Source: Acidovorax sp. GW101-3H11 (lineage in GTDB: Bacteria; Pseudomonadota; Gammaproteobacteria; Burkholderiales; Burkholderiaceae_C). Taken from it: DNA of 64,000 nt. Where the stretch lies: NCBI RefSeq assembly GCF_001633105.1, contig NZ_LUKZ01000001.1, forward strand, positions 121,268 to 185,267. Reading direction: 5' to 3'. The notes under the pieces are model-generated. The model was given only the letters and a program-made list of their open reading frames with translations. It ran no database searches and was not told where the DNA came from. Positions 1 to 64,000 of this stretch are shown in pieces (position 1 is the first letter of the stretch; the number at the start of each line of letters is the position of its first letter). The position numbers and the translations under genes are program-made.

Positions 1-85
1 AAAACGCCACCCGCCACTGAGCACGATGCATTGCTGCTGCGAAATCGAAATCTTGCCTTCCATTGGGCTACTTTAGGAGAAGCAC

Positions 86-826
86 TTGAAAACACAAAAA
101 TTCAGCGCCAAAGTAGGCCTCTACTTCGCAATTTCACTCTTAGGTTTTTTGGCCTTTTTTATCTTTGAGCGCCTCGGAGCAGACGCTCCGGCTTGGGCTC
201 AACTGCCCATCGTCGGCGGCTTGGTCGGGGCGCTATTCCAGCTAGTCCGCGATGACGCAGCAGCAGATAGAGCAAAGCAACTGGAGCAGTACAAACAGAA
301 ATTTGTGTTCGGCGCACAGTCCCACATGGCTCAAACCATTTGGAACAAGCAAGTTGAGTTCTGCGAGGCTTACGCTTCTGAGCTTGATAAGTGCGTTGCG
401 GTTCTGTACGCAGACGGGCCAGCAAAGAGCGCCGGAAACTGTGCAACTGCGCTATTTGCTATCCGCCGACGATACGCCGTGTGGGTTCCCGCAGACCTGG
501 AAACCAAGCTCGATCCATTCGAAAAAGCATTACGAGATATCGGGAACAGCGCCCATGTTGCAGACAGAGCCCCAGGCGGCGGCAATCCTGAGTTGCGTCA
601 GCAGCACATTGATCGTATGTATCGGGAGTTCGCCAAAGCTATGGGAGAAAGTGAGTGGCTAGGAGAACAACTGGCGGGGGAGGCAGGGCATGCAGTTGTC
701 CTGAATTCATTGAAATCCATGCTCGGCATCGACGACATGAGTGCACTTTTGGCTACGCTGAAAAAGGATGCCGTTTCCGGCTTAGCGGGTGACAAACCTG
801 CAGTGAACGCAGCCAGAAACCCATAG
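86..826 (+). CDS. Unknown two-helix membrane protein, 246 aa
   Basis: I do not recognise the family. The protein starts with two hydrophobic segments (about residues 10-28 and 38-55), followed by a charged soluble domain of about 190 residues, so it is probably anchored in the inner membrane with a cytoplasmic bulk. The start is a TTG at 86, chosen because a clear AGGAGA ribosome site ends five bases before it and no ATG or GTG fits as well. Base composition is visibly less GC-rich than the genes that follow and codon use includes many A/T-ending codons, suggesting horizontal acquisition. It has no operon partner here; the next gene begins 147 bp downstream behind its own iron-responsive promoter. 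Function unknown. Confidence 0.6.
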   Translation: MKTQKFSAKVGLYFAISLLGFLAFFIFERLGADAPAWAQLPIVGGLVGALFQLVRDDAAADRAKQLEQYKQKFVFGAQSHMAQTIWNKQVEFCEAYASELDKCVAVLYADGPAKSAGNCATALFAIRRRYAVWVPADLETKLDPFEKALRDIGNSAHVADRAPGGGNPELRQQHIDRMYREFAKAMGESEWLGEQLAGEAGHAVVLNSLKSMLGIDDMSALLATLKKDAVSGLAGDKPAVNAARNP

Positions 827-864
827 GGTCAAACGAGATCAGGCCCAATTTCCCAATAAACAAA

Positions 865-883
865 CAAGAATTATTCGCATTAC
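865..883. promoter_or_regulatory. Candidate Fur box upstream of TonB receptor
   Basis: The AT-rich 19-mer, read on the minus strand as GTAATGCGAATAATTCTTG, matches about 10 of 14 defined positions of the Fur 7-1-7 consensus (TGATAATNATTATCA). It lies about 90 bp before the siderophore receptor start, where Fur repression in iron-replete cells would be expected. Assigned by eye. Confidence 0.5.
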
Positions 884-973
884 AATTCACAACATCCCGC
901 CAGCCAACGTCCCCCTGCAACGTGAGCCAGCGCCCCCAGCGTTTGTTGTCCGCTCACCTTCATCGGGACCCCC

Positions 974-3133
974 ATGCCTTCTCAGCCCCTGCGCTCCGCG
1001 CACGCCGCGCGCTTGCCATCCATCCGCGCGGCCCGCTTCTTCACCCTGACCCCGCTGGCCCTGTGCCTCGCCCAGGCCGCCCTGGCGCAGCAGGCCAGCG
1101 CACCTACTGCGGACCCGGCAGTGACAGCCCCCCAGCTGCAGGAAGTCCGCATCAACGCCAGCACCGAAAAAGACATGGGCTTTGCGCCCGTGGAGGCGCA
1201 GACGGCCAGCAAGGCGCCCATGCGGCGGCTGGAAACCCCGCAGTCCGTCAGCGTGGTCACGCGCGAGCAGATGGAGTCGCGGCAGATCACCAATGTGCAG
1301 CAGGCGCTGCAGACCGTGGCGGGCGTGAGCCCGGTCAACTTTGGCCGCCGGGGGTTTGACGACCTGAACATCCGGGGCTTTCGCTCCACCGAATCGATCC
1401 TGGTCGATGGCCTGGTGCAGAGCCCGGGAATGTGGGCCAAGCTGCAGCCCTACGGCTACGAGCGCTTTGAGGTGCTCAAGGGCTCGGCGTCGGTGCTGTA
1501 TGGCCAGGTGCAGCCGGGCGGCATCGTCAACGCGGTGAGCAAGCGGCCCAAGAAGGAAGCGATCAACGAAGTGGGCGTGGAGGTGGGCAGCTTTGGCCAG
1601 CGCACGCTGCAGGCCGATGTGAACCGGCCGCTGTCCGAGTCAGGCAAGACGGCGCTGCGCATCAATGCGCAGGTGTCGGATGCGGACGACCCAACGCAGT
1701 TCGTCTACCGCAAGGACCGGTGGTTTGCGCCGTCGCTGTCCATCGACCTGGGCGCGCAGACCGACCTGGTGCTGTTTGCCACCTACAGCAAGAGCGAGTG
1801 GATGCGCCAGCAGGGCATCACCCCGTACGGCACGCTGCTGCCCAACCGCAACGGCACCCTGTCACGCACCATGTTCACGGGCGACCCGAGCTTCGGCGTG
1901 TACGACGTGGAGAGCACCACGGTGGGCTATGCGCTGGAGCACAAGGTGTCCGACGCCATGACTTTCCGCCAGAACGTGCGCTACGAGACCGAGAAGGGCA
2001 CGGGCAACTTTGTCTCCAACCAGGCGCTGCAGGCCAACCAGCGGCTGCAGAACCGCCAGGCCTCGCGCCAGTACATGGACTACGACCTGCTGGCCACCGA
2101 CACCTCGCTGCTGTCGCGCTTTGAAGCGCTGGGCGTGCGCCACCAGCTCGTCACCGGCCTTGACGTGCGCAGCGGCCACAGCCTGCTGGCCAGCCGCACC
2201 TGCCGCATTGGCGCGCTGGATTTGTTTGCGCCCGTATACGGCATGCAGGCCACCTGCCCCGAGGCGCTGACCAGCGATGCACCCGCCAAGCTCACTGTGG
2301 CCGGGCTGTATGCGCAAGACCAGATCAAGTTTGGCCAAGGCTGGACAGCCCTGGTGGGCCTGCGCCGCGACTGGTCCACCAACGACACCAACAACCGCGT
2401 GGCCAACACACAAACGCGCCAGAAGGACAGCGCCACCACGCTGTCGGCAGGCCTGGTCTATGAATTCAAACCCGGCTGGGCGGCGTACGGCAGCTACGGC
2501 GAGTCCTTCCTGCCCACCTCGGGCCTGGCCTTCAACGGTACGCCCTTCGTACCCGAAACCGGCAAGCAGTGGGAAGCGGGCGTGAAATACGAGTCGCCCA
2601 ATGGCCAGATCACCGGCGCCCTCGCCGTTTTTGACCTGGTGCGCGAAAACGTGACCACCGCCGACCCGGTGAACACCGGCTTCAGCGTGCAGACCGGCCA
2701 GCAGCGCGCACGCGGGCTGGAGCTGGAACTGGGCGCGGACCTGAAGAACGGCTGGAAGCTGACCAGCGCCTACACCTACACACAGACCAAGGTCACACGC
2801 GACAACAACGCCGCCATCGTGGGCCTGCCGCTCAACCTCACGCCGCGCCACACGCTCACGGCCTGGGCTACGTACAAGCTGCCGCAGTACCAGCGCGTGA
2901 CGCTGGGCGTGGGCGGGCGGTATGTGAGCGAGCAGATCGGTTCCTACCCGTTCACCCTGCCTTCATACTTTGTGGCCGATGCGTCCATCAGCTACGTGGG
3001 CGAGAACTACCGCGTGACGGCGGGCGTGAAAAACATGTTCAACAAGGCGTACTACGACGGCGCGATCAATGCCAACGTGGTGTCGCCCTCGCTGCCACGC
3101 AACTTCAGCCTGGGCGTGACGTACTTCTTCTGA
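974..3133 (+). CDS. TonB-dependent ferric-siderophore receptor
   Basis: Outer-membrane receptor that takes up ferric siderophores using energy from TonB-ExbBD. The 719-residue product has a cleavable signal peptide ending near AQAALAQ (about residue 39), then a TonB-box-like stretch (QLQEVRINAS), a plug domain with the usual TPQSVSVV and NIRGF-type motifs (about 75-210), and a 22-strand barrel region closing in a terminal aromatic (TYFF). There is no N-terminal STN signalling domain, so it is not a transducer driving its own sigma/anti-sigma pair. A Fur-box-like site precedes it. The following gene begins 31 bp downstream and encodes a PepSY membrane protein, a combination typical of siderophore import with inner-membrane reduction. 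The ligand cannot be deduced. Length is normal for FhuA/FpvA-type receptors. Confidence 0.93.
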   Translation: MPSQPLRSAHAARLPSIRAARFFTLTPLALCLAQAALAQQASAPTADPAVTAPQLQEVRINASTEKDMGFAPVEAQTASKAPMRRLETPQSVSVVTREQMESRQITNVQQALQTVAGVSPVNFGRRGFDDLNIRGFRSTESILVDGLVQSPGMWAKLQPYGYERFEVLKGSASVLYGQVQPGGIVNAVSKRPKKEAINEVGVEVGSFGQRTLQADVNRPLSESGKTALRINAQVSDADDPTQFVYRKDRWFAPSLSIDLGAQTDLVLFATYSKSEWMRQQGITPYGTLLPNRNGTLSRTMFTGDPSFGVYDVESTTVGYALEHKVSDAMTFRQNVRYETEKGTGNFVSNQALQANQRLQNRQASRQYMDYDLLATDTSLLSRFEALGVRHQLVTGLDVRSGHSLLASRTCRIGALDLFAPVYGMQATCPEALTSDAPAKLTVAGLYAQDQIKFGQGWTALVGLRRDWSTNDTNNRVANTQTRQKDSATTLSAGLVYEFKPGWAAYGSYGESFLPTSGLAFNGTPFVPETGKQWEAGVKYESPNGQITGALAVFDLVRENVTTADPVNTGFSVQTGQQRARGLELELGADLKNGWKLTSAYTYTQTKVTRDNNAAIVGLPLNLTPRHTLTAWATYKLPQYQRVTLGVGGRYVSEQIGSYPFTLPSYFVADASISYVGENYRVTAGVKNMFNKAYYDGAINANVVSPSLPRNFSLGVTYFF

Positions 3134-3164
3134 CGCAGCGCGCCAACTCTGCCGCCCGCACGCC

Positions 3165-4307
3165 ATGACCAGCCAGCGCACGCTCAACCGTCTCTTTACC
3201 CTGCACTCCTGGGCGGGCATCGTCACGGGGCTGCTGATGTTCATCGTGTGCTTCTCGGGCGCGGTGGTGGTGTTCAAGAACGAGATCGACCTGTGGGCCA
3301 ATCCGTCGCTGGCCCAGCTGCCCCGGTCGGAGCACCCGGCGTCGCTGGATGCGGTGATGGTGCAGCTGCAAACGCGCTACCCAGGCGCCACGGTGGAAAC
3401 CATCGCGCTGCCCGACGCGGTGAACCCGAGCTACTTCGCCTTCATCCGCGAGCGTGGGGCCCCGGCCAGCACGCGCACCAAGGTCGCCCTGCGCTCCGAC
3501 ACGGGCACCGTGGTGGGCCCGGTGGACAGCCAGCTCGGCCAGTACCTGCGCATGCTGCATGTGTTTTTGTTCTTCGGGCCACGCTGGATCGTGGGGTTCC
3601 TCGGCGCGGCCATGCTGGTGCTGATTGCCACGGGCATCGTCATCCACCGCAAGATCCTGGCCGAGCTGTTCACCCAGCGCTGGGGCCGCAGCTTTCGCGT
3701 GGTGATGTCGGACCTGCACAAGTCCGCAGGCATCTGGGGGCTTGGCTTTCACATCCTGATCGCGGCCACAGGCGCATGGATGGGGCTGGCGCCGCTGTTT
3801 GAGCAGGGCTACAAGTACCTCACCACCCCCGCCACGTTGACAGCCACCAAGCCCGCACGCAAAGCAGAGGCCAGCGAGCCCGTGCCCATGCAGTCGCTGG
3901 ACGCTCTGTACGCCACCGCGCAGCAGGCCGTGCCGGGGCTGGAAGCGCGTTATGTGTCGCTGCGCCGCTGGGGCAGCAGCACGGCCGAGGTCGGCTTTAC
4001 CGGCAACCTGCGCGATCACCTGGCCAGCACCGCGCGGGTGGACACCAACGCCGCCACCGGCGTGGCGAAAAAGGTGCACGACCCGCGCACGGCGGGCTTC
4101 TGGTCGCTGGTCAACAGCCTGATGGAGCCGCTGCACTTTGGCGACTTTGGCGGGCTGGCGCTGAAATGGCTGTATTTCTTTCTGGGCATGACGCCCGCGC
4201 TCCTGTCCATCTCGGGCACGCTGATCTGGCTGGACGCGCGCCAGCAGCGCAGGCGTGAGGCCGAGGCGGCGCTGGGCGCTGCGGGCAGCGTCGCGGCAGC
4301 AGGCTGA
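3165..4307 (+). CDS. PepSY-associated TM protein, putative siderophore reductase
   Basis: Inner-membrane protein of the PepSY_TM (PiuB/FpvG/FoxB-like) family, 380 residues. Four hydrophobic helices are visible: about residues 18-40, 138-165, 190-212 and 340-362, with periplasmic PepSY-like segments between. The N-terminal RLFTLHSWAGIVTG motif, with a helix-borne histidine, is characteristic, and further helix histidines (HVFLFFG, HKSAGIWGLGFH) are positioned as heme or metal ligands. Known relatives reduce Fe(III)-siderophore complexes to release iron at the inner membrane. The gene follows the receptor by 31 bp and is very likely cotranscribed with it and with two further membrane proteins. 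Start ATG at 3165 is the natural one; no strong ribosome site is seen, so translational coupling to the receptor is possible. Assignment to the family is firm, the reductase role is inference. Confidence 0.85.
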   Translation: MTSQRTLNRLFTLHSWAGIVTGLLMFIVCFSGAVVVFKNEIDLWANPSLAQLPRSEHPASLDAVMVQLQTRYPGATVETIALPDAVNPSYFAFIRERGAPASTRTKVALRSDTGTVVGPVDSQLGQYLRMLHVFLFFGPRWIVGFLGAAMLVLIATGIVIHRKILAELFTQRWGRSFRVVMSDLHKSAGIWGLGFHILIAATGAWMGLAPLFEQGYKYLTTPATLTATKPARKAEASEPVPMQSLDALYATAQQAVPGLEARYVSLRRWGSSTAEVGFTGNLRDHLASTARVDTNAATGVAKKVHDPRTAGFWSLVNSLMEPLHFGDFGGLALKWLYFFLGMTPALLSISGTLIWLDARQQRRREAEAALGAAGSVAAAG

Positions 4308-4361
4308 CACCCACACCCAGCATCTCTCTCACAGCGTCATCGCGTCACAGCTTCGCCCTCC

Positions 4362-5192
4362 ATGCAACGTTTCTTTCTGGCCCTGCACGCCACCACGCCC
4401 GCCGCGCTGATCGTGGCGGTGTTTGTGCACCTGTGGGGGCCTGCGGGCCTGCCCTCGCTGGCGCAGCGGCCCGTGTGGGCGGTGTGGGCCCTCATCGGCG
4501 TGTGGCTGCTGCTGTCGGCCCTGGCCGCAGGGGCGCTGCGCACGCTGGCACTGTGGCGCGTGGCACTGGGCGGCGCGGGCGGCCTGCTGGCCCTGGCGGG
4601 CATCACGGGCCTGGTGCTGGGCAGCGTGCTGGCGCCCGCCATGTTCGCCAGCCTGGTTGCCTTGGGCCTGGCCTGCGCAGGCATCGCTGCCTTTATCGGC
4701 CCCCAGCGGGTGCAAGCGCCCCGGCGCAAGGCAGCGCGCCATGCAGCGGCCACTGCAGGCACCAGAACACATCCCGCCACGGCCCGCCGCCGTTGGCACC
4801 CGCGCGGCTGGGGCCGTGGTGTGGTGCTGGCCCACGGGCCGTTCTGGCTGAGTGGTGTGCTGGCGGTGGAGTCGTTCCGCCTGGCGCACATCGTCGCGAC
4901 CGAGCCCGCGCGCTCGTCGGGCATGCTGGGCCTGCTGCTCGCGATGTTGGTAGCCCTGCCCGCCGCCACCCTGCGCCACTGGGCACCCCGCACCACAGCC
5001 GCGCTGTGGCTGCTGGCCGCGCTGGCCTATGGCGGCCTGGCGGCCAAGGCGGGCCTGTGGCAGTGGGCGGCCGCAGCGGCCCTGTGCACGGCAGCCGCTG
5101 GTGCGCCCCTGCTGCAGCGGCAACACCTGCTGCGGGCGCTGCGGCGGCAGGCAGCACCGCCTGCCAAGCACCACACCTCGGGGGCAGCATGA
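4362..5192 (+). CDS. Polytopic membrane protein of iron-uptake operon
   Basis: A 276-residue integral membrane protein with about seven or eight hydrophobic helices in two blocks. The first block (residues 10-115) is separated from the second (155-255) by a basic, Arg/Ala-rich linker (RKAARHAAA...). I recognise no named family or catalytic motif. It sits 54 bp after the PepSY gene and its stop overlaps the next start (ATGA), so these genes form one transcription unit. By analogy with the fpvGHJK inner-membrane genes beside pyoverdine receptors it may support reduction or release of the imported siderophore iron, but that is inference from context only. Very high GC and low complexity make false coding calls possible in such DNA; the hydrophobic pattern and operon overlap argue that this frame is the real one. 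Confidence 0.65.
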   Translation: MQRFFLALHATTPAALIVAVFVHLWGPAGLPSLAQRPVWAVWALIGVWLLLSALAAGALRTLALWRVALGGAGGLLALAGITGLVLGSVLAPAMFASLVALGLACAGIAAFIGPQRVQAPRRKAARHAAATAGTRTHPATARRRWHPRGWGRGVVLAHGPFWLSGVLAVESFRLAHIVATEPARSSGMLGLLLAMLVALPAATLRHWAPRTTAALWLLAALAYGGLAAKAGLWQWAAAAALCTAAAGAPLLQRQHLLRALRRQAAPPAKHHTSGAA

Positions 5193-5539
5193 CTGCTGAA
5201 CTCATTGGCACCACCGCCGCGCTGGCCTCGCTGATCGGCCTGACCCGCTGGGCACAGGCCGTGCCCACACGCGCCTGGGGCGACGGCAGCACAGGCCGCG
5301 CCCAGGCCTGGGCCGTTGCGCTGGGCGCACTGGCGCTGCAGACCGTGGCCGCCATCGCAGCGGCCGGGCCCACAGCAGGCGTGGCCCTGGTCATCGCCGC
5401 CTGGATGGCCCTGGGCTGGCTGCTCGTGCTGGCCATGAACCTGTGGCCGCAGGCCGCGCTGCGCTGGGCGCGGCGCCTGGGGGCGTTGGGGGGCACGGGT
5501 TGTGTGGTGGCGCTGGGGTGGCTGCTGGTGCGGGGGTGA
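5189..5539 (+). CDS. Small membrane protein (DUF3325-like), 116 aa
   Basis: The start codon overlaps the stop of the preceding gene in the classical ATGA arrangement, which fixes the start at 5189 even though the open frame runs on upstream. The product has three hydrophobic helices (about residues 3-20, 38-57 and 60-82) plus a C-terminal hydrophobic tail, and a cluster of Trp/Arg residues. Size and position match the small DUF3325-type proteins that often follow PepSY proteins next to TonB receptors, but I recognise it by context more than by motif. Likely the last gene of the siderophore-uptake operon. Function unknown. Confidence 0.6.
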   Translation: MTAELIGTTAALASLIGLTRWAQAVPTRAWGDGSTGRAQAWAVALGALALQTVAAIAAAGPTAGVALVIAAWMALGWLLVLAMNLWPQAALRWARRLGALGGTGCVVALGWLLVRG

Positions 5540-5600
5540 GGTGGTGGGCGCATCTTTGCGGGTGCACCCAACCTGAGATATGAGCAAAAACAGGCTTTTG

Positions 5601-5643
5601 CGCCTGACCATCATGCCTTTATAGCTATATTTTTTATAGCAAA
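5601..5643. repeat. Degenerate copy of 'atagctat' dispersed repeat
   Basis: Related to the well-conserved copies at 32761-32801 and 46480-46520: it shares the 'gaccatca', 'tatagctat' and 'tatagcaaa' blocks in the same order. It lies in the gap between the iron operon and the TRIC gene. Function unknown; probably a short non-autonomous repeat or transcript end. Confidence 0.55.
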
Positions 5644-5698
5644 TGCACGCACAACGACTCGCCTGGCTGCGCCGCCGCTGCACGGCACAATCGCCCCC

Positions 5699-6343
5699 AT
5701 GGACCAGTTGCTCGACGCCCCCTGGGTGCACACCTTGCGCTTTCTTCTGGAGGTGGCTGCCACCATGGCCTTTGCGCTGTCGGGCGTGATCGCCGCCGCG
5801 CGCAAGCGGCTCGACGTGGTGGGCGTGTGTGTGGTGGCTTTTGTGGCGGCGTTCGGCGGCGGCACGCTGCGCGACCTGCTGCTGGACCAGCGGCCCTTCT
5901 TCTGGGTGCGCCACACGGGTTTTGTCTGGGGCATCCTGGCCCTGTGCGTGGGCGCCATGCTGTTCATGCGCCAGCGCCACTTCAAGCCCACCGAACGCGC
6001 CATGCTGCTGCCCGACGCCATCGGCCTGGGCCTGTTTGCCGCCGTGGGCGTGGACATTGCCACCGCCATCGGCATGCCCCCCATCATCAGCGTGATGATG
6101 GGCGTGACCACCGGCGTGTTCGGCGGCGTGCTGCGCGACGTGCTGTGCAACGAGGTGCCCCAGGCCTTCAGCGACCACCGGCCGTATGCCCTGTGTGCCT
6201 TTGCCGGTGGCTGGGCCGACGTGGCCCTGCGCCACCTGCAAGCGCCCGACTGGGCACCGCTGGTGGTCTGCGTGCTGCTCACGGCCGGGCTGCGCGGGCT
6301 GGCGCTGTGGCGCAACTGGGAGCTGCCTGCGTGGCGGGTGTGA
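5699..6343 (+). CDS. Trimeric intracellular cation channel (TRIC) family protein
   Basis: A 214-residue membrane protein of the UPF0126/YicG group, now classed with TRIC channels. Seven hydrophobic helices arranged as two homologous three-helix repeats plus one are visible. Each repeat carries the signature glycine-rich kink followed by an acidic/basic pair: FGGGTLRDLLL (about residues 57-67) and FGGVLRDVL (about 141-149). Prokaryotic members form homotrimeric channels for K+ and other monovalent cations, although some have been proposed to carry small molecules. It is a single gene with no tight neighbour: 159 bp of repeat-bearing sequence precede it. Start ATG at 5699 begins directly before the first helix. 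Family assignment is confident; substrate is not determined. Confidence 0.9.
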   Translation: MDQLLDAPWVHTLRFLLEVAATMAFALSGVIAAARKRLDVVGVCVVAFVAAFGGGTLRDLLLDQRPFFWVRHTGFVWGILALCVGAMLFMRQRHFKPTERAMLLPDAIGLGLFAAVGVDIATAIGMPPIISVMMGVTTGVFGGVLRDVLCNEVPQAFSDHRPYALCAFAGGWADVALRHLQAPDWAPLVVCVLLTAGLRGLALWRNWELPAWRV

Positions 6344-6449
6344 CAGGGGCATCGGGCCCCTGCCGCGCAGGGCTGGCGCGCCTGTGACAGCATCGGGTGC
6401 CCCGGGGCCCGCACACTGGCCTCCGTCCGACTTCAGGAGACACACCACA

Positions 6450-7142
6450 ATGACCACCGCCCCCACGCCCGCCCACCTGCGTGCCACGGCCCTCATCGAC
6501 AGCGACGCACCTTCCATCCAGGCCTTTGCCACCCAACACGCGCGCGGCGCCACCGACCGCGAACGCGCCGTGGCCCTGTACCTGGCCGTGCGCGACGGCT
6601 TTCGCTACGACCCCTACCGCATCGACCTCTCGCCCCAGGGCATGACCGCCAGCACGGTACTCGCCAACGGCTACGGCTGGTGTGTGCCCAAGGCGGCGCT
6701 GCTGACGGCCGCGTGCCGTGCGGCGGGCATCCCGGCGCGCATGGGCTTTGCCGATGTGCGCAACCACCTCAGCACCGAGCGCATGCGCGAGACGATGAAA
6801 ACCGACCTCTTCATCTGGCACGGCTACACCGACATCTGGCTCGATGGCGCCTGGCGCAAGGCCACGCCTGCGTTCAACATCGAGCTGTGCGAGCGCTTTG
6901 GGCTGCTGCCGCTGGAGTTCGATGGCGAAAACGATTCGATCTACCACCCGTTCGACAAATCCGGCGCGCGCCACATGGAATATGTGCACCAGCGCGGCGC
7001 GTTTGACGACATGCCGCTGGCGCAGATCGTGGCGGACTTCCGCACGGTGTACTGCGGCTGGCTGCCCGAGGACGGTGCCACCCACAGCAGCCTGGAGGGC
7101 GCCAGCTTTGCGCAGGATGTGGAGAACGAGGCCCGCGCATGA
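6450..7142 (+). CDS. Transglutaminase-like cysteine peptidase-fold protein
   Basis: A 230-residue soluble protein with the transglutaminase-like core. The Cys-His-Asp set is visible: Cys in GYGWCVPKAALL (about residue 76), His in FIWHGYTDIWL (about 118) and Asp in the same strand. Members act as proteases, peptide N-glycanases or cross-linking enzymes; the bacterial stand-alone type is mostly uncharacterised and cytoplasmic, and no signal peptide is present here. The start at 6450 is chosen because CAGGAGA lies nine bases upstream; longer in-frame extension upstream reads poorly. Its stop overlaps the start of the following thioesterase gene by four bases, so the two are translationally coupled. 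The target substrate is unknown. Confidence 0.82.
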   Translation: MTTAPTPAHLRATALIDSDAPSIQAFATQHARGATDRERAVALYLAVRDGFRYDPYRIDLSPQGMTASTVLANGYGWCVPKAALLTAACRAAGIPARMGFADVRNHLSTERMRETMKTDLFIWHGYTDIWLDGAWRKATPAFNIELCERFGLLPLEFDGENDSIYHPFDKSGARHMEYVHQRGAFDDMPLAQIVADFRTVYCGWLPEDGATHSSLEGASFAQDVENEARA

Positions 7143-7582
7143 GTGGTCACGTCGAAATCCCTCCAGGCTTTGCGCCGCTGCAGTCCGGCGGCCCCTTCAT
7201 CCAGCACAACGGCCCGCTCTACCTGCGCCACGAAGGCAGCGTGGTGCAGTTCGGCTTTCGCGTGGAGCGGCGCCATGTGAACCCCATGAACAACCTGCAC
7301 GGCGGCATGATGGCCAGCTTTTGCGACATGCTGCTGCCGCTGTCGGTGCACCGCAAAAGCAACCAGGTGGCCGACCGTTTTCTGCCCACCATCAGCCTGC
7401 AGATCGACTACCTGGCCCCCGCCCCGCTGGGCGCCTGGGTGCAGGGCGAAGCCGAGCCGCTGCGTGTCACGCGCTCGCTGGTGTTTGCGCAAGGGCTGGT
7501 CACGGCCGATGGCGTGCCCTGTGCACGGGTGAGCGGGGTGTTCAAGATCGGGCCTGCGGTGCCCAGCAACGCGGTGGAGTGA
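7139..7582 (+). CDS. PaaI-family hotdog acyl-CoA thioesterase
   Basis: A 147-residue single-hotdog protein that would hydrolyse an acyl-CoA or aryl-CoA thioester in the cytoplasm. The family motif is clear: NPMNNLHGGMMASFCDM (about residues 48-64) holds the HGG and the following acidic residue on the central helix used for catalysis in PaaI/YbgC relatives. The following strands (LPTISLQIDYLAPAPLGAWV) are typical. The start overlaps the stop of the transglutaminase-like gene (ATGA), giving a two-gene operon with no obvious metabolic link between the products. The gene is followed by 219 bp of AT-rich regulatory DNA belonging to the hipBA module. Substrate unknown; the nearest pathway using CoA thioesters here is the pca cluster at 16-19 kb. 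Confidence 0.85.
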   Translation: MSGHVEIPPGFAPLQSGGPFIQHNGPLYLRHEGSVVQFGFRVERRHVNPMNNLHGGMMASFCDMLLPLSVHRKSNQVADRFLPTISLQIDYLAPAPLGAWVQGEAEPLRVTRSLVFAQGLVTADGVPCARVSGVFKIGPAVPSNAVE

Positions 7583-7669
7583 GCCCCGCAGGCTCTGCAT
7601 TGCAGCGCGCGTCAATGTGTCCTTGTGCTGATGCCCCTGGTTGCATCGCCACACCGGCTGCTCTTCTAA

Positions 7670-7714
7670 ATTCATAGATATGTATTTTTGACGAATTGTC
7701 ATATATCTATGAAT
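7670..7714. promoter_or_regulatory. hipBA operator pair 1 (inverted repeat)
   Basis: A perfect 12-bp inverted repeat: ATTCATAGATAT at 7670-7681 and its complement at 7703-7714, separated by 21 bases. The same half-site recurs in pair 2 nearer the gene. A separate odd-length palindrome (7708-7722) is nested on the right arm. The AT-rich setting contrasts with the surrounding DNA. Likely bound by the HipB-like repressor. Confidence 0.65.
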
Positions 7715-7757
7715 AATTCATACCATTCAGCTCCCCTTCTTCTGAGAACCGAAACTA

Positions 7758-7803
7758 ATTCATAGATGTTCAAAAATAATCAATTGAACTAACATCTATG
7801 AAT
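7758..7803. promoter_or_regulatory. hipBA operator pair 2, overlapping the hipB start
   Basis: A perfect 13-bp inverted repeat: ATTCATAGATGTT at 7758-7770 and its complement at 7791-7803, separated by 20 bases. The right arm runs into the hipB start codon at 7802, so repressor binding would cover the transcription or translation start. Spacing of 33 bases between arm starts equals about three helical turns, placing all half-sites on one face. Confidence 0.68.
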
Positions 7804-8446
7804 GCCATCCCAAAACACCAAGCCCACTGACTACCCCCAGGCAGTTCTTCAGCAAATTGCCTTGCTCGCGCAGAACATCGTGATTGCACGCAAGCGCCGC
7901 AAGGAAACGCAGGCCCAGTGGGCCCAGCGGCTTGGCGTGTCGCAGCCCACCATGGCGCGCATCGAGCGCGGCGACCCGTCTGTGTCCATGGCGTCGTATG
8001 TGATGTGCATGTGGCTCATCAACCAGGCCCAGGGGCTGGCCGATCTGATTGCGCCGCAGAACGACCTCGCATCGCTGGAGCAGGAGGTGGCGAGAGCCCG
8101 GCCCCGGCCCACTGCACGGGCTACGGCGCAGAAAGGCGCAAACACGGCAGCCAGCAACACCAGGCCTGCTGCCTTGTCACCCTTTGCAAACGCCCATGTG
8201 CCTACGCTCTCTGGGGCCGCACACCTTGCGAGAGAGGTAGAGGGCTCCTTTATCGGAACAGATTCTTCGGACGCAACAAAAAAGACAACTCAGAAGGCGA
8301 TTGAGAAGGCAGCTGGGGTGGACCACGAGAAACAGATCAAGCAATCCCTGCAAGTCGCAGGGCTCGGCGCCCCCGAGCGCCAGCCCAACAGCACGGCAGC
8401 AGGCCTGGCCGCACTGATCGCGGGTCAAAAGAAAGCGCGGCCATGA
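7802..8446 (+). CDS. hipB: HipB-like antitoxin/repressor with long C-terminal tail
   Basis: Antitoxin and autorepressor of the HipA kinase. Residues about 28-75 form a Cro/C1-type helix-turn-helix (RRKETQAQWAQRLGVSQPTMARIERG), as in HipB. The remaining 130 residues are unusual: E. coli HipB is 88 residues, whereas this protein is 214, with an Ala/Thr/Pro-rich, probably disordered tail containing a more AT-rich patch (about 8220-8340). HipB uses its flexible C-terminus to contact HipA and to be degraded, so the tail may extend that role; this is inference. The ATG at 7802 lies at the edge of operator pair 2 and has no ribosome site, so the message may be nearly leaderless. The last four bases overlap the hipA start. 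Confidence 0.82.
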   Translation: MPSQNTKPTDYPQAVLQQIALLAQNIVIARKRRKETQAQWAQRLGVSQPTMARIERGDPSVSMASYVMCMWLINQAQGLADLIAPQNDLASLEQEVARARPRPTARATAQKGANTAASNTRPAALSPFANAHVPTLSGAAHLAREVEGSFIGTDSSDATKKTTQKAIEKAAGVDHEKQIKQSLQVAGLGAPERQPNSTAAGLAALIAGQKKARP

Positions 8447-9732
8447 GTCAACAACCCGACGCGCAGCAGGTCACGCTACGCTCCTACGTGCCGCAAGACA
8501 CGCTCTATGTCTGGACCCTGGTCAACCCCGCCCAGCCCGTTCTGACCGGGGTAGTGGGCCTATCGCAGTTGGTGCCCAACTGCGCCACCTTCAGCTACGC
8601 AGCAGACTGGTGGCAGTTTGCGCTGAGCGAAGACCTGCCCCTGATCGCAAGCCAGATGTTCAGCGCAGGCCACAAAGACAGCGCGCCCGGCGCCATCGAT
8701 GATGCGCGGCCAGACCGTTGGGGCGAGCGCATCATTCGCCACATCGACCGCCCTGCACGCCTGTCGATTCTGGAGATGCTGCTGTTCGCTGGCGACGACC
8801 GCTTTGGCGCGCTGGGCATCTCCACATCGGCCGAGCACTACATCCCGCGCCGCATCGGGCCCTATCCGCAGCTGCGCGATCTGGAGGCCATGGTGCGGGC
8901 GGTGGAAGACGTGCAGGAGCAAGCCCCTGTCACGCCCGAAATCCAGCGGCTGGTGCAGCCGGGCGTGACGTTGGGCGGGGCCCGGCCCAAGGCGCTGCTG
9001 CAAACCGACAGCGGGCCCTGCGTCATCAAGTTCAGCGAGCTGGATGACACCGTGGATACGCCTCTCATCGAACACGCCACCATGACGCTGGCGGCCCGGG
9101 CAGGCATCCGCGTTGCCACGACGGGCGTATTGCCAATTCCATCGCGGCTAAGCCGCGGACCACAGCGCCATGCGCTGACGATTGAGCGGTTTGACCGCGT
9201 TCAGACCGACCACCTCAGCCTGCGCGTGCACTGCATCTCTGCCAAGACGGCGCTGGCTGCCGCAGGCCTCGCAGAAAGCTACGGCGCACTGGCCACCGTG
9301 CTGCTGCGCCAGGCGCACCCCGACCGGCAAAAAGCACTGCGCGAGGAGCTGTTTCGGCGCATGGTGTTCAACATCCTGATGGACAACACCGACGACCACG
9401 AGCGCAACCACTGCCTGCGCCTGGGTTTTGACGGCTACTACGACCTGGCCCCAGCATTCGACGTGGTGCCCACGCTGCAAAACATGGGCTACCAGGCCAT
9501 GGTGGTGGGCCGGCACGGCGCGCAATCCACGCTGGACAACGCGCTGACCGAGCTGAGCGAATTCGGCATCACGCGGGCTCGGGCTATCGCGCTGATTCAG
9601 GAGGTTGCTCAGGCGGTCGAGCAATGGCCTCGGCATTTCCTGCAGCACGGCGTCTGCGTGGCTGACATGGAGCAGTTGGCGGCCAGCATCGACCGCGATG
9701 CACTCCGGCGGCAGCGCCAGGCGTTCTGCTGA
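8443..9732 (+). CDS. hipA: HipA-family serine/threonine kinase toxin
   Basis: Toxin kinase of a type II toxin-antitoxin system; E. coli HipA phosphorylates GltX and induces growth arrest and persistence. The 429-residue protein carries the full kinase set: a P-loop-like GGARPK (178-183), an ATP-contacting lysine in VIKF (196), the catalytic-loop motif NTDDHERNH (315-323, catalytic Asp about 317) and the metal-binding LAPAFDVV (Asp 340). Length matches the E. coli enzyme (440). All key residues are present, so it should be active. It overlaps hipB by four bases and is transcribed from the same operator-rich promoter. The next gene is convergent (30 bp away). Its cellular target is not deducible; HipA relatives differ in which tRNA synthetase or other protein they modify. 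Confidence 0.92.
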   Translation: MSQQPDAQQVTLRSYVPQDTLYVWTLVNPAQPVLTGVVGLSQLVPNCATFSYAADWWQFALSEDLPLIASQMFSAGHKDSAPGAIDDARPDRWGERIIRHIDRPARLSILEMLLFAGDDRFGALGISTSAEHYIPRRIGPYPQLRDLEAMVRAVEDVQEQAPVTPEIQRLVQPGVTLGGARPKALLQTDSGPCVIKFSELDDTVDTPLIEHATMTLAARAGIRVATTGVLPIPSRLSRGPQRHALTIERFDRVQTDHLSLRVHCISAKTALAAAGLAESYGALATVLLRQAHPDRQKALREELFRRMVFNILMDNTDDHERNHCLRLGFDGYYDLAPAFDVVPTLQNMGYQAMVVGRHGAQSTLDNALTELSEFGITRARAIALIQEVAQAVEQWPRHFLQHGVCVADMEQLAASIDRDALRRQRQAFC

Positions 9733-9762
9733 GCCCACCGCTGCCGCCAGCTTCAACACTTT

Positions 9763-10656
9763 TCAGCGCCCTTCCACCCCCAGCCTTTCCACCACAAACT
9801 CCACAAACCGCGCCAGCTTGGGCAGCTGCCGCCGGTCGGGCGCATAGACCAGCTGCACAGGGCGCGGCACGGGCAGACAGGACTGCATCACCGGCACCAG
9901 CGCGCCGCTGGCCAGGTCGTCGGCCAAGAGCACCTCGGGCTGCATGATGAGCCCCAGGCCGCGCAGCGCCGCCTGGCGCAGGCCATCACCCTGGTTGCAA
10001 ACAAAGCGCGCGTTTTCGGGCCAGAAGAATTCCTCGTTGCCGTCGCGCAGCGTCCATTCCACGCGGCGCTGCCACACCGAGTGGCTCAGGCACTGGTGGC
10101 GGGCCAGGTCGGCCGCGCGCTCGGGCGTACCGTGGCGCTGCAGGTAGGCGGATGCTGCGGCAATCACCATGCGGTAGGGGCGCAGCGGGCGCGCCACCAG
10201 GCCCTCGTTCACCACCTGGCCAATCCGCACGGCCAGGTCAAATCCTTCGCCCGCCAGGTCCACCACGCTGTCGGTCAGTTGCAGGTCCACACGCACCTGG
10301 TCGTGGCGCTGCAGAAAGTCGGCCACCAGTGGCGCGATGACGTGGTTGCCCAGCGTGAAGGGTGCGCTCACGCGCAGCAGGCCCTGCGGCACGGCGCGGC
10401 TGCGTTCCACGGCGGACTCGGCCCAGCGCACCTGCTCCAGCACGCGTTTGCTGTCTTCGTAGAACGCGGCGCCCACCTCGGTCAAGCTGTTCTGCCGCGT
10501 GCTGCGCTGAAACAGGCGCGCGCCCAGGTGGACCTCCAGCTGCTGGATGTGCTTGCCCACCATCACGGCGGATATCTGCAACTGGCGCGCGGCGGCGGCA
10601 AAGCTGCCGGCCTCCACCACGGCCACCATGACTTCCATGTTGCGCAGCTTGTCCAT
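9763..10656 (-). CDS. LysR-family transcriptional regulator
   Basis: A 297-residue LysR regulator. The N-terminal winged helix-turn-helix is clear (residues 1-60: GSFAAAARQLQISAVMVGKHIQQLE), followed by the effector-binding domain with two alpha/beta subdomains (about 90-290). The start is supported by AGGAGCC directly before the ATG. It is divergently arranged with a short-chain dehydrogenase gene (10787), the usual layout for a LysR protein controlling its neighbour, and close relatives of this pair act on small aromatic or quinone-type inducers. The 130-bp gap holds a short inverted repeat (GATTC-N6-GAATC) near 10725-10740 but no textbook T-N11-A box that I can identify with confidence. 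Effector unknown. Confidence 0.9.
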   Translation of the reverse strand: MDKLRNMEVMVAVVEAGSFAAAARQLQISAVMVGKHIQQLEVHLGARLFQRSTRQNSLTEVGAAFYEDSKRVLEQVRWAESAVERSRAVPQGLLRVSAPFTLGNHVIAPLVADFLQRHDQVRVDLQLTDSVVDLAGEGFDLAVRIGQVVNEGLVARPLRPYRMVIAAASAYLQRHGTPERAADLARHQCLSHSVWQRRVEWTLRDGNEEFFWPENARFVCNQGDGLRQAALRGLGLIMQPEVLLADDLASGALVPVMQSCLPVPRPVQLVYAPDRRQLPKLARFVEFVVERLGVEGR

Positions 10657-10786
10657 GGCTCCTGGATATTCCTAATCAATAGTTAGCACAAGCATAACTT
10701 GCACGTACTTTATGCACTGATTGATTCGCAAAAGAATCGGATTGTCAGTTCCTCATCAACCCTTTTTGACACCCAAGGAAAACACC

Positions 10787-11392
10787 ATGTCCAAGATTCT
10801 TCTCATCGGCGCCAGCGGCACCATCGGCCAGGCCGTGCAGGCCAACCTGGGCGCACGCCACGACGTGATCACCGTGGGCCGCAGCAGCGGCATGCACCAG
10901 GCCGACCTGGCCCAGCCCGCCTCGCTGGCAGCACTGTTCGCCGCCGTGGGCAAGGTCGATGCCATCGTGAGCACGGCGGGCAATGTGCACTTTGGCCCGT
11001 TGGCCGAAATGACCGCAGAGCAGTTTCACATCGGCCTGCAGGACAAGCTGCTGGGCCAGGTGCAGCTGGCACTGCTCGGCCAGCGCTACTTGAACGACGG
11101 CGGCTCCATCACGCTGATCAGCGGCATCCTGGGCACCGAGCCCATCCGCAACGGTGCCAGCGCCACGGCGGTGAACGCGGCCATCGAAGGTTTTGTGGCC
11201 GCCGCCGCCATCGAACTGCCGCGCGGCCTGCGCATCAACGCCATCAGCCCCACGGTACTGACCGAATCCATGGGCACCTATGGTCCGTTCTTCCCCGGCT
11301 TTGAACCGGTGCCCGCAGAGCGCGCGGCCCTGGCCTACCAGCGCAGTGTGGAAGGGGCGCAGACGGGGCGCGTGTACCGCGTGCATCCCTAA
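10787..11392 (+). CDS. Short-chain dehydrogenase/reductase, atypical (no YxxxK)
   Basis: A 201-residue NAD(P)-binding SDR-fold protein. The cofactor motif GASGTIG (residues 8-14) and the STAGN strand (about 65-69) are present, as is SGILG where the catalytic Ser normally lies. The usual Tyr-x-x-x-Lys is replaced by a segment reading SATAVNAAIEGF, so this belongs to the short SDR group in which Asn/Ala replace the Tyr/Lys pair. The start is chosen at 10787 because AAGGAA precedes it by six bases; the open frame extends upstream without a ribosome site. It is divergent from the LysR gene, which probably regulates it. The product may be an oxidoreductase with a different catalytic scheme or a sensor-like protein; substrate unknown. 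Confidence 0.83.
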   Translation: MSKILLIGASGTIGQAVQANLGARHDVITVGRSSGMHQADLAQPASLAALFAAVGKVDAIVSTAGNVHFGPLAEMTAEQFHIGLQDKLLGQVQLALLGQRYLNDGGSITLISGILGTEPIRNGASATAVNAAIEGFVAAAAIELPRGLRINAISPTVLTESMGTYGPFFPGFEPVPAERAALAYQRSVEGAQTGRVYRVHP

Positions 11393-11420
11393 ATGCTTCT
11401 ATTTTTATAGCAATAAACCC
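11391..11420. repeat. Short fragment of the 'tatagca' dispersed repeat
   Basis: The segment directly after the SDR stop reads 'atttttatagcaataaa', matching the 3' block of the longer copies at 32761 and 46480. It lies between two convergent genes, where it may serve as transcript end. Confidence 0.4.
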
Positions 11421-11494
11421 ATAACAGTAGCGCTGTAGGCTGCATTTTTAATCAAATTTCTGGAGCAACCGGGCCAAGGATCTGCCCGCCGGGC

Positions 11495-12994
11495 CTATGG
11501 CACACCGGCCGCCAGTTGCCCCAGCTGGCGCACGGCCTGCTCCAGTTCGCGCGTCCAGGGGCGGGCAATGTTCAGGCGCAGGTAGCTGGCGTACTTGGCG
11601 CTGGTGGAAAACAGTGCCCCGGGGGTGAAGGCCATGCCCTGCGCCACCGCGCGTTGCAGCAAGGCCAGTGAATCCACGGGCTCGGGCAGCTGCAGCCACA
11701 GCCACCATCCCCCGGCGGGGCTGTGCACCCGCGTGCCTGCCGGAAAGTGCTTGCGCACGGCCTCGGCCGCGCGCGGCGTGGTCTGTGCCAGTCGCTCGCG
11801 CAAGCGGCGCAGGTGGGGCTGCAAACCGCCAGAGCGCATGAACTCGGCCATCACCGCCTGCTCCAGCCACGGCGCCGCGAGCGAGGTGCTGAGCTTGAGC
11901 GACTCCATGCGCGCATGCCAGCGCCCGCCCGATGTCCAGCCCAGGCGGAACGCGGGCGCCAGGCTCTTGCTGCTGCTGCCGCAGTAAATCACGCGGCCAT
12001 GGCGGTCCCAGGCTTTCACGGGCTGGGGGCGGTGCGGCGTGTGCGAGAGGTCGCCAAACACGTCGTCCTCGATCAACGCCAGGTCGTGCTGCTCTACCAG
12101 GCGCAGCAAACGGCGCTTGTTGCGGTCGGGCATCACATGGCCGAGCGGGTTCTGAAAGTTGGGCATGGCAACCACGGCGCGCACGCCGCTCTGGTGCTCC
12201 AGCGCGTACTCCAGCGCCTCCAGGCTCATGCCTTCGCCCGGCGTGCAGGGCAGCTCGATGGCGCGCAGGCCCAGGTTGCCCAGCATCTGCAGCAGGCCAA
12301 AGTACACGGGCGACTCCACCACCACCGCATCGCCCGGCCGGGTGACGGCGCGCAGCGCCACGTTCAGGGCCTCGGTGCTGCCGTTGGTCACCAGCAGTTC
12401 GTCAGGCTGCAGATCCAGCCCGTAGGTCGCCATCCAGCCCGCCAGCTCGGTGCGCAGCGCGGGCAGGCCGCTGCCGGTGGGGTAGGTGCCCAGCATCTCG
12501 GGCTGGCTGCGCAGCAGGCGCTGGGCGATGCGGGCCAGGGCTTCGGTGGGGTACCAGGCGGGCGCTGCGTTGGCCAGGTGCAGCCCCCACTGCAGAGGCT
12601 GTTGTGTGGTCAGCGCATACAGCTGGGTCATGCGGTGCTCCAGCGACACCAGTCGGTCGAACTCCACGGGCGGCGGCACCGCAGGCCGCGCGCGGGCCTG
12701 CAGGCCTGGCCCGCCGGAGGGGTCTGCGCCGTCCTTCGCACCTGGCGCAGCGCGAACCGGAGCGGGCTCTGCGACATACATGCCGGATTTGTGCCTCGCC
12801 TGCACCACGCCCAGCGCCTCCAGGTGGCGGTAGCAGCGCACCACGGTGGCCACGCTCACGCCCTGCGCGGCGGCCAGCGCGCGCACCGAAGGCAGGCGCT
12901 CGCCCGGTGCGTAGCGTTTCAGGGTGATGTCGCGGCGCACTTGCTGCGCAAGCTGCAGGTAACTGTGCTGCAGTACAGATGTCGATGGGGCCAT
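11495..12994 (-). CDS. MocR-type regulator: GntR wHTH fused to PLP aminotransferase
   Basis: A 499-residue transcription factor of the MocR/GabR/PdxR subfamily. Residues about 10-75 form the GntR winged helix (LPSVRALAAAQGVSVATVVRCYRHLE), joined by a Pro/Ala-rich linker (about 76-112) to a class I aminotransferase fold. The PLP lysine sits in SSSKSLAP (Lys 343), with PNFQNPLG (about 278-285) and the IEDDVFGD aspartate (about 309-316) also conserved, so cofactor binding is expected. Start at 12994 is chosen because the wHTH begins there; the open frame extends further upstream as a false extension. It is divergent from the benE-type transporter (66 bp apart), and a 9-bp inverted repeat covers its start. 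It probably regulates that transporter, itself, or both. Confidence 0.88.
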   Translation of the reverse strand: MAPSTSVLQHSYLQLAQQVRRDITLKRYAPGERLPSVRALAAAQGVSVATVVRCYRHLEALGVVQARHKSGMYVAEPAPVRAAPGAKDGADPSGGPGLQARARPAVPPPVEFDRLVSLEHRMTQLYALTTQQPLQWGLHLANAAPAWYPTEALARIAQRLLRSQPEMLGTYPTGSGLPALRTELAGWMATYGLDLQPDELLVTNGSTEALNVALRAVTRPGDAVVVESPVYFGLLQMLGNLGLRAIELPCTPGEGMSLEALEYALEHQSGVRAVVAMPNFQNPLGHVMPDRNKRRLLRLVEQHDLALIEDDVFGDLSHTPHRPQPVKAWDRHGRVIYCGSSSKSLAPAFRLGWTSGGRWHARMESLKLSTSLAAPWLEQAVMAEFMRSGGLQPHLRRLRERLAQTTPRAAEAVRKHFPAGTRVHSPAGGWWLWLQLPEPVDSLALLQRAVAQGMAFTPGALFSTSAKYASYLRLNIARPWTRELEQAVRQLGQLAAGVP

Positions 12995-13000
12995 CTGTAC
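12973..13000. promoter_or_regulatory. Inverted-repeat operator at the MocR start
   Basis: Perfect 9-bp inverted repeat GTACAGATG (12973-12981) / CATCTGTAC (12992-13000) with a 10-base spacer. The right arm contains the MocR start codon. The CTGTAC core resembles sites of other GntR/MocR proteins, so an autoregulatory operator is likely. Confidence 0.55.
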
Positions 13001-13060
13001 AGCATAAACCCCGGGCAGACTGTGCCCGCCCAGCGGGTGGCCTGCGGGCACCATGGCGGC

Positions 13061-14380
13061 ATGACAACGCCCCAGCCCTACCCCACCCGCACAGCGTCGG
13101 CCACTGCGCCCGCTGCCCCGCGTGCTGCCAGCACCGCACCCGCCATCGCGCCGCCAGCGCGGCACGATGAAACGACTCGCACCCGCTGGATGGCCACGGC
13201 CCACGACCTGTTTCCCGCCGTGGTGGCGGGCCTGGTGGCTGTGCTGATCTCGTACGCGGGCCCCTTGCTGCTGGTGCTGCAGGCCGCACAGGCCGGGCAC
13301 CTGACAGCGGCGCAGGTCACATCCTGGGTCTGGGCCATCTCCATGGGCGCCGGGGTGTGTGGTGTGTGGATGAGCTGGCGCCAGCGCGTGCCCGTGGTCT
13401 GCGCCTGGAACACGCCCGGCGCGGCGCTGCTGGCCAGCGCCCTGGTGGCCCTACCCTACAGCCAGGTGGTGGGCGCCTACCTGCTGGCGGCAGCGGCCTT
13501 GCTGCTGGTCGGGTGGACGGGGGTTTTTGACCGGCTGATGGCGCACATCCCCCGCAGCCTGTGCGCTGCCATGCTGGCGGGCATTCTGCTGCGGTTTGGC
13601 GTGGACGCGTTTGGTGCCGCCCGCAGCACGGTGGAGGGCGCGCCCTGGCTGGTGGGGGCCATGTTTGCGGGCTACCTGCTGTTCAAACAGCGCTCGGCGC
13701 GTTATGCGATTGCCCTCACCTTGCTGCTGGGTGTGGCGCTGTGGCAGGGGCTGGGCTGGGGGCAGGCAGCGGTACCGGCCGCCAACACCTCCACCTCCGC
13801 CTGGGGGCTGGCGTTGCCGGTGTGGACCGCGCCAGAATTTTCGTGGACCGCCCTCCTGAGCACCGCCGTGCCGCTGGCGCTGCTGTGCCTCACCGGCCAG
13901 CAGGTGCCTGGCGTGGCCGTGCTGCGCGCTTCGGGCTACACCGCCCACAACAACCAGCTCATCGCAGGCACGGGGCTGGCCAGCCTGCTGCTGGCACCGT
14001 TCGGGGCCCACGGCATCAACCTGGCGGCCATCACGGCCGCCATCTGCACCGGCGAAGAAGCCCACCCGCTGCCCGAAAAGCGCTGGGTGGCCGGCGTGGC
14101 CTGCGGGGCGTTCTATCTGCTGCTGGGTAGCTTTGCAGGCGCCATCACCTACGCGTTTGCGCAGTTGCCCGCAGCTCTGGTGAGCACCGTGGCTGGCCTG
14201 GCGCTGCTGGGCGCGATCCAGAACGGCTTGATCGGCGCCTTGGCAGAACCCAGCGAACGCGAGGCCGCGCTGGTCACCTTTGTGGTCACTGCCTCCAATG
14301 TGAGCCTGCTGGGGCTGGGCTCGGCCTGCTGGGGGCTGGCGTTGGGGCTGCTGACCTGGTGGACCCTGGGGCGGCGCTGA
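13061..14380 (+). CDS. benE: BenE-family benzoate/H+ symporter
   Basis: A 439-residue inner-membrane transporter of the BenE family, which imports benzoate with protons. After a 43-residue Ala/Pro/Thr-rich cytoplasmic leader, about eleven to twelve hydrophobic helices run from residue 50 to the end. Family motifs include VCAWNTPGAALLA (about 112-124), GHxxxQPxxG-equivalent PFGAHGINLAAITAAICTG (about 310-328) and EEAHP. The ATG at 13061 is the first in-frame start after the divergent MocR gene; the next in-frame ATG (13190) sits directly before helix 1 and would remove the leader, so the true start is uncertain. Context: the MocR regulator upstream and a beta-ketoadipate operon 2 kb downstream make aromatic-acid uptake plausible, though no benzoate dioxygenase genes are present in the window. 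Confidence 0.86.
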   Translation: MTTPQPYPTRTASATAPAAPRAASTAPAIAPPARHDETTRTRWMATAHDLFPAVVAGLVAVLISYAGPLLLVLQAAQAGHLTAAQVTSWVWAISMGAGVCGVWMSWRQRVPVVCAWNTPGAALLASALVALPYSQVVGAYLLAAAALLLVGWTGVFDRLMAHIPRSLCAAMLAGILLRFGVDAFGAARSTVEGAPWLVGAMFAGYLLFKQRSARYAIALTLLLGVALWQGLGWGQAAVPAANTSTSAWGLALPVWTAPEFSWTALLSTAVPLALLCLTGQQVPGVAVLRASGYTAHNNQLIAGTGLASLLLAPFGAHGINLAAITAAICTGEEAHPLPEKRWVAGVACGAFYLLLGSFAGAITYAFAQLPAALVSTVAGLALLGAIQNGLIGALAEPSEREAALVTFVVTASNVSLLGLGSACWGLALGLLTWWTLGRR

Positions 14381-14430
14381 ACGGCCACGCTGATAGCGCC
14401 ACGTTGTAACTGGCGCGGCCAAAGCCAGGG

Positions 14431-14466
14431 CCCCCCGCGCTGGGGGCGTCCCCCTTTCAGGGGGAA
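14431..14466. terminator. C/G-run double hairpin between convergent genes
   Basis: Two hairpins, CCCCCC...GGGGG (14431-14446) and TCCCCC-TTTCA-GGGGGA (14449-14465), lie between the convergent benE and Bug genes. Hairpins of this composition recur in Comamonadaceae intergenic DNA. No T-tract is present, so termination may be Rho-assisted or the element a repeat. Confidence 0.45.
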
Positions 14467-14487
14467 GGCGCGCAGCGACTCAGGGGG

Positions 14488-15495
14488 TCAGTCCAAACTT
14501 GCACCCGACTCCTTGACGACCTTGCCCCACTTGACGGACTCGGCCTGGATGAAGGCAGCAAACTGCTCGGGCGTTTCGCTGGTCGTCTCGGCGCCCTGCT
14601 CGTTGATCTTCTTCTTCACCTCGGCCTGGTTCAGCACCTTCACCAAGGCCGTGTTGAGCTTGGCCAGCACCGGCGCGGGCGTGCCGGTGGGCGCAAACAT
14701 GCCGAACCACGAGGTGGCTTCATAACCTGCCACGCCAGCTTCGGCGATGGTGGGCACGTTGGGCAGCTCGGGCGAACGCTTGGCGGTGGTCACGGCAATG
14801 GGCACCAGCTTGCCGCTGCGCACATGCTGGATGGCCGAGGGCATGTTGTCGAACATGATGCCGATCTGGTTGCCCAGCAGGTCGGTCACGGCCGGGGCGC
14901 TGCCCTTGTAGGGCACGTGCACCATGTCCACCTTGGCGAGGCTCTTGAACAGCTCGCCCGACAGGTGGATGGAGCTGCCGTTGCCCGACGAGCCGAAGTT
15001 GAGCTTGCCGGGGTTGGCCTTGGCATAGGCGATCAGCTCTTTCACCGTCTTGTAGGGCTGGGCGGGGTTGGCCACCAGCAGGTTGGGCACATTGGCCACG
15101 CGGGTCAGCGGCGCGAAGTCCTTGATGGGGTCGAAGGGCATCTTCTTGTACAGGCTGGCGTTGATGGCGTGGGTGCCCACCGTGCCCATGAACAGGGTGT
15201 AGCCATCTGCCGGGGCCTTGGCCGCCATGGCGCCGCCGATGTTGCCGCCCGCACCCGCGCGGTTGTCCACGATGACCGACTGGCCCAGCTCGGTGGTCAG
15301 CGCCTGTCCGATGATGCGGGCCAGGATGTCGGTGGTGCCGCCCGCGGCAAAGGGCACGACGATGGTGACGGGCTTGCTGGGATAGGCCTGGGCGAACGCA
15401 GCGCTGCTGGACATCAGCCCCGCGCCCAGCACGGCGGCAGAGGCGATGGCGCCGAGGGTAAAGCGGCGGCGTGCAGAGGTCTTGATCGGGTTCAT
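14488..15495 (-). CDS. Bug-family (TctC) periplasmic substrate-binding protein
   Basis: A 335-residue periplasmic binding protein of the Bug/TctC family, expanded in Burkholderiales. It has a Tat/Sec-like leader (RRRFTLGAIASAAVLGAGLM...AFAQA, residues 9-36) followed by the mature start YPSKPVTIVVPFAAGGTTDILAR, in which the PFxAGGxxD loop contacts the substrate carboxylate. The start at 15495 is set by AGGAGACAAG just upstream. It lies 153 bp after the SDR gene in the same direction as the pca operon, so it may be the distal gene of that unit or have its own promoter. Most Bug proteins are orphans without TctAB permeases, as here. The ligand is probably a carboxylate, perhaps aromatic or dicarboxylic given the neighbours; that is inference. 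Confidence 0.93.
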   Translation of the reverse strand: MNPIKTSARRRFTLGAIASAAVLGAGLMSSSAAFAQAYPSKPVTIVVPFAAGGTTDILARIIGQALTTELGQSVIVDNRAGAGGNIGGAMAAKAPADGYTLFMGTVGTHAINASLYKKMPFDPIKDFAPLTRVANVPNLLVANPAQPYKTVKELIAYAKANPGKLNFGSSGNGSSIHLSGELFKSLAKVDMVHVPYKGSAPAVTDLLGNQIGIMFDNMPSAIQHVRSGKLVPIAVTTAKRSPELPNVPTIAEAGVAGYEATSWFGMFAPTGTPAPVLAKLNTALVKVLNQAEVKKKINEQGAETTSETPEQFAAFIQAESVKWGKVVKESGASLD

Positions 15496-15648
15496 GAGGC
15501 TTGTCTCCTTCAGGATGGTGGTGAAAAAATTGCGGTGGCGCGCCGAAAACTGGCCGTGCCATGGCCTCAACCGGGCGCGGGCGCCTGGGCGAGAACATCG
15601 GTGGATGCCCCGGTCAAGGGGCGGCGAAAGAAGTCGTCAGATCAGGTG

Positions 15649-16392
15649 CTAGACCGGCGCCACTCCCAGCGTGGTGCCTCCGCACACGTACAGAACCTGC
15701 CCGGTCACGAAACCGTTGTCGGGCGAGAGGAAGAACAGCGCCGCGCGCGCCACGTCGTCGGGCGTGCCCATGCGGCCCACGGCGATGCTGTTCAGGATGC
15801 GCTGCGTCTGCGGCGCGCCGTCGGGGTTGCTCTGGCGGAACAGTTCGGTGGCGATGGGCCCGGGGCCAATCGCGTTGACGGTGATGCCGTCGCGCCCCAG
15901 CTCCATGGCCAGCGTGCGCGTCATGCCGATCATTCCGGCCTTGGTGGCCGAATACACGATGCGGTCGGCCTTGCCCAGCGCGGCGCGCGACGACATGTTC
16001 ACGATGCGGCCCTGGCCGCTGGCGCGCAGGCTGGGCAGGAACGCTTGCACCAGCAGCATGGGCGCGCGCAGGTGCAGGCCCACCACGTCATCCAGCTGCG
16101 CCGTGGTGGCGGTGTCGATGGTGCCGGGGCGCGTGGCGCCCGCGTTGTTCACCAGTGCGGTGACGTTGTGCTTGGCCGCGATCTCGGCCGCGCGTTCGCG
16201 GGTCGATGCCTCGTCGGTCAGGTCGCCCTGGTACGAGGTGAGTTGGGGGTGGCTCCAGCTGGGCCGCACGTAGTCCAGGTTGACCACGGCGTGGCCCTGG
16301 GTCAGCACGGCTTCGGCAATCGCGCGGCCGATGCCGTTGCTGGCACCCGTGATGACAGTGACCGGTGTGGGGTTGCGCTCAATCACGGTCAC
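15649..16392 (-). CDS. SDR-family NAD(P)-dependent oxidoreductase
   Basis: A 247-residue classical SDR. The nucleotide motif TGASNGIG (residues 15-22), NNAG (82-85) and the catalytic Ser134/135, Tyr147 and Lys151 (YSATK) are all present, and the C-terminal TGQVLYVCGG is typical of FabG-like enzymes. The likely start is a GTG at 16392 that overlaps the pcaF stop (GTGA), indicating translational coupling with the thiolase; an alternative GTG lies two codons later. Within a beta-ketoadipate operon an extra SDR is not required by the textbook pathway, so it may process a side-chain or a dihydrodiol-type aromatic precursor. Substrate unknown. Confidence 0.88.
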   Translation of the reverse strand: MTVIERNPTPVTVITGASNGIGRAIAEAVLTQGHAVVNLDYVRPSWSHPQLTSYQGDLTDEASTRERAAEIAAKHNVTALVNNAGATRPGTIDTATTAQLDDVVGLHLRAPMLLVQAFLPSLRASGQGRIVNMSSRAALGKADRIVYSATKAGMIGMTRTLAMELGRDGITVNAIGPGPIATELFRQSNPDGAPQTQRILNSIAVGRMGTPDDVARAALFFLSPDNGFVTGQVLYVCGGTTLGVAPV

Positions 16393-17600
16393 ACGCGCTC
16401 CAGGATCACGGCAATGCCCTGCCCCACGCCGATGCACATGGTGCACAGCGCGTACTGGCCCGCATGTTCGTGCAGGCGGTTCACGGCGGTGGTGACCAGG
16501 CGCGCGCCGCTGGCGCCCAGCGGGTGGCCCAGCGCGATGGCGCCGCCCCAGGCGTTCACGCGGCCATCGTCGTCCTTGAGGCCCAGAGCGCGCAGCACGG
16601 CCAGGCCTTGCGCGGCAAAGGCTTCGTTGAGCTCGATCACATCCATGTGGTCGATGGTCAGGCCCGTCTGGGCCAGCACCTTTTGCGTGGCGGGCGTGGG
16701 GCCAAAACCCATGATGCGCGGCGCCACACCGGCCACGGCCATGCCCACCACGCGGGCGCGGGGCTTGAGGCCGTACTTGGCAGCGTTGGCTTCATCGGCC
16801 AGCAGCAGCGCGCAGGCGCCGTCGTTCACACCGCTGGCGTTACCCGCCGTCACCGTGCCATCGGGCCGCACCACACCCTTGAGCTTGGCCAGCGCTTCCA
16901 GGCTGGTCTCGCGCGGGTGTTCGTCCTGGCTCACGATGATGGCGTCGCCCTTTTTCTGCGGGATGTGCACCGGCACGATCTCGCGCGCCAGGTGGCCGGC
17001 CTTGATGGCGGCCACGGCGTTAAGCTGGCTGCGCAGGGCCATCTGGTCCTGGGCTTCGCGCTCGATCTTGAAGTCGGTCGCCACGTTTTCGGCGGTCTCG
17101 GGCATCGAATCAACGCCGTACTTTTCCTTCATCAGCTTGTTGACAAAGCGCCAGCCGATCGTCGTGTCGTACACCGCGCTGTTGCGGCTGAAGGCCGACT
17201 CTGCCTTGGGCATGACAAAGGGCGCACGGCTCATGCTCTCCACGCCGCCCGCGATCATCAGGCCGGCCTCGCCGGCCTTGATGGCGCGCGCTGCGGTGCC
17301 CACGGCATCCAGGCCCGAACCGCACAGGCGGTTGATGGTGGCGCCCGCCACCTCGATGGGCAGGCCCGCGAGCAGGCTGCTCATGTGGGCGACGTTGCGG
17401 TTGTCTTCACCGGCCTGGTTGGCGCAGCCGTAGAACACGTCGGTCACGGCCGCCCAGTCCACGCCGGGGTTGCGGTCCATCAGCGCCTTGATGGGGATGG
17501 CACCCAGGTCGTCGGTGCGCACGCTGGAGAGCGCACCGCCGTAGCGGCCGAAAGGGGTGCGGATGGCGTCGCAGATGAAGGCTTGGCGTTGTGTGCTCAT
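16389..17600 (-). CDS. pcaF: 3-oxoadipyl-CoA thiolase
   Basis: Catalyses the last step of the beta-ketoadipate pathway: 3-oxoadipyl-CoA plus CoA to succinyl-CoA and acetyl-CoA. The 403-residue protein has the thiolase active-site set: nucleophile Cys93 in NRLCGSGLDAVG, His359 in GHPLGASGAR and Cys389 in CTMCIGVGQG. The N-terminal motif RTPFGRYGGALSSVRTDDLGA and the SMSRAPFVMPK stretch are characteristic of PcaF/PaaJ-type thiolases rather than acetoacetyl-CoA thiolases. The ATG at 17600 is preceded by AGGAGACAAAACC. It follows pcaIJ by 36 bp and overlaps the next SDR gene, so pcaI-pcaJ-pcaF-SDR form one operon on the minus strand. PaaJ of phenylacetate degradation is the close alternative, but the linked CoA-transferase favours pcaF. 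Confidence 0.92.
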   Translation of the reverse strand: MSTQRQAFICDAIRTPFGRYGGALSSVRTDDLGAIPIKALMDRNPGVDWAAVTDVFYGCANQAGEDNRNVAHMSSLLAGLPIEVAGATINRLCGSGLDAVGTAARAIKAGEAGLMIAGGVESMSRAPFVMPKAESAFSRNSAVYDTTIGWRFVNKLMKEKYGVDSMPETAENVATDFKIEREAQDQMALRSQLNAVAAIKAGHLAREIVPVHIPQKKGDAIIVSQDEHPRETSLEALAKLKGVVRPDGTVTAGNASGVNDGACALLLADEANAAKYGLKPRARVVGMAVAGVAPRIMGFGPTPATQKVLAQTGLTIDHMDVIELNEAFAAQGLAVLRALGLKDDDGRVNAWGGAIALGHPLGASGARLVTTAVNRLHEHAGQYALCTMCIGVGQGIAVILERV

Positions 17601-17636
17601 GGTTTTGTCTCCTCGTTGCTTGGGGGGTGGATTCGT

Positions 17637-18287
17637 TCAGGCGGCAGGGCGGATGGGCAGGCCCACCAGTTGCTCCAGCTCAGTCTGCGACAGGCCGGGC
17701 ACGGTGTCGATGAGCTGCAGCCCTGTGGGCGTGCAGGCCAGTGTGCACAGATCGGTGTAGATGCGCTTCACGCAGGCGACACCGGTGAGCGGGTAGGTGC
17801 ATTGCGTCACGATCTTGCTCGCGCCCTGCTTGGTCAGCAGGTCCATCATCACCCAGGTCTGCTTGGCGCCGATGGCCAGGTCCATGGCCCCGCCCACGGC
17901 GGGGATGGCGCCGGGCTCGCCCGTGCTCCAGTTGGCCAGATCACCCGTGGCGCTGACCTGGTAGGCGCCCAGCACGCAGATGTCGAGGTGGCCGCCGCGC
18001 ATCATCGCGAAGCTGTCGGCGTGGTGGAAGTACGCGCCGCCCGGCAGCAGCGTCACGGGCTGCTTGCCGGCGTTGATGAGGTCGTAGTCCTCCAGCCCCG
18101 CAGCGGGCGCGGGGCCCATGCCCAGGATGCCGTTTTCGCTTTGCAGGATGACCTCGCGGCCCTCGGGGATGTGGTTGGCCACCAGGGTGGGCTGGCCGAT
18201 GCCCAGGTTGACGTAGGCACCGTCGTGGATGTCTTGCGCCACGCGTTTCGCCAACTCGTCTTTACTACGCTTTTGATAGCTACTCAC
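17637..18287 (-). CDS. pcaJ: 3-oxoadipate CoA-transferase subunit B
   Basis: Beta subunit of the CoA-transferase that converts 3-oxoadipate and succinyl-CoA to 3-oxoadipyl-CoA and succinate. The catalytic glutamate lies in the family motif QSENGILGMG (Glu51), and the GIGQPTLVANHI loop precedes it. At 216 residues it has the normal length. The start is a GTG at 18287, supported by GAGGAG six bases upstream; no better ATG is available. It follows pcaI by 29 bp. The subunit alone does not distinguish 3-oxoadipate from acetoacetate/succinate transferases (ScoB/AtoA); the adjoining PcaF-type thiolase and IclR regulator make the 3-oxoadipate role much more likely. Confidence 0.9.
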   Translation of the reverse strand: MSSYQKRSKDELAKRVAQDIHDGAYVNLGIGQPTLVANHIPEGREVILQSENGILGMGPAPAAGLEDYDLINAGKQPVTLLPGGAYFHHADSFAMMRGGHLDICVLGAYQVSATGDLANWSTGEPGAIPAVGGAMDLAIGAKQTWVMMDLLTKQGASKIVTQCTYPLTGVACVKRIYTDLCTLACTPTGLQLIDTVPGLSQTELEQLVGLPIRPAA

Positions 18288-18316
18288 GCTTACTCCTCAG
18301 GCGGTAGGTGCCAATT

Positions 18317-19018
18317 TCATGCGGATTTCTTGAATCCGCCCGCCTGCGTGGCCGTGCGGTCGATCTTCACGACATGCGTGACGTAGATGCCGGGGGTGAC
18401 GATGGCCTCCGGGTCCAGCGCGCCCAGCTCCACCACCTCGTGCACGGTGGCAATCGTGGTCTTGGCAGCCGTGGCCATCACGGGGCCGAAGTTGCGCGCC
18501 GACATGCGGTAGGTGAGGTTGCCCCAGCGGTCGCCCTTCTCGGCCTTGATCAGGGCCACATCGCCGTGGATGGGGTATTCGAGCACGTAGTGTTTGCCAT
18601 TGATCTCGCGCGTTTCCTTGCCCGCAGCCAGCTCCGTGCCATGCGCCGTGGGGCAGAAAAAGGCGCCGATGCCCGCGCCCGCAGCGCGCAGGCGCTCGGC
18701 CAGATTGCCCTGGGGCACCAGTTCCAGCTCCAGCTTGCCACTGCGATACAGGTCATCGAACACATAGCTATCGACCTGGCGCGGAAAACTGCAGATGATC
18801 TTGCGCACCTGCCCGGCCTTGAGCAGCGCAGCCAGGCCCTGGTCGGCATTGCCTGCGTTGTTGTTGACCACCGTGAGGTCACGCGCCCCCTGGGCGATGA
18901 GGCCATCGATCAGCTCGCCCGGAATGCCGGCCGTGCCGAACCCGCCTATCAACACCGTGGCACCATCCTTCACCCCCGCAAGGGCCTGGGCCACCGAGTC
19001 CGCCAGTTTGTTGATCAT
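18317..19018 (-). CDS. pcaI: 3-oxoadipate CoA-transferase subunit A
   Basis: Alpha subunit of the same heterotetrameric CoA-transferase. The 233-residue protein has the CoA-binding loop IGGFGTAGIPGELI (about residues 23-36), the NNNAGNADQGLAALL stretch (about 51-65) and GTELAAGKETREINGKHYVLE (about 127-147), all standard for PcaI/ScoA. It is the first gene of the operon; its ATG at 19018 is 91 bp from the divergent IclR gene, and the intervening DNA carries a three-part repeat resembling PcaU/PobR operators. Induction by 3-oxoadipate or protocatechuate through that regulator is the likely control. Confidence 0.91.
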   Translation of the reverse strand: MINKLADSVAQALAGVKDGATVLIGGFGTAGIPGELIDGLIAQGARDLTVVNNNAGNADQGLAALLKAGQVRKIICSFPRQVDSYVFDDLYRSGKLELELVPQGNLAERLRAAGAGIGAFFCPTAHGTELAAGKETREINGKHYVLEYPIHGDVALIKAEKGDRWGNLTYRMSARNFGPVMATAAKTTIATVHEVVELGALDPEAIVTPGIYVTHVVKIDRTATQAGGFKKSA

Positions 19019-19055
19019 TGCAACGCTTTCTTGGTTTCTCTGTTGTCCCTTTGAA

Positions 19056-19084
19056 ATTTGTTCGTATATAGAACAAATGTTCGC
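19056..19084. promoter_or_regulatory. IclR-type operator: palindrome plus direct repeat
   Basis: Perfect 8-bp inverted repeat ATTTGTTC (19056-19063) / GAACAAAT (19071-19078) with a 7-base spacer, followed by a third GTTCG (19079-19083) in direct orientation to the first, 19 bases apart. PcaU and PobR of Acinetobacter bind just such a palindrome-plus-direct-repeat. It sits between pcaI and the IclR gene. Confidence 0.68.
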
Positions 19085-19109
19085 TTAAAGAATTATAGTT
19101 GGCATACGT

Positions 19110-19910
19110 ATGAATTCCCAAACCCATGAAGCCAAAGACCCCAAACCGAGCGACAGCTATGTGCAGTCGTTCGCGCGCGGGCTGGAGGTGATCCGCTCGT
19201 TCAGTGCGGCTACACCGCAGCAAACCCTGAGTGAAGTTGCCGCGCAAACCGGCCTGACCCGCGCCGGTGCTCGCCGCATCCTGCTCACGCTGCAGACGCT
19301 GGGCTATGTGGAGACGGACGGCAAGCTGTTTCGCCTGAGCCCGCGCATCCTGGACCTGGGGTTTGCGTACCTGTCCTCGCTGCCCATCTGGAACCTGGCC
19401 GAGCCGGTGATGGAGGACCTGGTGGAAGAGGTGCGCGAGTCGTCATCGGCCGCCGTGCTCGACGGCCTGGATATCGTCTATGTGCTGCGCGTGCCCACCC
19501 ACAAGATCATGCGCACCACGCTGGGCGTGGGCTCACGCCTGCCCGCGTGCTGGACGTCCATGGGCCGCATGCTGCTGGCCGGGTTGCCGGACGACGAACT
19601 GCAGGCCCGGCTGCAGGGCCACCCCATGCAGCGTTTTACCGAACACACCACCACCGATGTGGATGCACTGCTGGCCCACATCCGCCAGGCGCGGCAGCAG
19701 GGCTGGTGCCTAGTGAACCAGGAGTTGGAAGAAGGTTTGATCTCGATCGCCGCACCACTGACCAACCGCACCGGGCAGACGGTGGCGGCGCTCAACATCA
19801 GCGGCCAAGCCAACCGCACAAGTGCGGCGGTGATGCAGGAGACGCTGCTGCCTGCGCTGCTGAGCGCGGCACGGACCATCTCGCGGATGATGGGTGCGCC
19901 ACGCGGCTGA
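19110..19910 (+). CDS. pcaR: IclR-family regulator of the pca operon
   Basis: A 266-residue IclR regulator of the PcaR/PcaU/PobR branch. Residues about 20-85 form the winged helix (SFARGLEVIRSF at the start, TLSEVAAQTGLTRAGARRILLTLQTLGYV), and the C-terminal effector domain (about 100-255) binds aromatic-pathway metabolites. The motif SFARGLEVI is characteristic of this branch. It is divergent from pcaI, with a matching operator between them, so it probably activates pcaIJF in response to 3-oxoadipate or protocatechuate and represses itself. The ATG at 19110 lacks a strong ribosome site. The symbol is given by context; effector identity is inferred. Confidence 0.87.
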   Translation: MNSQTHEAKDPKPSDSYVQSFARGLEVIRSFSAATPQQTLSEVAAQTGLTRAGARRILLTLQTLGYVETDGKLFRLSPRILDLGFAYLSSLPIWNLAEPVMEDLVEEVRESSSAAVLDGLDIVYVLRVPTHKIMRTTLGVGSRLPACWTSMGRMLLAGLPDDELQARLQGHPMQRFTEHTTTDVDALLAHIRQARQQGWCLVNQELEEGLISIAAPLTNRTGQTVAALNISGQANRTSAAVMQETLLPALLSAARTISRMMGAPRG

Positions 19911-19952
19911 GATCCGGCGACGGGTGTATCGCGCACTCAGCGCAACGAGCAG

Positions 19953-19970
19953 CCGGGGCTGAAACCCCGG
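19953..19970. terminator. Hairpin after the IclR regulator gene
   Basis: CCGGGG-CTGAAA-CCCCGG, a perfect 6-bp stem 42 bp after the pcaR stop. No T-run follows, so it is only a candidate terminator. Confidence 0.35.
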
Positions 19971-20086
19971 TGGCCCTTGCCGTGCGTGGGTGCAAGGCGC
20001 GGGGCATCAACACCAACCGCTCGCTGCGCTGAATGGGCTGAGGCACAACGGGCCCGCGCCCCAAGACACAGGCCCAACGAAACGCC

Positions 20087-20308
20087 TCAGCGCTTGCGAA
20101 AGCCCAGCACCAGCACCACGCCGCCGATCACCATGGCGCCCAGGCTCATCCACTGCGGAATGTTGACGGACTCCTTCTCCTTGACGGTCAGCTCCAGCGG
20201 GCCCAGCTTGGCCTGGGTGCTCTCCTTGGTGAAACTGAAGCCCCCGGTCAGAAAACCGGCCAGGCCCAGCACCAACAACAGCACACCAACGATTCGCATT
20301 GCATTCAT
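20087..20308 (-). CDS. Small two-helix membrane protein, 73 aa
   Basis: A 73-residue protein with two hydrophobic helices (about residues 4-21 and 52-69) separated by a charged loop (FTKESTQAKLGPLELTVKEKESV) predicted to fold as short strands. The start at 20308 is chosen because GGGGAGA lies seven bases upstream; a second ATG three codons later is also possible. Similar small proteins are widespread in proteobacteria (DUF3185-like in size and layout) and have no known role; some are linked to envelope stress. It stands alone between the IclR gene and the DUF1841 gene. Confidence 0.7.
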   Translation of the reverse strand: MNAMRIVGVLLLVLGLAGFLTGGFSFTKESTQAKLGPLELTVKEKESVNIPQWMSLGAMVIGGVVLVLGFRKR

Positions 20309-20494
20309 GGCATTTCTCCCCATGCCGGGTTTGAAGGACTGCGACAAAGCGGACCCGGCTCCGTGTCTTTGCGCCCAGCCAATGTAGAAGCCGCCCCGCC
20401 CAGGGCGCGTAGGACGCGGCCGCAGCACGGCGTAGCGCACAGGCGCGACCCTGCAGCCCCCAAGGCAAAAAGGCGCGTGCTACCCTCACGCCCC

Positions 20495-20929
20495 ATGTTC
20501 AGCCCCTCCCAAGCCGATGTGCGCCGCTTTCTGTGCGGTGTGCACGCCAAGACCCAGAGCGGCGCCCCCATGGAAGCCATCGAGACGCTGGCCAGCCTGT
20601 GGATCGCCGAGCACCCCGAATACCACGCCGACCTGTCGGATGCCGATGCCGCTGTGGCGCGCAACTACGATGAGACGCCCGGCCAGACCAATCCGTTTTT
20701 GCACCTGTCAATGCACCTGTCGATCAGCGAGCAGTGCAGCATCGACCAGCCGCGCGGCATCCGACAGGCGGTGGAGCTGCTGACGGCGCGGCTCGATTCG
20801 CTGCACGATGCCCACCATGCGGCCATGGACTGCCTGGGCGAAATGCTGTGGGAGAGCCAGCGCGCAGGCCGCCCGCCCGATGGCGAGGCCTACATCGCCT
20901 GCGTGCAACGGCGCGCCACGCGGGACTGA
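20495..20929 (+). CDS. DUF1841 family protein
   Basis: A 144-residue soluble protein that matches the DUF1841 family by its ordered motifs: an N-terminal MFSPSQADVRRFL, the central AEHPEYHADL (about residues 38-47), NPFLHLSMHLSISEQ (about 67-81) and the C-terminal LGEMLWESQRAGRPPDGEAYI. These fit an all-alpha fold with conserved histidines, but no biochemical function is established for the family. The ATG at 20495 begins exactly at the conserved N-terminus. It is a single gene; the next gene is convergent, and a GCCCC-GCAA-GGGGC hairpin separates the two. Confidence 0.86.
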   Translation: MFSPSQADVRRFLCGVHAKTQSGAPMEAIETLASLWIAEHPEYHADLSDADAAVARNYDETPGQTNPFLHLSMHLSISEQCSIDQPRGIRQAVELLTARLDSLHDAHHAAMDCLGEMLWESQRAGRPPDGEAYIACVQRRATRD

Positions 20930-20943
20930 GCCCCGCAAGGGGC
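20930..20943. terminator. Shared hairpin between convergent genes
   Basis: GCCCC-GCAA-GGGGC, a perfect stem with a GNRA-type tetraloop, directly after the DUF1841 stop and next to the antiporter stop. No T-tract; candidate bidirectional transcript end. Confidence 0.4.
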
Positions 20944-20950
20944 CCGGCGG

Positions 20951-22213
20951 TCACAGCAACTTGAACGCCAGCACCGCCACCAGCGTGGGTGGCAACGCGC
21001 CCAGCAGCAGGCCGAGCGGGTTGATGACGCCCTGCGAGAACTTCTCCTTCAGGATCGATGCCCCGGCAGGATTAGGCGCGTTGGCAATCACAGTCAAGCC
21101 GCCGCCCGTCACAGCGCCCGCCACCAGGGCCACCTTGAACTCGTCGCTGAGGCCCTCGACCAGCGAGCCCAGATAGGTCAGCGCTGCGTTGTCGGTAAAG
21201 GCGGTGAGTGCGGCGGCACCAAAAAACACCGCATTGGCGTCCATCTTCATGAGCACGGGCTGCAACCACCATTGCTGCAAGCCACCCAGCACCACCAGCC
21301 CGGCCAGGAAGAACGCCACCAGCAATGCCTCGCGCAGGATCAGCGGACTTTGGTGGCGCCGGTAGGCCGTGGTGAACCCCATAAAGAACAGGAACAAGCC
21401 CAGGAACACGGCGGGATGGTGGGCAAACACCACCACCAGCACCAGGAACGCGAGGTGAACACCCGCTACGGTCCACGGCACGGGGGACTCGGAAGCAGGC
21501 ATCTTGCGGCCCATATGGCCCAGCTGGTTGCGGAAGATCAGCATTGCAATGGCCGCATTGATGAGCACGGCCACCGCCGCCTTCCAGCCGAAGTTCGACA
21601 TCATGAACCAGATGTCCCAGTTCCACTTGGCAGCCACCATCAGCACGGGCGGCGCCGCAAAGGAAGTGAGCGTTCCCCCAATCGAGATGTTCACGAACAG
21701 CACGCCAATGGTCGAATACTTGAGTCGGCTGGAGATAGGGTGGGAGAAGAGCGTGTCCCGCAACATCAGCGCAGCCAGCGTCATTGCCGCCGGTTCGGTG
21801 ATGAAAGACCCGAGCAGGGGTACGAACGCCAGCACCACAAAGTACATGGCCATGCCACGCTGCGCGGGCAGCAGGGCTGCCAGCGCGCGCACCACAGCCC
21901 CGGCCAGCTCCAGGATGGGGCGGGTGGCAGCAATCACCATGATCGCAAACACGAACAAAGGCTCTGTGAAATTGCGCGAGTCCAGGTAGGCCGTGGCCTC
22001 CTGTTTTCCGCTGATGGAAAACATGAACAGCATGAGCACCATGGCCCAGAAGCCAAAGACAACCTCCACCTCACCCAGCAGATGCCAGATGCCCGCATGC
22101 CGTGGCTGCGTGTGCGCCAGATGCTCGAAAAACTTGGTGGAGAAGGTGTGGAGGATGGCCAGTCCGAACAGGACGGCGCCGATCACTTGGATCAGGGTCG
22201 GAGAAGAGTTCAT
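20951..22213 (-). CDS. Putative Na+/H+ antiporter (ion-transporter superfamily)
   Basis: A 420-residue polytopic membrane protein with about eleven hydrophobic helices, matching the putative Na+/H+ antiporter group of the IT superfamily (Na_H_antiport_2). Diagnostic segments are FITEPAAMTLAALML (about residues 140-154), the FTDNAALTYLGSLV loop (about 349-362) and GGGLTVIANAPNPAG (about 378-392), where polar residues in broken helices would bind the cation. The start at 22213 begins just before helix 1. The transcript leader contains a long, stable hairpin (22305-22366), which raises the possibility of ion-responsive control. The true ion and direction of exchange are not known from sequence. 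Confidence 0.83.
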   Translation of the reverse strand: MNSSPTLIQVIGAVLFGLAILHTFSTKFFEHLAHTQPRHAGIWHLLGEVEVVFGFWAMVLMLFMFSISGKQEATAYLDSRNFTEPLFVFAIMVIAATRPILELAGAVVRALAALLPAQRGMAMYFVVLAFVPLLGSFITEPAAMTLAALMLRDTLFSHPISSRLKYSTIGVLFVNISIGGTLTSFAAPPVLMVAAKWNWDIWFMMSNFGWKAAVAVLINAAIAMLIFRNQLGHMGRKMPASESPVPWTVAGVHLAFLVLVVVFAHHPAVFLGLFLFFMGFTTAYRRHQSPLILREALLVAFFLAGLVVLGGLQQWWLQPVLMKMDANAVFFGAAALTAFTDNAALTYLGSLVEGLSDEFKVALVAGAVTGGGLTVIANAPNPAGASILKEKFSQGVINPLGLLLGALPPTLVAVLAFKLL

Positions 22214-22304
22214 GGGTCGCAGCGAAGCCGCGCGGCGGCCCGACCAGCGCATGAACCTGCCGAATCACCATGATTGCGACACCCGCGCCCATTTTACAAA
22301 GGCC

Positions 22305-22366
22305 CACCAAAGCCCCTTGTAGGCGCAGGGCGCGTTCAGGCTCGGGTTCGCCCAGGGACTTTGGTG
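22305..22366 (-). promoter_or_regulatory. Long hairpin in the antiporter leader
   Basis: Arms 22305-22317 and 22354-22366 pair over 13 positions, with the core CACCAAAG/CTTTGGTG perfect and one G-U in the RNA of the minus strand. The enclosed 36 bases can form a further GGGCG/CGCCC stem. It lies about 90 bases before the antiporter start and just below the terminator of the cytochrome gene. Riboswitch identity not established. Confidence 0.45.
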
Positions 22367-22400
22367 AGGGAGCGCCTCCGCCAGCAACCGCAGCCCCATG

Positions 22401-22424
22401 AAAAAAGCCCGCCAAGGCGGGCTT
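22401..22424 (-). terminator. Intrinsic terminator of the cytochrome c gene
   Basis: On the minus strand an 8-bp GC-rich stem (AAGCCCGC / GCGGGCTT) with loop CTTG is followed by a run of six T. It lies 27 bp after the cytochrome stop. Textbook Rho-independent terminator. Confidence 0.85.
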
Positions 22425-22450
22425 CCGGGTGCATGGGCCAGGCAGCCGTA

Positions 22451-23113
22451 TCAGCGAAAACGCGACTGGGGCACCACGTGCAGGTCGCCATCGACGCTGC
22501 TGATGTAGTTGGCCAGGGCCTTCAGCTCGGCATTGGTGAACTGCTTGGCCACGCCACCCATGATGGCGTTGTTGCGGCCCACATTGGCATTCTTCTCGAC
22601 CTTGTAGGACTTGAGGGCCACAAAGAGGTAGTCAGCGTGCTGGCCTGCGATCTTGGGGTAGGAAGGATCGATGGGCTTGGCGAAGTTGTCGCCGTGGCAG
22701 GAGACACAAGCACCCTTCTTGAGCAGCTCGGCCACTTGCACGCTGGGCTCGCGGCCAGGCTTGGCGGGCAGTTCGGCGCCGGTCTTGCCGTGTTGTTCGT
22801 AGTAGGCCGACACATCGGCGATGTCCTTTTCGGACAGCGACTCGGCGATGCCGCGCATCGTGGGGTGCTTGCGCTCGCCCTTCTGGTAGGCCACCAGAGC
22901 TGCGGTGATGAACTTGGCGCTTTGGCCCGAGATCATGGGCACCTTGTGGATCTCAGGGAAGCTGGCCTGGTAGCCAACGATGCCGTGGCAGCCAATGCAC
23001 ATGGCAATCTTTTGCTTGCCGGCTTCCACGTCGCCCTTGGCTTCCTGGGCATGGGAGAAAGCGGTCACGGAAGCGACAGCCAGGGCAAATAGCGTGGTCA
23101 GCGTTTTGTTCAT
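22451..23113 (-). CDS. Diheme c-type cytochrome (cytochrome c4-like)
   Basis: A 220-residue periplasmic electron carrier. A signal peptide (residues 1-22, cut after FSHA) precedes two cytochrome c domains, each with one heme-binding motif: CIGCH (39-43) and CVSCH (136-140). Sixth-ligand methionines are likely Met86 (HPTMRGIA) and the Met in NAIMGGVA near residue 185. Two-domain proteins of this size belong with cytochrome c4, which passes electrons from the bc1 complex to terminal oxidases. It has its own strong terminator and is divergent from the MoxR gene (106 bp). The gene symbol is withheld since relatives of the same size serve different oxidases. Confidence 0.92.
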   Translation of the reverse strand: MNKTLTTLFALAVASVTAFSHAQEAKGDVEAGKQKIAMCIGCHGIVGYQASFPEIHKVPMISGQSAKFITAALVAYQKGERKHPTMRGIAESLSEKDIADVSAYYEQHGKTGAELPAKPGREPSVQVAELLKKGACVSCHGDNFAKPIDPSYPKIAGQHADYLFVALKSYKVEKNANVGRNNAIMGGVAKQFTNAELKALANYISSVDGDLHVVPQSRFR

Positions 23114-23219
23114 TTTGCGCGCACAATCTCGTGGAAGTTCAGCTCTGGGCTCTGATCAGCCGTTGATTATAGCCAGCGCCCTGTCAAGCCCATTCATCAA
23201 CGATCCGGTGTTTTCCCCC

Positions 23220-24074
23220 ATGAAATTCCAAGGCTCCCAGAACTACGTCGCCACCCAAGACCTGATGCTCGCTGTGAACGCCGCCATCACGCTGCAACGG
23301 CCGCTCTTGATCAAGGGCGAGCCCGGCACGGGCAAGACGATGCTGGCCGAGGAAGTGGCGCAGGCGCTCGATATGCCGCTGTTGCAATGGCACATCAAAT
23401 CCACCACCAAGGCCCAGCAGGGCCTGTATGAATACGACGCCGTGAGCCGCCTGCGCGACAGCCAGCTCAATGATGGCGACAGCGCCGAGCGCGTGAAGAA
23501 CATCCGCAACTACATCGTGCAGGGAGTGCTGTGGCAGGCCTTCACCGCCGACCGCCCCGTGGCGCTGCTGATCGACGAGATCGACAAGGCCGACATCGAG
23601 TTCCCGAACGACCTGCTGCGCGAGATCGACCGCATGGAGTTCTACTGCTACGAGACGCGTGAACTCATCAAGGCCAAGCACCGCCCGCTGGTGTTCATCA
23701 CCTCCAACAACGAAAAGGAACTGCCCGACGCCTTCCTGCGCCGCTGCTTCTTCCACTTCATCAAGTTCCCCGAGGCCGACACCATGCGGCAGATCATCAA
23801 CGTGCACTTCCCCACGCTCAAGAGCGAACTGCTCAGCGTGGCGATGAAGACGTTCTATGACGTGCGCAACCTGCCCGGCCTGAAAAAGAAGCCCTCGACC
23901 AGCGAGCTGATCGACTGGCTCAAGCTGCTGGTGGCCGAAGACATTCCGCTCACGGCCCTGCAAAGCGCGGACAACAAGGTGGCCGTGCCCCCGCTGGTGG
24001 GCGCACTGCTCAAGAACGAGCAGGACGTGAGCCTGTTTGAAAAGCTGGTGTTCATGAACCAGCGAAACCGCTGA
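23220..24074 (+). CDS. MoxR-family AAA+ ATPase
   Basis: A 284-residue AAA+ ATPase of the MoxR group, chaperone-like proteins that work with VWA-domain partners to insert metals or mature enzyme complexes. Walker A is GEPGTGKT (33-40), Walker B is LLIDEID (116-122), and a sensor-like TSNNEKELPDAFLRRC (about 160-175) includes the arginine finger. The start at 23220 is chosen as the ATG directly before the conserved FQGSQNYVATQDLM; the open frame extends upstream without a ribosome site. The gene is separated from its expected VWA partner (24966) by a 78-residue membrane protein and an acetyltransferase, all closely spaced on the same strand. Client unknown. Confidence 0.92.
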   Translation: MKFQGSQNYVATQDLMLAVNAAITLQRPLLIKGEPGTGKTMLAEEVAQALDMPLLQWHIKSTTKAQQGLYEYDAVSRLRDSQLNDGDSAERVKNIRNYIVQGVLWQAFTADRPVALLIDEIDKADIEFPNDLLREIDRMEFYCYETRELIKAKHRPLVFITSNNEKELPDAFLRRCFFHFIKFPEADTMRQIINVHFPTLKSELLSVAMKTFYDVRNLPGLKKKPSTSELIDWLKLLVAEDIPLTALQSADNKVAVPPLVGALLKNEQDVSLFEKLVFMNQRNR

Positions 24075-24094
24075 TTTTTCGCACAGGCCGCACC

Positions 24095-24331
24095 ATGAGC
24101 GCCCCCAACACCCCGTCTCTCGCAGACGGCATCTCTGACGCCGTCGGTTTTGTCGGCGGCGCCCTCATCGGTTTCTGGCTGGGCCAGTGGCTCGGCCTGG
24201 ACATCTTTGCCCCGGGCTATGGCACCCCGGCCCTGCTGGGCATTGCCCTGGTGGGCCTGGGCGGCGGTCTGGGCCTGCATGCGGCCAAACGCTGGCAGGC
24301 CAGCCGCCGCAGCAAGCCCGCCAAGGACTGA
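24095..24331 (+). CDS. Small glycine-rich membrane protein, 78 aa
   Basis: Unknown protein with two hydrophobic, glycine-rich helices (about residues 14-32 and 42-62) and a basic C-terminal tail (AKRWQASRRSKPAKD), so a small inner-membrane hairpin with the tail inside. It lies 20 bp after the MoxR gene and 22 bp before the GNAT gene, well within an operon. I do not recognise the family. It may anchor the MoxR/VWA pair to the membrane, which would be inference from position. Confidence 0.68.
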   Translation: MSAPNTPSLADGISDAVGFVGGALIGFWLGQWLGLDIFAPGYGTPALLGIALVGLGGGLGLHAAKRWQASRRSKPAKD

Positions 24332-24353
24332 GGCAGCGCCCGGAGCAACACCC

Positions 24354-24944
24354 ATGGCCTTTGTAGAACCCATCACCCTGCGCGACCGGGGTGTGCGCCT
24401 GGAGCCCCTGGCCCTGTCGCACGAGGAAGGCCTGCGCCTGGCCGCCGCCGACGGCGAGCTGTGGAAGCTGCGCGTGACTTCGGTGCCCGAACCCCAGGAC
24501 ACCCGCGCCTACATCGAAACCGCCCTGGCCACACGTGACCGCTTTGCATTCGCCGTGGTCGATGAGGCCACCAACGCCGTACTGGGCAGCACCAGCTACC
24601 ACGACATCCTGCCCGCCGCGCGCCGGGTGGAGATTGGCTACACCTGGTACCGCCAGAGCGTGCAGCGCAGCCATGTCAACACCACCTGCAAGCTGCTGAT
24701 GATGGGCCACGCCTTCGACACCCTGGGCTGCCACGTGGTGGGCTGGCGCACCGACAACTACAACTTCGCATCCCAAAAGGCCATCGAGCGCCTGGGCGCC
24801 AAAAAAGACGGTGTGATCCGTGGCCACGCGCTGCGCCGCGACGGCACCATCCGTGACACGGTGATGTACAGCATGCGCACGGGCGAGTGGCCCGAGGCGC
24901 GCGCCCAGTTGCTATACCTTTTGGAGCGCAACAAGCCCGCCTGA
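24354..24944 (+). CDS. GNAT-family N-acetyltransferase (RimJ/RimL-like)
   Basis: A 196-residue GNAT-fold acyltransferase of the Acetyltransf_3 type. The order of motifs is standard: ITLRDRGVRLEPL at the N-terminus, GSTSYHDI and RRVEIGYTWYRQSVQRSHVNT (the beta-4/beta-5 acetyl-CoA region, about residues 79-110), and the C-terminal DNYNFASQKAIERLGAKKDGVIR that is typical of RimJ/RimL relatives. Substrates of such enzymes include protein N-termini and small amines; none can be assigned. The ATG at 24354 follows GGAGCAACACCC. Its location between MoxR and VWA genes is noteworthy, as it may modify a component or client of that machine. Confidence 0.88.
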   Translation: MAFVEPITLRDRGVRLEPLALSHEEGLRLAAADGELWKLRVTSVPEPQDTRAYIETALATRDRFAFAVVDEATNAVLGSTSYHDILPAARRVEIGYTWYRQSVQRSHVNTTCKLLMMGHAFDTLGCHVVGWRTDNYNFASQKAIERLGAKKDGVIRGHALRRDGTIRDTVMYSMRTGEWPEARAQLLYLLERNKPA

Positions 24945-24965
24945 CGCGCGCAAGGAGCCAAAAAC

Positions 24966-26153
24966 ATGCTGATCGACTTCTTCTACACCTTGCGCTCGGC
25001 CAAACTGCCGGTATCGGTCAAGGAATACCTCACCCTGCTCGAAGCCCTGCAGGCGGGTGTGGTGGGCCCCAAGTCGGACGACGCGTGGAGCCTGGACGAC
25101 TTCTACAACCTCTCGCGCCTCACGCTGGTCAAGGACGAGAAGCACTACGACAAGTTCGACCGGGCCTTCGGCGCCTACTTCAAGGGCGTGGAGATGGTGG
25201 CCGACTTCACCAAGGAGATCCCGGCCGACTGGCTGCGCAAGATCCTGGAGAACGAGCTCACGCCCGAGCAGAAGGCCGCCATCGAGAAGATGGGCTGGGA
25301 CGAGCTGATGGAGACGCTGAAGAAGCGGCTTGAAGAACAGAAGGAGCGCCACGAAGGCGGCAGCAAGTGGATCGGCACCGGCGGCACCAGCCCCTTTGGC
25401 CACGGCGGCTACAACCCGCAGGGCGTGCGCATCGGCGGCGCGGGCAAGAACAAGAGCGCCGTGAAGGTGTGGGAGCAGCGCGCCTACAAGGACTACGACG
25501 ACCAGCAGGAGCTGGGCACGCGCAACATCAAGGTCGCCCTGCGCCGCCTGCGCAAATTTGCGCGCGAGGGGCATGAGCTGGAGCTGGACCTGCCCGACAC
25601 CATCCGCAGCACGGCCGCCAACGCGGGCTACCTGGACATCAAGATGGTGCCCGAGCGCCACAACAACGTGAAGGTGCTGCTGCTCATGGACGTGGGCGGC
25701 ACCATGGACGAGCACATCCAGCGGGTGGAAGAACTCTTCAGCGCGGTGAAGTCGGAGTTCAAGCACCTGGAGTTCTATTACTTCCACAACTGCGTGTACG
25801 ACTTCATGTGGAAGAACAACCGCCGCCGCTTTGCGGAGAAGTTCCCCACCTGGGACATCATCCGCAAGTACAACCGCGACTACAAGCTGATCTTTGTGGG
25901 CGACGCGACCATGAGCCCGTACGAGATCCTGCAGCCCGGTGGCAGCGTGGAATACAACAACGAGGAAGCGGGTGCCGAGTGGATCCAGCGCCTAACGCAC
26001 GCGTTTCCCAAGCACGCGTGGATCAACCCCGAGCCCCAGGGCGTGTGGCAATACCGCCAGAGCATCAGCATCATCCAGCAACTCATCGGCAACCGCATGT
26101 ACCCGCTGTCGCTCAAGGGGCTGGAAGAAACCATGCGGCTGCTGTCGAAGTAA
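24966..26153 (+). CDS. VWA-domain protein, CoxE-like MoxR partner
   Basis: A 395-residue protein of the CoxE/VWA group that acts with MoxR ATPases. The N-terminal 130 residues are helical and charged; a glycine-rich linker (about 131-165) leads to a VWA domain whose metal-ion site is altered: DVGGTMD (242-248) in place of the usual DxSxS, keeping Asp242 and a downstream threonine. Conserved EFYYFHNCVYD and the second acidic loop FVGDATMSPYE (about 317-327) follow. AAGGAGCC precedes the ATG by nine bases. The gene closes the MoxR-membrane protein-GNAT-VWA run. CoxD/CoxE pairs mature molybdenum/copper enzymes, but no such enzyme is present nearby, so the client is unknown. Confidence 0.88.
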   Translation: MLIDFFYTLRSAKLPVSVKEYLTLLEALQAGVVGPKSDDAWSLDDFYNLSRLTLVKDEKHYDKFDRAFGAYFKGVEMVADFTKEIPADWLRKILENELTPEQKAAIEKMGWDELMETLKKRLEEQKERHEGGSKWIGTGGTSPFGHGGYNPQGVRIGGAGKNKSAVKVWEQRAYKDYDDQQELGTRNIKVALRRLRKFAREGHELELDLPDTIRSTAANAGYLDIKMVPERHNNVKVLLLMDVGGTMDEHIQRVEELFSAVKSEFKHLEFYYFHNCVYDFMWKNNRRRFAEKFPTWDIIRKYNRDYKLIFVGDATMSPYEILQPGGSVEYNNEEAGAEWIQRLTHAFPKHAWINPEPQGVWQYRQSISIIQQLIGNRMYPLSLKGLEETMRLLSK

Positions 26154-26289
26154 GCACAGCGGTTGGCGGCGCAAAGAGCCCATTGCGCGCCGCTGTCTGA
26201 CACGGGCGGGATGCTTTTCAGTGCATAGTGGCGGCGGGCTGGCTTTTTAAACAGCGAGCCCCCACCGTCCAACCCCACCCTTTGTAGCC

Positions 26290-28230
26290 GTGCCCTTTCG
26301 CGTCCTGCGCTTCTTTGCCAATCCCCCAACGCCGGCCCCATGGTCGGCGTTGCTGCTTATCGGCGCGCTGTGCCTGCCGGGGTGCAGCCTGCTGCCGCGC
26401 AGTGAGAAAGGCGACAACAGTCAGGAAGCCTCCACTGCAGCCATTGCCGAATCCGCCACACCCGCATTCGACCTGCGGGTGCGCGCACCGGCCAGCGTGC
26501 AAGACACCCTGGAGCGCCACCTGGAGCTGCAGCGCTTTCGCCACCTGCCCGACCTGCATGCCAACGAGCTGCAGCGCCTGCTGGGCGCCGCCGACGCCAA
26601 TGCCCGCGAGCTGCTGGGCACGATGGGCTACTTTGCGCCCACCATCACCGTGGAGCTGACCGAAACGCCTGACAGCCCCACCGCACCACGCGCCGTGGTC
26701 GTCACCGTGGAACCCGGGCCGCAGACCCAGGTGGCCCGCGCAGAAGTACTTTTCAGCCCTGGCAACACGGCAGCCGCCGAAGCCGCCAGTGCCCCTTCCC
26801 CGGACGCCAGCACCCGCCAGCAGCAGCGCGTGCAGCGCAACTGGTCGCTGACGCCCGGCCAGCCCTTCACCCAGTCTGCCTGGGACGCGGCCAAGAACGA
26901 TGGCCTGCGACAGCTGCAGGCGCGCCGCCACCCCACCGCCCGCATTGAAAAAAGCCGGGCCGAGATCGACGCCGACAAACACGAGGCCCAGCTCAGCGTG
27001 ACCTACGAGCCCGGCCCCGCCTACCGCTTCGGGCCGCTGCGCGTGGAGGGCAGCCAGCGCTACGACCCCGATGGCGCGCGGCGCCTGGCCCGCCTGCCCA
27101 CCGGCGCCGTGTACGACGAGGCCGAAATGCTGGACGCCCAGCTGCGGCTGGCCAGCAGCGGTTATTACGACGCCGTGTTCCTCACGCTCGACACCGAGGG
27201 CACCGACCCCCAGGCTGCGCCCGTGGTGGCCCAGGTGCGCGAGGCCAAGGTGCAAAAGCTGGTGTTCGGGCCAGGGTTCTCGACGGACAGCGGCGCGCGC
27301 CTGTCGCTGGAACATATCCACAACCAGATGCCCGGCCTGGGCTGGCGCGCCGTGAGCAAGCTGGCAGTGGACCGCGAGACCCAGCAGGCCAGCAGCGAAT
27401 GGACCGACTTGCCTGACGACCGGGGCTGGCGCTGGTTTGCTGGCGGCGAGCTGCAGCGCGAATCCACCGGCGACTACGACGTGAACAGCAGCCGCCTGCG
27501 CGCGGGCCGCAGCAAAAGCACCCGGCACATCGACCGCAACTACTTTGTGCAGTACGACTACGCCAACAGCCAGGGGCTGGCCGCCAACGCGCAGCTGCCC
27601 TCCGACACCAGCACGGCGCTGAGCCTGAACTACGGCTGGACGGGCCGCTACTTCAACAGCCTCACCGCCCCCACGCGCGGCCACGGCATTGCCGTGGAGC
27701 TGGGCCTGGGCACCACGCTGCGGCCCGAGCGCGACCCGTTTGTGCGCACCCTGCTGCGCTGGCAATCCTTCGTGCCCGCCGGGCGGGTGACCGACGATGC
27801 AGGCACCGGCCGCAATGCCCGGCTGGCCCTGCGGGCCGAGGCCGGGGCCGTGCTCGCCCGCGAGGGCGCACAGATCCCTGTGACGCAGCTGTACATCACC
27901 GGCGGTGACACCACGGTGCGCGGCTACGGCTACCGCAGCATTGGTGCGCGCACCGACAACGGCCAGCTCTATGGTGGCCGCTACCTGGCCGTGGGCAGTG
28001 TGGAATGGCAACGCCCCATCGTCTACAAGGGCCAGATGACCGACTGGGAGAGCACGCTGTTTGTTGATGCCGGGGCCGTGGCCGACAAGGTGGGCGACCT
28101 GAGCCCCCGCGTGGGCGTGGGGGCTGGGGTGCGTTGGCGCAGCCCCGTGGGGCCCCTGCAGGCCGACCTGGCCTATGGTGTCAAAACAAAGGAACTGCGG
28201 CTGCATCTGCGGCTGGGGTTCAGCTTCTGA
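26290..28230 (+). CDS. tamA: TamA-like outer-membrane assembly protein (BamA superfamily)
   Basis: Outer-membrane barrel component of the translocation and assembly module. The 646-residue product has POTRA-type repeats (about residues 55-130, 170-245 and 245-315) and a C-terminal 16-strand Omp85 barrel with the motif TTVRGYGYRSIG (about 539-550, the conserved RGY/F region) and a terminal aromatic (LGFSF). An unusual feature is the N-terminus: LCLPGC (Cys32) reads as a lipobox, suggesting a lipidated TamA, whereas E. coli TamA has a plain signal peptide. The start is GTG at 26290. The stop overlaps the tamB start (TGATG), the normal tamAB arrangement, which supports the assignment. Confidence 0.9.
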   Translation: MPFRVLRFFANPPTPAPWSALLLIGALCLPGCSLLPRSEKGDNSQEASTAAIAESATPAFDLRVRAPASVQDTLERHLELQRFRHLPDLHANELQRLLGAADANARELLGTMGYFAPTITVELTETPDSPTAPRAVVVTVEPGPQTQVARAEVLFSPGNTAAAEAASAPSPDASTRQQQRVQRNWSLTPGQPFTQSAWDAAKNDGLRQLQARRHPTARIEKSRAEIDADKHEAQLSVTYEPGPAYRFGPLRVEGSQRYDPDGARRLARLPTGAVYDEAEMLDAQLRLASSGYYDAVFLTLDTEGTDPQAAPVVAQVREAKVQKLVFGPGFSTDSGARLSLEHIHNQMPGLGWRAVSKLAVDRETQQASSEWTDLPDDRGWRWFAGGELQRESTGDYDVNSSRLRAGRSKSTRHIDRNYFVQYDYANSQGLAANAQLPSDTSTALSLNYGWTGRYFNSLTAPTRGHGIAVELGLGTTLRPERDPFVRTLLRWQSFVPAGRVTDDAGTGRNARLALRAEAGAVLAREGAQIPVTQLYITGGDTTVRGYGYRSIGARTDNGQLYGGRYLAVGSVEWQRPIVYKGQMTDWESTLFVDAGAVADKVGDLSPRVGVGAGVRWRSPVGPLQADLAYGVKTKELRLHLRLGFSF

Positions 28231-31200
28231 TGGCGATGAGCAGCACCCCGCCCCATCCCGCACCGCGCGCCCGCGCGTCCGACTTCAGCGCCGGATCGTC
28301 ATCGGCCCAGCACCCCCGCCCACCGCGCCGACCAGGTGCCTACCGCATGCTGCGGGCCCTGGGCTGGCTGCTGGTGGCGCTGGTGGCCCTGCTGCTCACG
28401 GCCAGCGCGCTGCTGTGGTGGTGGGCGGGCAGCGGCACGTCGCTGGCCACCTCGCTGACCCGCGCAGCGCAGTACCTGCCCGCCGAGCAGCAACTGGAAA
28501 GCCGCGAGGTCACCGGCTCGCTGCGCAGCGGTGGGCGCATCGGCTGGCTGCGCTGGAGCAGCCCCAGCCTGTCCGTCGAAGTGACCGACCTGCGCCTGGG
28601 CTGGCAGCTGGCGCCCTTGCTGCAGCGCAGGCTGGAGCTGGGCGACGTACTGGCCACACGCGTGCAGATCACGCCACTGGGCGGCCCGCACAGTTCCGAG
28701 CCCCCCACGCCCCCCACCGAGCTGGTGCTGCCCTTGCACATCGGCGTGGCCTTTCGCGTGGACCAGTTGCAGTGGGCAGGCGCCCCGGCGGTGGAAGCCC
28801 GGGGCTTGGCGGGCGACTACCACTTTGATGGGCGCGAGCACCGCCTGAACATCGGCGGCGTCGAGCTGGCCCAGGGCCAGTACAACGCGCGGCTGACACT
28901 GCAGGCCCAGGCCCCACTGACGCTGAGCGCCACGGTGGACGGCACGGTGCGCACCGCCGTGCCCGGTGGCACATCCGCCATCCAGCTGGGCGCGCACGCC
29001 ACGCTGCAGGGCACGCTGGCCACGGCGGCGGCGCAGCTGCAATTGCAGGCGCGCATCCAGCCCACAACTGCGCAGGAAACCCAGGCTACACAGGCACCGC
29101 CCGCCACCGCCGCCCCCATGCAGGCCGAGGTGCAGGCCACGCTGGCCCCGTGGGCCACACAGCCCCTGCAGTCGGCCCAGGCCACGCTGCACGCCGTCAA
29201 CCTCGCAGCCCTGTGGCCCCAGGCCCCGGCCACGCAGCTGCATGGCACCGTCCAGGCGGGCCCCACCCCAGGCGCGGCCGCCAGCGGCACAGGCTGGGCC
29301 CTGCAGGCGCAGCTGCGCAACGACCTGGCAGGCCCGTGGGACCACACCCGCCTGCCCATCACCACCCTGCAGGCCGACGCGAAGTACGACGGCACCCGCT
29401 GGACGGTGCCCGGCGCCACGGTGAATGCAGGCACCGGCGCAGTCACGCTGCACGGCAGCTACACCCCCACCACCGGCGCGCTGGAAGGCCAGGCCGAACT
29501 GCGCAACCTGCGCCCCGACGCCCTGCACACCGCCTGGGCGCCCGCCCCGCTGGCAGGCCGCGTGGCGGCGCAGATGCAGGGCGATGTAGTGCGTTTTACG
29601 GCAGACATCCGGGCCACCGGCTCTGGCGTTGTGGCATCGGCCAAATCAACCACCCAGCGCGCCCCGCTGCTGCGCATCAACACGCTCGCCGCCCAAGGCA
29701 GCTGGCACCCGCCGTCGCCCACCCAGCCCGGTGGCAGCTTGCAGCTGGAGCGCCTGCTGCTGGACGCGTTGCAGGCGCGCGTCGAAGCCACACAGCTGCG
29801 TGTGGCCCCCGGCGATCTGTCGGGCCAGGGCCTGGTCACGCTGGCCGTGCCAGGCACCACAGCACGCGCGCAGGGCAGCATCGCCCCACAGACCGGTGCG
29901 GGCGACCTGCTCATGCAATGGACCGATGTGGGCCAGACCCAGCGCTGGCTGGCCAGCCTGCCGCTGGTGGGCACGCCGCTGCAACAGGCCCTGCAAGGCG
30001 CCACCGCCCAGGGCGCCGCACAACTGACCGCCCGCTGGAAAGGCGGCTGGCAAACGCTGGCCCGGCAGTTAGAATCCGCCACCGCCACCGGCACCGGCAC
30101 CGGCACCGGTGTGAGCACCAGCACCCACAACACGGGCAGCACACCGCCATCTGACAAGGCCCCTTTCGAGCTGCAAGCCGCGCTCTCTACCCCGCAGCTG
30201 GACCTGTCCCTGCCCCCAGGCCAGGGCGCAGGTGGCGCCACCGCCGTGCAGCTGCGCGCCGTCAAGGCCGACCTCTCTGGCACCCTGGCGCAGGCTACGC
30301 TGGTGCTGGACGGCGAAGCGCGCCTCAACGCGTCCCAGCCCCGGCAGATGCAGCAGCTGGCCCTGCACACCCGCGCCACCGGTGGGCTGGGCACACCCGC
30401 ACAAGGCACACAAGGCGCACAAAGCGCGCAGGTCCAGATCAGCACACTGCGGCTGGTGGCGCAAGATGCCGCACGCCCCGGCCCCTGGACGCTGCAGCTG
30501 GCCGAACCCCTGTCCCTCACCACGCGCGCCACCCCCAGCGCTGGTGCGTCGTCGCCAGCGGCGGGCTACACCGTGCAGGCCTCGGCAGGCCAGGCCCGCC
30601 TGACCGGCCCCCTGCCCGGCACCGCCACGCTGCGTTGGCAACCCCTGCGCGTGGCCACCGGTGCCAACCCGCTGCAACTGCAAACCCAGGGCACGCTGCA
30701 AGGTCTGCCCATGGCCTGGGTCGATGCCCTGGGCCTCGCCGACACACCCGCCGCCGCAGGCCGCCCCACCCAGCCGCTGCTGGCCCGCATGGGGCTGGCC
30801 ACCAGCATCGTGCTGGACGGGCAATGGAACGTGGACACCACCCAGGGCCCCTTGCGCGCCAGCGCCAGCCTGCGCCGGGCCAGTGGCGACCTGCGCATCC
30901 TGGCGGGCGATGCCACCGCCATCACCGCTGTGCAAAGCAGCGGCCAGGGCACGGGCGCAGGCGCCACCACCGTGATCGCCACCGAGGCGTCGGCCAGCCC
31001 TGCGGGATCAGCCAATGCACCAGGCACCGCCGCCGGGGTGCGCCAGGCCGAGGTCACCATGGAAATCGACGGCGAAGCCCTGCGCGCCCAGCTGGCCTGG
31101 GCCAGCGAGCGGGCTGGCGAGGTGCAGGCCAGCGCCAGCACCCGCCTCACACCCGGGGCTCCGCCGGGGGCAGCCCTCGCCTGGGCGCCCGATGCGCCAC

Positions 31201-32603
31201 TGGCTGGCACGCTGCGCGCGCGCCTGCCCGACGTGGGGGTGTGGTCGGCCCTGGCCCCGCCCGGCTGGCGCGTGCGCGGCACGCTGGACGCAAGCGCCAC
31301 CCTGTCAGGCACGCGCAATGCGCCGCGCTGGGCCGGCACGCTGGGCGCCGACGACATGGCCGTGCGCTCGGTGGTCGATGGCGTGGACCTGCAAGCGGGC
31401 CGCCTGCGCGCCACGCTGCAAGGCAACCAGCTGCAGATCACCGAGTTCCGCCTGCAGGGCGGGCGCGGCAGCGGCGCGCGCATTGCAGGCTTCAGCGGCA
31501 ACCGCACCGCCGCGCCACAAGACGGCGGCACGCTCACCGCCACCGGCAGCGTGGGCTGGGGCGACAGCGCTGCGGCAACCACCGGCCTGTCGGGCATCAC
31601 CATGGCCCTGCAGGCCGAGGCCAAGGCCTTGCAGGTGCTGGTGCGCGCCGACCGGCAGGTCAGCGTGTCGGGCCAGCTGCAGGCGCAGTTGCAGCAGGGC
31701 CAGATCAGCCTGCGCGGCAAGCTCACCACTGACCGCGCCACCATCATCCTGCCCGACGAAACCGCGCCCAGCCTGGGCTCGGACGTGGTCGTGCGCTCTG
31801 CCGCCAAAGACCGCGAAGACCAGGCCCGGGCCCAGGCCGCCGCCAAGGCCAGCCAGGCGGCGGCGCAGGCGGAAACCGCCAAACCACCCGACATCGCCAT
31901 CACGCTCAACCTGGGGCGCGACTTTGCGCTCAGCGGCCATGGCATCACCACCCGGCTCACAGGCGAGGTGGACATCCGCAGCAGCGCCGTGCCCGGCGCC
32001 CCGCCGCGCGTGACCGGCGAGGTGCGCACCGACGAAGGCCGCTACCGCGCCTGGGGCCAGATGCTGGACGTGGAGACGGGCCTGATCCGCTTCAACGGCC
32101 CCTACAACAACCCCTCGCTCGACATCCTGGCGCTGCGCCCCAACATCAGCGTGCGCGCGGGCGTGCAGGTCACGGGCAGTGCGCAGGCGCCCCGCGTCAA
32201 GCTCTATTCCGACCCCGACCTGCCCGACGCCGAAAAACTCTCGTGGGTGGTGCTGGGCCGCAACGCCACCGCAGGCGGCGCTGAAGCCGCTGTGCTGCAG
32301 CAAGCCGCTCTGGCCCTGCTCGGCCGCAAGGGCGGCAACACCGGCACCGCCAACATCGCCAGCCGCGTGGGCCTGGACGAGATCGGTTTTCGCGGCGCCA
32401 CCCCGGGCGACGACGCCAGCACTGCGGCCCTCACCTTCGGCAAGCGCCTGTCCAAGGATTTGTACGTGACGTACGAGCGCAGCCTGTCCGGCACGCTGGG
32501 CACGCTCTACATCTTCTACGACCTCTCCCGCCGCCTCACGCTGCGCGGGCAGACGGGCGAGAAAAGCGCGGTGGACATCATCTACACGGTGAAGTACGAC
32601 TGA
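28230..32603 (+). CDS. tamB: TamB-like translocation/assembly module protein
   Basis: Very large periplasm-spanning protein (1,457 residues) of the TamB/AsmA-like family, which works with TamA in outer-membrane protein insertion and in phospholipid transport to the outer membrane. An N-terminal signal anchor (about residues 40-65) is followed by a long beta-helical groove region and the C-terminal DUF490 domain (about 1,080-1,457), ending in YVTYERSLSGTLGTLYIFYDLSRRLTLR, which contacts the TamA barrel. A Thr/Gly low-complexity stretch (30080-30110) lies in the middle. The ATG at 28230 overlaps the tamA stop by one base; another in-frame ATG occurs two codons later. Length exceeds E. coli TamB (1,259). 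Confidence 0.92.
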   Translation: MAMSSTPPHPAPRARASDFSAGSSSAQHPRPPRRPGAYRMLRALGWLLVALVALLLTASALLWWWAGSGTSLATSLTRAAQYLPAEQQLESREVTGSLRSGGRIGWLRWSSPSLSVEVTDLRLGWQLAPLLQRRLELGDVLATRVQITPLGGPHSSEPPTPPTELVLPLHIGVAFRVDQLQWAGAPAVEARGLAGDYHFDGREHRLNIGGVELAQGQYNARLTLQAQAPLTLSATVDGTVRTAVPGGTSAIQLGAHATLQGTLATAAAQLQLQARIQPTTAQETQATQAPPATAAPMQAEVQATLAPWATQPLQSAQATLHAVNLAALWPQAPATQLHGTVQAGPTPGAAASGTGWALQAQLRNDLAGPWDHTRLPITTLQADAKYDGTRWTVPGATVNAGTGAVTLHGSYTPTTGALEGQAELRNLRPDALHTAWAPAPLAGRVAAQMQGDVVRFTADIRATGSGVVASAKSTTQRAPLLRINTLAAQGSWHPPSPTQPGGSLQLERLLLDALQARVEATQLRVAPGDLSGQGLVTLAVPGTTARAQGSIAPQTGAGDLLMQWTDVGQTQRWLASLPLVGTPLQQALQGATAQGAAQLTARWKGGWQTLARQLESATATGTGTGTGVSTSTHNTGSTPPSDKAPFELQAALSTPQLDLSLPPGQGAGGATAVQLRAVKADLSGTLAQATLVLDGEARLNASQPRQMQQLALHTRATGGLGTPAQGTQGAQSAQVQISTLRLVAQDAARPGPWTLQLAEPLSLTTRATPSAGASSPAAGYTVQASAGQARLTGPLPGTATLRWQPLRVATGANPLQLQTQGTLQGLPMAWVDALGLADTPAAAGRPTQPLLARMGLATSIVLDGQWNVDTTQGPLRASASLRRASGDLRILAGDATAITAVQSSGQGTGAGATTVIATEASASPAGSANAPGTAAGVRQAEVTMEIDGEALRAQLAWASERAGEVQASASTRLTPGAPPGAALAWAPDAPLAGTLRARLPDVGVWSALAPPGWRVRGTLDASATLSGTRNAPRWAGTLGADDMAVRSVVDGVDLQAGRLRATLQGNQLQITEFRLQGGRGSGARIAGFSGNRTAAPQDGGTLTATGSVGWGDSAAATTGLSGITMALQAEAKALQVLVRADRQVSVSGQLQAQLQQGQISLRGKLTTDRATIILPDETAPSLGSDVVVRSAAKDREDQARAQAAAKASQAAAQAETAKPPDIAITLNLGRDFALSGHGITTRLTGEVDIRSSAVPGAPPRVTGEVRTDEGRYRAWGQMLDVETGLIRFNGPYNNPSLDILALRPNISVRAGVQVTGSAQAPRVKLYSDPDLPDAEKLSWVVLGRNATAGGAEAAVLQQAALALLGRKGGNTGTANIASRVGLDEIGFRGATPGDDASTAALTFGKRLSKDLYVTYERSLSGTLGTLYIFYDLSRRLTLRGQTGEKSAVDIIYTVKYD

Positions 32604-32657
32604 GGCTTCGGCGGCCAAAGAGGCCCGCGCGCGCCACTACAATGCGCGGCGGCTTAT

Positions 32658-32732
32658 CTCCTCGTAGTTCAATGGATAGAACGAGTGCCTCCTAAGCGCT
32701 AGATACAGGTTCGATTCCTGTCGAGGGGACCA
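32658..32732 (+). tRNA. tRNA-Arg (anticodon CCT)
   Basis: A complete cloverleaf can be drawn. The acceptor CTCCTCG pairs with CGAGGGG (one G-U), D-stem GTTC/GAAC, anticodon stem AGTGC/GCGCT, loop CTCCTAA with anticodon CCT at 32691-32693, T-stem ACAGG/CCTGT and loop TTCGATT. The CCA end is encoded (32730-32732). It reads the rare AGG codon. tRNA-Arg(CCT) genes are common phage and island integration sites, but no integrase or duplicated 3' end is seen here. Confidence 0.95.
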
Positions 32733-32760
32733 AAGTTTTGATACAAAACGGCCCCTACCG

Positions 32761-32801
32761 CGCGACCATCAAGCGCTTATAGCTATTAAATTTATAGCAA
32801 A
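32761..32801. repeat. Dispersed 41-bp repeat, copy A
   Basis: About 38 of 41 positions are identical to copy B at 46480-46520, with the blocks CGCGACCATCAAGCGCT, ATAGCTAT and TATAGCAAA. Located 29 bp after tRNA-Arg. The region to the next gene otherwise holds a short ACGTAC/GTACGT hairpin and a promoter. Confidence 0.75.
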
Positions 32802-32888
32802 CAACGTACCCACCTCCTGCGGTACGTGCCGATGGCCATCCCTGGCGCCCCGTTTCGCCGCACTTGCATTTGGTCACAAATGATGATG

Positions 32889-32917
32889 TTGACATGATAT
32901 GTCTGCATCCCTATTCT
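32889..32917 (+). promoter_or_regulatory. Sigma-70 promoter of the yjfI-pspA-yqiJK operon
   Basis: A perfect -35 TTGACA (32889-32894), 17-base spacer, and -10 TATTCT (32912-32917; four of six consensus). Transcription would begin near 32924, leaving a leader of about 60 bases to the GTG start at 32986. Found by eye. Confidence 0.65.
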
Positions 32918-32985
32918 CCTGATCCATGCAGGCACACGGAGCTTCCTCCGGCCGCCTGCCCCACCCGCAGGATGAAGGAGACGCC

Positions 32986-33402
32986 GTGGCCACTTTGCTG
33001 GAACAACTCAACAACCTGGACGTGCTGACCTCGGCGCTCATGGGCGGTGTGGCGGTGCAGTTGCAGCCCATTGCGGGTGATGTGCCCGTGGTGCAGGTCA
33101 GCATCGAGGGGCGCGACGAGCTGCCCATTTTCGTGACCTGCTCGGACATGCAGATGATCTGCCTGTGCTATCTGTGGACCGACGCCGACGTGCGGCCCGA
33201 GCGGCGGGCCGAGCTGATGGAAGCGCTGCTCGATTTGAATCCCTCCGTACCCCTGTCGGCCTTTGGCCGCGTGGATGGCCGCTTCGTGCTGGTCGGCGCC
33301 CTGAGCCGCGCGGCCCGCGCCGAAGATGTGGCGCACGAGGTGGCGGTGCTCAGCGACAACGCGCTCGATGCGCTCGATGCGCTGGCGGAATTCCTGCGCT
33401 GA
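32986..33402 (+). CDS. yjfI: YjfI-like DUF2170 protein
   Basis: A 138-residue DUF2170 protein, similar in size to E. coli YjfI, which in that organism is followed by the PspA paralogue YjfJ. Family traits include QPIAGDVPVVQVSIEGRDELPIFVTCS (about residues 27-53), the tryptophan-containing LCYLWTDADVRP and a C-terminal helical region. The function is unknown, but linkage with PspA-type proteins is the family rule. I place the start at the GTG at 32986, because AAGGAG lies five bases upstream; an ATG at 32926 has no ribosome site and is almost at the predicted transcription start. First gene of a seven-gene operon. Confidence 0.83.
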   Translation: MATLLEQLNNLDVLTSALMGGVAVQLQPIAGDVPVVQVSIEGRDELPIFVTCSDMQMICLCYLWTDADVRPERRAELMEALLDLNPSVPLSAFGRVDGRFVLVGALSRAARAEDVAHEVAVLSDNALDALDALAEFLR

Positions 33403-33470
33403 GCTACCCGCGCATTCCGCCGCCCCACCTTTCTTTCCCCAAGCTCTTTCGACATTGACAGGAGAACACC

Positions 33471-34214
33471 ATGTCGGTCATCAAGAAACTCGTCACCCTG
33501 CTGCGCGGCAGCGCCCGTGAACTGGGCCAGAGCGTGGTCGATGGCAACGCCACGCGCATCTATGAGCAAGAAATCATCGACGCCAAAAGCAGCATCACCG
33601 AGGCCAAGACCGAGCTGACCGGCGTGATGGCCAAGCAGATGCAGACGGCGCGCGACATCGAGCGCATCAAGGCCGATCTGCTGCGCCATGAAGACCTGGC
33701 CGTGCAGGCGCTGAACAAGGCCGAGGAAGGCCTTGCGCTGGAAGTGGCCGAGCGCGTTGCGGGGCTGGAAACCGAGCTGAACGCGCAGACCCAGGCCCAT
33801 GCCAGCTACGCCATGCAGGTGTCGCGCCTCAAGGACCTGATCCGCGCGGCCGAAACCCGTGTGCGCGAGCACGAACGCGAGATCGGTATCGCCAAGACCA
33901 CCGAGAGCGTCTACCGCGCCACGCAGAGCATCTCTGAAAGCATCGGCGCCACCGGCTCGCAGCTGACCAGCGCACGCGACTCGCTGGAGCGCATCAAGAA
34001 GCGCCACGAAGACCTGGCCGACCGCATGGCCGCCGCCGAGCAGCTGGACCAGGAGTTTGGCCACCGCGCGCTGGAGCGCAAGCTGGCCGACGCAGGCATT
34101 GGCGACAGCGACAAGGTGCGCGCCGCGCAGGTGATGGAGCGGCTGAAGGCGCGGCAGGCTGCAGCGGCAGCCGCCCCCGGCACAACCACCACCACGCCCC
34201 CCTCCGCACCATGA
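33471..34214 (+). CDS. PspA/IM30-family membrane-stress protein (YjfJ-like)
   Basis: A 247-residue coiled-coil protein of the PspA/Vipp1 family. Almost the whole length is predicted helical, with heptad-like patterns (about residues 25-145 and 160-215) and an amphipathic N-terminal helix (SVIKKLVTLLRGSARELGQSV) that would bind anionic membranes. PspA relatives are ESCRT-III homologues that polymerise on stressed inner membranes and maintain the proton-motive force. AGGAGA precedes the ATG. There is no PspF/PspBC around it, so its control differs from the E. coli psp operon. The stop overlaps the following gene (ATGA). As in the yjf locus, it follows a DUF2170 gene. Confidence 0.9.
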   Translation: MSVIKKLVTLLRGSARELGQSVVDGNATRIYEQEIIDAKSSITEAKTELTGVMAKQMQTARDIERIKADLLRHEDLAVQALNKAEEGLALEVAERVAGLETELNAQTQAHASYAMQVSRLKDLIRAAETRVREHEREIGIAKTTESVYRATQSISESIGATGSQLTSARDSLERIKKRHEDLADRMAAAEQLDQEFGHRALERKLADAGIGDSDKVRAAQVMERLKARQAAAAAAPGTTTTTPPSAP

Positions 34215-34651
34215 GCCCCGCAGCACCGCGCAAGCCGGTGCGTTGGCAGGGCTCCGAGCCCGCCCTGCGCGCCGTGCAGGTCGCCTTCGATGTGGAAGAA
34301 GCGGTGATGGAAGCCATCCGGGTCGCGGCCTTCCACGCCAATGTGTCCACCTCCACCCAGATCCGCAGCGTGCTGAACCTGCCCGTGGCCGCGCGCCCCA
34401 AGCGTCCGCGCCTGACCGTGACGCTGGACACGGGCGACTACACGCTGCTGGCCGGGCGCTATGGCCTGGCACCCGACGACCGCCTGGGCATCAAGGAGGC
34501 TGCCACGCGTGAACTGATCGCGTTTGTGGAGCAGGTGCCCGCTGCCCCCTCGCAGGCCGCGCTGCCCGGCAAGCCCGCCAAGGGGGGCAACATCAAAACC
34601 ACGGAGCAGCCTCCCCCACCACGCAAGGGCAAAGGAAAAAGCGGGCCCTGA
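34211..34651 (+). CDS. Putative double ribbon-helix-helix protein, 146 aa
   Basis: I do not recognise a named family. The 146-residue sequence appears to contain two strand-helix-helix units: VQVAFDVE + EEAVMEAIRVAAFHANV + STQIRSVLNL (about residues 22-57), and RLTVTLD + TGDYTLLAGRYGL + DDRLGIKEAATRELIAFV (about 67-107). Each resembles a ribbon-helix-helix monomer, so the protein could be a pseudo-dimeric DNA binder. The C-terminal 35 residues are a disordered, Pro/Lys-rich tail (PPPPRKGKGKSGP). It overlaps the PspA gene by four bases and would therefore be made in step with it, making it a candidate autoregulator of the operon. This is structural inference by eye. Confidence 0.6.
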   Translation: MSPAAPRKPVRWQGSEPALRAVQVAFDVEEAVMEAIRVAAFHANVSTSTQIRSVLNLPVAARPKRPRLTVTLDTGDYTLLAGRYGLAPDDRLGIKEAATRELIAFVEQVPAAPSQAALPGKPAKGGNIKTTEQPPPPRKGKGKSGP

Positions 34652-34719
34652 ACCCGGCGCAGCTTTCATCAAACAGTCCTCGACACAGACACAACATACG
34701 AGGAACAGGAGGGAATTTC

Positions 34720-35364
34720 ATGTTTGCCAATCTCATCGCGGCGGCCACCAGCTTTCCGACCGCCATCTACACCGTGCTGCTGGGCGTGGTGCTGGTGTAT
34801 TGGCTGCTGGCCATCGTGGGCATGGTGGATTTCGAATCCAGCGGCATTGACCTGGACATCGAGGCCCACGCCGACGCCAGCGCCGACGACCTGGGCGCCA
34901 TCGCCAGCTACGTGGTGGCATTCGGCCTGAGCGGCGTTCCGTTCTCCATCGTGGTGAGCCTGCTGGTGCTGGTGGGCTGGACGCTGTCGTGCCTGGCCGC
35001 CGTCACGCTGCAGGCGTGGATCCCTACCGACATCCTGCGCTGGCTGGCGGGCCTGGCCATCCTGGCCGTGTCGGCCGCGCTGTCGCTGGTGATCACGGCG
35101 CGCATCGTGCGGCCGCTGCGGGGCCTGTTTGTGCACCACACGGCGCAAAGCAATGCATCGCTGGTGGGCCAGACCTGCAAGGTGCTGACCGGCGTGGTGG
35201 ACGAGCGCCAGGGCCGGGCCGAAGTGGCCCAGCGCGGCGCCAGCATCAATGTCCGCGTGTGGTCACCCAGCCCCAACACGCTCAAGCGCGGCGACACCGC
35301 CCTGATCACCGAATACGACGCAGGCACCCACCGGTACCTGGTGATGCCGATGCCCCCCGCGTGA
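34720..35364 (+). CDS. yqiJ: YqiJ-like inner-membrane protein (OB-fold domain)
   Basis: A 214-residue membrane protein of the YqiJ/NfeD-related group, the normal partner of YqiK flotillins. It has four hydrophobic helices (about residues 8-35, 60-83, 86-103 and 110-132), then a soluble C-terminal OB-fold-like domain (about 145-212) containing GQTCKVLTGVVDERQGRAEV and ALITEYDAG. In E. coli, YqiJ and YqiK form membrane microdomain assemblies. A strong AGGAGGG ribosome site precedes the ATG by six to eight bases. It is followed, 103 bp later, by the flotillin gene. Confidence 0.88.
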   Translation: MFANLIAAATSFPTAIYTVLLGVVLVYWLLAIVGMVDFESSGIDLDIEAHADASADDLGAIASYVVAFGLSGVPFSIVVSLLVLVGWTLSCLAAVTLQAWIPTDILRWLAGLAILAVSAALSLVITARIVRPLRGLFVHHTAQSNASLVGQTCKVLTGVVDERQGRAEVAQRGASINVRVWSPSPNTLKRGDTALITEYDAGTHRYLVMPMPPA

Positions 35365-35467
35365 CCCTGCCCAGGCCCGAGGTCTGGGCAGCGCAACACA
35401 CCGGTTGCCCTGTTTTCCGTTTTTCACTGTTTTCTTCAGTTCCACCCTTTCAGCAGAAAGTGTTCTC

Positions 35468-37594
35468 ATGCAGCAATCCTTCATGGTCATCCTGATTGCC
35501 GTTGGCGTTCTTGTCTTCCTGATCCTGGCGATGTTCGCCATGTTCGCGAAGTTCTACCGCAAGGTGGAACAAGGCCACGCGCTCATCATCAACACCCTGC
35601 GCTCCGAGCCCGAAGTCACCTTCACCGGTCGCATGGTCTACCCCATCATCCACAAGGCCGAGCTGATGGACATCTCGGTCAAGACCATCGAGATCGACCG
35701 CTCGGGCGACCAGGGCCTGATCTGCGCGGACAACATCCGCGCTGACATCAAGGTGAAGTTCTTCGTGCGCGTGAACAAGACGGCCGAGGACGTGCTGCGC
35801 GTGGCCCAGGGCATTGGCTGCGCGCGCGCCTCCAACCACGAGATTCTGGAAGACCTGTTCTCGGCCAAGTTCTCCGAGGCGCTCAAGACGGTGGGCAAGT
35901 CGCTCGATTTTGTGGACCTGTACCAGGCGCGCGACCGCTTCCGCGACAAGATCATCGAGCAGATTGGCGATGACCTGTCGGGCTATGTGCTGGAAGACGC
36001 GGCCATCGACTACCTGGAGCAGACGCCGCTGTCCAAGCTCGATGCCAACAACATCCTCGATGCGCAAGGTATCAAGAAGATCACCCAGCTCACGGCCGTG
36101 GAACACGTGGTGACCAACGAGCTGCGCCGCAACGAGGAAATGCAGATCAAGAAGAAGAACGTGGAAACGCAGGAAGCCCTGCTGGAGCTGGAACGCCAGC
36201 AGGCCGACGCCACCGCGCGCCAGGCCCGCGAAGTGGCCACCGTGAAGGCACGCGAAGAAGCCGAAACCTCCAAGATCCAGGCCGAGGAGCGCACCCGCTC
36301 CGAAATGGCGCGCCTGCAGTCAGAGCAGCAACTGGCTGTGCAGCAGGAAAACGTGCTGCGCGAGAAGGAAGTGGCCGAGAACAACCGCAAGCGCGCCGTG
36401 GTGATCGAGCAGGAACGCGTGACCCGTGCGCAAGAGCTGGAAGTGGTGGCGCGCGAGAAGGAAGTGACGCTGCAGCGCATTGAAAAAGACAAGGCCGTGG
36501 AAGTGCAGAAGAAGGCCATTGCCGACGTGGTGCGCGAACGCATCGTGGTCGAACGCACCGTGGCCGAGCAGGAAGAAGCCATCAAGGAAGTGCGCGAAGT
36601 GGCCGAAGCCGACCGCACGCGCAAGTCCATAGTGATTGGCGCCGAGGCTGCGGCCGAAGAGAAGGTCATCATGGAAGTGAAGACCGCCGAGGCGCAAGAG
36701 CGCAAGGCCCGCCACAAGGCAGCCGAAGACCTGGTGCTAGCCGATGCGCGCCTGAAGGTGGCTGAACGCGATGCCGAAGCCAAAAAGCGCGATGCCGAAG
36801 GCATTGAAGCCCTGACCGCAGCGCCCGGCCTGGCCGAAGCCAAGGTGCAGATGGCCAGTGCCAGCGCCAAGCTGGCCACCATGGAGGCCGAAGCCAGCGG
36901 CAAGGAAAAAGTGGGCCGTGCCGAAGCCCAGGTCATCGAAGCCCAGGCCCAGGCCGAGGCCGTGGGCCTGCGTGCCCGCATGGAAGCCGAAGCCGCTGGC
37001 AAAGAGAAGGTCGGCCAGGCCGAAGCCCTGGTGCGCACCGTGGACGCCGAAGCCCTGGCCAAGATGGGCGATGCCGAGGCGCACAACATCGATGTGAAGT
37101 TCAACGCCGAAGCGCGCGGCCTGAAGGAAAAGTTCGAGGCCATGAAGGCCATGAGCCCCGAGACCCGCGAGCACGAGGAATACCGCATGCGCCTGGAGCG
37201 CGCACACACCGAAACCCTCAAGGGCATCGAGGCACAAACCGCCATCGCCAAGGAGCAGGCCGAGGTGCTGGGCGTGGCCCTGCAGAACGCCAAGATCGAC
37301 ATCGTGGGCGGCCAGGGCGACTACTTCGACAGCTTTGTGCGCGCGCTGTCGGTGGGCAAGGGCATCGACGCCACGGTGGGCAAGAGCCAGACGCTGCAGG
37401 TGGCCTTCAAGGACCAGCTGAGCGGCGAGCGTGATGTGGTGGAAGACGTCAAGCAGATCCTGAGCGCCGCCGGTGGGTCGGCCGGTGAGCTGCAGAACCT
37501 GAGCGTCTCGGCCCTGCTCACGCGCATTGCCACCCAGGGCACGGATAGCCAGAAGCAGGCGCTGCAGCAGCTGCTGCAAGGGCTTCGCAAGTAA
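35468..37594 (+). CDS. yqiK: Flotillin-family (SPFH) protein YqiK
   Basis: A 708-residue flotillin. It has one N-terminal transmembrane helix (about residues 6-28), an SPFH/band-7 domain (about 30-215), and a very long coiled-coil rich in Glu-Ala repeats (about 220-560; e.g. AEAEASGKEKVGRAEAQ and repeats of EAAGKEKVGQAEA), then a C-terminal oligomerisation domain (about 600-708). Flotillins assemble in lipid microdomains and recruit membrane proteins. E. coli YqiK is about 550 residues, so this one carries an expanded coiled coil. The start at 35468 directly precedes the membrane helix; the open frame extends upstream without need. Likely acts with YqiJ and the PspA-type protein in envelope maintenance. 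Confidence 0.92.
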   Translation: MQQSFMVILIAVGVLVFLILAMFAMFAKFYRKVEQGHALIINTLRSEPEVTFTGRMVYPIIHKAELMDISVKTIEIDRSGDQGLICADNIRADIKVKFFVRVNKTAEDVLRVAQGIGCARASNHEILEDLFSAKFSEALKTVGKSLDFVDLYQARDRFRDKIIEQIGDDLSGYVLEDAAIDYLEQTPLSKLDANNILDAQGIKKITQLTAVEHVVTNELRRNEEMQIKKKNVETQEALLELERQQADATARQAREVATVKAREEAETSKIQAEERTRSEMARLQSEQQLAVQQENVLREKEVAENNRKRAVVIEQERVTRAQELEVVAREKEVTLQRIEKDKAVEVQKKAIADVVRERIVVERTVAEQEEAIKEVREVAEADRTRKSIVIGAEAAAEEKVIMEVKTAEAQERKARHKAAEDLVLADARLKVAERDAEAKKRDAEGIEALTAAPGLAEAKVQMASASAKLATMEAEASGKEKVGRAEAQVIEAQAQAEAVGLRARMEAEAAGKEKVGQAEALVRTVDAEALAKMGDAEAHNIDVKFNAEARGLKEKFEAMKAMSPETREHEEYRMRLERAHTETLKGIEAQTAIAKEQAEVLGVALQNAKIDIVGGQGDYFDSFVRALSVGKGIDATVGKSQTLQVAFKDQLSGERDVVEDVKQILSAAGGSAGELQNLSVSALLTRIATQGTDSQKQALQQLLQGLRK

Positions 37595-37600
37595 AAACAT

Positions 37601-37673
37601 AGCAGCCAGCGTTTAACGCACCAGAATTTCAAGCCTTTTGTCTTGAGACCACTGGGCACAAGCGCTGGCAGCT
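37601..37673. repeat. Imperfect inverted repeat inside the operon
   Basis: Arms AGCAGCCAGCG (37601-37611) and CGCTGGCAGCT (37663-37673) pair at 10 of 11 positions across a 51-base loop. The element sits between yqiK and the next small gene and resembles dispersed Comamonadaceae 'caagcgctggcagct' repeats. It could lower expression of the distal genes. Confidence 0.5.
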
Positions 37674-37689
37674 ACCCATTGAGCAGCAG

Positions 37690-38001
37690 ATGTTCGCCCA
37701 ACCCTGGTTCTTGCCGGTCATCAGTTGCCTGCTCATGACCATCCCTGCCTTCCTGCTGCGACGCTGGATCACACGAAAAACCGGCCGAACGTCACTCCCC
37801 CTTAGTCACCCCTGGCAACTGCTGTTTGTGGCTGTGTGCGCCTACTTTGCGCCACACAACCTCTCCGATGCCTCTGCCTGGTGGCTGCTCTTTGGAGTCC
37901 TGCAAGCAGCGTCCGTGGCTGATCTGGCGCTGCAGTGCCTTGTTGGCAAAAGGGATCTGCCCGAAACGCCCCCACCCGCCCCAATGAACGATGCGCCATG
38001 A
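37690..38001 (+). CDS. Small membrane protein before the giant ATPase, 103 aa
   Basis: An unrecognised 103-residue protein with two to three hydrophobic segments (about residues 5-23, 42-57 and 64-84) and a Pro-rich C-terminal tail. Its stop overlaps the start of the ATPase gene (ATGA), which suggests that it is translated with the ATPase and may tether it to the membrane. The ATG at 37690 lies just after a dispersed-repeat hairpin. I know of no function. It is the only member of the operon without a recognised relative in E. coli yjf/yqi loci besides the putative RHH protein. Confidence 0.65.
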   Translation: MFAQPWFLPVISCLLMTIPAFLLRRWITRKTGRTSLPLSHPWQLLFVAVCAYFAPHNLSDASAWWLLFGVLQAASVADLALQCLVGKRDLPETPPPAPMNDAP

Positions 38002-41000
38002 CTACTGCACCTAGCAGCACTGATACCCCCGTCGAAGACGCCGCCATCGACACCAGCGTGGCCGAAAGCAGCAGCTACGAGTTGCTGAAAAAGCGCCTGG
38101 AAGCCCAGGGCGACCAGCTGCTGTCCAAGGCCCAGGCGCTCAATGCGGCACGCATTGAACAGTTCGGCCAGCGCGACCAGCAGCTCCTGATGCGCCTGCG
38201 CGCGCGCACCGAGCACAACTGCGTGGCGCGAGACCTGGCCTACATCGGTGGCAACCGGTTGCTGTTTGGCTACAACGTGTTCATGGGCCTCCGGCGCGAG
38301 ACGCGGGTGGAGGACGTGTTTGCGCTGTACGAGCTGGCGCACCACGACACGAACAGTGAAGGGGTGGGCGCGCCCGAGAGCGATGAACTGGTGCAGGTGC
38401 CCATGGCGGGCAGCTTTCTGGACGACCCGCGTTTTGTGGCCGACTTCAACGAGCTGTACACCTATTACAAGCAGGCCACGCTGCAGCTGCTGCGGCCCAC
38501 ACCGGAGTTTCTGCTGGCAGCGTTCCAGATCGGACAGCAGGCGCAGGACATCCGCGTGTTCCGCTGGCGGCGCGAAAGCGATGGCTCGCTGAAGTACGTG
38601 GACAACCGGGGCGAGCGCGACCTGACGCCGCCGCCCAGCCACGACTTCAGCTGGACACCCCTGACGCGTGAGCACCATGTGGGCGGTGCCCACCCGCACA
38701 TCAATGTGCTGGACACGGTGTTTGTCGAAACCGTGGGCGGCACGCTTACCGTGAAGGTCGAGAACAACACCGAGACCGGCCTGGGCATCTACGAAGAGCC
38801 CGTGGACGACGCCAACCAGGCGCTGGGCGACGCCGAGTTTGCCTATGCCAAGCTGGGCCTGTTGATCCTGCTGCAGGTGCGCCCCTACCGCGAGAGCACC
38901 ACGCGCTACCTGGTGTTCAACCAGCGCACGCAGCAGGTGGTTCGCATCGACGCAATCGGCGCATCATGCATGCAGCTGCCGGAGGACCACGGCATCATCT
39001 TCCCCGGTGGCTACTACCTGCAGTCGGGCGAAACCAAGCGTTTTGACCTGCCCCCCGAGCTGACCGAGCAGCTGCGCTTCACGCGCATGAAGCGCTCGCC
39101 CAACGGCGAGGACGTGGCCTACATCTTCTATGGCACCGTGCCGCCGCCGCAGGGCAGCCCAGCCACGCTGGATGCGGGCTGCTACGCCCTCTTCACCTAC
39201 AACCTCATCGAAAAATCGCTCGCACCGCCCATCCTGGCCGACGGGTACAGCACCTTCCCCGATGGGCGCATGCTGGTGTTCCAGGCCGCGCGCGGCGAGG
39301 CCACGCGCGTGCACCCCATGCAGCTGTGGCGCACGCCGTTTGCGACCGAAGAACACGCCAGCCGCCAGCCCGCAGGCACGGGCTTTTTCGGGCGCGTGGG
39401 CAATGCCGACCTGGTGCGCGGCATTTCGGACCTGCTGGGCATTGCGCGCATGGTGCGCGAACAGGTCCCCACGCGCACTGCGTACGAAGACCTGATCCGC
39501 CAGTGCCAGCGCGCACGCGACGCCTACTTCTGGCTCGACGCGGGCGAGGTGCAGAACGCAGCGGCCGACCTGGGTGGCATCGAGCAGGCCGCGCAGGCCA
39601 CGCTGGGCGAGTTTGAAAAGGTCGAAAGCATCCGCCAGGACACCACCCGCGCGCTGCACAAGGCCGAAGGCCAGCAGCGCGAGCTAATGACCGCCATTGC
39701 CAGCCAGCTGTGGCGCAGCCCCAGCGACTTTGTGCAGGCGCTGGACCGCCTGCGCCAGCGCCAGGGCGAGCTGCACCTGCTGCGTGAACTGCGCTATGCC
39801 GACCTGGCCACCATCGATGCGATGGCCGCGCAACTGACGGCCGAGCAGCAGCGTGTGGGCGAGCGCGCGCTGCAGTTCCTGTCCGACGAAAAAGCCTTTG
39901 ACGGCCAGCGCCAGGCCCTGGCCAAGGTGGCTACCGCCCTGCCCCAGGCGACGACGGCGGGGCAGTTGGCCGAACACCTGACCACGCTGGACACCGAAGC
40001 CGCGAGCCTCGACCTGCTCAGCGAACAACTGGGCAGCCTGCCCGGCGGCGATGCGGTACAGCGCACCACCATCCTCGACCGCATTGCGCTGCTGTACGCC
40101 GACATCAACCGCCTGCGCGCCGATGCCCGCGCGCGCCGCCGCAACCTGGGTGCGGCCGAGCAGCGGGCCGAGTTTGGCGCGCAGTTCAAGCTGTTCGGCC
40201 AGGCGGTGGAAAACGCGCTGGAGCTGTCGGACACGCCCGAAAAGTGCGACGAAGCGCTGACCCGCCTGCTCGCGCAACTGGAAGACATTGAAGGCCGCTT
40301 TGCCGAGCAGGAAGAGTTTCTGGCCGACATCGCCACCCAGCGCGAAAGCGTGTACGAGGCGCTGTCGGCCCGCCGCCAAAGCCTGGTGGATGCACAACAG
40401 CGCCGCGCCAAGGCCCTGGCCGACGCGGCCACGCGCGTGCTGGACGGCGTGCCGCGCCGCATCGCGGGGTTTGGCGAGCTGGCCCAGGTGCACAGCTACT
40501 TTGCATCCGACCCCATGCTGGCCAAGCTGCGCGAGCAGGTGGCCGAGCTGCGCCGCCTGGGCGCGGCCGTGGCGGCGGACGACATCGACACGCGCCTGAA
40601 AACCGCCCGCGACCAGGCCGTGCGCGCGGTGCGCGACCAGCGCGACCTGTCGGCCGGTACCGGAGGCGGCCTGAAGCTCGGCAGCCACACCTTCACCATC
40701 AACAAGCAGCCGCTGGATCTGACCCTGGTCGCCCACGGTGATGGCCTGGCCTGGCAGATCACCGGCACCGACTACCTGGCCCCGGCGCACCATGACCGGC
40801 TGGAGGCGCTGCGCCCCTTCTGGCAGCAGGCGCTGGTGTCTGAAGCACCGCAGCTGGCGCGCGCCGAATACCTGGCTGCTGAATGGCTGGAGGCCCAGCA
40901 GCGCGGCGAGGCCGAGCCTGGCTGGAGCGAGCTGCTGGTGCAGCTGGCCGAGCACGCGCGCACCGATGGCACCGATGGCACCGACGGCACCGAGCCCAGC

Positions 41001-43628
41001 ACCGCGCCCGCCGTGCTGCTGGATTCGCTGCGCCGCTTTGCTGCCAGCCGCTACCAGGAGGGCTACCAGCGCGGCATCCATGACGACGACGCCCTGGCCA
41101 TCGTGCGGGTGCTAGCGCCCATCCAGGACGCGGCTGGGCTGCTGGTCTATGGCCCGGCCGAACGCGCGCTGGCCAAGCTCTATTGGCACCTGGGCCTGCG
41201 CGAGGAAAGCCGCCATTCCCTGGCGCGCCGCGCCCGCAGCGCACAGCACATTGCCCAGCTGTTTTCAAAGACCCACCTGCGCGACACGCTGGAGGCCGAA
41301 TCCGCGCAAGGCCTGCGCCAGTTTGTGGAGCAGCACCCCGTGCTGGCCGCTGAATGGCTGCCCGAACTGGCCCAGGCACTGAGCATCGGCGATGCGGAAG
41401 GAGCAAGCGACGAGGCCCTGCTGCGCACGCTGGTGGAAGAGTCCGGTGCCTACCTGGTGCGTGAGCTGGCGCAGACCGAGATCGGCACCGCCGAGCTGTC
41501 GCCCATTACACCCCAGTGGGTCATCAGCAACACCGGCGCGGACCTGGTGCAGGCCCTGCAGCGCGCGCTGGACCACGGCGGCCTGGCCAGCGCCTGGCTG
41601 CGCGATCTGAACGCGGCCGAGCCGCTGGAGCGCTGGCGCCTGGCGCGCGGCTGGCTGCGCGCGTTTGCGGCCACACAAGCCACGGCCGATGGCACCACAC
41701 CGGGCCTGGCATGGATTGATGACGCGGCCACGGCGCTGACCTTCCAAGGCACGCGCCGCCGCATCAACACCACGCTGGATGCGCAGGTGGCCGGGCTGCG
41801 CAGCGAACACACGCGCATCCAGCACGGCGCGCTGGCGTTCAACCTCAACGACTTTCGCCGCCGCGTGCGCCACCACCGCAGCCACGCAGTGCAGGGCTTC
41901 ACGGAGCTGCAGGCCCTGCGGCACGAGCTGCTCGTGCAAGAAAAAGCGCGCCTGCACCTGGCGCAGTTCCAGGCCAAGCCGCTGGCCACCTTTGTGCGCA
42001 ACCGGCTCATTGACGAGGTGTACCTGCCGCTGGTGGGCAACAACCTGAGCAAACAACTGGGCGCCGCTGGCGACAGCGCACGCACCGACCGCATGGGCAT
42101 GCTGCTGCTGATCTCGCCGCCCGGCTACGGCAAGACGACGCTGATGGAGTACGTGGCCAACCGCCTCGGCCTGGTGTTTGTGCGCATCAACTGCCCCGCC
42201 CTGGGCCACGGCGTGACCAGCATCGACCCCAGCACCGCGCCCAACAGCGCGGCGCGGCAAGAGCTGGAAAAGCTCAACCTGGGCCTGGCCATGGGCAGCA
42301 ACGTGATGCTGTACCTGGACGACATCCAGCACACGCACCCCGAGTTCTTGCAGAAGTTCATTGCGCTGGCCGATGGCACCCGCCGCATCGAGGGCGTGTG
42401 GCAGGGCCAGCCTCGCACCTGGGACATGCGCGGCAAGCGTTTTGCCATCGTGATGGCGGGCAACCCGTACACCGAGTCGGGCGACGTGTTCCGCATCCCC
42501 GACATGCTGGCCAACCGGGCCGACATCTACAACCTGGGCGATGTGCTCTCGGGCCGCGAGGCGGTGTTTGCGCTGTCGTACATCGAAAACAGCCTGACCG
42601 CCCACCCCGTGACCCAGCCCCTGGCTGCGCGCGAGCCGCAGGATGTGCACCTGCTGGTGCGCATGGCCCAGGGCGAGGCCATCGACACCAACAGCTTCGC
42701 CCACCCCTACAGTGCGGTGGAGCTGCAAGAGCTCAAGGGCCTGCTGCAGCGCCTGTTCAAGGTGCGCGACGTGCTGCTGAAGGTAAACCTGGCCTACATC
42801 GCCTCGGCCGCGCAGGACGACCGCTACCGCGAAGCGCCGCCCTTCCGCCTGCAAGGCAGCTACCGCAACATGTCGCGCCTGGCGCCGCAGGTCACGCCGC
42901 TGATGCAGGACGATGAACTGGACGCGCTGCTGCGCGACCACTACCGGGGTGAGGCGCAAACGCTGACCACCGGCGCCGAAGAAAACCTGCTGCAGCTGGC
43001 GCAGCTGATAGGCCGCCCCACGCCCCAAGAGCAGGAGCGCTGGGACCAGATCCGGGGCGACTACCAGCGCCAGCGCAAGATGGGCGGCGCCGAGGATGAC
43101 CCGAGCGTGCGCGTGACGCGTGGCCTGCTGGACATTGCCCGCAGCGTGGAAGCACTGCAGCCCCGCAAAGCCACCGAGCAGCTCACGCAGCACATCACCC
43201 AACATGTCGCCCAGCCCCTGGCCGCGATTGCGCAGCACCTGGCGCAGCCCACGCCCGCACAGCAGGCGCAAGGTGCGGCACTGACCCGCATCGAGCCCGC
43301 TCTGGCCGCCTTGGCAGAACTGGCCCAGCACCTGCAGCAAGGCACCACCCAGACCCAGGCCCAGATGCGCGCCAGCCTGGACGCCACGGCCCAGGCGCTG
43401 CAGGCCTTGCAGGCCAGCACACACACGCTGCACGCCCATAGCGACCAGGCCCAGGCCCAGCGCATGGTGGACGCGCTGCTGTCGCTGTCCGTCACCTACC
43501 GCCAGCTCATCATGCCGCTGGTGCGTGCTGTGGAAAGCCGCGTGGGTGCCGACGCCAAGATGCACCAGGAGGTGGAGCGGCTGGAGGGCATGATCGACAA
43601 CCTGCGCGGCGCGCCGCCCGCCAAGTAG
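37998..43628 (+). CDS. Giant AAA+ 'DNA repair ATPase' (DUF3686-type)
   Basis: A 1,876-residue protein of the family usually annotated as DNA repair ATPase. The N-terminal 550 residues are beta-rich (DUF3686-like), residues about 550-900 are coiled coil, and the AAA+ module lies near the C-terminus: Walker A PPGYGKTT (1374-1381), Walker B LYLDDIQ (1438-1444), a sensor-1 MAGNPY (about 1485-1490) and NRAD with a likely arginine finger (about 1506-1509). A TDG triplet repeat (about 990-1000) marks a flexible linker, and the last 150 residues are Gln/Ala-rich coiled coil. No nuclease or helicase motif is seen, so the repair label is only traditional. It is cotranscribed with PspA- and flotillin-type genes; a membrane-remodelling or unfoldase role is equally plausible. 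Confidence 0.85.
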   Translation: MTTAPSSTDTPVEDAAIDTSVAESSSYELLKKRLEAQGDQLLSKAQALNAARIEQFGQRDQQLLMRLRARTEHNCVARDLAYIGGNRLLFGYNVFMGLRRETRVEDVFALYELAHHDTNSEGVGAPESDELVQVPMAGSFLDDPRFVADFNELYTYYKQATLQLLRPTPEFLLAAFQIGQQAQDIRVFRWRRESDGSLKYVDNRGERDLTPPPSHDFSWTPLTREHHVGGAHPHINVLDTVFVETVGGTLTVKVENNTETGLGIYEEPVDDANQALGDAEFAYAKLGLLILLQVRPYRESTTRYLVFNQRTQQVVRIDAIGASCMQLPEDHGIIFPGGYYLQSGETKRFDLPPELTEQLRFTRMKRSPNGEDVAYIFYGTVPPPQGSPATLDAGCYALFTYNLIEKSLAPPILADGYSTFPDGRMLVFQAARGEATRVHPMQLWRTPFATEEHASRQPAGTGFFGRVGNADLVRGISDLLGIARMVREQVPTRTAYEDLIRQCQRARDAYFWLDAGEVQNAAADLGGIEQAAQATLGEFEKVESIRQDTTRALHKAEGQQRELMTAIASQLWRSPSDFVQALDRLRQRQGELHLLRELRYADLATIDAMAAQLTAEQQRVGERALQFLSDEKAFDGQRQALAKVATALPQATTAGQLAEHLTTLDTEAASLDLLSEQLGSLPGGDAVQRTTILDRIALLYADINRLRADARARRRNLGAAEQRAEFGAQFKLFGQAVENALELSDTPEKCDEALTRLLAQLEDIEGRFAEQEEFLADIATQRESVYEALSARRQSLVDAQQRRAKALADAATRVLDGVPRRIAGFGELAQVHSYFASDPMLAKLREQVAELRRLGAAVAADDIDTRLKTARDQAVRAVRDQRDLSAGTGGGLKLGSHTFTINKQPLDLTLVAHGDGLAWQITGTDYLAPAHHDRLEALRPFWQQALVSEAPQLARAEYLAAEWLEAQQRGEAEPGWSELLVQLAEHARTDGTDGTDGTEPSTAPAVLLDSLRRFAASRYQEGYQRGIHDDDALAIVRVLAPIQDAAGLLVYGPAERALAKLYWHLGLREESRHSLARRARSAQHIAQLFSKTHLRDTLEAESAQGLRQFVEQHPVLAAEWLPELAQALSIGDAEGASDEALLRTLVEESGAYLVRELAQTEIGTAELSPITPQWVISNTGADLVQALQRALDHGGLASAWLRDLNAAEPLERWRLARGWLRAFAATQATADGTTPGLAWIDDAATALTFQGTRRRINTTLDAQVAGLRSEHTRIQHGALAFNLNDFRRRVRHHRSHAVQGFTELQALRHELLVQEKARLHLAQFQAKPLATFVRNRLIDEVYLPLVGNNLSKQLGAAGDSARTDRMGMLLLISPPGYGKTTLMEYVANRLGLVFVRINCPALGHGVTSIDPSTAPNSAARQELEKLNLGLAMGSNVMLYLDDIQHTHPEFLQKFIALADGTRRIEGVWQGQPRTWDMRGKRFAIVMAGNPYTESGDVFRIPDMLANRADIYNLGDVLSGREAVFALSYIENSLTAHPVTQPLAAREPQDVHLLVRMAQGEAIDTNSFAHPYSAVELQELKGLLQRLFKVRDVLLKVNLAYIASAAQDDRYREAPPFRLQGSYRNMSRLAPQVTPLMQDDELDALLRDHYRGEAQTLTTGAEENLLQLAQLIGRPTPQEQERWDQIRGDYQRQRKMGGAEDDPSVRVTRGLLDIARSVEALQPRKATEQLTQHITQHVAQPLAAIAQHLAQPTPAQQAQGAALTRIEPALAALAELAQHLQQGTTQTQAQMRASLDATAQALQALQASTHTLHAHSDQAQAQRMVDALLSLSVTYRQLIMPLVRAVESRVGADAKMHQEVERLEGMIDNLRGAPPAK

Positions 43629-43635
43629 GCCGGAA

Positions 43636-43652
43636 CAGCGCGCAAGGCGCTG
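43636..43652. terminator. Hairpin after the ATPase operon
   Basis: CAGCGC-GCAAG-GCGCTG, a perfect 6-bp stem between the ATPase stop and the convergent exporter stop. No T-tract; candidate bidirectional transcript end. Confidence 0.4.
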
Positions 43653-43667
43653 CGTCTGCGCCGGTGC

Positions 43668-44576
43668 TCAGGCCGGTTGCGGCGCCGCCCCCGGCGCTGC
43701 GGGCGCACGCGCCGTGAGCGCGCTGCCCATCGAGGCGGCCATGATGCAGCCAATGGCCAGCCACTGCACCACGCTCAGGTGCTCGCTCAGCAAGGCCATG
43801 GCGACCAGCGCGGCCACGGCGGGTTCCATGCTGATCATGATGCCGAAGGCCTCCTTGGGCAGGCGCTTCAGGGCCATCATCTCCAGCGATATGGGCACTG
43901 CGCTCGACACCGCTGCCACCGCCACGCCGATCAGCAACAGGCTGGGCGAGAGCAGCGCCGCGCCCGCATGCGCCACGCCCACTGGCACCACCACCAGCGC
44001 TGCCACCAACAGGCCCAGCGACACCGAATGCCCCGCGTGCAAATGCCCCGCGCGTTTGCCAAACACGATGTACAGCGCCCAGAACACCGCCGCGCCCAGC
44101 GCGTAGGCCACGCCCACCGGGTCCAGCATGCTGCCGTTGAGCCCCAATGGCAGCAGCAGCCCCAGCCCCGCGATGGCCAGCAGCACCCAGACAAAATCCA
44201 CTGCGCGGCGCGACGACCAGATGGCCACGGCCAGCGGCCCCGCAAACTCGATGGCCACGGCCAGGCCGAACGGCAGCGTGCGCAGCGACATGTAGAACAT
44301 CAGGTTCATGCCGCCCAGGGCTGCGCCGTACAACACCACCGACTTCGCATCGGCCCGGCTCAGGTGCCAGCGCCAGGGCCGCCACAGCAACAGCACCACC
44401 AGCGCCGAGAACCCCACCCGCAGCGCCGTGGTGCCCTGCGCCCCTACGGCCGGAAACAGCCAGTGTTTGGCCCAGGATGTGCCAATGCCCAGCGCCGTCA
44501 CAGAGCCAAGCACGGCAAGAAAGGGGAGAAAACGGTGGAACACCGCAGAGGTAGAGAAAGAAACTGGCATGCGCAA
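43668..44576 (-). CDS. EamA/DMT exporter, RhtA-like
   Basis: A 302-residue drug/metabolite transporter with ten hydrophobic helices in two EamA repeats (about residues 15-140 and 150-288). The closest recognisable pattern is RhtA, the threonine/homoserine exporter: GTSWAKHWLFPAVGAQGTTALRVGFSALVLL and ALGGMNLMFYMSLRTLPFGLAVAIEFAGPLAVA are typical. It would expel amino acids or analogues. It is divergent from an Lrp/AsnC regulator (93 bp apart), a pairing often seen for amino-acid exporters. Two ATGs (44576, 44570) are possible starts. Exported substrate inferred only. Confidence 0.87.
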   Translation of the reverse strand: MRMPVSFSTSAVFHRFLPFLAVLGSVTALGIGTSWAKHWLFPAVGAQGTTALRVGFSALVVLLLWRPWRWHLSRADAKSVVLYGAALGGMNLMFYMSLRTLPFGLAVAIEFAGPLAVAIWSSRRAVDFVWVLLAIAGLGLLLPLGLNGSMLDPVGVAYALGAAVFWALYIVFGKRAGHLHAGHSVSLGLLVAALVVVPVGVAHAGAALLSPSLLLIGVAVAAVSSAVPISLEMMALKRLPKEAFGIMISMEPAVAALVAMALLSEHLSVVQWLAIGCIMAASMGSALTARAPAAPGAAPQPA

Positions 44577-44601
44577 AAATATAGTTCGCTCACGCCGTGT
44601 T

Positions 44602-44626
44602 TTTGACTCTGATTTGAGGGGTCAAA
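44602..44626. promoter_or_regulatory. Inverted repeat between exporter and Lrp regulator
   Basis: TTTGAC (44602-44607) and GTCAAA (44621-44626) form a 6-bp inverted repeat with a 13-base spacer in the divergent promoter region, a plausible Lrp-type binding site. Confidence 0.35.
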
Positions 44627-44669
44627 CGCAACTTTCACTCGCCCGTTCTCGCCCCGCACGAGGTTTCGC

Positions 44670-45158
44670 ATGACCGCACCCGCCGTACTCGACCGCTTCG
44701 ACCTCGCCATCCTGGACATCCTGCAGTCCGACAACACCACGCCCCAGCGCGTGATCGCCCAGGCCGTGAACCTCTCGGCCCCGGCCGTGCAGCGGCGCAT
44801 CCAGCGGCTGCAGAACACCGGCGTGATCCGCGCCAACGTGGCCGTGCTCGACCCGGAAAAGGTCGGCAAGCCCCTGACCATCATCGTGGAGGTGCACCTG
44901 GAGAACGAACGCCCTGACCGCACCGCCCCGCTGCGCGCGCGCATCGCCGCCGAAGCGGCCGTGCAGCAGTGCTACAGCGTGACAGGCGAGGCGGACTACC
45001 TGCTGGTGGTGACGGTGGCCTCGATGACCGACTACCAGGCGCTGACGCGGCGCCTGTTTGAAGGCGACGACAACGTGCGCTGGTTTCGGACCTCGGTGGC
45101 GCTGGAATGCATGAAGACGGGGCTGCGGGTGCCGCTGGACACCGGCCCCGGCATCTGA
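44670..45158 (+). CDS. Lrp/AsnC-family transcriptional regulator
   Basis: A 162-residue feast/famine regulator. Residues 5-65 form the helix-turn-helix (LDRFDLAILDILQSDNTTPQRVIAQAVNLSAPAVQRRIQRLQNTGVI) and residues 70-155 the RAM/AsnC ligand domain with the VTGEADYLLVV motif (about 105-115), where amino acids bind between subunits. It is divergent from the RhtA-like exporter, which it probably controls in response to an amino acid. Its stop abuts the convergent panE-type gene with no gap. Confidence 0.92.
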   Translation: MTAPAVLDRFDLAILDILQSDNTTPQRVIAQAVNLSAPAVQRRIQRLQNTGVIRANVAVLDPEKVGKPLTIIVEVHLENERPDRTAPLRARIAAEAAVQQCYSVTGEADYLLVVTVASMTDYQALTRRLFEGDDNVRWFRTSVALECMKTGLRVPLDTGPGI

Positions 45159-46157
45159 CTACACCCCCAGCATCCGCCGCATCTCTGCCCCGCCAAGCCG
45201 CAGCCTCGGCCCACCCAGCAGCTCGCACATGCGCGCATTCAGCGGCGCCGCCATGCCCTGCTGCGCCGCCAGCCGCACCACCGCACCGCACAGCGCATCA
45301 ATCTCCGTCACCCGCCCGGCTTCCAGGTCGTCCCACATGGATGAGCGGGCGGTGGCGTCGATCTGCAGCATGCGTTTGGCCAGGCGGGTGAACAGCCAGT
45401 TGGGCAGGCGCAGTACAGAGGGCAGCATGGTGGGCGACACGGCCGTGACCTTTGCGGGCGTGATGCCTGCACGTGCCATCACGCCCAGCGCTTCGGATTG
45501 CAGGGCGGCGAACACGCGGCGGCAGTCGCGGTCGAGCAGCTCCTGGCGCAGGGGCAGGTTGGACAGTGCGTTGACCGGGTTGTTGAGGTTGAGCAGCAGC
45601 TTGCCCCATTGCACGGCACGGATGTCGGGCGGCAGCACGATGGCCAGGCCTGCGGCGGCAAAGACCGGTGCGACGCGCTCGGTGGCCGCATCGCGCTGCA
45701 GTTGCAGATAGCCAGCGGTGGCACGGTGCACCTGCGCGCCGCGCAGCACCACGTTGTAGGGCACCATGCCCGCCAGCACATTCAGGCCCGACGCCAGCGC
45801 CTGGGCGCGGGCCACGTTGTCCACGCCGTTCTGCAATGAGATGACGGGGGTGCCGGGCGCACAGGCCGCAGCCAGTTCGCGCGCGGCGGATTCGGTGGCG
45901 CCGCTTTTGACGCACAGCAGGACGATGCTGTCCGCACCCGGCGTCACCTCGGCCAGGGTGGCCGCCAGCCGCAGCGCCGAGGCACCAGCGGGCACCGTGT
46001 GGTCAAAGCCGTCCAGGTCGGTCACGCGCAGGCCCTGCGCCGCGATGGGCTGCAGTGCGTGGGCGCGGCCTACCAACGTGACGGCCTGGCCTTGCGCCGC
46101 CAGGCGGCCACCCACATAACAACCGATGGCGCCTGCGCCGAGAACGATGAAGTGCAT
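45159..46157 (-). CDS. panE: 2-dehydropantoate 2-reductase (ketopantoate reductase)
   Basis: NADPH-dependent reduction of ketopantoate to pantoate for pantothenate and CoA synthesis, or an ApbA/PanE-like paralogue. The 332-residue protein has the Rossmann motif GAGAIGCYVGGRLA (residues 7-20), CVKSGATESA (about 83-92), the NGVDN loop and the catalytic-domain lysine in WGKLLLNLNNPVNAL (about 186-200). The ATG at 46157 starts directly before the Rossmann strand. The DNA upstream is a 180-bp MITE-like element whose end lies six bases from the start codon, and an in-frame ATG at 46196 inside it would add 13 residues. Its promoter and ribosome site (TAGG) are thus derived from the element. Several paralogues occur in this family, so the symbol is tentative. 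Confidence 0.83.
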   Translation of the reverse strand: MHFIVLGAGAIGCYVGGRLAAQGQAVTLVGRAHALQPIAAQGLRVTDLDGFDHTVPAGASALRLAATLAEVTPGADSIVLLCVKSGATESAARELAAACAPGTPVISLQNGVDNVARAQALASGLNVLAGMVPYNVVLRGAQVHRATAGYLQLQRDAATERVAPVFAAAGLAIVLPPDIRAVQWGKLLLNLNNPVNALSNLPLRQELLDRDCRRVFAALQSEALGVMARAGITPAKVTAVSPTMLPSVLRLPNWLFTRLAKRMLQIDATARSSMWDDLEAGRVTEIDALCGAVVRLAAQQGMAAPLNARMCELLGGPRLRLGGAEMRRMLGV

Positions 46158-46163
46158 GGTTAA

Positions 46164-46343
46164 GAGCCTATTCAAAGTCTTTTTGGAGTCACACAAGTCC
46201 CTTGCCCGAAGGGTTGGAGTGAAATCGGGCGATTGAACGCCCCGGCTGCTTGCATGGGCACGAGCCCATGCGGCGCATCCGAAGCATCCACTTCATCACG
46301 ATGGCCCTCCAATGCGATCTCCAAAAAGACCTTGAACAGGCTC
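46164..46343. mobile_element. MITE-like element with 25-bp terminal inverted repeats
   Basis: A 180-bp element with terminal inverted repeats (46164-46188 and 46319-46343) that match at 23 of 25 positions and begin GAGCCT. It is flanked by a 3-bp direct repeat, TAA (46161-46163, 46344-46346). TNA target duplication and ends of this kind fit IS5-family (ISL2/IS1031-like) transposition. It holds no transposase; inside is an 8-bp GCATGGGC/GCCCATGC hairpin (46252-46271). Inserted directly upstream of the panE-type gene. Confidence 0.72.
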
Positions 46344-46479
46344 TAAGAATCCTTGGAAAGTGGGCCGGGTGCCGGTGGCATTGTGCAGACCGGGCGGCCC
46401 GCAGTCTGGCGCGCAGGCGACGCTGGGCCCATCCATGCCCTTCTTTCGCTGAAATTTATGGCTTTTTTGGCCTTCTCCG

Positions 46480-46520
46480 CGCGACCATCAAGCGCTAATA
46501 GCTATCAAATATATAGCAAA
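46480..46520. repeat. Dispersed 41-bp repeat, copy B
   Basis: Matches copy A (32761-32801) at about 38 of 41 positions. It lies just after the histidine-kinase stop, at the end of a 376-bp gap that otherwise contains only the MITE-like element and unremarkable GC-rich sequence. Confidence 0.75.
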
Positions 46521-46533
46521 TAACCCCATACCA

Positions 46534-47871
46534 TCAGCTAAACCGCAGTGTCACCCGCAGCCCGCCAAGGTGCGGAGAGCTGTCCAGCGCCACCACCGCA
46601 CCATGCCGCTGCGCAATGGCTTGCACGATGGCCAGGCCCAGGCCGCTACCGGGGGCGCCTTCGGCGGTTTCGCGCACAAAACGCTGCATCACGCGCTCGC
46701 GGTGCTCGGGGGCGATGCCGGGGCCGCTGTCTTCCACCGTGAGGAGGGCGCGGCCGTGGTCGGTGCTCACTTGCACATCCACCTGGCCGCCGGGCGGGGT
46801 GTATTTGATGGCGTTGTCGAGCAGGTTGCGCACCAGCATGCGCAACGCCTCGGCGTTGCCCGGTACGGTGATCGCGTCGGAGTCGAGCAGGCCCACGTCC
46901 ATGCCCCGTGCCTGGGCGGCGGGCGCCACATCTGCCAGGGCCAGCTGGGCGACGGTGCGCAGGTCCACGGGCTCGGATGCCGTGGAGCTGGCTTCCTGCC
47001 GTGCCAGCGTCAGCAACTGCTCGACCAGGCGTGTGGCGCGGTCGATGCCGGCCGACAGGCGTTCGATGGCCTGGGCGCGCGCGGCATCGTCGCCCGCGCG
47101 CTGCAGGCCCTGCAGCTGCAGGCGCAGCGCGGCCAGGGGCGAGCGCAGCTCGTGTGCGGCGTCGGCCACAAAATGTTCCTGTGCTTCGAAAGCCCGTTGC
47201 ACGCGTTCGAACAGCAGGTTGAGTTCGCTCACCAGGGGCTGCACCTCGTCGGGCAGTTGCGCGTCGCTCACGGGCGAGAGGTCGTCGGCCTGCCGCTGGG
47301 CGAGCTGGCGGCGCACGCGCTCCACCGGGGCCAGCGAGCGGCTCACGCCCCACCACACGGCCAGCACCAAGAGCGGCGCCATGAAGGCCAGCGGCGCCAG
47401 CGTGCGCAGCGCCAGGCTGCGAGCCATGCCCTGCCGCACGGCCATGTTCTGCGCCACCTGGATGACCTGCGAGCGCGTCTGCATCGAGAACACGCGGTAG
47501 GTGCCGCCGCGTGCCTGCACGTTGGTGAAGCCCAGCACCGCAATCTGTGGCAGGGCCGCGCCCACAGCGGATTCAAAAATGCGCAGCCCCTCATTGGTCC
47601 ACACCTGCACGATGAATTCGTGGTTCTCGTCCTCCGGGTCCAGCCCCGGGCCCAGGCCTTGGGCGTCCACCGGCAGGCCCGAGCGCAGGGCCAGCGCGGT
47701 CTGCTGCATGTGGTAGTCGAACAGCGCATCGGCCTCGTCCAGCGCGCTGCGGTAGGCCAGCACGCCCTGCACCGCCCCGGCCAGCACGATGGCGGCCAGC
47801 AAAAACACCAGCAGCCGCATGCGCAAGGAGCGAGGGAGCAGGCCCCGCAAGGCGTGAGAGAGCTTGTCCAT
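46534..47871 (-). CDS. Sensor histidine kinase, QseC-like
   Basis: A 445-residue membrane sensor kinase. Two transmembrane helices (about residues 18-39 and 158-177) flank a 118-residue periplasmic sensor domain. HAMP-like sequence follows (about 178-230), then the H-box FVADAAHELRSPLAAL (phospho-His about 240), N-box NLLDNAIKYTP (about 349-359), and G-boxes VEDSGPGIAPEH and GSGLGLAIVQAIA. It resembles QseC/TctE sensors. The ATG at 47871 overlaps the response-regulator stop (TGATG); a GTG one codon earlier is possible. The signal is not deducible from the sensor domain. It probably phosphorylates the cotranscribed regulator. Confidence 0.93.
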   Translation of the reverse strand: MDKLSHALRGLLPRSLRMRLLVFLLAAIVLAGAVQGVLAYRSALDEADALFDYHMQQTALALRSGLPVDAQGLGPGLDPEDENHEFIVQVWTNEGLRIFESAVGAALPQIAVLGFTNVQARGGTYRVFSMQTRSQVIQVAQNMAVRQGMARSLALRTLAPLAFMAPLLVLAVWWGVSRSLAPVERVRRQLAQRQADDLSPVSDAQLPDEVQPLVSELNLLFERVQRAFEAQEHFVADAAHELRSPLAALRLQLQGLQRAGDDAARAQAIERLSAGIDRATRLVEQLLTLARQEASSTASEPVDLRTVAQLALADVAPAAQARGMDVGLLDSDAITVPGNAEALRMLVRNLLDNAIKYTPPGGQVDVQVSTDHGRALLTVEDSGPGIAPEHRERVMQRFVRETAEGAPGSGLGLAIVQAIAQRHGAVVALDSSPHLGGLRVTLRFS

Positions 47872-48530
47872 CACATTTTGGGTACGAGATGACCGACGCC
47901 GCGCACATTCAGCACCAGCTCGGGCCCCAGCTTCTTGCGCAGGCCGTGGACGTACACCTCCACCGCATTGCTGCTCACCTCATCGCCCCAGCCGTAGAGC
48001 TTGTCTTCGAGCTGCTGGCGCGACAGCACCATGCCGGGGCGGGCGATGAGCGGCTCCAGCACGGCCCATTCGCGCCCAGACAGCACCACGGGCGTGCCGC
48101 GCACCGTCACCTCGCGCGTGGCGGGGTTGATGCTCACGCCCTGGTGTTCGTACACCGGCTCGGCGCGCCCGGCAGCACGGCGCAGCAGGGCGCGGATGCG
48201 GGCCAGCAGCTCGTCCAGGTCATAGGGCTTGAGCACGTAGTCGTCCGCCCCGGCATCCAGCCCCTCGATGCGCTGGGCCACGGCGTCGCGCGCGGTGGCC
48301 ACCAGCACAGGAGTGCGGTCCTTGCGGGTGCGCAGGTCGCGCAGCACGGCCAGGCCATCGCGTTTGGGCAGGCCCAGGTCGAGCAGCACGAGGTCGTAGG
48401 GCTGGGTGCGCAAGGCCGTGTCGGCGGCATCGCCATCGCGCGCCCAATCCACGGCGTAGTGTTCGGCGCGCAGCAGGTCTTGCACGGCTTCGCCGATCAT
48501 GGGGTCGTCTTCAACCAGCAACAGGCGCAT
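47871..48530 (-). CDS. OmpR-family response regulator, QseB-like
   Basis: A 219-residue two-component regulator. The receiver domain (1-115) has the acidic pair Glu7-Asp8-Asp9, phospho-acceptor Asp51 in LLDLGLP, and switch residues Thr79 and Lys (KPYD, about 101). The C-terminal winged helix (about 125-218; LSGREWAVLEPLIARPG, SNAVEVYVHGLRKKLG) is of the OmpR/PhoB type; the SSNAVEVYVHGLRKKL helix is typical of QseB/TctD/PmrA. First gene of the pair, divergent from the TonB receptor across a Fur-box-bearing gap of 109 bp, so shared control is possible. Confidence 0.93.
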   Translation of the reverse strand: MRLLLVEDDPMIGEAVQDLLRAEHYAVDWARDGDAADTALRTQPYDLVLLDLGLPKRDGLAVLRDLRTRKDRTPVLVATARDAVAQRIEGLDAGADDYVLKPYDLDELLARIRALLRRAAGRAEPVYEHQGVSINPATREVTVRGTPVVLSGREWAVLEPLIARPGMVLSRQQLEDKLYGWGDEVSSNAVEVYVHGLRKKLGPELVLNVRGVGHLVPKM

Positions 48531-48608
48531 GGCGGCGATCTACGAGGAAAGAAGAGAGCATGGCGCGAGGATAGCGGCTGCCAAGCGCGGCGCTTTGATC
48601 CAATTCTG

Positions 48609-48634
48609 TAATAATAATTATTTTCATTCTCATT
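48609..48634. promoter_or_regulatory. Candidate Fur box upstream of second TonB receptor
   Basis: On the minus strand the AT-rich tract contains TGAGAATGAAAATAA, about 10 of 14 defined matches to the Fur 7-1-7 consensus, and extends as overlapping AAT/ATT units. It ends six bases before the receptor start codon at 48640. Confidence 0.6.
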
Positions 48635-48639
48635 TGAAA

Positions 48640-50838
48640 ATGACATACCGCCGAACCGCCTTGCGCAGCCCCGCCGCCCCTTCTTGCACCTTTGCGCCGA
48701 CCGCGCTGGGCCTGGCGTGCCTGCTGGCCTGTGCGGCGGCGCAGGCTCAGGGCACAGGTGATGCAGCCGCCACCTCGGCCCAGCTGGCCGACGTGACGGT
48801 GCGTGCCACCGCGCTGGAGGATGCGGCCGACCTGCAGCTTCGCCGTCCAGTCAGCGGAGGTGCACTGGGGGAGCGCAGTGCGCTGGAGACGCCCTACTCG
48901 AGCCGCGTGGTCACGGCCGAAACGATTGAACAGACAGCGCCCAACAAGCTGGGGGATCTGTTCTTTACCGAGGCATCGGTGTCGGACAACAGTGCCAGCG
49001 TGGGTGCCTGGGCCAGCTACCTCACGGTGCGCGGGCTGGATCTGGACTGGCAGAACGCCTACCGCATCGATGGGCGCCCCTTCATCAGCTACGTGACCAC
49101 GCTGCCCTACGAACACATGGAACAGGTGGAGTTGCTCAAGGGCGCCACAGGCTTCATGTATGGCTTCGGCAGCCCCGGCGGCCTGGTGAACTATGTGACC
49201 AAGAAGCCGCCCGCGAGCGCGGCGGCGGCCGAGCGCAGCGTGGGCCTGGGCATAAACTCGAAAAGCCTGTGGCGCGCGCACGCAGACCTGGGCGGACGTG
49301 CAGGTGAGGAGGGCCGCTGGGGCTACCGCCTGAACGCAACACATGAGCAAGGCAACACCTTCAACGACGGGCATTTGCGGCGCAACGCGGTATCGCTGGC
49401 GCTGGATGCCCGGCTCACGCGCGACCTGAGCTGGGAGTTCCAGTCGCTCTACCAGGATCGCCTCTCGCGCGATGCCGAGCCCACCATCACCACCGCATCC
49501 CTGGCAGGCACGCGGCTGCCTTCGCCCATCGCCAATGACAATGGCCGTCTGGTGGGGCCGGGCAACTTTGCAGACAACACGTTCCAATATGTCTCCACGG
49601 GCCTGAAGTACCAGATCGCACCCGACTGGCAACTGCGCAGCAGCTACAGCTACAGCTACAGCGGCACGCGCACGCGGCGCAATGAGACGGTGCTGGACCT
49701 GCTGGACGCCGCAGGCAATTACCGCAACGACCGCTCGGACTATGGGGAGTCCTACCAGTTCAGGCACCTCGACGCAGTGCTGCAGGGGCGCCTTGTCACC
49801 GGCGCGTTGCAGCACCAGATCGTTGCCGGCGCCGCATGGCAGGAGCAAGCCAACGACTACTCTGCCAACGGGTTCTACGGCACCGTGGGCACCGGCAACC
49901 TGGGCAGCCAGAACACCCTGGGCTACATCAGCCAAGGCGATCTGGCGAGCCTGGGGCTGTACCGCGCGGCGGAGGTCACGCAAAAGGCCGTGTTTGTGAG
50001 CGACACCATTGCGCTGTCTCCCCAGTGGTCTGTTCTGGCAGGCCTGCGCTACACCCACTACACGCAGCGCGGGTTTGCCACCGGTGGTGCAGAGACATCG
50101 CGCTACAGCAAGTCGGGCGTAATCACGCCGTCGCTGGCGCTGATGCACCACCTCACGCCTCAGACCATGGCCTATGCCAGTTTCGTCGAGGCCCTGCAGC
50201 CGGGCACCTCGGTGGGCAACCCGGCCTACACCAACTACGGCGCGCTGCTGGACCCGCTCAAGAGCCGCCAGTATGAGGTGGGCATCAAGACCGAACAGGC
50301 CAGCTGGGCAGGCACGGCGGCGCTGTTCCGCATCGAGAAAAAGGCCGAGTACGTGGCGGTGAACGGCGGCGCGAGCACCGTGGTGCAGGACGGGCAGTCC
50401 ACCTTCCAGGGTCTGGAACTGGGCGCCACGGCACGCCTGGGCGCCCAGTGGCGCCTGGGCGGCAGCTTGATGCTGCTGGACAGCGAGTACGGACAGGGCA
50501 ACGCCCACACCGGCAACCGCGTGGTGGGCGCACCCAAGACCGTGGCCACGGCCCAGCTGGCCTACCGGGTGGCACAGGTGCCTGGGCTGCAACTCACGGC
50601 GGGCATCAAGCACACGGGCAACACACCGCTGCGCCCCTCGGGCGAACTGAGCACGCCGGCCTTCACGCTGCTGAACCTGGGCGCCACCTACGACACACTG
50701 ATGGGCGGCTATGCCACCACCTGGCGCGCGTCGATTAACAACGCGGCGGACAAAAAATACTGGCTTTACCAGTACGCCAACTACGTGAAGGCGGGCGATC
50801 CGCGCACCTTCAACCTGAGCGCCACGGTTCGGTTCTGA
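48640..50838 (+). CDS. TonB-dependent siderophore receptor
   Basis: A second outer-membrane receptor, 732 residues. A signal peptide ends near AAAQAQG (about residue 38), a TonB-box-like LADVTVRAT (about 50-58) follows, then the plug (about 80-210; LFFTEASVSDN, VELLKGATGFMYGFGSPGGLVNYV) and a barrel ending in the terminal phenylalanine (LSATVRF). The plug sequence differs strongly from the receptor at 974-3133, so a different siderophore is likely. The start is set at the ATG immediately after the Fur box; the open frame upstream overlaps the regulator gene and lacks a signal sequence. Not followed by accessory uptake genes: the next gene is convergent. Confidence 0.93.
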   Translation: MTYRRTALRSPAAPSCTFAPTALGLACLLACAAAQAQGTGDAAATSAQLADVTVRATALEDAADLQLRRPVSGGALGERSALETPYSSRVVTAETIEQTAPNKLGDLFFTEASVSDNSASVGAWASYLTVRGLDLDWQNAYRIDGRPFISYVTTLPYEHMEQVELLKGATGFMYGFGSPGGLVNYVTKKPPASAAAAERSVGLGINSKSLWRAHADLGGRAGEEGRWGYRLNATHEQGNTFNDGHLRRNAVSLALDARLTRDLSWEFQSLYQDRLSRDAEPTITTASLAGTRLPSPIANDNGRLVGPGNFADNTFQYVSTGLKYQIAPDWQLRSSYSYSYSGTRTRRNETVLDLLDAAGNYRNDRSDYGESYQFRHLDAVLQGRLVTGALQHQIVAGAAWQEQANDYSANGFYGTVGTGNLGSQNTLGYISQGDLASLGLYRAAEVTQKAVFVSDTIALSPQWSVLAGLRYTHYTQRGFATGGAETSRYSKSGVITPSLALMHHLTPQTMAYASFVEALQPGTSVGNPAYTNYGALLDPLKSRQYEVGIKTEQASWAGTAALFRIEKKAEYVAVNGGASTVVQDGQSTFQGLELGATARLGAQWRLGGSLMLLDSEYGQGNAHTGNRVVGAPKTVATAQLAYRVAQVPGLQLTAGIKHTGNTPLRPSGELSTPAFTLLNLGATYDTLMGGYATTWRASINNAADKKYWLYQYANYVKAGDPRTFNLSATVRF

Positions 50839-50853
50839 CAGCGCGCGCAAGGA

Positions 50854-52377
50854 TTACCCCAGGCGCACCGGCACAAAAATCTTGTTGCCGTCGCGCGCGA
50901 TGAGCAGCGCCACCGACTTGCCTGCCTTGGCCATGGCCGCGCGCACCTGCTCGATGTTCTTGGCGGGTGCGCCGTTGATGGCCAGCAGCACGTCGCCCGG
51001 CTGCACACCGGCGGCCGCAGCGGGGCCACGCGCCTGCTCAATCACCAGGCCCTCGCTCACACCCACCTCCTGGCGCTCCTCGCGCTCCAGCGGGCGCAGC
51101 GACAGGCCCAGCTGGCCCTTGCCCACGGCATCGTCGTTGCGCGCCTGCTTGATCGCCTTGTCGCTGGCGTCGCCCAGGGTGGCGGTCAGCTCCACGGGCT
51201 TGCCCTGGCGCCACACCGACAGCTTGGCCTGCTGCCCGGGCTGGGCCTGGCCCACCCAGGCGGGCAGGTCGCCCGAGGCCACGATGGGCTGGCCGTCCAC
51301 CTGGCGGATCACGTCACCCGCCTGCAGGCCCGCCTTCTCTGCGGGGCTGCCCTTGCTGACACTGGCCACCAGCGCGCCTTCGGGCTTGTCGAGGTTGAAC
51401 GACTCGGCAAACGCCTGGTTCACCTCTTGCACCGCCACGCCCAGTTGCGCATGGCGCACCTTGCCGGTGGCGACGATCTGGTCCTTGATCTTGGCGGCCA
51501 GTTCGATGGGGATGGAGAAGGACAGCCCCTGGTAGCCGCCCGAGCGGCTGTAGATCTGCGAGTTGATGCCCACCACCTCGCCGCGCGCATTGAACAGCGG
51601 GCCGCCGGAGTTGCCGGGGTTCACCGCCACGTCGGTCTGGATGAAGGGCACCAGGCTGTCGTCGGGCAGCGAGCGGCCCTTGGCGCTGACCACACCGGCC
51701 GTCACGCTGTTTTCAAAGCCAAAGGGCGAGCCGATGGCCAGCACCCATTCGCCCACCTGCAGGTCACGGGTGCTGCCCAGGCGCACCATGGGCAGATCTT
51801 TGGCGTCGATCTTGAGCACGGCCACGTCGGTCTTGGGGTCGGCGCCCAGCACCTTGGCGCGGAACTCGCGCCGGTCGGTGAGCTTGACGGTGACATCGCT
51901 CGCGCCCTTGACCACATGGGCGTTGGTCAACACCAGGCCGTCGGGGCTGACGATGAAGCCGGAGCCCTGGCCGTGCGTGGGCACGTTGGGCTGTGCCTGG
52001 GGGCCCGCGCCGCCCGGAAAGCCGAACTGGCGGAAGAATTGGTAGAACGGATCGTTCGGGTCCATCTGCGGGCCCCGGCCCTGGCGCGCGGTGGGCTGGC
52101 CTTCGTCTTCGCCGTCGTCATCGGCCATCGCGGTCTTGGTGCTGCCCGTCACGCTGATGTTGACCACCGCCGGGCCATTCTGCGCGGTGATCTGCGCAAA
52201 GCTGGGCAGCGCGCCGCCAGGGGCGGCCGGGGTCTGCGCCACGATGGCGGGGGGCTGCGTCAAGGCGCGGGCCTGGTGCCCGGTGATGAGGCCCGCGCCC
52301 ATGGCGCCCACGGCACCGGCGGCCACCAGGGCCAGAATGAGGCGGCGGGGGGTGGAGGTCAGCGTGGTCGTGTTCAT
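50854..52377 (-). CDS. DegP/HtrA-type periplasmic serine protease (Do family)
   Basis: A 507-residue quality-control protease. A signal-like hydrophobic segment (about 12-33) is followed by a trypsin-fold domain with the triad His154 (TNAHVV), Asp184 (TDVAVLKID) and Ser257 (NPGNSGGP), then two PDZ domains (about 305-400 and 410-505; GVAVQEV, GLSLRPL). It degrades or refolds misfolded periplasmic proteins and belongs with DegP/MucD. A disordered acidic patch (DDDGEDEG, about 86-93) with a glycine-rich loop replaces the LA-loop. It is convergent with the TonB receptor (15 bp apart). A ribosome site AAGG lies about 11 bases before the ATG. Confidence 0.94.
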   Translation of the reverse strand: MNTTTLTSTPRRLILALVAAGAVGAMGAGLITGHQARALTQPPAIVAQTPAAPGGALPSFAQITAQNGPAVVNISVTGSTKTAMADDDGEDEGQPTARQGRGPQMDPNDPFYQFFRQFGFPGGAGPQAQPNVPTHGQGSGFIVSPDGLVLTNAHVVKGASDVTVKLTDRREFRAKVLGADPKTDVAVLKIDAKDLPMVRLGSTRDLQVGEWVLAIGSPFGFENSVTAGVVSAKGRSLPDDSLVPFIQTDVAVNPGNSGGPLFNARGEVVGINSQIYSRSGGYQGLSFSIPIELAAKIKDQIVATGKVRHAQLGVAVQEVNQAFAESFNLDKPEGALVASVSKGSPAEKAGLQAGDVIRQVDGQPIVASGDLPAWVGQAQPGQQAKLSVWRQGKPVELTATLGDASDKAIKQARNDDAVGKGQLGLSLRPLEREERQEVGVSEGLVIEQARGPAAAAGVQPGDVLLAINGAPAKNIEQVRAAMAKAGKSVALLIARDGNKIFVPVRLG

Positions 52378-52510
52378 GGTGGTATACCTTTTCCATCGGA
52401 GTTGCGATGGAAGGCAGTGTGGGCACGCACGCTTAGACGAAACTTAGGCGCCGCCAGGAGACACCGGGAGGCACCACGCAAGACCGGGAGAAGGCCGTGA
52501 CGGCCGCAGG

Positions 52511-53500
52511 CTACGCCGCCCCGCGCCCCTTCTGGCTCTCGAAGTAGACCACCTTGCGCGCGCGCATCACGTCGCCCAGCGGGCGGTGCGCCGCCAGGGC
52601 CTGCCAGGGGTCGAACACGGCAGCCTCGACCTGCGCGGCCAATGTGGGGTCGGCTGCAGGGTCTTGGCGGGGCAAGGTCAGCCGGGCCACGGTGGTGTAG
52701 GGCGTGGGCCAGTCCACGCTGGCGTCTTCAATGGGGGTGCTGGCTTCGTCCACAAAGGGCTGCAGCTGCAGGTCCCACACCAGGTCCTGCTGGCGCAGGC
52801 GGGCGGAAAACTCGGCGTTCCAGTCGTCCTGCACCTGGGTGACCGGCGCGCCGTTGGAGACATGGGGCACCAGGCGCACACGCACCGCATACGGCCCGCA
52901 CGCAATGGGCGCGGCGCTGTGCACGGCATGCGCGGCAAATCCGCCAAAGGGCCGCCCAAAGGTCTTGACCGTCTTGGCGATCTGCCTGGCGGCCCCCAGC
53001 AGCCCGTGGCGCTGCACCAGAAACTTGATCAGCGCGCCACCCCCATGCGATGCCGCCACCACAAAGTCCACGAACTCGCCACTTTGGGGGAAGGCAAACT
53101 TCTCCTGGTTGATGAGCAGGAAGTCCTGGCTTTTGGCGGGTCCGTTGCCCAGGGCGGAATCGCCCTGCACCCCCAGCACGCTGAAGGCAAAGCCCCGGAT
53201 GTCCGGCTTGCGGTCGGAGGTGGTGTCCATGCCGCCATTGCTCAGCCGCACCCGCACTTCGTACGACCCGGGCTGCGCAAACAGCCCCTGGGCCGCAAAC
53301 GCGGGCAGATCGCCCAGCACCTCCAGCTGGCCCCAGGCAGCTGTGAGCTGCTTGCGGTGCAGACCCCGCCCCTTGCCGTATTTTTGCGACTTGCGTGCCT
53401 GCAATTCGGCAAACTGGCGCGCATACCCGGCAAAGCGCTGCGCTTCGTCGGGAGCCACCACTTCTTTCCAGCCGGTGCTGGGGGTGTAGCGTGTGTCCAT
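52511..53500 (-). CDS. Small catalase-fold heme protein (SrpA/catalase-like)
   Basis: A 329-residue protein of the short catalase-related group (about 500 residues in true catalases). The substrate-side region GKGRGLHRKQL (His about 50), the strand-loop VRVRLSNGGMDTTSDRKPDIRGFAFSVLG and KSQDFLLINQEKF are the usual landmarks. The proximal heme-ligand motif R-x3-Y-x2-S-x3-R is visible at the C-terminus as RKVVYFESQKGR (Tyr319), so heme binding is likely. Such minimal catalases often act as peroxidases. There is no signal peptide, and GAGGTGG precedes the ATG. It stands alone between the protease and galM; the peroxide-response regulator is not in the window. Confidence 0.82.
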   Translation of the reverse strand: MDTRYTPSTGWKEVVAPDEAQRFAGYARQFAELQARKSQKYGKGRGLHRKQLTAAWGQLEVLGDLPAFAAQGLFAQPGSYEVRVRLSNGGMDTTSDRKPDIRGFAFSVLGVQGDSALGNGPAKSQDFLLINQEKFAFPQSGEFVDFVVAASHGGGALIKFLVQRHGLLGAARQIAKTVKTFGRPFGGFAAHAVHSAAPIACGPYAVRVRLVPHVSNGAPVTQVQDDWNAEFSARLRQQDLVWDLQLQPFVDEASTPIEDASVDWPTPYTTVARLTLPRQDPAADPTLAAQVEAAVFDPWQALAAHRPLGDVMRARKVVYFESQKGRGAA

Positions 53501-53577
53501 GGGCCACCTCTCGTTTGAAAGCCAGCGCGCATGGTAGCGCGCCACACCCCAAACCGGCACCCCCTGCAGCCGATGCG

Positions 53578-54690
53578 CTACAGGCTCAAGAACCGGTACA
53601 CAATGGCCCCCTGCACCTCCTCGCCGGGTGCGAGCCACCGCACCGGAAAGGCGCGGTGGTTGGGCGCATCGGGGTACTCCATGGGCTCCAGGCAGATGCC
53701 GTCGCCCGGCTGCCAGAGCCAGCCACCCAGCCCTGCCCCACGCCCCCGGTCCCGCGCAGGATCGGCCTTGAGGCCATGGCCTGCGTACACCTGCACACCG
53801 GGCGCAGTGCTCCAGACCTCCATGGCGCGGCCACTCACCGGCTCGCTGAGCAGCGCGGCCAGGCGCAGGCCGGGTGGGGTGGTGGATGCAGCCGGGGCGG
53901 CATGGAATGCGCCCGGTTCATCCAGCACCAGGTAATGGTCCAGCCCACCGGCCAAGGCCAGTTGCTCATGGGGCTTTGCGATGGCCTCTTCCACACGGCG
54001 GGCCTGGCGGAAGTCGAACAGCGTGCCCGGCACACCTGCCAGCGCACCTGTGGGGCACACATCGGCGGCCAGTGGCACATAGCGGCTTGCGGGTACCTGC
54101 AAGCTGTGGCCATGGGTGCTGCCCTGGCCTGCCAGGTTGAAGAACGCATGCCCCGTGAGGTTGAGCACCGTGGGCGCGCGCAGCGCCATAGCCGTCCAGG
54201 CGATGTGCAGCGCGTTGTCGGCCGTGACCTGCAGGTGCAGCTGCACATGCACATCGCCCGGTACGCCATCGTCTTCGGTGCGAAAGGTGTGGCTCAGAGT
54301 GAGCGCATCGGCCTGCACCTCATCCACCGCAAACACCTGGAAGCGGCTGCCACGCGGCCCGCCGTGGTGGTGGTGTGGGCCGCTGTTGGTGGGCAGCTGC
54401 AGGTGCGAGCCATCGGGCAGGGTGAGCGTGCCCGCACGCAGCCGCCCGGCCCAACGGCCAATGAGTGCACCCATGGAGAGCTGGCCGTCCAGGTAGCCCT
54501 GCAGGCTGTCATAGCCCAGCGCCACATCGGCCAGGGCGCCCTGCCCGTTGGGCACCGCCACCTGCACCAGGCGGGCACCATAGTTGCTCACGGCCACCTG
54601 CAGGCCGCCCGCGCCGTGCAGGGTAAACAAATCGGTGCGCTGGCCATGCAGGTCGCGCTGGAATGCCTCGCGGGAGAGTGTGTAAGCCAT
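53578..54690 (-). CDS. galM: Aldose 1-epimerase (mutarotase)
   Basis: Interconverts alpha and beta anomers of aldoses in the cytoplasm. The 370-residue beta-sandwich protein has the typical SNYGARLVQVAVPNGQG (about 34-50), GRWAGRL (about 78-84, the GRxxxRI region), NSGPHHHHGGPRGSRF (about 102-117, with a catalytic histidine), NLTGHAFFNLAG (about 176-187, second His) and the catalytic glutamate in GICLEPMEYPDAPNH (about 336-350). The extra residues (about 285-325) and His-rich loop are within family variation. It lies 9 bp after a DMT transporter gene on the same strand, so sugar or uronate metabolism is a plausible link to the neighbouring hexuronate operon. Confidence 0.88.
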   Translation of the reverse strand: MAYTLSREAFQRDLHGQRTDLFTLHGAGGLQVAVSNYGARLVQVAVPNGQGALADVALGYDSLQGYLDGQLSMGALIGRWAGRLRAGTLTLPDGSHLQLPTNSGPHHHHGGPRGSRFQVFAVDEVQADALTLSHTFRTEDDGVPGDVHVQLHLQVTADNALHIAWTAMALRAPTVLNLTGHAFFNLAGQGSTHGHSLQVPASRYVPLAADVCPTGALAGVPGTLFDFRQARRVEEAIAKPHEQLALAGGLDHYLVLDEPGAFHAAPAASTTPPGLRLAALLSEPVSGRAMEVWSTAPGVQVYAGHGLKADPARDRGRGAGLGGWLWQPGDGICLEPMEYPDAPNHRAFPVRWLAPGEEVQGAIVYRFLSL

Positions 54691-54699
54691 GCACCGAGT

Positions 54700-55629
54700 C
54701 TATTTCGTGAAGCTGGCTGCGTCGCGCGTGACCAGCCAGATGCCCCCGCACACCAGCACCAGGGCCAGCAGGTTCTTCCACTCCACCAGCGCTTCGCCCA
54801 GGAACAGCGCTGACAGTGCCGCGCCGAAGATCGGCACCGTGAAGTTGAACACCGTGACCTGGCTCACGCGGTTGTGCTTGAGCAAAATGCTCCACAGCGA
54901 GAACGCGGCCGACGACAGCAGCGCCAGGTACACCAGCAGCGCGGCCGAGGCCCAGGTGAAGCCCGTGAGCGAACCACCCAGCGCCCAGCCGATTGCCAGC
55001 AGCGCCGCGCCACCCAGACCCAGCTGCCAGCCTGTCATCACCACCGAGTCCATGCGCTGTGACACCTGTTTGCCGTAGATGCTGGCAGCGGCCAGCACCA
55101 AGGCAGCAATCACCACAAAGCCCTCGCCCAACAGCGTGAAGTCCATGTCCAGCGTACCGCGCCCCAGGTTCACCACCATCACGCCCGCAAAGCCCACCAG
55201 GCAGCCCCACAGCTTGGCGTGGCTCAGGCGGTCGTTGTGATAGACCCAGTGGGCCAGCAGCACGCTGAAGAAGGTGCCGGTGGCGTTCATGATGGAACCC
55301 TTGACCCCCGTGGTATAGGCCAGCCCCACGTAGAAGAACACGTACTGCAGCGTAGTCTGCGACAGCCCCAGCACCACCAGCTGGCGCGCGCTGCCCGCAC
55401 CCAGGTTCACGACGGCCTTGCGCTGGCTCAGCGCCCAGGCCAGCAGGATGAGCCCCGCCCCCAGGAAACGCCAGCCCGCGAACACCAGCTGCGAGGGGAT
55501 GTCGGTGCGGGCAATGCCGAACCAGGCGTAGCCGGTCTTGATGGCGGGGTAGGAGCTGCCCCAGAGCAGGCAGCACAGCAGCGCCAGCGCCACCACGACC
55601 TTGCGGTCGGAAAATCGGGTGTGACCCAT
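54700..55629 (-). CDS. EamA/DMT family transporter
   Basis: A 309-residue drug/metabolite transporter with ten hydrophobic helices in two EamA repeats (about residues 10-145 and 158-300). Motifs such as LLWGSSYPAIKTGYAW (about 15-30), FYVGLAYTTGVKGSIMNATGTFFSVLLAHW and the second-repeat VFNFTVPIFGAALSALFLGEAL (about 258-279) are standard. It probably exports a small metabolite, possibly a sugar or amino acid. The ATG at 55629 is used because upstream in-frame sequence overlaps a terminator hairpin. A stable stem-loop in the leader makes attenuation possible. It is followed by galM after 9 bp. Confidence 0.87.
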   Translation of the reverse strand: MGHTRFSDRKVVVALALLCCLLWGSSYPAIKTGYAWFGIARTDIPSQLVFAGWRFLGAGLILLAWALSQRKAVVNLGAGSARQLVVLGLSQTTLQYVFFYVGLAYTTGVKGSIMNATGTFFSVLLAHWVYHNDRLSHAKLWGCLVGFAGVMVVNLGRGTLDMDFTLLGEGFVVIAALVLAAASIYGKQVSQRMDSVVMTGWQLGLGGAALLAIGWALGGSLTGFTWASAALLVYLALLSSAAFSLWSILLKHNRVSQVTVFNFTVPIFGAALSALFLGEALVEWKNLLALVLVCGGIWLVTRDAASFTK

Positions 55630-55650
55630 GGGATTCGTCTTTCTCAAGTG

Positions 55651-55674
55651 AAAAAGCCCGTGCAACGACGGGCT
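55651..55674 (-). terminator. Terminator-like hairpin in the DMT leader
   Basis: On the minus strand AGCCCGT-CGTTGC-ACGGGCT is followed by TTTTT. It lies after the garD operon but only 22 bases before the DMT start codon. A second pairing (55687-55693 with 55717-55723) precedes it. It acts as the garD-operon terminator or a leader attenuator. Confidence 0.7.
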
Positions 55675-55727
55675 GTAGGGCTGAGGTTGGGGAAGACAGT
55701 CTCGTACCGATCTGCATCCCCAAAACC

Positions 55728-55795
55728 CCAACCGTTCACGCTGAGCCTGTCGAAGCGCCGCGCAAGGCTTCGACAGGCTCAGCCCGAACGGTTGG
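55728..55795. repeat. REP-like long hairpin
   Basis: Arms 55728-55756 and 55767-55795 match at 27 of 29 positions around a 10-base loop; the arm core reads GCTGAGCCTGTCGAAG. This is a widespread bacterial intergenic palindrome seen in many proteobacterial genomes. Located between garD and the DMT gene. Confidence 0.8.
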
Positions 55796-55828
55796 CTGGA
55801 TGGGCGGGAGTTCCGATCAAGGCCCCTA

Positions 55829-57406
55829 TCAGGTCACCGGCGCCGGATTGAACAGCACCAAGGCGTTGTGCAGCTTCCACTGCTCCGCCCAGGTCTTCTT
55901 GCGGCCACTGGCCACATCGAGCAGCAGGTGGAACATCTCCCAGCCCAGCTCCTCGATGGAGGCTTCGCCATCCGCTATCTTGCCCGCGTTGATGTCCATC
56001 AGGTCATGCCAGCGGCGCGCCAGGTCAGTGCGCGTGGCCACCTTGACCACCGGGCATTCGGCCAGGCCGTAGGGCGTGCCCCGGCCGGTGGTGAACACGT
56101 GCAGGTTCATGCCTGCGGCCAGTTGCAGCGTACCGCAGATGAAGTCGCTCGCGGGGGTGGCGGCGTACACCAGGCCACGCTGGTCGCGGCGCAGCTTTTC
56201 GCCGGGGGCCAGCACGTGCGAGATGGGCGCGGTGCCGCTCTTGATGATGGAGCCCATGGCCTTCTCGGCGATGTTCGACAGCCCGCCCGCCTTGTTGCCG
56301 GGCGTGGTGTTGGCGGCGCGGTCTACGCGGCCACGGTCCAGGTAGCGGTCGTACCAGCCCAGTTCGCGCACGATGGATTCGGCCACTTCGGGCGTGGCAG
56401 CGCGGCTGGTGAGCTGCTCCACGGCGTCGCGCACCTCGGTGTTCTCGCTGAACATCACCGTGGCACCCGCGCGCACCAGCAGGTCTGCGCAAAAGCCCAC
56501 GGCCGGGTTGGCGGTGACGCCCGAGAACGCATCGCTGCCGCCGCACTGCACGCCCAGCACCAGCTCGCTGGCCCGGATGGTCTCGCGGCGGCGGGCGTTG
56601 AGGCGTTCGAGGTGCGGACGCGCGCTCTGCACGATGTGGTCGAGCATGGACATGAAGCCCACATGCTCGTCGGCCTGCAGGCACACCGTCTCGGGCCCCA
56701 GGGCTGCATCGCGCTCGTCGGCGATGGGGAAGCTGCCCGCGGGTAGGAGGCGGTCAGGCTGCAGCTTTTCGCAACCCAGGCTGACCACCATGACCTCGCC
56801 ACCGAAATTGGGGTTGAGGCTGATGTTGCGCAGCGTGCGGATGGGGATGATGGCGTCCGGCGCATCAATCGCCACGCCACAGCCGTAGGTGTGTTCGAGG
56901 CCGATCACGTCGTCAACCTGCGGATACAACGGCAGCAGTTCGTCCTTGATGCGGCGCACCGCGTTGGCCACCACACCCGCCACGCACTGCACGGTGGTGG
57001 TGATGGCCAGGATGTTGCGTGTGCCCACCGAGCCATCGGCGTTGCGGTAGCCCTCGAAGGTGTAGCCTGTGAGCGGCTCCAGCACCGGCGGCTTCACCGT
57101 GGCCATGGGCAGGCCTTCGAGCGCGCGGGCCGAGGGCATCTGCAGCAGGCGCTCGTGCACCCAGCTTCCCGCCGGGATGGCCTTGAGCGCATAGCCGATG
57201 GGCACGTTGTAGCGGCGCACCACGTCCCCTTCGGCCATGTCCGACAACGCTACCTTGTGGCCCTGCGGCACCTTGTCACGCAATGTGATGCCTGCGCCTG
57301 GCACGCCGGGCGGCAGCACCGTGCCGGCAGGCAGGCCCCCGTCGTTGGCGACGATGGCGACGTTGTCATCCGGGTGCATGCGGATGGTGAGGGCGGGTCG
57401 GTTCAT
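55829..57406 (-). CDS. garD: Galactarate/aldarate dehydratase (GarD, UxaA family)
   Basis: Dehydrates galactarate (or a similar aldarate) to 5-dehydro-4-deoxyglucarate. The 525-residue protein matches GarD in length (E. coli 523). It has an N-terminal SAF domain (about 10-85; [23 protein letters not shown]) and the UxaA/GarD catalytic region with the metal-binding histidine and cysteines in [16 protein letters not shown] (about 168-183), LGCEKLQ (about 209-215), [19 protein letters not shown] (about 287-305) and [10 protein letters not shown] (about 445-454). It closes the udh-dctPQM-lactonase-garD operon (34 bp after the lactonase gene). UxaA altronate dehydratase is the alternative, but the SAF fusion and the Udh pathway favour GarD. 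Confidence 0.87.
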
Positions 57407-57440
57407 CGGTGGCGCGGTCTCGTCAATTTATGCAATCTCA

Positions 57441-58472
57441 TCAGGCATCAGGCTGCATGGGCAGCACGGTGATCCAGTTCGGGTTGAGCCCCACATCGTG
57501 CTCGGCCACCTGGGTCAGGGCCCCGCTGCCAGGCGCGATCAAGTGCACACCCACGCGGTGGCTGATCTGGCCTGCGGCAATCAGGTGGCGCCCGTCCGGA
57601 GTGATGACAAAGCCCCGTGGCTGCAGTTGCGTAGACCAGTAGTCGATGGGGGCCAGCCGGCCGGTGACCGCATCGACGGCAAACCCGGCCAGGGTGTGGC
57701 TGTTGCGTTCGCTGGTGTACAGCCAGTGGCCATCAGCGCTCAGGTGCAGGTCTGCGCCCCAGGCCGGGCCTGTGGAGCCCGGTGGCAATGTGGGCAGGCT
57801 TTGCAGCAGCTCCAGGCCGCCGCTGGCTTCGTCCCAGCCCAGCACATGCACGCAGGCATCCAGCTCCCCCAGCAGGTAGATGCGGTCGCCCCGCGCGTTG
57901 AAGCGCAGGTGCCGAGGACCTGTGCCTGCTGGCAGGGCGAACACGGCAGGGTCGGTGGGTTGCAGCGCGCCCGTGGCGGCGTCGAATCGGTAACGGTGCA
58001 ATTGCCCGCCCCCCAGTGAGGCGGCCAGCACGAAGCGGTTGCCGGGGCTGGCCAGCGCACTGTGGGCGTGGCGACCGGTGGCGTATGTGGTGGCACCACG
58101 TCCCGCAGCGACCACCCCGTCGGCAGCGATGGCCTGCACTGCGACCAGGTCTGCGCCGTAGGAAGCACTCAGCAGCCAGCGCCCCGTGCCATCGGTCGCC
58201 ACATGGGCCATGCTGGCGGGCAACGCAGCCTCGCCCAACACCTCAGCCCGGCCCGCGCGCGCATCCACCGCCAGGGTGACCACGGCCAGCGGATCGCTAC
58301 GGCGCGCCACATACAGGCGCTTGCCGTCCGGGCTGAGCGCCATGGGCATGAGCTGGCCGCCTAGCGCCAGGACCTGCTCAGTGCGCAGCAGCCCCGTTTC
58401 GGAGGACAGATGCAGTACGTGCAGTTCGCCGCTGTCCGCGCAGGAGACAAATACCAGGGTGTCGTTGTCCAT
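57441..58472 (-). CDS. Lactonase family beta-propeller, likely aldarolactonase
   Basis: A 343-residue seven-bladed beta-propeller of the 6-phosphogluconolactonase (Pgl/YbhE) family. Repeated blade motifs with SPDGKRLYVA (about 48-57), RHAHSALASPGNRFVLAA (about 135-152), GPRHLRFNARGDRIYLL, and GADLHLSADGHWLYTSER (about 239-256) are visible, the latter holding the Arg/Glu pair used in lactone hydrolysis. In this operon it most likely opens the galactaro- or glucaro-lactone that Udh forms. It is six bases downstream of dctM and 34 bp before garD. True 6-phosphogluconolactonase activity cannot be excluded from sequence, but the operon points to the uronate pathway. Confidence 0.85.
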   Translation of the reverse strand: MDNDTLVFVSCADSGELHVLHLSSETGLLRTEQVLALGGQLMPMALSPDGKRLYVARRSDPLAVVTLAVDARAGRAEVLGEAALPASMAHVATDGTGRWLLSASYGADLVAVQAIAADGVVAAGRGATTYATGRHAHSALASPGNRFVLAASLGGGQLHRYRFDAATGALQPTDPAVFALPAGTGPRHLRFNARGDRIYLLGELDACVHVLGWDEASGGLELLQSLPTLPPGSTGPAWGADLHLSADGHWLYTSERNSHTLAGFAVDAVTGRLAPIDYWSTQLQPRGFVITPDGRHLIAAGQISHRVGVHLIAPGSGALTQVAEHDVGLNPNWITVLPMQPDA

Positions 58473-58478
58473 GCCCGC

Positions 58479-59762
58479 TCACAGTCCCATCGCGCGGGGC
58501 AGCCACAGCGAAATCGCGGGCACGTAGGTCACCATCAGCAACACCACAAACAGCGCCACAAAGAACGGCATCATGGCCCGGGTCACGATGCCCAGCGGCA
58601 GCTTGGCTACGGCAGCCCCGGTAAAGAGCACCGTGCCCACGGGCGGCGTGATGAGGCCAATGCCCAGGTTGACCATCATGATCATGCCGAAGTGCACCGG
58701 GTCCACACCCAGCATCTTGACCACCGGCAACAGGATGGGCGTGAGGATAAGGATGAGCGGGGACATGTCCATCAGGCAGCCCAGCAGCAGCAGCATGATG
58801 TTGATCATGGCGAGGATGACGTACTTGTTGTCCGACAGGCTGGTGAGGAAGGCTGTGACCTTCATGGGGATCATCATCATCGTCATGAGGTAGCCAAAGG
58901 CCGCCGCAAAGCCGATGAGGATCATCACCACCGTGACGGTCTTCACGGTGCGGTGCACCAGCTTGGGCAGGTCGCGCCACTTGTAGTCGCGGTAGATGAA
59001 CATGGTCACGAAGAACGCCCACACCACCGCAATCGACGCCGACTCGTTGGCCGTGAACACGCCCGACAGGATGCCGCCCAGGATGATGACCATGGTCATC
59101 AGGCCCCACAGCGCCTCCACACAGATCTTGAGCGCCTGCTTGAGCGGGATCACCTCGCCCTTGGGGTAGCCTTCCCGGTGCGCGGTGAACAGGCACAACG
59201 CCGCGAGCGTGAGCCCCATGAGCAGCCCCGGCAGCACGCCGGCCATGAACAGCGCGGCAATCGACACCGTGCCCCCTGCCGCCAGCGAATACAGCACGGC
59301 GTTGTGGCTGGGCGGGATCAGGATGGCCTGCACCGAACCGCTGACCGTGACGGCCGTGGCGAACGGGCGCGGGTAGCCTTTCTTTTCCATCTCGGGAATC
59401 AACACCGAGCCAATCGAGGCCGTGTCAGCCACCGACGAGCCCGAGATGGCGCCAAAAAACGTGGACGCCAGGATGTTGACCAGCGACAGCCCGCCTCGGA
59501 TAAAGCCCACCAGCACGCCCGCAAACGCCACCAGGCGCCGCGCCATGCCGCCCTCGGCCATGATCGCGCCAGCCAGCACGAAGAACGGAATGGCCAGCAG
59601 CGAGAACTTGTTGACGCCCGAAGCCACCTGGATCATGACCGCGTCCAGTGGCAGATCGATCCACAGCGCGCCCGCCAGCGCAGACAGGCCCAGCGAATAC
59701 GCAATCGGCACGCCGATCATCATGAGCACAAAGAAGGTGCCCAGCAGTACCAAGGTATCCAT
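58479..59762 (-). CDS. dctM: TRAP transporter large permease (DctM)
   Basis: The main membrane subunit of a tripartite ATP-independent periplasmic transporter, 427 residues with about twelve hydrophobic helices. DctM traits include FFVLMMIGVPIAYSLGLSA (about 11-30), the conserved GGMARRLVAFAGVLVG (about 71-86), SGSSVADTASIGSVLIPEM (about 109-127) and TPPVGTVLFTGAAVA (about 376-390). Driven by a Na+ gradient with the DctQ subunit and the DctP binding protein encoded upstream. It begins two bases after the dctQ stop, so they are translationally coupled. Substrate inferred as a hexuronate or aldarate from the operon. Confidence 0.95.
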   Translation of the reverse strand: MDTLVLLGTFFVLMMIGVPIAYSLGLSALAGALWIDLPLDAVMIQVASGVNKFSLLAIPFFVLAGAIMAEGGMARRLVAFAGVLVGFIRGGLSLVNILASTFFGAISGSSVADTASIGSVLIPEMEKKGYPRPFATAVTVSGSVQAILIPPSHNAVLYSLAAGGTVSIAALFMAGVLPGLLMGLTLAALCLFTAHREGYPKGEVIPLKQALKICVEALWGLMTMVIILGGILSGVFTANESASIAVVWAFFVTMFIYRDYKWRDLPKLVHRTVKTVTVVMILIGFAAAFGYLMTMMMIPMKVTAFLTSLSDNKYVILAMINIMLLLLGCLMDMSPLILILTPILLPVVKMLGVDPVHFGMIMMVNLGIGLITPPVGTVLFTGAAVAKLPLGIVTRAMMPFFVALFVVLLMVTYVPAISLWLPRAMGL

Positions 59763-59764
59763 GA

Positions 59765-60283
59765 TCAGGCGCCTTCCGTCAGTTCTTCAAAACGCACGAT
59801 GCGCCGGTGGTTCTGTGGCCCGAAGACCATCTTCTCCAGCACGAACAGCAGCGTGACGGCCGCGCCGATGGGCAGCGATGCATAGGTGGCGCCCACAGGC
59901 AACCAGGGCAGCTCGGCAATGCCCTGTCCCCAGGTCTCGATGCACAGGTTGGTGCCGTACCAGGCCACAAAACCGCAGATGACCAACATCAGCACATCCA
60001 CCAACACCGCCAGCAGCCGCTGCAGCGGGGCGGGCAATTTTTCGGTGAGCATGTTGACGGCAATGTGGCCGCCCGCACGGTAGGCCGCCGCAGCGCCGAT
60101 GAAGGTGAACACCATCATCAGCAGGATGGCAATGGGTTCGGGCCACTGCGACCCAGTGCCCATCACGTAGCGGCTGAACACGCCCCACGGGATGATCAGC
60201 GACATGAAGAAGATGGCCGTGCCGGCGGCCCAGATGGTGGCCAGGTACAGGCGGTCCATCCAGCGCAAGAAGGGGTGGTCCAT
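59765..60283 (-). CDS. dctQ: TRAP transporter small permease (DctQ)
   Basis: A 172-residue membrane protein with four helices (about residues 17-37, 51-70, 92-112 and 130-150). DctQ motifs seen are SRYVMGTGSQWPEPIAILLMMVFTFIGAAAAYR (about 37-70) and the charged AGGHIAVNMLTEKLP (about 71-85). It joins DctM in the transport complex. The ATG at 60283 is the natural start, as earlier in-frame sequence is not hydrophobic in the right pattern. Located 88 bp after dctP and 2 bp before dctM. Confidence 0.92.
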   Translation of the reverse strand: MDHPFLRWMDRLYLATIWAAGTAIFFMSLIIPWGVFSRYVMGTGSQWPEPIAILLMMVFTFIGAAAAYRAGGHIAVNMLTEKLPAPLQRLLAVLVDVLMLVICGFVAWYGTNLCIETWGQGIAELPWLPVGATYASLPIGAAVTLLFVLEKMVFGPQNHRRIVRFEELTEGA

Positions 60284-60371
60284 ACAAGTGGGTCCAGGAG
60301 AGTTCCAGGGGACAAAGAAAAAGACGCAGACGCCCACCAGAAGCTTTGCCTGCGCAAGACTGGAGCGGTGC

Positions 60372-61361
60372 TTACTTCACCGCTTCGATGCGCTTCATCA
60401 GGTCCGCATAGTTGGCGCCGTACTTGGCGCGCACGGGGGCCGTGGCGTCATAGAAAGCCTTGGTGTCCACGTTGATGAACTCCACGCCCGCTGCCTTGAG
60501 CTTGGCGGTGTAGTCCTCCACGCTCTTGTCCCACAGGGCGCGCTGCTCCAGCTGCGCCTCGCGGCCAAACTTCTTGAGCAGGGCCTGGTCGTCCTTGCTG
60601 AGCTTGTCCCATGTGACCTTCGACACCACCAGCAGTTCGGGAATGATCAGGTGGTTGGTCTGCGTGTAGAACTTGGCGCCCGTGCTGTAGTGGTTGCTGG
60701 TGAAGAAGCTGGGCGCATTGTTTTCAGCGCCATCCACCACGCCGGTCTGCAGGGCAGTGAACACTTCGCCATAACCCATCGAGATGCCGTTGCCCCCCAT
60801 GGCGTTCATGGTGTCCACAAACAGCGGGTTGCCCATCATGCGCACCTTCTGGCCCTTGAGGTCGGCGGGGCTGCGCACCGGCTTCTTGGTGTACAGGCTG
60901 CGCGAGCCTCCATCCATCCAGCCAATGGCCACCAGCTTGGCAGGCGATGCGCTGATCTTGGCCAGCAGCTCGTCTCCAATCGCGCCGTCGATCACCGCAC
61001 GCATATGGTCCTGGCTGCGGAACACGAAGGGCATGTTGAACACGTTCACCTCAGGCACCACCGTGCCCACCGGGCCGAGCGAGGTGCGCAGGATGTTGAT
61101 GGCGCCGAACTGCGTCTGCTCGATCATTTCCTTCTCGCCGCCCAGCACGCCACCGGGGAAGGTCTGGATCTTCAGGCGGCCATTGGTGGCCGCGTCGAGC
61201 TTCTTGCCCATGTTCTCCACCGCCACCACGTTGGGGTAACCAGCGGGGTGCACGTCGGCCGCCTTCAGCACCATGGACTGGGCCCGGGCGGCAACGGGAA
61301 GCATTGCCATCGCGGCCACAGCGGCGGCGCAGGCAGTCAGCAGGGATCGGCGAAAGGTCAT
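60372..61361 (-). CDS. dctP: TRAP transporter substrate-binding protein (DctP)
   Basis: A 329-residue periplasmic binding protein. A signal peptide (residues 1-27, ending ARAQ) precedes the DctP fold, with the hinge and ligand region GGVLGGEKEMIEQTQFGAINI (about 71-90) and the conserved arginine in LKGQKVRMMGNPLFVDTMNAMG (about 168-189), which forms a salt bridge with the substrate carboxylate. A second conserved motif, GYGEVFTALQTGVVDGAENN (about 196-215), follows. This is the binding protein for the cotranscribed DctQM. The operon suggests D-galacturonate, D-glucuronate or an aldarate as ligand. AGGAG-like sequence (GGAGACAAACC) precedes the ATG. Confidence 0.95.
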   Translation of the reverse strand: MTFRRSLLTACAAAVAAMAMLPVAARAQSMVLKAADVHPAGYPNVVAVENMGKKLDAATNGRLKIQTFPGGVLGGEKEMIEQTQFGAINILRTSLGPVGTVVPEVNVFNMPFVFRSQDHMRAVIDGAIGDELLAKISASPAKLVAIGWMDGGSRSLYTKKPVRSPADLKGQKVRMMGNPLFVDTMNAMGGNGISMGYGEVFTALQTGVVDGAENNAPSFFTSNHYSTGAKFYTQTNHLIIPELLVVSKVTWDKLSKDDQALLKKFGREAQLEQRALWDKSVEDYTAKLKAAGVEFINVDTKAFYDATAPVRAKYGANYADLMKRIEAVK

Positions 61362-61425
61362 GGTTTGTCTCCGGTGGAATGGTTTTTGAGAGATGCGGAA
61401 TGGACGGGAATCCCGGCGCCGGGGG

Positions 61426-62244
61426 TCATTCGAAAGGGCCGGTGTGCACGAACGGACCGCCCTGGTAGATCACAGCGGGGTCGGTCAGGTCGGGGTGCGG
61501 ATCGGCGACTTCGACCTTGGCGCGGAAGGGCTCGGAGCTGTCCTCTGGCCGGTAGCCGATGTGACGCGCCAGGGTGTTGTCCCACCAGGTGGTGGTGTTG
61601 TCGCCCATGCCATAAATGATGCTGTGGCCCACCACGGGCGCGGTGAGGCTGGCGACCACCAGGCGCTCCAGGTCGTCGTAGCTCATCCAGGTAGCGAGCA
61701 TGCGGCGGTTGCGCGGCTCGGGGAAGGAAGAGCCAATGCGCAGGCAGACGGTTTCGATGCCGTAGCGGTCGAAGTAAAAGCGCGAGAGGTCCTCGCCAAA
61801 CGCCTTGGAGACGCCGTAGAGCCCATCGGGGCGCGCCGGGTCGCGCAGGCCGACCACCTCGTCCTGGCGATAAAAACCCGTCACATGGTTGGAGCTGGCA
61901 AACACCACCCGTTTAACGCCTTGCTTGCGCGCCGCTTCATACAAGTTGTAGACGCCGACGATGTTGGCCTGCAGGATGGGTTCCCAGGGCTGCTCGGTGG
62001 ACACGCCCCCGAGGTGCACCACGGCATCGACGCCCTCCAGCAGGCCGAGCACAGCGCCGGCATCTTCAAGGCGTGCGGGGCGCAGTTCCTCTCCTGCACC
62101 TTCATCGCCCAGGTTCGCGATGTCCGACAGGCGCAAGGTGGTGCAGTAGGCCTTCAGCCGGGTGCGCAGCTCCTGGCCCAGGCCTCCGGCAGCTCCGGTC
62201 AGCAGCAGGCGTTGAAAGCGAAGAGGCGTCGGGTGGCAAGGCAT
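61426..62244 (-). CDS. udh: Uronate dehydrogenase (NAD-dependent)
   Basis: Oxidises D-galacturonate or D-glucuronate at C1 to the aldaro-lactone, the first step of the oxidative uronate route. The 272-residue extended SDR has TGAAGGLG (16-23), HLGGVSTEQPWEPILQANI (about 77-95), ASSNHVTGFY (about 116-125), the catalytic Tyr143 and Lys147 in YGVSKAFGE, and RIGSSFPEPRNRRMLATW, all characteristic of Udh enzymes from Agrobacterium and Pseudomonas. The ATG at 62244 fits the family N-terminus; longer in-frame starts exist upstream but would overlap the operator of the divergent GntR gene. First gene of the operon, 64 bp before dctP. Confidence 0.92.
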   Translation of the reverse strand: MPCHPTPLRFQRLLLTGAAGGLGQELRTRLKAYCTTLRLSDIANLGDEGAGEELRPARLEDAGAVLGLLEGVDAVVHLGGVSTEQPWEPILQANIVGVYNLYEAARKQGVKRVVFASSNHVTGFYRQDEVVGLRDPARPDGLYGVSKAFGEDLSRFYFDRYGIETVCLRIGSSFPEPRNRRMLATWMSYDDLERLVVASLTAPVVGHSIIYGMGDNTTTWWDNTLARHIGYRPEDSSEPFRAKVEVADPHPDLTDPAVIYQGGPFVHTGPFE

Positions 62245-62303
62245 GGCGGTTACAAAGGCAGAGGTTCTTGGTACAGTGGAAGCACATTTGTTGAACGTCA
62301 TCA

Positions 62304-62316
62304 GTTGTCGTACAAC
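62304..62316. promoter_or_regulatory. GntR/FadR-type operator
   Basis: Perfect palindrome GTTGT-CGT-ACAAC (62304-62316) containing TTGTCGTACAA, which fits the FadR-subfamily consensus TNGTNNNACNA. It lies between the divergent udh and gntR starts (60 and 54 bp away). Confidence 0.7.
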
Positions 62317-62369
62317 GAAATGCAATGTACTGCTTCTGCCCCCGGCGCCCCATAGGGATAACACCAAGA

Positions 62370-63098
62370 ATGACCATTGACACCACCCTTCGCCGCAAGC
62401 CCCGCACCCTGGCCCTGGAGCTGGTGGAGTCCCTCGGAGACCGCATCCGGGACGGCCGCCTGGCACTGGGCGACAAGCTGCCCACCGAGGCGGCCATCAT
62501 GGCCGAGTTCAGCGTCAGCCGCACCGTGGTGCGCGAGGCGATCTCCAAGCTGCAGGCCTCGGGTCTGGTGGAAACGCGGCACGGCATCGGCACCTTTGTG
62601 CTGGGGCTGGGCCAGGCACCTGGCTTCAAGATCACGCCCGACCAGTTCAGCACCCTGCGCGATGTGATTGCCGTCCTGGAGCTGCGTATTGGAGTGGAAA
62701 CTGAAGCCGCCGCGCTGGCCGCGCAGCGCCGCACCGAGGCCAATCTGAAGGCCATGCGCGAGGCGCTGGACGCCGTGGCAGCCGCCGTGGATGCAGGCCG
62801 CGACGCGGTGGCGGCGGACTTCCAGTTCCACCTGGAAATCGCACGTGCCACGCAGAACAGCCACTTCGCCGAGCTGATGGGCACGCTGGGCAGCATGATC
62901 ATCCCGCGCGCGCGTTTGGCGGCCATGGATTCGGCCAACGATGAGCGCAGGCAGTACCTGCGGCGCGTCAATGGCGAACACGAAAGCATCTACGACGCCA
63001 TCGTGGGCCAGGACCCGGACGCCGCCCGCGCCGCCATGCGCACCCACCTGGCCAACAGCCGCGAGCGTCGGCGCCGTGCGCAGGCAGAAGCCGGCTGA
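62370..63098 (+). CDS. GntR-family (FadR/FCD) regulator of uronate genes
   Basis: A 242-residue regulator. Residues about 10-78 form the GntR winged helix (LGDKLPTEAAIMAEFSVSRTVVREAISKLQASGLVETRHGIGTFV), and residues 100-235 the all-helical FCD domain with metal-ligand type residues (Asp/His in DFQFHLEIARATQN, NGEHESIYDAI). It is similar to ExuR/UxuR-type uronate regulators. It is divergent from udh with a matching palindromic operator between them, and a second GTTGTA...TACAAC site precedes the downstream dehydrogenase, so it probably represses both units until a uronate or its product binds. ATG at 62370, with GGGATAACACC upstream. Confidence 0.9.
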   Translation: MTIDTTLRRKPRTLALELVESLGDRIRDGRLALGDKLPTEAAIMAEFSVSRTVVREAISKLQASGLVETRHGIGTFVLGLGQAPGFKITPDQFSTLRDVIAVLELRIGVETEAAALAAQRRTEANLKAMREALDAVAAAVDAGRDAVAADFQFHLEIARATQNSHFAELMGTLGSMIIPRARLAAMDSANDERRQYLRRVNGEHESIYDAIVGQDPDAARAAMRTHLANSRERRRRAQAEAG

Positions 63099-63222
63099 GC
63101 ATGAACGGCCCGCAGCGGCAACACCCCAGATGCCACCAGCCTAGCGCCCACCCCGCACTGCGGGACGGGTGCACAGGCAGTGGTCCCATGAGTAGTTACC
63201 CGCAGGCGCTCTCGACCATTTA

Positions 63223-63244
63223 TGTTGTACGATGACATACAACA
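63223..63244. promoter_or_regulatory. Second GntR operator-like inverted repeat
   Basis: TGTTGTA-N8-TACAACA (63223-63229 and 63238-63244), arms shared with the site at 62304 but with a wider spacer. It stands in the 293-bp gap before the aldehyde dehydrogenase, which otherwise contains GC-rich sequence and no gene. Confidence 0.55.
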
Positions 63245-63391
63245 AAATCACTCCTGCCCGGCATGCGCCACGCACTGAGGCACTGACTGGGGTTGCTGGC
63301 GCCATGGCACCCCACCCTGCGCGCCGGGTGCGCCTTGGCGCGCTACGGGCTTTGTTCTGATTTCTTCAACCCACCACACACCACCACAGCC

Positions 63392-64000
63392 ATGCATGCA
63401 AACCTGATTGGCGGCGCCTGGACCGACGGCGTCCGCACCTACCAGAACACCAACCCCTCTGACACGCGCGACGTGATTGGCGACTACGCCGTGGCCAGCC
63501 GCGAGCAGGCGCTGGACGCCGTGGCCGCCGCGCACGCGGCCTTCCCGGCATGGAGCCTCTCCACGCCCCAGCAGCGCTTCGACATCCTGGACGCCGTGGG
63601 CAACGAGATCATCGCCCGCAAGGCCGAGCTGGGCGACCTGCTGGCCCGCGAGGAAGGCAAGACCCTGCCCGAAGCGATTGGCGAAGTGGGCCGTGCGGCC
63701 GCCATCTTCAAGTTCTTCGCTGGCGAGGCGCTGCGCCCCGGCGGTGAGGTGATGCCTTCGGTGCGCCCTGGCGTGGGCATCGAGATCACGCGCGAGCCGC
63801 TGGGCACCATCGGCATCATCACGCCGTGGAACTTCCCCATCGCTATTCCCGCGTGGAAAATCGCGCCCGCGCTGGCCTACGGCAATTGCGTGGTGTTCAA
63901 GCCTGCTGAAGTGGTGCCCGGTTCCGCCTGGGCTTTGGCCGACATCCTGCACCGCGCGGGCTTGCCAGCGGGCGTGTTCAACCTGGTGATGGGCCGGGGT
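63392..64000 (+). CDS. Aldehyde dehydrogenase (partial), likely KGSA dehydrogenase
   Basis: The first 203 codons of an NAD(P)-dependent aldehyde dehydrogenase; the window ends within the gene. Visible landmarks are GGAWTDG (7-13), the N-terminal NTNPSDTRDVIGDYAVASREQ, EGKTLPEAIGEV (about 88-99), the oxyanion Asn in PWNFP (about 149-153) and the cofactor lysine in VFKPAEV (about 173). The catalytic Cys and Glu lie beyond the end. The N-terminal pattern fits alpha-ketoglutarate semialdehyde dehydrogenases, and the uronate operon with its GntR regulator favours that: it would make 2-oxoglutarate. The ATG at 63392 gives the correct frame; an ATG at 63396 would terminate after three codons. Confidence 0.88.
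   Translation, partial: MHANLIGGAWTDGVRTYQNTNPSDTRDVIGDYAVASREQALDAVAAAHAAFPAWSLSTPQQRFDILDAVGNEIIARKAELGDLLAREEGKTLPEAIGEVGRAAAIFKFFAGEALRPGGEVMPSVRPGVGIEITREPLGTIGIITPWNFPIAIPAWKIAPALAYGNCVVFKPAEVVPGSAWALADILHRAGLPAGVFNLVMGRG

Follow-up and report, generated by a model that had tools for sequence, protein, structure and literature searches.

Operons that join YjfI, PspA, a flotillin, YqiJ and an AAA+ ATPase have already been described, as the CesT/Tir-PspA class, by Ravi et al. (2024; PMC11237479), and the sections of that paper available to us also report shorter flotillin-YqiJ-ATPase operons and a ribbon-helix-helix (RHH) gene in another class of PspA operon. In Pseudomonas aeruginosa the bacABCDEF operon comprises PA3732-PA3729 and two downstream genes; according to the accessible portions of the report, it is co-transcribed as judged by RT-PCR, and the other five Bac proteins rise 6.1- to 13.5-fold in a bacA mutant (PMC10948618). 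Its NfeD-like and flotillin genes are given as PA14_16160 and PA14_16180 (PaFlo3) in the available part of a further study (PMC13086221), and PA3728 is listed as an ATPase (PMC8190622); from the gene order, bacE would be PA3728.

We analyzed a window of 64,000 nucleotides from Acidovorax sp. GW101-3H11 that carries an operon of this kind. Like bac, in what could be seen of its description, it has genes for a DUF2170 protein (BacA), a PspA-like protein (BacB), an NfeD-like protein and a flotillin, followed by two further genes. The initial annotation had read seven colinear genes here, and the ORF coordinates (32986-43628) bear this out, as they do the ATGA overlaps at two junctions (PspA/146-aa gene and 103-aa ORF/ATPase); the grouping is not new, being present in the accessible text of Ravi et al. 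(PMC11237479). The features of the site are as follows.

32658..32732, + strand: tRNA-Arg (CCT), left edge of a slot that is variable in the genus
32889..32917, + strand: sigma-70-like promoter, TTGACA-17-TATTCT
32891..32903, no strand assigned: operator A, GACATGATATGTC (GACAT-N3-ATGTC), overlapping the -35 box; predicted tandem-RHH binding site
32986..33402, + strand: YjfI-like (BacA-like) protein, DUF2170, 138 aa; GTG start with AAGGAG ahead of it
33471..34214, + strand: PspA/IM30 family protein (YjfJ/BacB-like), the sole PspA family match in the window's genome
34211..34651, + strand: tandem ribbon-helix-helix-like protein, 146 aa, putative autorepressor (from model and operator co-occurrence)
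34720..35364, + strand: YqiJ-like (NfeD2-type) membrane protein, named via PMC11237479 and PMC2636767
35468..37594, + strand: YqiK-like flotillin (SPFH2-type), 708 aa; Pfam Flot below cut-off
37690..38001, + strand: 103-aa membrane ORF, an orphan; ATGA overlap with the ATPase start
37998..43628, + strand: giant AAA+ ATPase, 1,876 aa; DUF3686, DUF7902 and AAA
41949..43019, + strand: AAA+ domain of the ATPase, MoxR/CbbQ/NorQ-like by structure-model comparison
43668..44576, - strand: gene that we take to be an EamA-like transporter, right edge of the variable slot

The operon lies at a tRNA-Arg hotspot for islands. Pfam matched DUF2170 (E = 1.8e-27) directly 5' of, and adjacent to, PspA_IM30 (1e-33), as well as DUF3686 (5.7e-180), DUF7902 and AAA. 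Given that neither the YqiJ-like nor the YqiK-like protein matched a Pfam family above cut-off (Flot, 15.1 bits against a cut-off of 27; no Band_7), they are named from their place in the gene order, from homology to related loci and after Ravi et al.; the YqiK-like protein is homologous to the protein at the same position in those loci, and a DNA similarity search for E. coli yqiK gave no match at blastn sensitivity. The 103-aa membrane protein, counted initially among the parts of the operon, is not conserved: none of the operons compared contains a relative, the family's other 298 genomes yield two faint ones (E = 3e-4 and 5e-4), unrelated small genes occupy its slot in relatives, and its codon-usage score is -9.5 against +127 for PspA. 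We dropped the idea of a decayed zinc-ribbon gene, since no similarity was found.

We compared 80 named loci out of at least 560 relatives. YqiJ and YqiK accompany the ATPase in 72 of the 74 loci with at least 3.2 kb upstream, and a profile built here places a YqiJ-like protein before YqiK in 72 of 74. The order YqiJ-YqiK-ATPase also recurs in all eight records examined from a plasmid collection (of 12 matches), from four phyla; two of these eight records have PspA within a 7-8 kb flank. PspA itself is present in 55 of the 70 named loci with 6.5 kb upstream, its presence changes nine times on the ATPase tree by a quick method (at least five changes being forced by starred branches), and no PspA family match occurs anywhere in three of 15 genomes with a PspA-less ATPase operon, for which assembly completeness is not given. 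YqiJ-YqiK-ATPase is the constant unit and YjfI-PspA a detachable module. The expectation that yqiJK and pspA would both accompany the ATPase in other genomes held for yqiJK and only in part for pspA, which is not a constant partner; the idea of one machine is likewise favored by the conserved order in many genomes and by the co-transcription of bac (PMC10948618, in its accessible part), and disfavored by the inconstancy of PspA. Units without detectable PspA turn work on the "DNA repair ATPase" from PspA and DNA towards flotillin platforms.

The reading that we consider probable is a self-regulated membrane-integrity operon that combines RHH repression, a flotillin platform, a MoxR-type ATPase and patching by PspA. 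In unstressed cells the RHH protein would sit on its operator and block RNA polymerase, and membrane stress would lift it. YqiK (flotillin) and YqiJ (NfeD-like) would form a membrane platform on which the giant ATPase could dock through its large N-terminal half, its MoxR-type AAA+ ring pulling apart or refolding assemblies of membrane proteins, an arrangement like that of SPFH cages around the AAA+ protease FtsH, here without the protease. Where the module is present PspA, with YjfI as a probable partner, would patch the bilayer at platform sites. Two reports count against this reading: deletion of the paFlo3 flotillin in P. aeruginosa had little effect, in the part of that study available (PMC13086221), and the excerpts on bac give a sigma-54 site, not a sigma-70 one.

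In the ATPase, DUF3686 spans residues 41-511, DUF7902 632-716 and the AAA+ domain about 1318-1674, with a helical tail after 1697; our literature search on DUF3686 found nothing. The modeled AAA domain appears nearest to MoxR/CbbQ/NorQ: the ten best VIA matches are all CbbQ/NorQ (Z 16.0-18.2; next dynein, 14.1, and Rea1, 13.9), as are Foldseek ranks 1-10, with RuvB from rank 11 (E = 1e-6). The AAA+ motifs are invariant in the 62 ATPase sequences aligned, all 62 with Asp as the second Walker B acid; an alignment of eight of nine ATPases leaves out L014 (in-frame TGA, its two pieces kept apart). A VWA partner is usual for MoxR-type ATPases, and Pfam assigns none of the seven products of the operon to a VWA family; therefore we speak of a MoxR-like domain and not of a MoxR system. 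The remark that no nuclease or helicase motif is visible is supported, in that neither Pfam nor NCBIfam gave a nuclease, helicase or DNA-binding domain over cut-off, and RuvB models matched the P-loop stretch only, below cut-off.

Vps4-type ATPases disassemble ESCRT-III polymers, and it could be asked whether the giant ATPase is their bacterial counterpart, disassembling or recycling ESCRT-III-like PspA polymers, with the flotillin as an anchor only. We regard this as unlikely. PspA, itself ESCRT-III-like, belongs to the operon in the 55 of 70 loci mentioned, the accessible text of Ravi et al. (PMC11237479) proposes ATP-dependent remodeling by PspA-linked AAA+ ATPases, and the ATPases with tails under 80 residues (7 of 62) all lie in PspA-less operons. 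However, three genomes hold YqiJ-YqiK-ATPase with no PspA match, two of them with a tail resembling the one in relatives that have PspA, and PspA polymers are therefore unlikely to be the sole substrate; the AAA domain, moreover, ranks with CbbQ/NorQ and not with the Vps4 type. The initial suggestion of a PspA-polymer remodeler is weakened on both counts. A role of the C-terminal tail in binding PspA was rejected, since other PspA-less operons keep the tail and the link is not significant given relatedness (five independent pairs, p = 1). Pfam found no MIT domain in the ATPase; Vps4 relatives fall outside the 50 best VIA matches, which excludes nothing, and spastin is among the Foldseek matches at E about 1e-5.

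As to control of the membrane-integrity operon, the promoter is the lone sigma-70-like match in 32600-43700, where shuffles give 0.7. The sequence match alone is no better than chance, and the promoter is backed by its agreement with related operons, 23 of 31 of which have a correctly spaced -10 element (control, 5.5%); the consensus promoter claimed at the outset is real on the evidence of these relatives, its own match being at chance level. A sigma-54 promoter was also sought and rejected: no TGGCAC-N5-TTGC match with up to two mismatches lies on the + strand from the tRNA to 32986, and the 90 matches window-wide are fewer than in shuffles (mean 141).

The palindrome at this promoter, TTGACATGATATGTC, is a candidate target of the 146-aa protein encoded downstream. 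Operator A is present in 31 of 33 operons with the RHH gene, in none of 22 RHH-less PspA operons and in none of 13 PspA-less ones (Fisher p = 2e-13 for 31/33 against 0/22, uncorrected for kinship; L105, with 43 bases upstream, was left out). Across 806 kb of the named loci, all 41 sites fall in promoter regions; the stretch alignment comprised 61 of 77 usable stretches (80 loci) and the window's. On a weak model (mean pLDDT 71, pTM 0.51), the 146-aa protein resembles a tandem RHH protein, with two helix pairs (block pLDDT 84-94) and strands that are single-residue bridges only, the first of them where pLDDT is below 50. Its seven best VIA matches are F-plasmid relaxosome chains, presumably TraY, single-chain Arc and AvtR, at Z 6.6-7.4, below 8; Foldseek gave no significant match. 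Among 30 family members scanned with Pfam, two match RHH_1 (best E 0.00076) and three FitA-like_RHH (best E 0.064); the RHH-like alignment comprised 29 of 34 named ORFs plus the window's, and tblastn of a plasmid collection found no match. The earlier guess of a double RHH protein thus gains support, mainly through the operator counts.

It might be argued that the operator belongs to another factor, such as a sigma factor or host regulator, and that it accompanies the RHH gene through common descent alone, which we find rather improbable. Given that the RHH gene in named operons forms one clade on the ATPase tree (one change), part of the co-occurrence is explained by shared descent, and the fold match is middling, on a weak model. 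On the other hand, 31 of 33 regions preserve all ten operator bases, with flanks that are mixed except for the -35 TT, and the rule is followed at detached YjfI-PspA loci, three of which are from Gammaproteobacteria and belong to another type of operon: operator A precedes five of five with the RHH gene and neither of two without. Exact copies of GACATAATATGTC occur in all four searched genomes with the gene (seven in G007, ten in G721, four in G717, two in G719) and in none of four without (G710, G712, G713, G715). In G007 operator A precedes YqiJ-YqiK-ATPase, the exception found to its absence from the 13 named PspA-less operons, even though the RHH gene is on another contig; PspA-less ATPase operons lack the operator even in G717, G719 and G721, which hold the regulator elsewhere. 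We strongly infer that the operon is regulated by its own RHH protein.

The RHH-less PspA operons (22) have a long YjfI, and 20 of them another palindrome; operator B, T(C/T)ACATGT(G/A)A, is paired with the long YjfI. The alignment of the long N-terminus comprised 17 of the 22 sequences, and its candidacy as an RHH homologue was rejected (nothing by hhalign, Prob 0.2; Pfam MazE-like at E 0.34 in the one protein scanned).

All seven exact GACATAATATGTC copies in G007 precede membrane genes, namely YjfI-PspA, canonical pspA, SPFH, NfeD, a spermidine-synthase operon and YqiJK-ATPase; three other operator A sites there lie inside ORFs. An AT-rich center was dropped as a mark of functional operators, an AT-only-center G007 site (C40:182440) lying inside an ORF, and exact GACATAATATGTC is the cleaner mark. 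In G721, three of eight loci under exact copies encode hydrolases with no evident membrane-stress role. With confidence a little above even, we propose that a tandem-RHH repressor family and GACAT-N3-ATGTC coordinate alternative and canonical PspA, SPFH/NfeD scaffolds, the flotillin-AAA+ machine, the membrane protease HtpX, the heat-shock sigma factor RpoH and the spermidine synthase operon, in a subset that varies by genome; the set would have shrunk to one self-contained operon in the window's genome, and in many Gammaproteobacteria the regulator would have moved into the YjfI N-terminus and the operator changed to operator B. The literature searched held no such membrane-integrity regulon; RHH with PspA and operator returned only work on plasmid pLS20, by title, and the operator strings only plant phylogeography. 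Together, the exact operator and its candidate repressor open the regulon to testing and offer a motif-based route to membrane-stress genes.

That the operon is mainly an anti-phage or island-borne defense cassette at a tRNA integration hotspot is quite improbable: DUF3686 is patchy (found in 8 of 398 genomes of the phylum and in 2 of 19 of the genus, its own included), the tRNA-Arg/EamA slot in congeners is either nearly empty or filled with different cargo, some of it integrase elements, plasmid pQBR103 carries a related operon, and PA3728-PA3732 were up in every phage-infected sample of a study, in its accessible part (PMC12041424), but the PADLOC matches are weak (IetA 19.8 bits, LmuB 17.8 bits) and short or within coiled-coil and P-loop parts, the regulator's further targets are mostly general membrane genes, and the P. 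aeruginosa PspA-like protein responds to osmotic shock in the excerpt available (PMC2587700).

TraY, AvtR and engineered single-chain Arc are tandem-RHH proteins, and the 146-aa protein resembles them in its two modeled helix pairs per chain, aligned over 74-81 residues, but differs in having no convincing sequence match and in being the chromosomal partner of a PspA operon. Likewise the ATPase shares with MoxR/CbbQ/NorQ the best structural matches of its AAA domain, but is a far larger chain with Asp as second Walker B acid and no VWA partner in the operon. HflKC-FtsH and prohibitin-m-AAA are SPFH-AAA+ protease complexes (see also PMC13220708). The operon resembles such complexes in setting a flotillin-superfamily scaffold and an AAA+ motor at the membrane, and departs from them in its giant MoxR-like ATPase, in which no protease domain was found. 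In the Pseudomonas relatives compared (P. aeruginosa from papers only) YjfI is extended by 60 residues at its N-terminus, there is no separate RHH gene, and operator B takes the place of operator A. In the class of Ravi et al. (PMC11237479) the ATPase has an N-terminal beta-propeller and coiled coil; here DUF3686 and DUF7902 are N-terminal and the AAA domain is shared. The operator, an RHH gene within the class, the small YqiK/ATPase genes and the MoxR-type assignment are absent from the portions of that text available. The operon class is known; its control and the distinction of its constant parts are new to the literature searched.

The seven ORFs that the initial annotation had placed in a colinear run were all found in the window in the same order, on the forward strand, and both of its ATGA overlaps are present, one between pspA and the gene for a 146-aa protein and the other between a 103-aa ORF and the ATPase gene.

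32891-32903, operator A, GACAT-N3-ATGTC, on the -35 box
32986-33402, forward, YjfI (DUF2170)
33471-34214, forward, PspA
34211-34651, forward, 146-aa ribbon-helix-helix (RHH)-like protein
34720-35364, forward, YqiJ
35468-37594, forward, YqiK (flotillin-like)
37690-38001, forward, 103-aa membrane ORF
37998-43628, forward, ATPase (1,876 aa)

The GTG at 32986, preceded by AAGGAG, is most likely the start of YjfI. A codon-usage gene finder called six of the seven ORFs and missed the 103-aa ORF (score -9.5 versus +127 for pspA). Pfam matches were obtained to DUF2170, to PspA_IM30 and, in the ATPase, to an AAA domain, DUF7902 and DUF3686, the last with the entry text "ATPase involved in DNA repair"; the flotillin match of YqiK was below threshold, and the scan gave no match in the 146-aa, YqiJ-like or 103-aa proteins. 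The PspA encoded here is the sole PspA-family match across the window's genome.

It had also been proposed that these genes constitute one machine. Searching named genomes with a profile yielded at least 560 relatives, and 80 of these loci were compared. Variovorax paradoxus 110B (locus L072) is a laboratory strain with this operon type. Where the genes exist in the 80, their order is invariably DUF2170-PspA-(RHH)-YqiJ-YqiK-(variable)-ATPase; the exceptions are L103 and L125, two loci whose RHH gene lies 3' of the ATPase gene. Of the 80, 74 have 3.2 kb or more of upstream sequence, and 72 of these carry YqiJ and YqiK. For the 70 with at least 6.5 kb upstream, all five other genes occur in 33 (with RHH elsewhere in L103 and L125), the RHH gene alone is absent in 22, only YqiJ-YqiK are found in 13, and two have none of the five. 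Whole-genome searches for the 15 PspA-less loci located DUF2170 and PspA adjacent at another place in seven and PspA without DUF2170 elsewhere in five (L112, L123, L128, L133, L140); for three (L077, L085, L090) they returned neither DUF2170 nor the PspA family genome-wide, in assemblies of unstated completeness. A plasmid collection, several of whose records are chromosome-sized whatever its name, contained 12 records with the ATPase (39.8-48.1% identity); YqiJ, YqiK and the ATPase follow one another in this order in each of the eight examined, drawn from Pseudomonadota, Deinococcota, Actinomycetota and Bacteroidota, and PspA lies inside the flank in two. A quick-method tree of the ATPase core requires nine changes of the PspA label, at least five of them forced by starred branches. 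Taken together, the locus counts, genome searches, eight records and tree argue that PspA is an optional module and YqiJ-YqiK the standing partner of the ATPase. The single-machine proposal is therefore half right: the gene-neighborhood check it called for, now run, bears out the association of YqiJ-YqiK with the ATPase, but PspA, missing from 15 of the 70 operons, co-occurs only partly.

We regard the predicted pairing of a regulator with an operator as the strongest new result. The 146-aa protein is conserved after PspA in 32 of the 80 loci compared and 3' of the ATPase in two more. Its structural model is weak (mean pLDDT 71, pTM 0.51), with two confident helix pairs and no strands beyond single-residue bridges; the seven best structural matches (Z 6.6-7.4) are single-chain Arc, AvtR and F-plasmid relaxosome chains, which we take to be TraY. 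The DNA evidence for a regulatory role is stronger than that from the fold. Operator A is the sole GACAT-N3-ATGTC in the window (0.01 expected), and its GACA forms the 3' end of the -35 box. Among the named operons, a perfect copy lies between -300 and +40 of the YjfI start in 31 of 33 that bear RHH, and in none of the 22 RHH-less PspA operons or the 13 PspA-less operons (shuffle control, approximately 0.01 per operon group). Every one of the 41 copies falls in a YjfI promoter region, with none elsewhere in the 806 kb of these loci. The two RHH operons lacking a perfect site are L103 and L125, those with the RHH gene 3' of the ATPase, and they carry a variant palindrome instead. A correctly spaced -10 element accompanies the operator in 23 of the 31 operons (control, 5.5%). 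Because the RHH gene forms one clade on the ATPase tree, the rule was retested on seven detached YjfI-PspA loci: five have both the RHH gene and operator A, two being split operons of the same type and three gammaproteobacterial and of another operon type, and the other two have neither. We propose that the tandem-RHH-like 146-aa protein is a candidate repressor of the operon.

In the 22 RHH-less PspA operons YjfI is long (ORFs of 204-242 aa), and an alignment of 17 shows its N-terminus to be basic and conserved. The sequence T(C/T)ACATGT(G/A)A (operator B) is found in 20 of the 22, mostly in two copies, and is absent from both the RHH-bearing and the PspA-less groups of named operons. This rule is also obeyed by pQBR103 and two further loci, L011 and L012. 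Given the pairing of long YjfI with operator B, and the derepression reported when bacA is mutated, it is suggested that in RHH-less PspA operons the regulator is fused to YjfI; hhalign detected no homology between the N-terminus of long YjfI and the RHH protein. In 18 of the 22 long yjfI genes (a raw count) an in-frame start accompanied by a Shine-Dalgarno-like stretch lies near the point where the N-terminal extension meets DUF2170, as for example in the gene at L107 4772-5392, and by virtue of this internal start a short YjfI may be made too, giving two products from one long gene.

In genome G007 the RHH gene and YjfI-PspA are on one contig and YqiJ-YqiK-ATPase on a different one, and despite this separation an operator begins 108 bases 5' of YqiJ. 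This genome has ten GACAT-N3-ATGTC sites versus four for a reversed-pattern control; three are within ORFs, and the center of one of these three is AT-only. The other seven read GACATAATATGTC on one strand and lie 5' of the following.

367-aa gene, then DUF350 and spermidine synthase
YjfI-PspA-(DUF4178-like, 24.6 bits, cut-off 25)-RHH, two sites
100-aa ORF, then canonical pspA (TIGR02977 over cut-off)
Band_7 gene
NfeD-Band_7 pair, approximately 340 bases off
YqiJ-YqiK-ATPase

Exact copies of GACATAATATGTC number seven, ten, four and two in the four RHH-bearing genomes searched (G007, G721, G717 and G719, respectively) and zero in the four RHH-less genomes searched (G710, G712, G713, G715), where one to eight looser-pattern sites were found against zero to four in reversed-pattern controls. 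The ten copies in G721 (Motilimonas eburnea) lie at eight loci (htpX, an NfeD gene, the YjfI-PspA operon, an M16 peptidase/SulP pair, a 96-aa protein and three hydrolase loci), and of four further sites there one is within an ORF and three are intergenic. One exact copy in G719 is 5' of a second pspA, and in G717 operator A lies 158 bases 5' of rpoH (L195 1990-3005), a possible connection of heat shock to the membrane regulon. The window's genome has one additional looser-pattern site and, since this is within an ORF, the predicted circuit there seems to act on this operon only.

In an alignment of 62 ATPase C-terminal parts (586 residues in the window's protein), PPGYGKTT, DD, GNP, NR and GSYRNM are invariant, presumably representing Walker A, Walker B with a second Asp, sensor 1, arginine finger and sensor 2. 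An AlphaFold model of the AAA+ part (mean pLDDT 76.6) gave CbbQ and NorQ as best structural matches (Z 16.0-18.2 over 226-251 residues), with dynein (Z 14.1) and Rea1 (Z 13.9) lower, and Foldseek ranks 1-10 agree on CbbQ/NorQ, followed by RuvB; these matches place the motor nearest the MoxR-type remodellers. The operon encodes no VWA partner. Outside it, at 23220-26153, are another MoxR-like ATPase and a gene that resembles CoxE/VWA (both labelled by eye). The ATPase gene of G007 has an in-frame TGA near its start (L014 ~12239, reverse-complement coordinates).

The slot between YqiK and the ATPase is empty in many of the loci listed. In many Betaproteobacteria among them it holds a ~180-aa zinc-ribbon-like protein, with Zn_ribbon_TFIIB over cut-off in both of those scanned (L070, L097), and in Pseudomonas relatives a ~80-aa protein, the one scanned (L107) having EF-hand and TerB matches below cut-off. 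Two occupants were each seen at a single locus.

L091 8118-9173, YhcG/DUF1016 nuclease, between YqiK and ATPase
L084 8583-8969, PIN protein, between YqiK and ATPase

In the window the slot is filled by the 103-aa membrane ORF, for which we found no similarity to the zinc-ribbon slot gene and two faint relatives across the other 298 genomes of the family. At L011, rhomboid and PLD genes lie 3' of the ATPase.

The operon itself occupies a hotspot, a slot bounded by tRNA-Arg(CCT) and an EamA-like gene (window 32658-43668) that is variable within the genus. In eight congeners a single contig includes both edges; among these, the slot is nearly empty in two (0.7 and 0.9 kb), holds other cargo of 6-20 kb in five, and holds this operon in one, G403, which is rated 8% contaminated, yet whose operon contig has the flanks of the genus. 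Phage-type integrases are found in the slot of G409 and G398, and beside the tRNA in G400. Counting the window's own, eight genomes among 398 from the phylum, and two among 19 from the genus, have DUF3686. YqiJ, YqiK and the ATPase are 90.6, 95.3 and 91.3% identical to those of a Giesbergeria MAG and 86.4, 92.8 and 81.7% to those of G403 (mosaic comparison, window 34720-43628 versus L063 and L091). PriA reverses this ranking (78-80% to the MAG versus 88.5% to G403), YjfI is also nearer G403 (96.4 versus 87.0%), and PspA is about equal. The operon is thus a mosaic, its 3' genes nearest the Giesbergeria MAG and yjfI nearest a congener, and the disagreement of its gene identities with PriA and YjfI suggests that the 3' part was transferred or has recombined.

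The grouping of PspA, flotillin and ATPase in the initial annotation was correct, and it is not new, since relatives have been described both by Ravi et al. and in work on the P. aeruginosa bac operon. Among the operons described by Ravi et al. 2024 is a CesT/Tir (DUF2170)-PspA dyad with a TM-band7-flotillin, a propeller-coiled-coil AAA+ ATPase and YqiJ, together with shorter flotillin-YqiJ-ATPase operons (PMC11237479). The bac operon is a relative of the window's; its six genes are reported to be co-transcribed by RT-PCR, and BacB-BacD and the next two products to be raised 6.1- to 13.5-fold when bacA is mutated (PMC10948618). PA3728, directly after the flotillin gene, is tabulated as an ATPase (PMC8190622), and from gene order we infer that it is bacE. 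PA3728-PA3732 were raised in all infected samples in one study of phage infection (PMC12041424), and deletion of paFlo3 (flotillin) alone is described as nearly silent (PMC13086221). We file the present operon as a variant of the Ravi et al. class, in which YqiJ-YqiK-ATPase is the standing core and the PspA module is optional. A ten-gene run on pQBR103 (425 kb; 84437-97641, L206 43-13247), which includes a polyamine module, comprises YjfI-PspA, rhomboid, DUF2491, DUF350, DUF1190, glutathionylspermidine synthase, YqiJ, SPFH and ATPase genes, and merges two of the PspA operon classes of Ravi et al.
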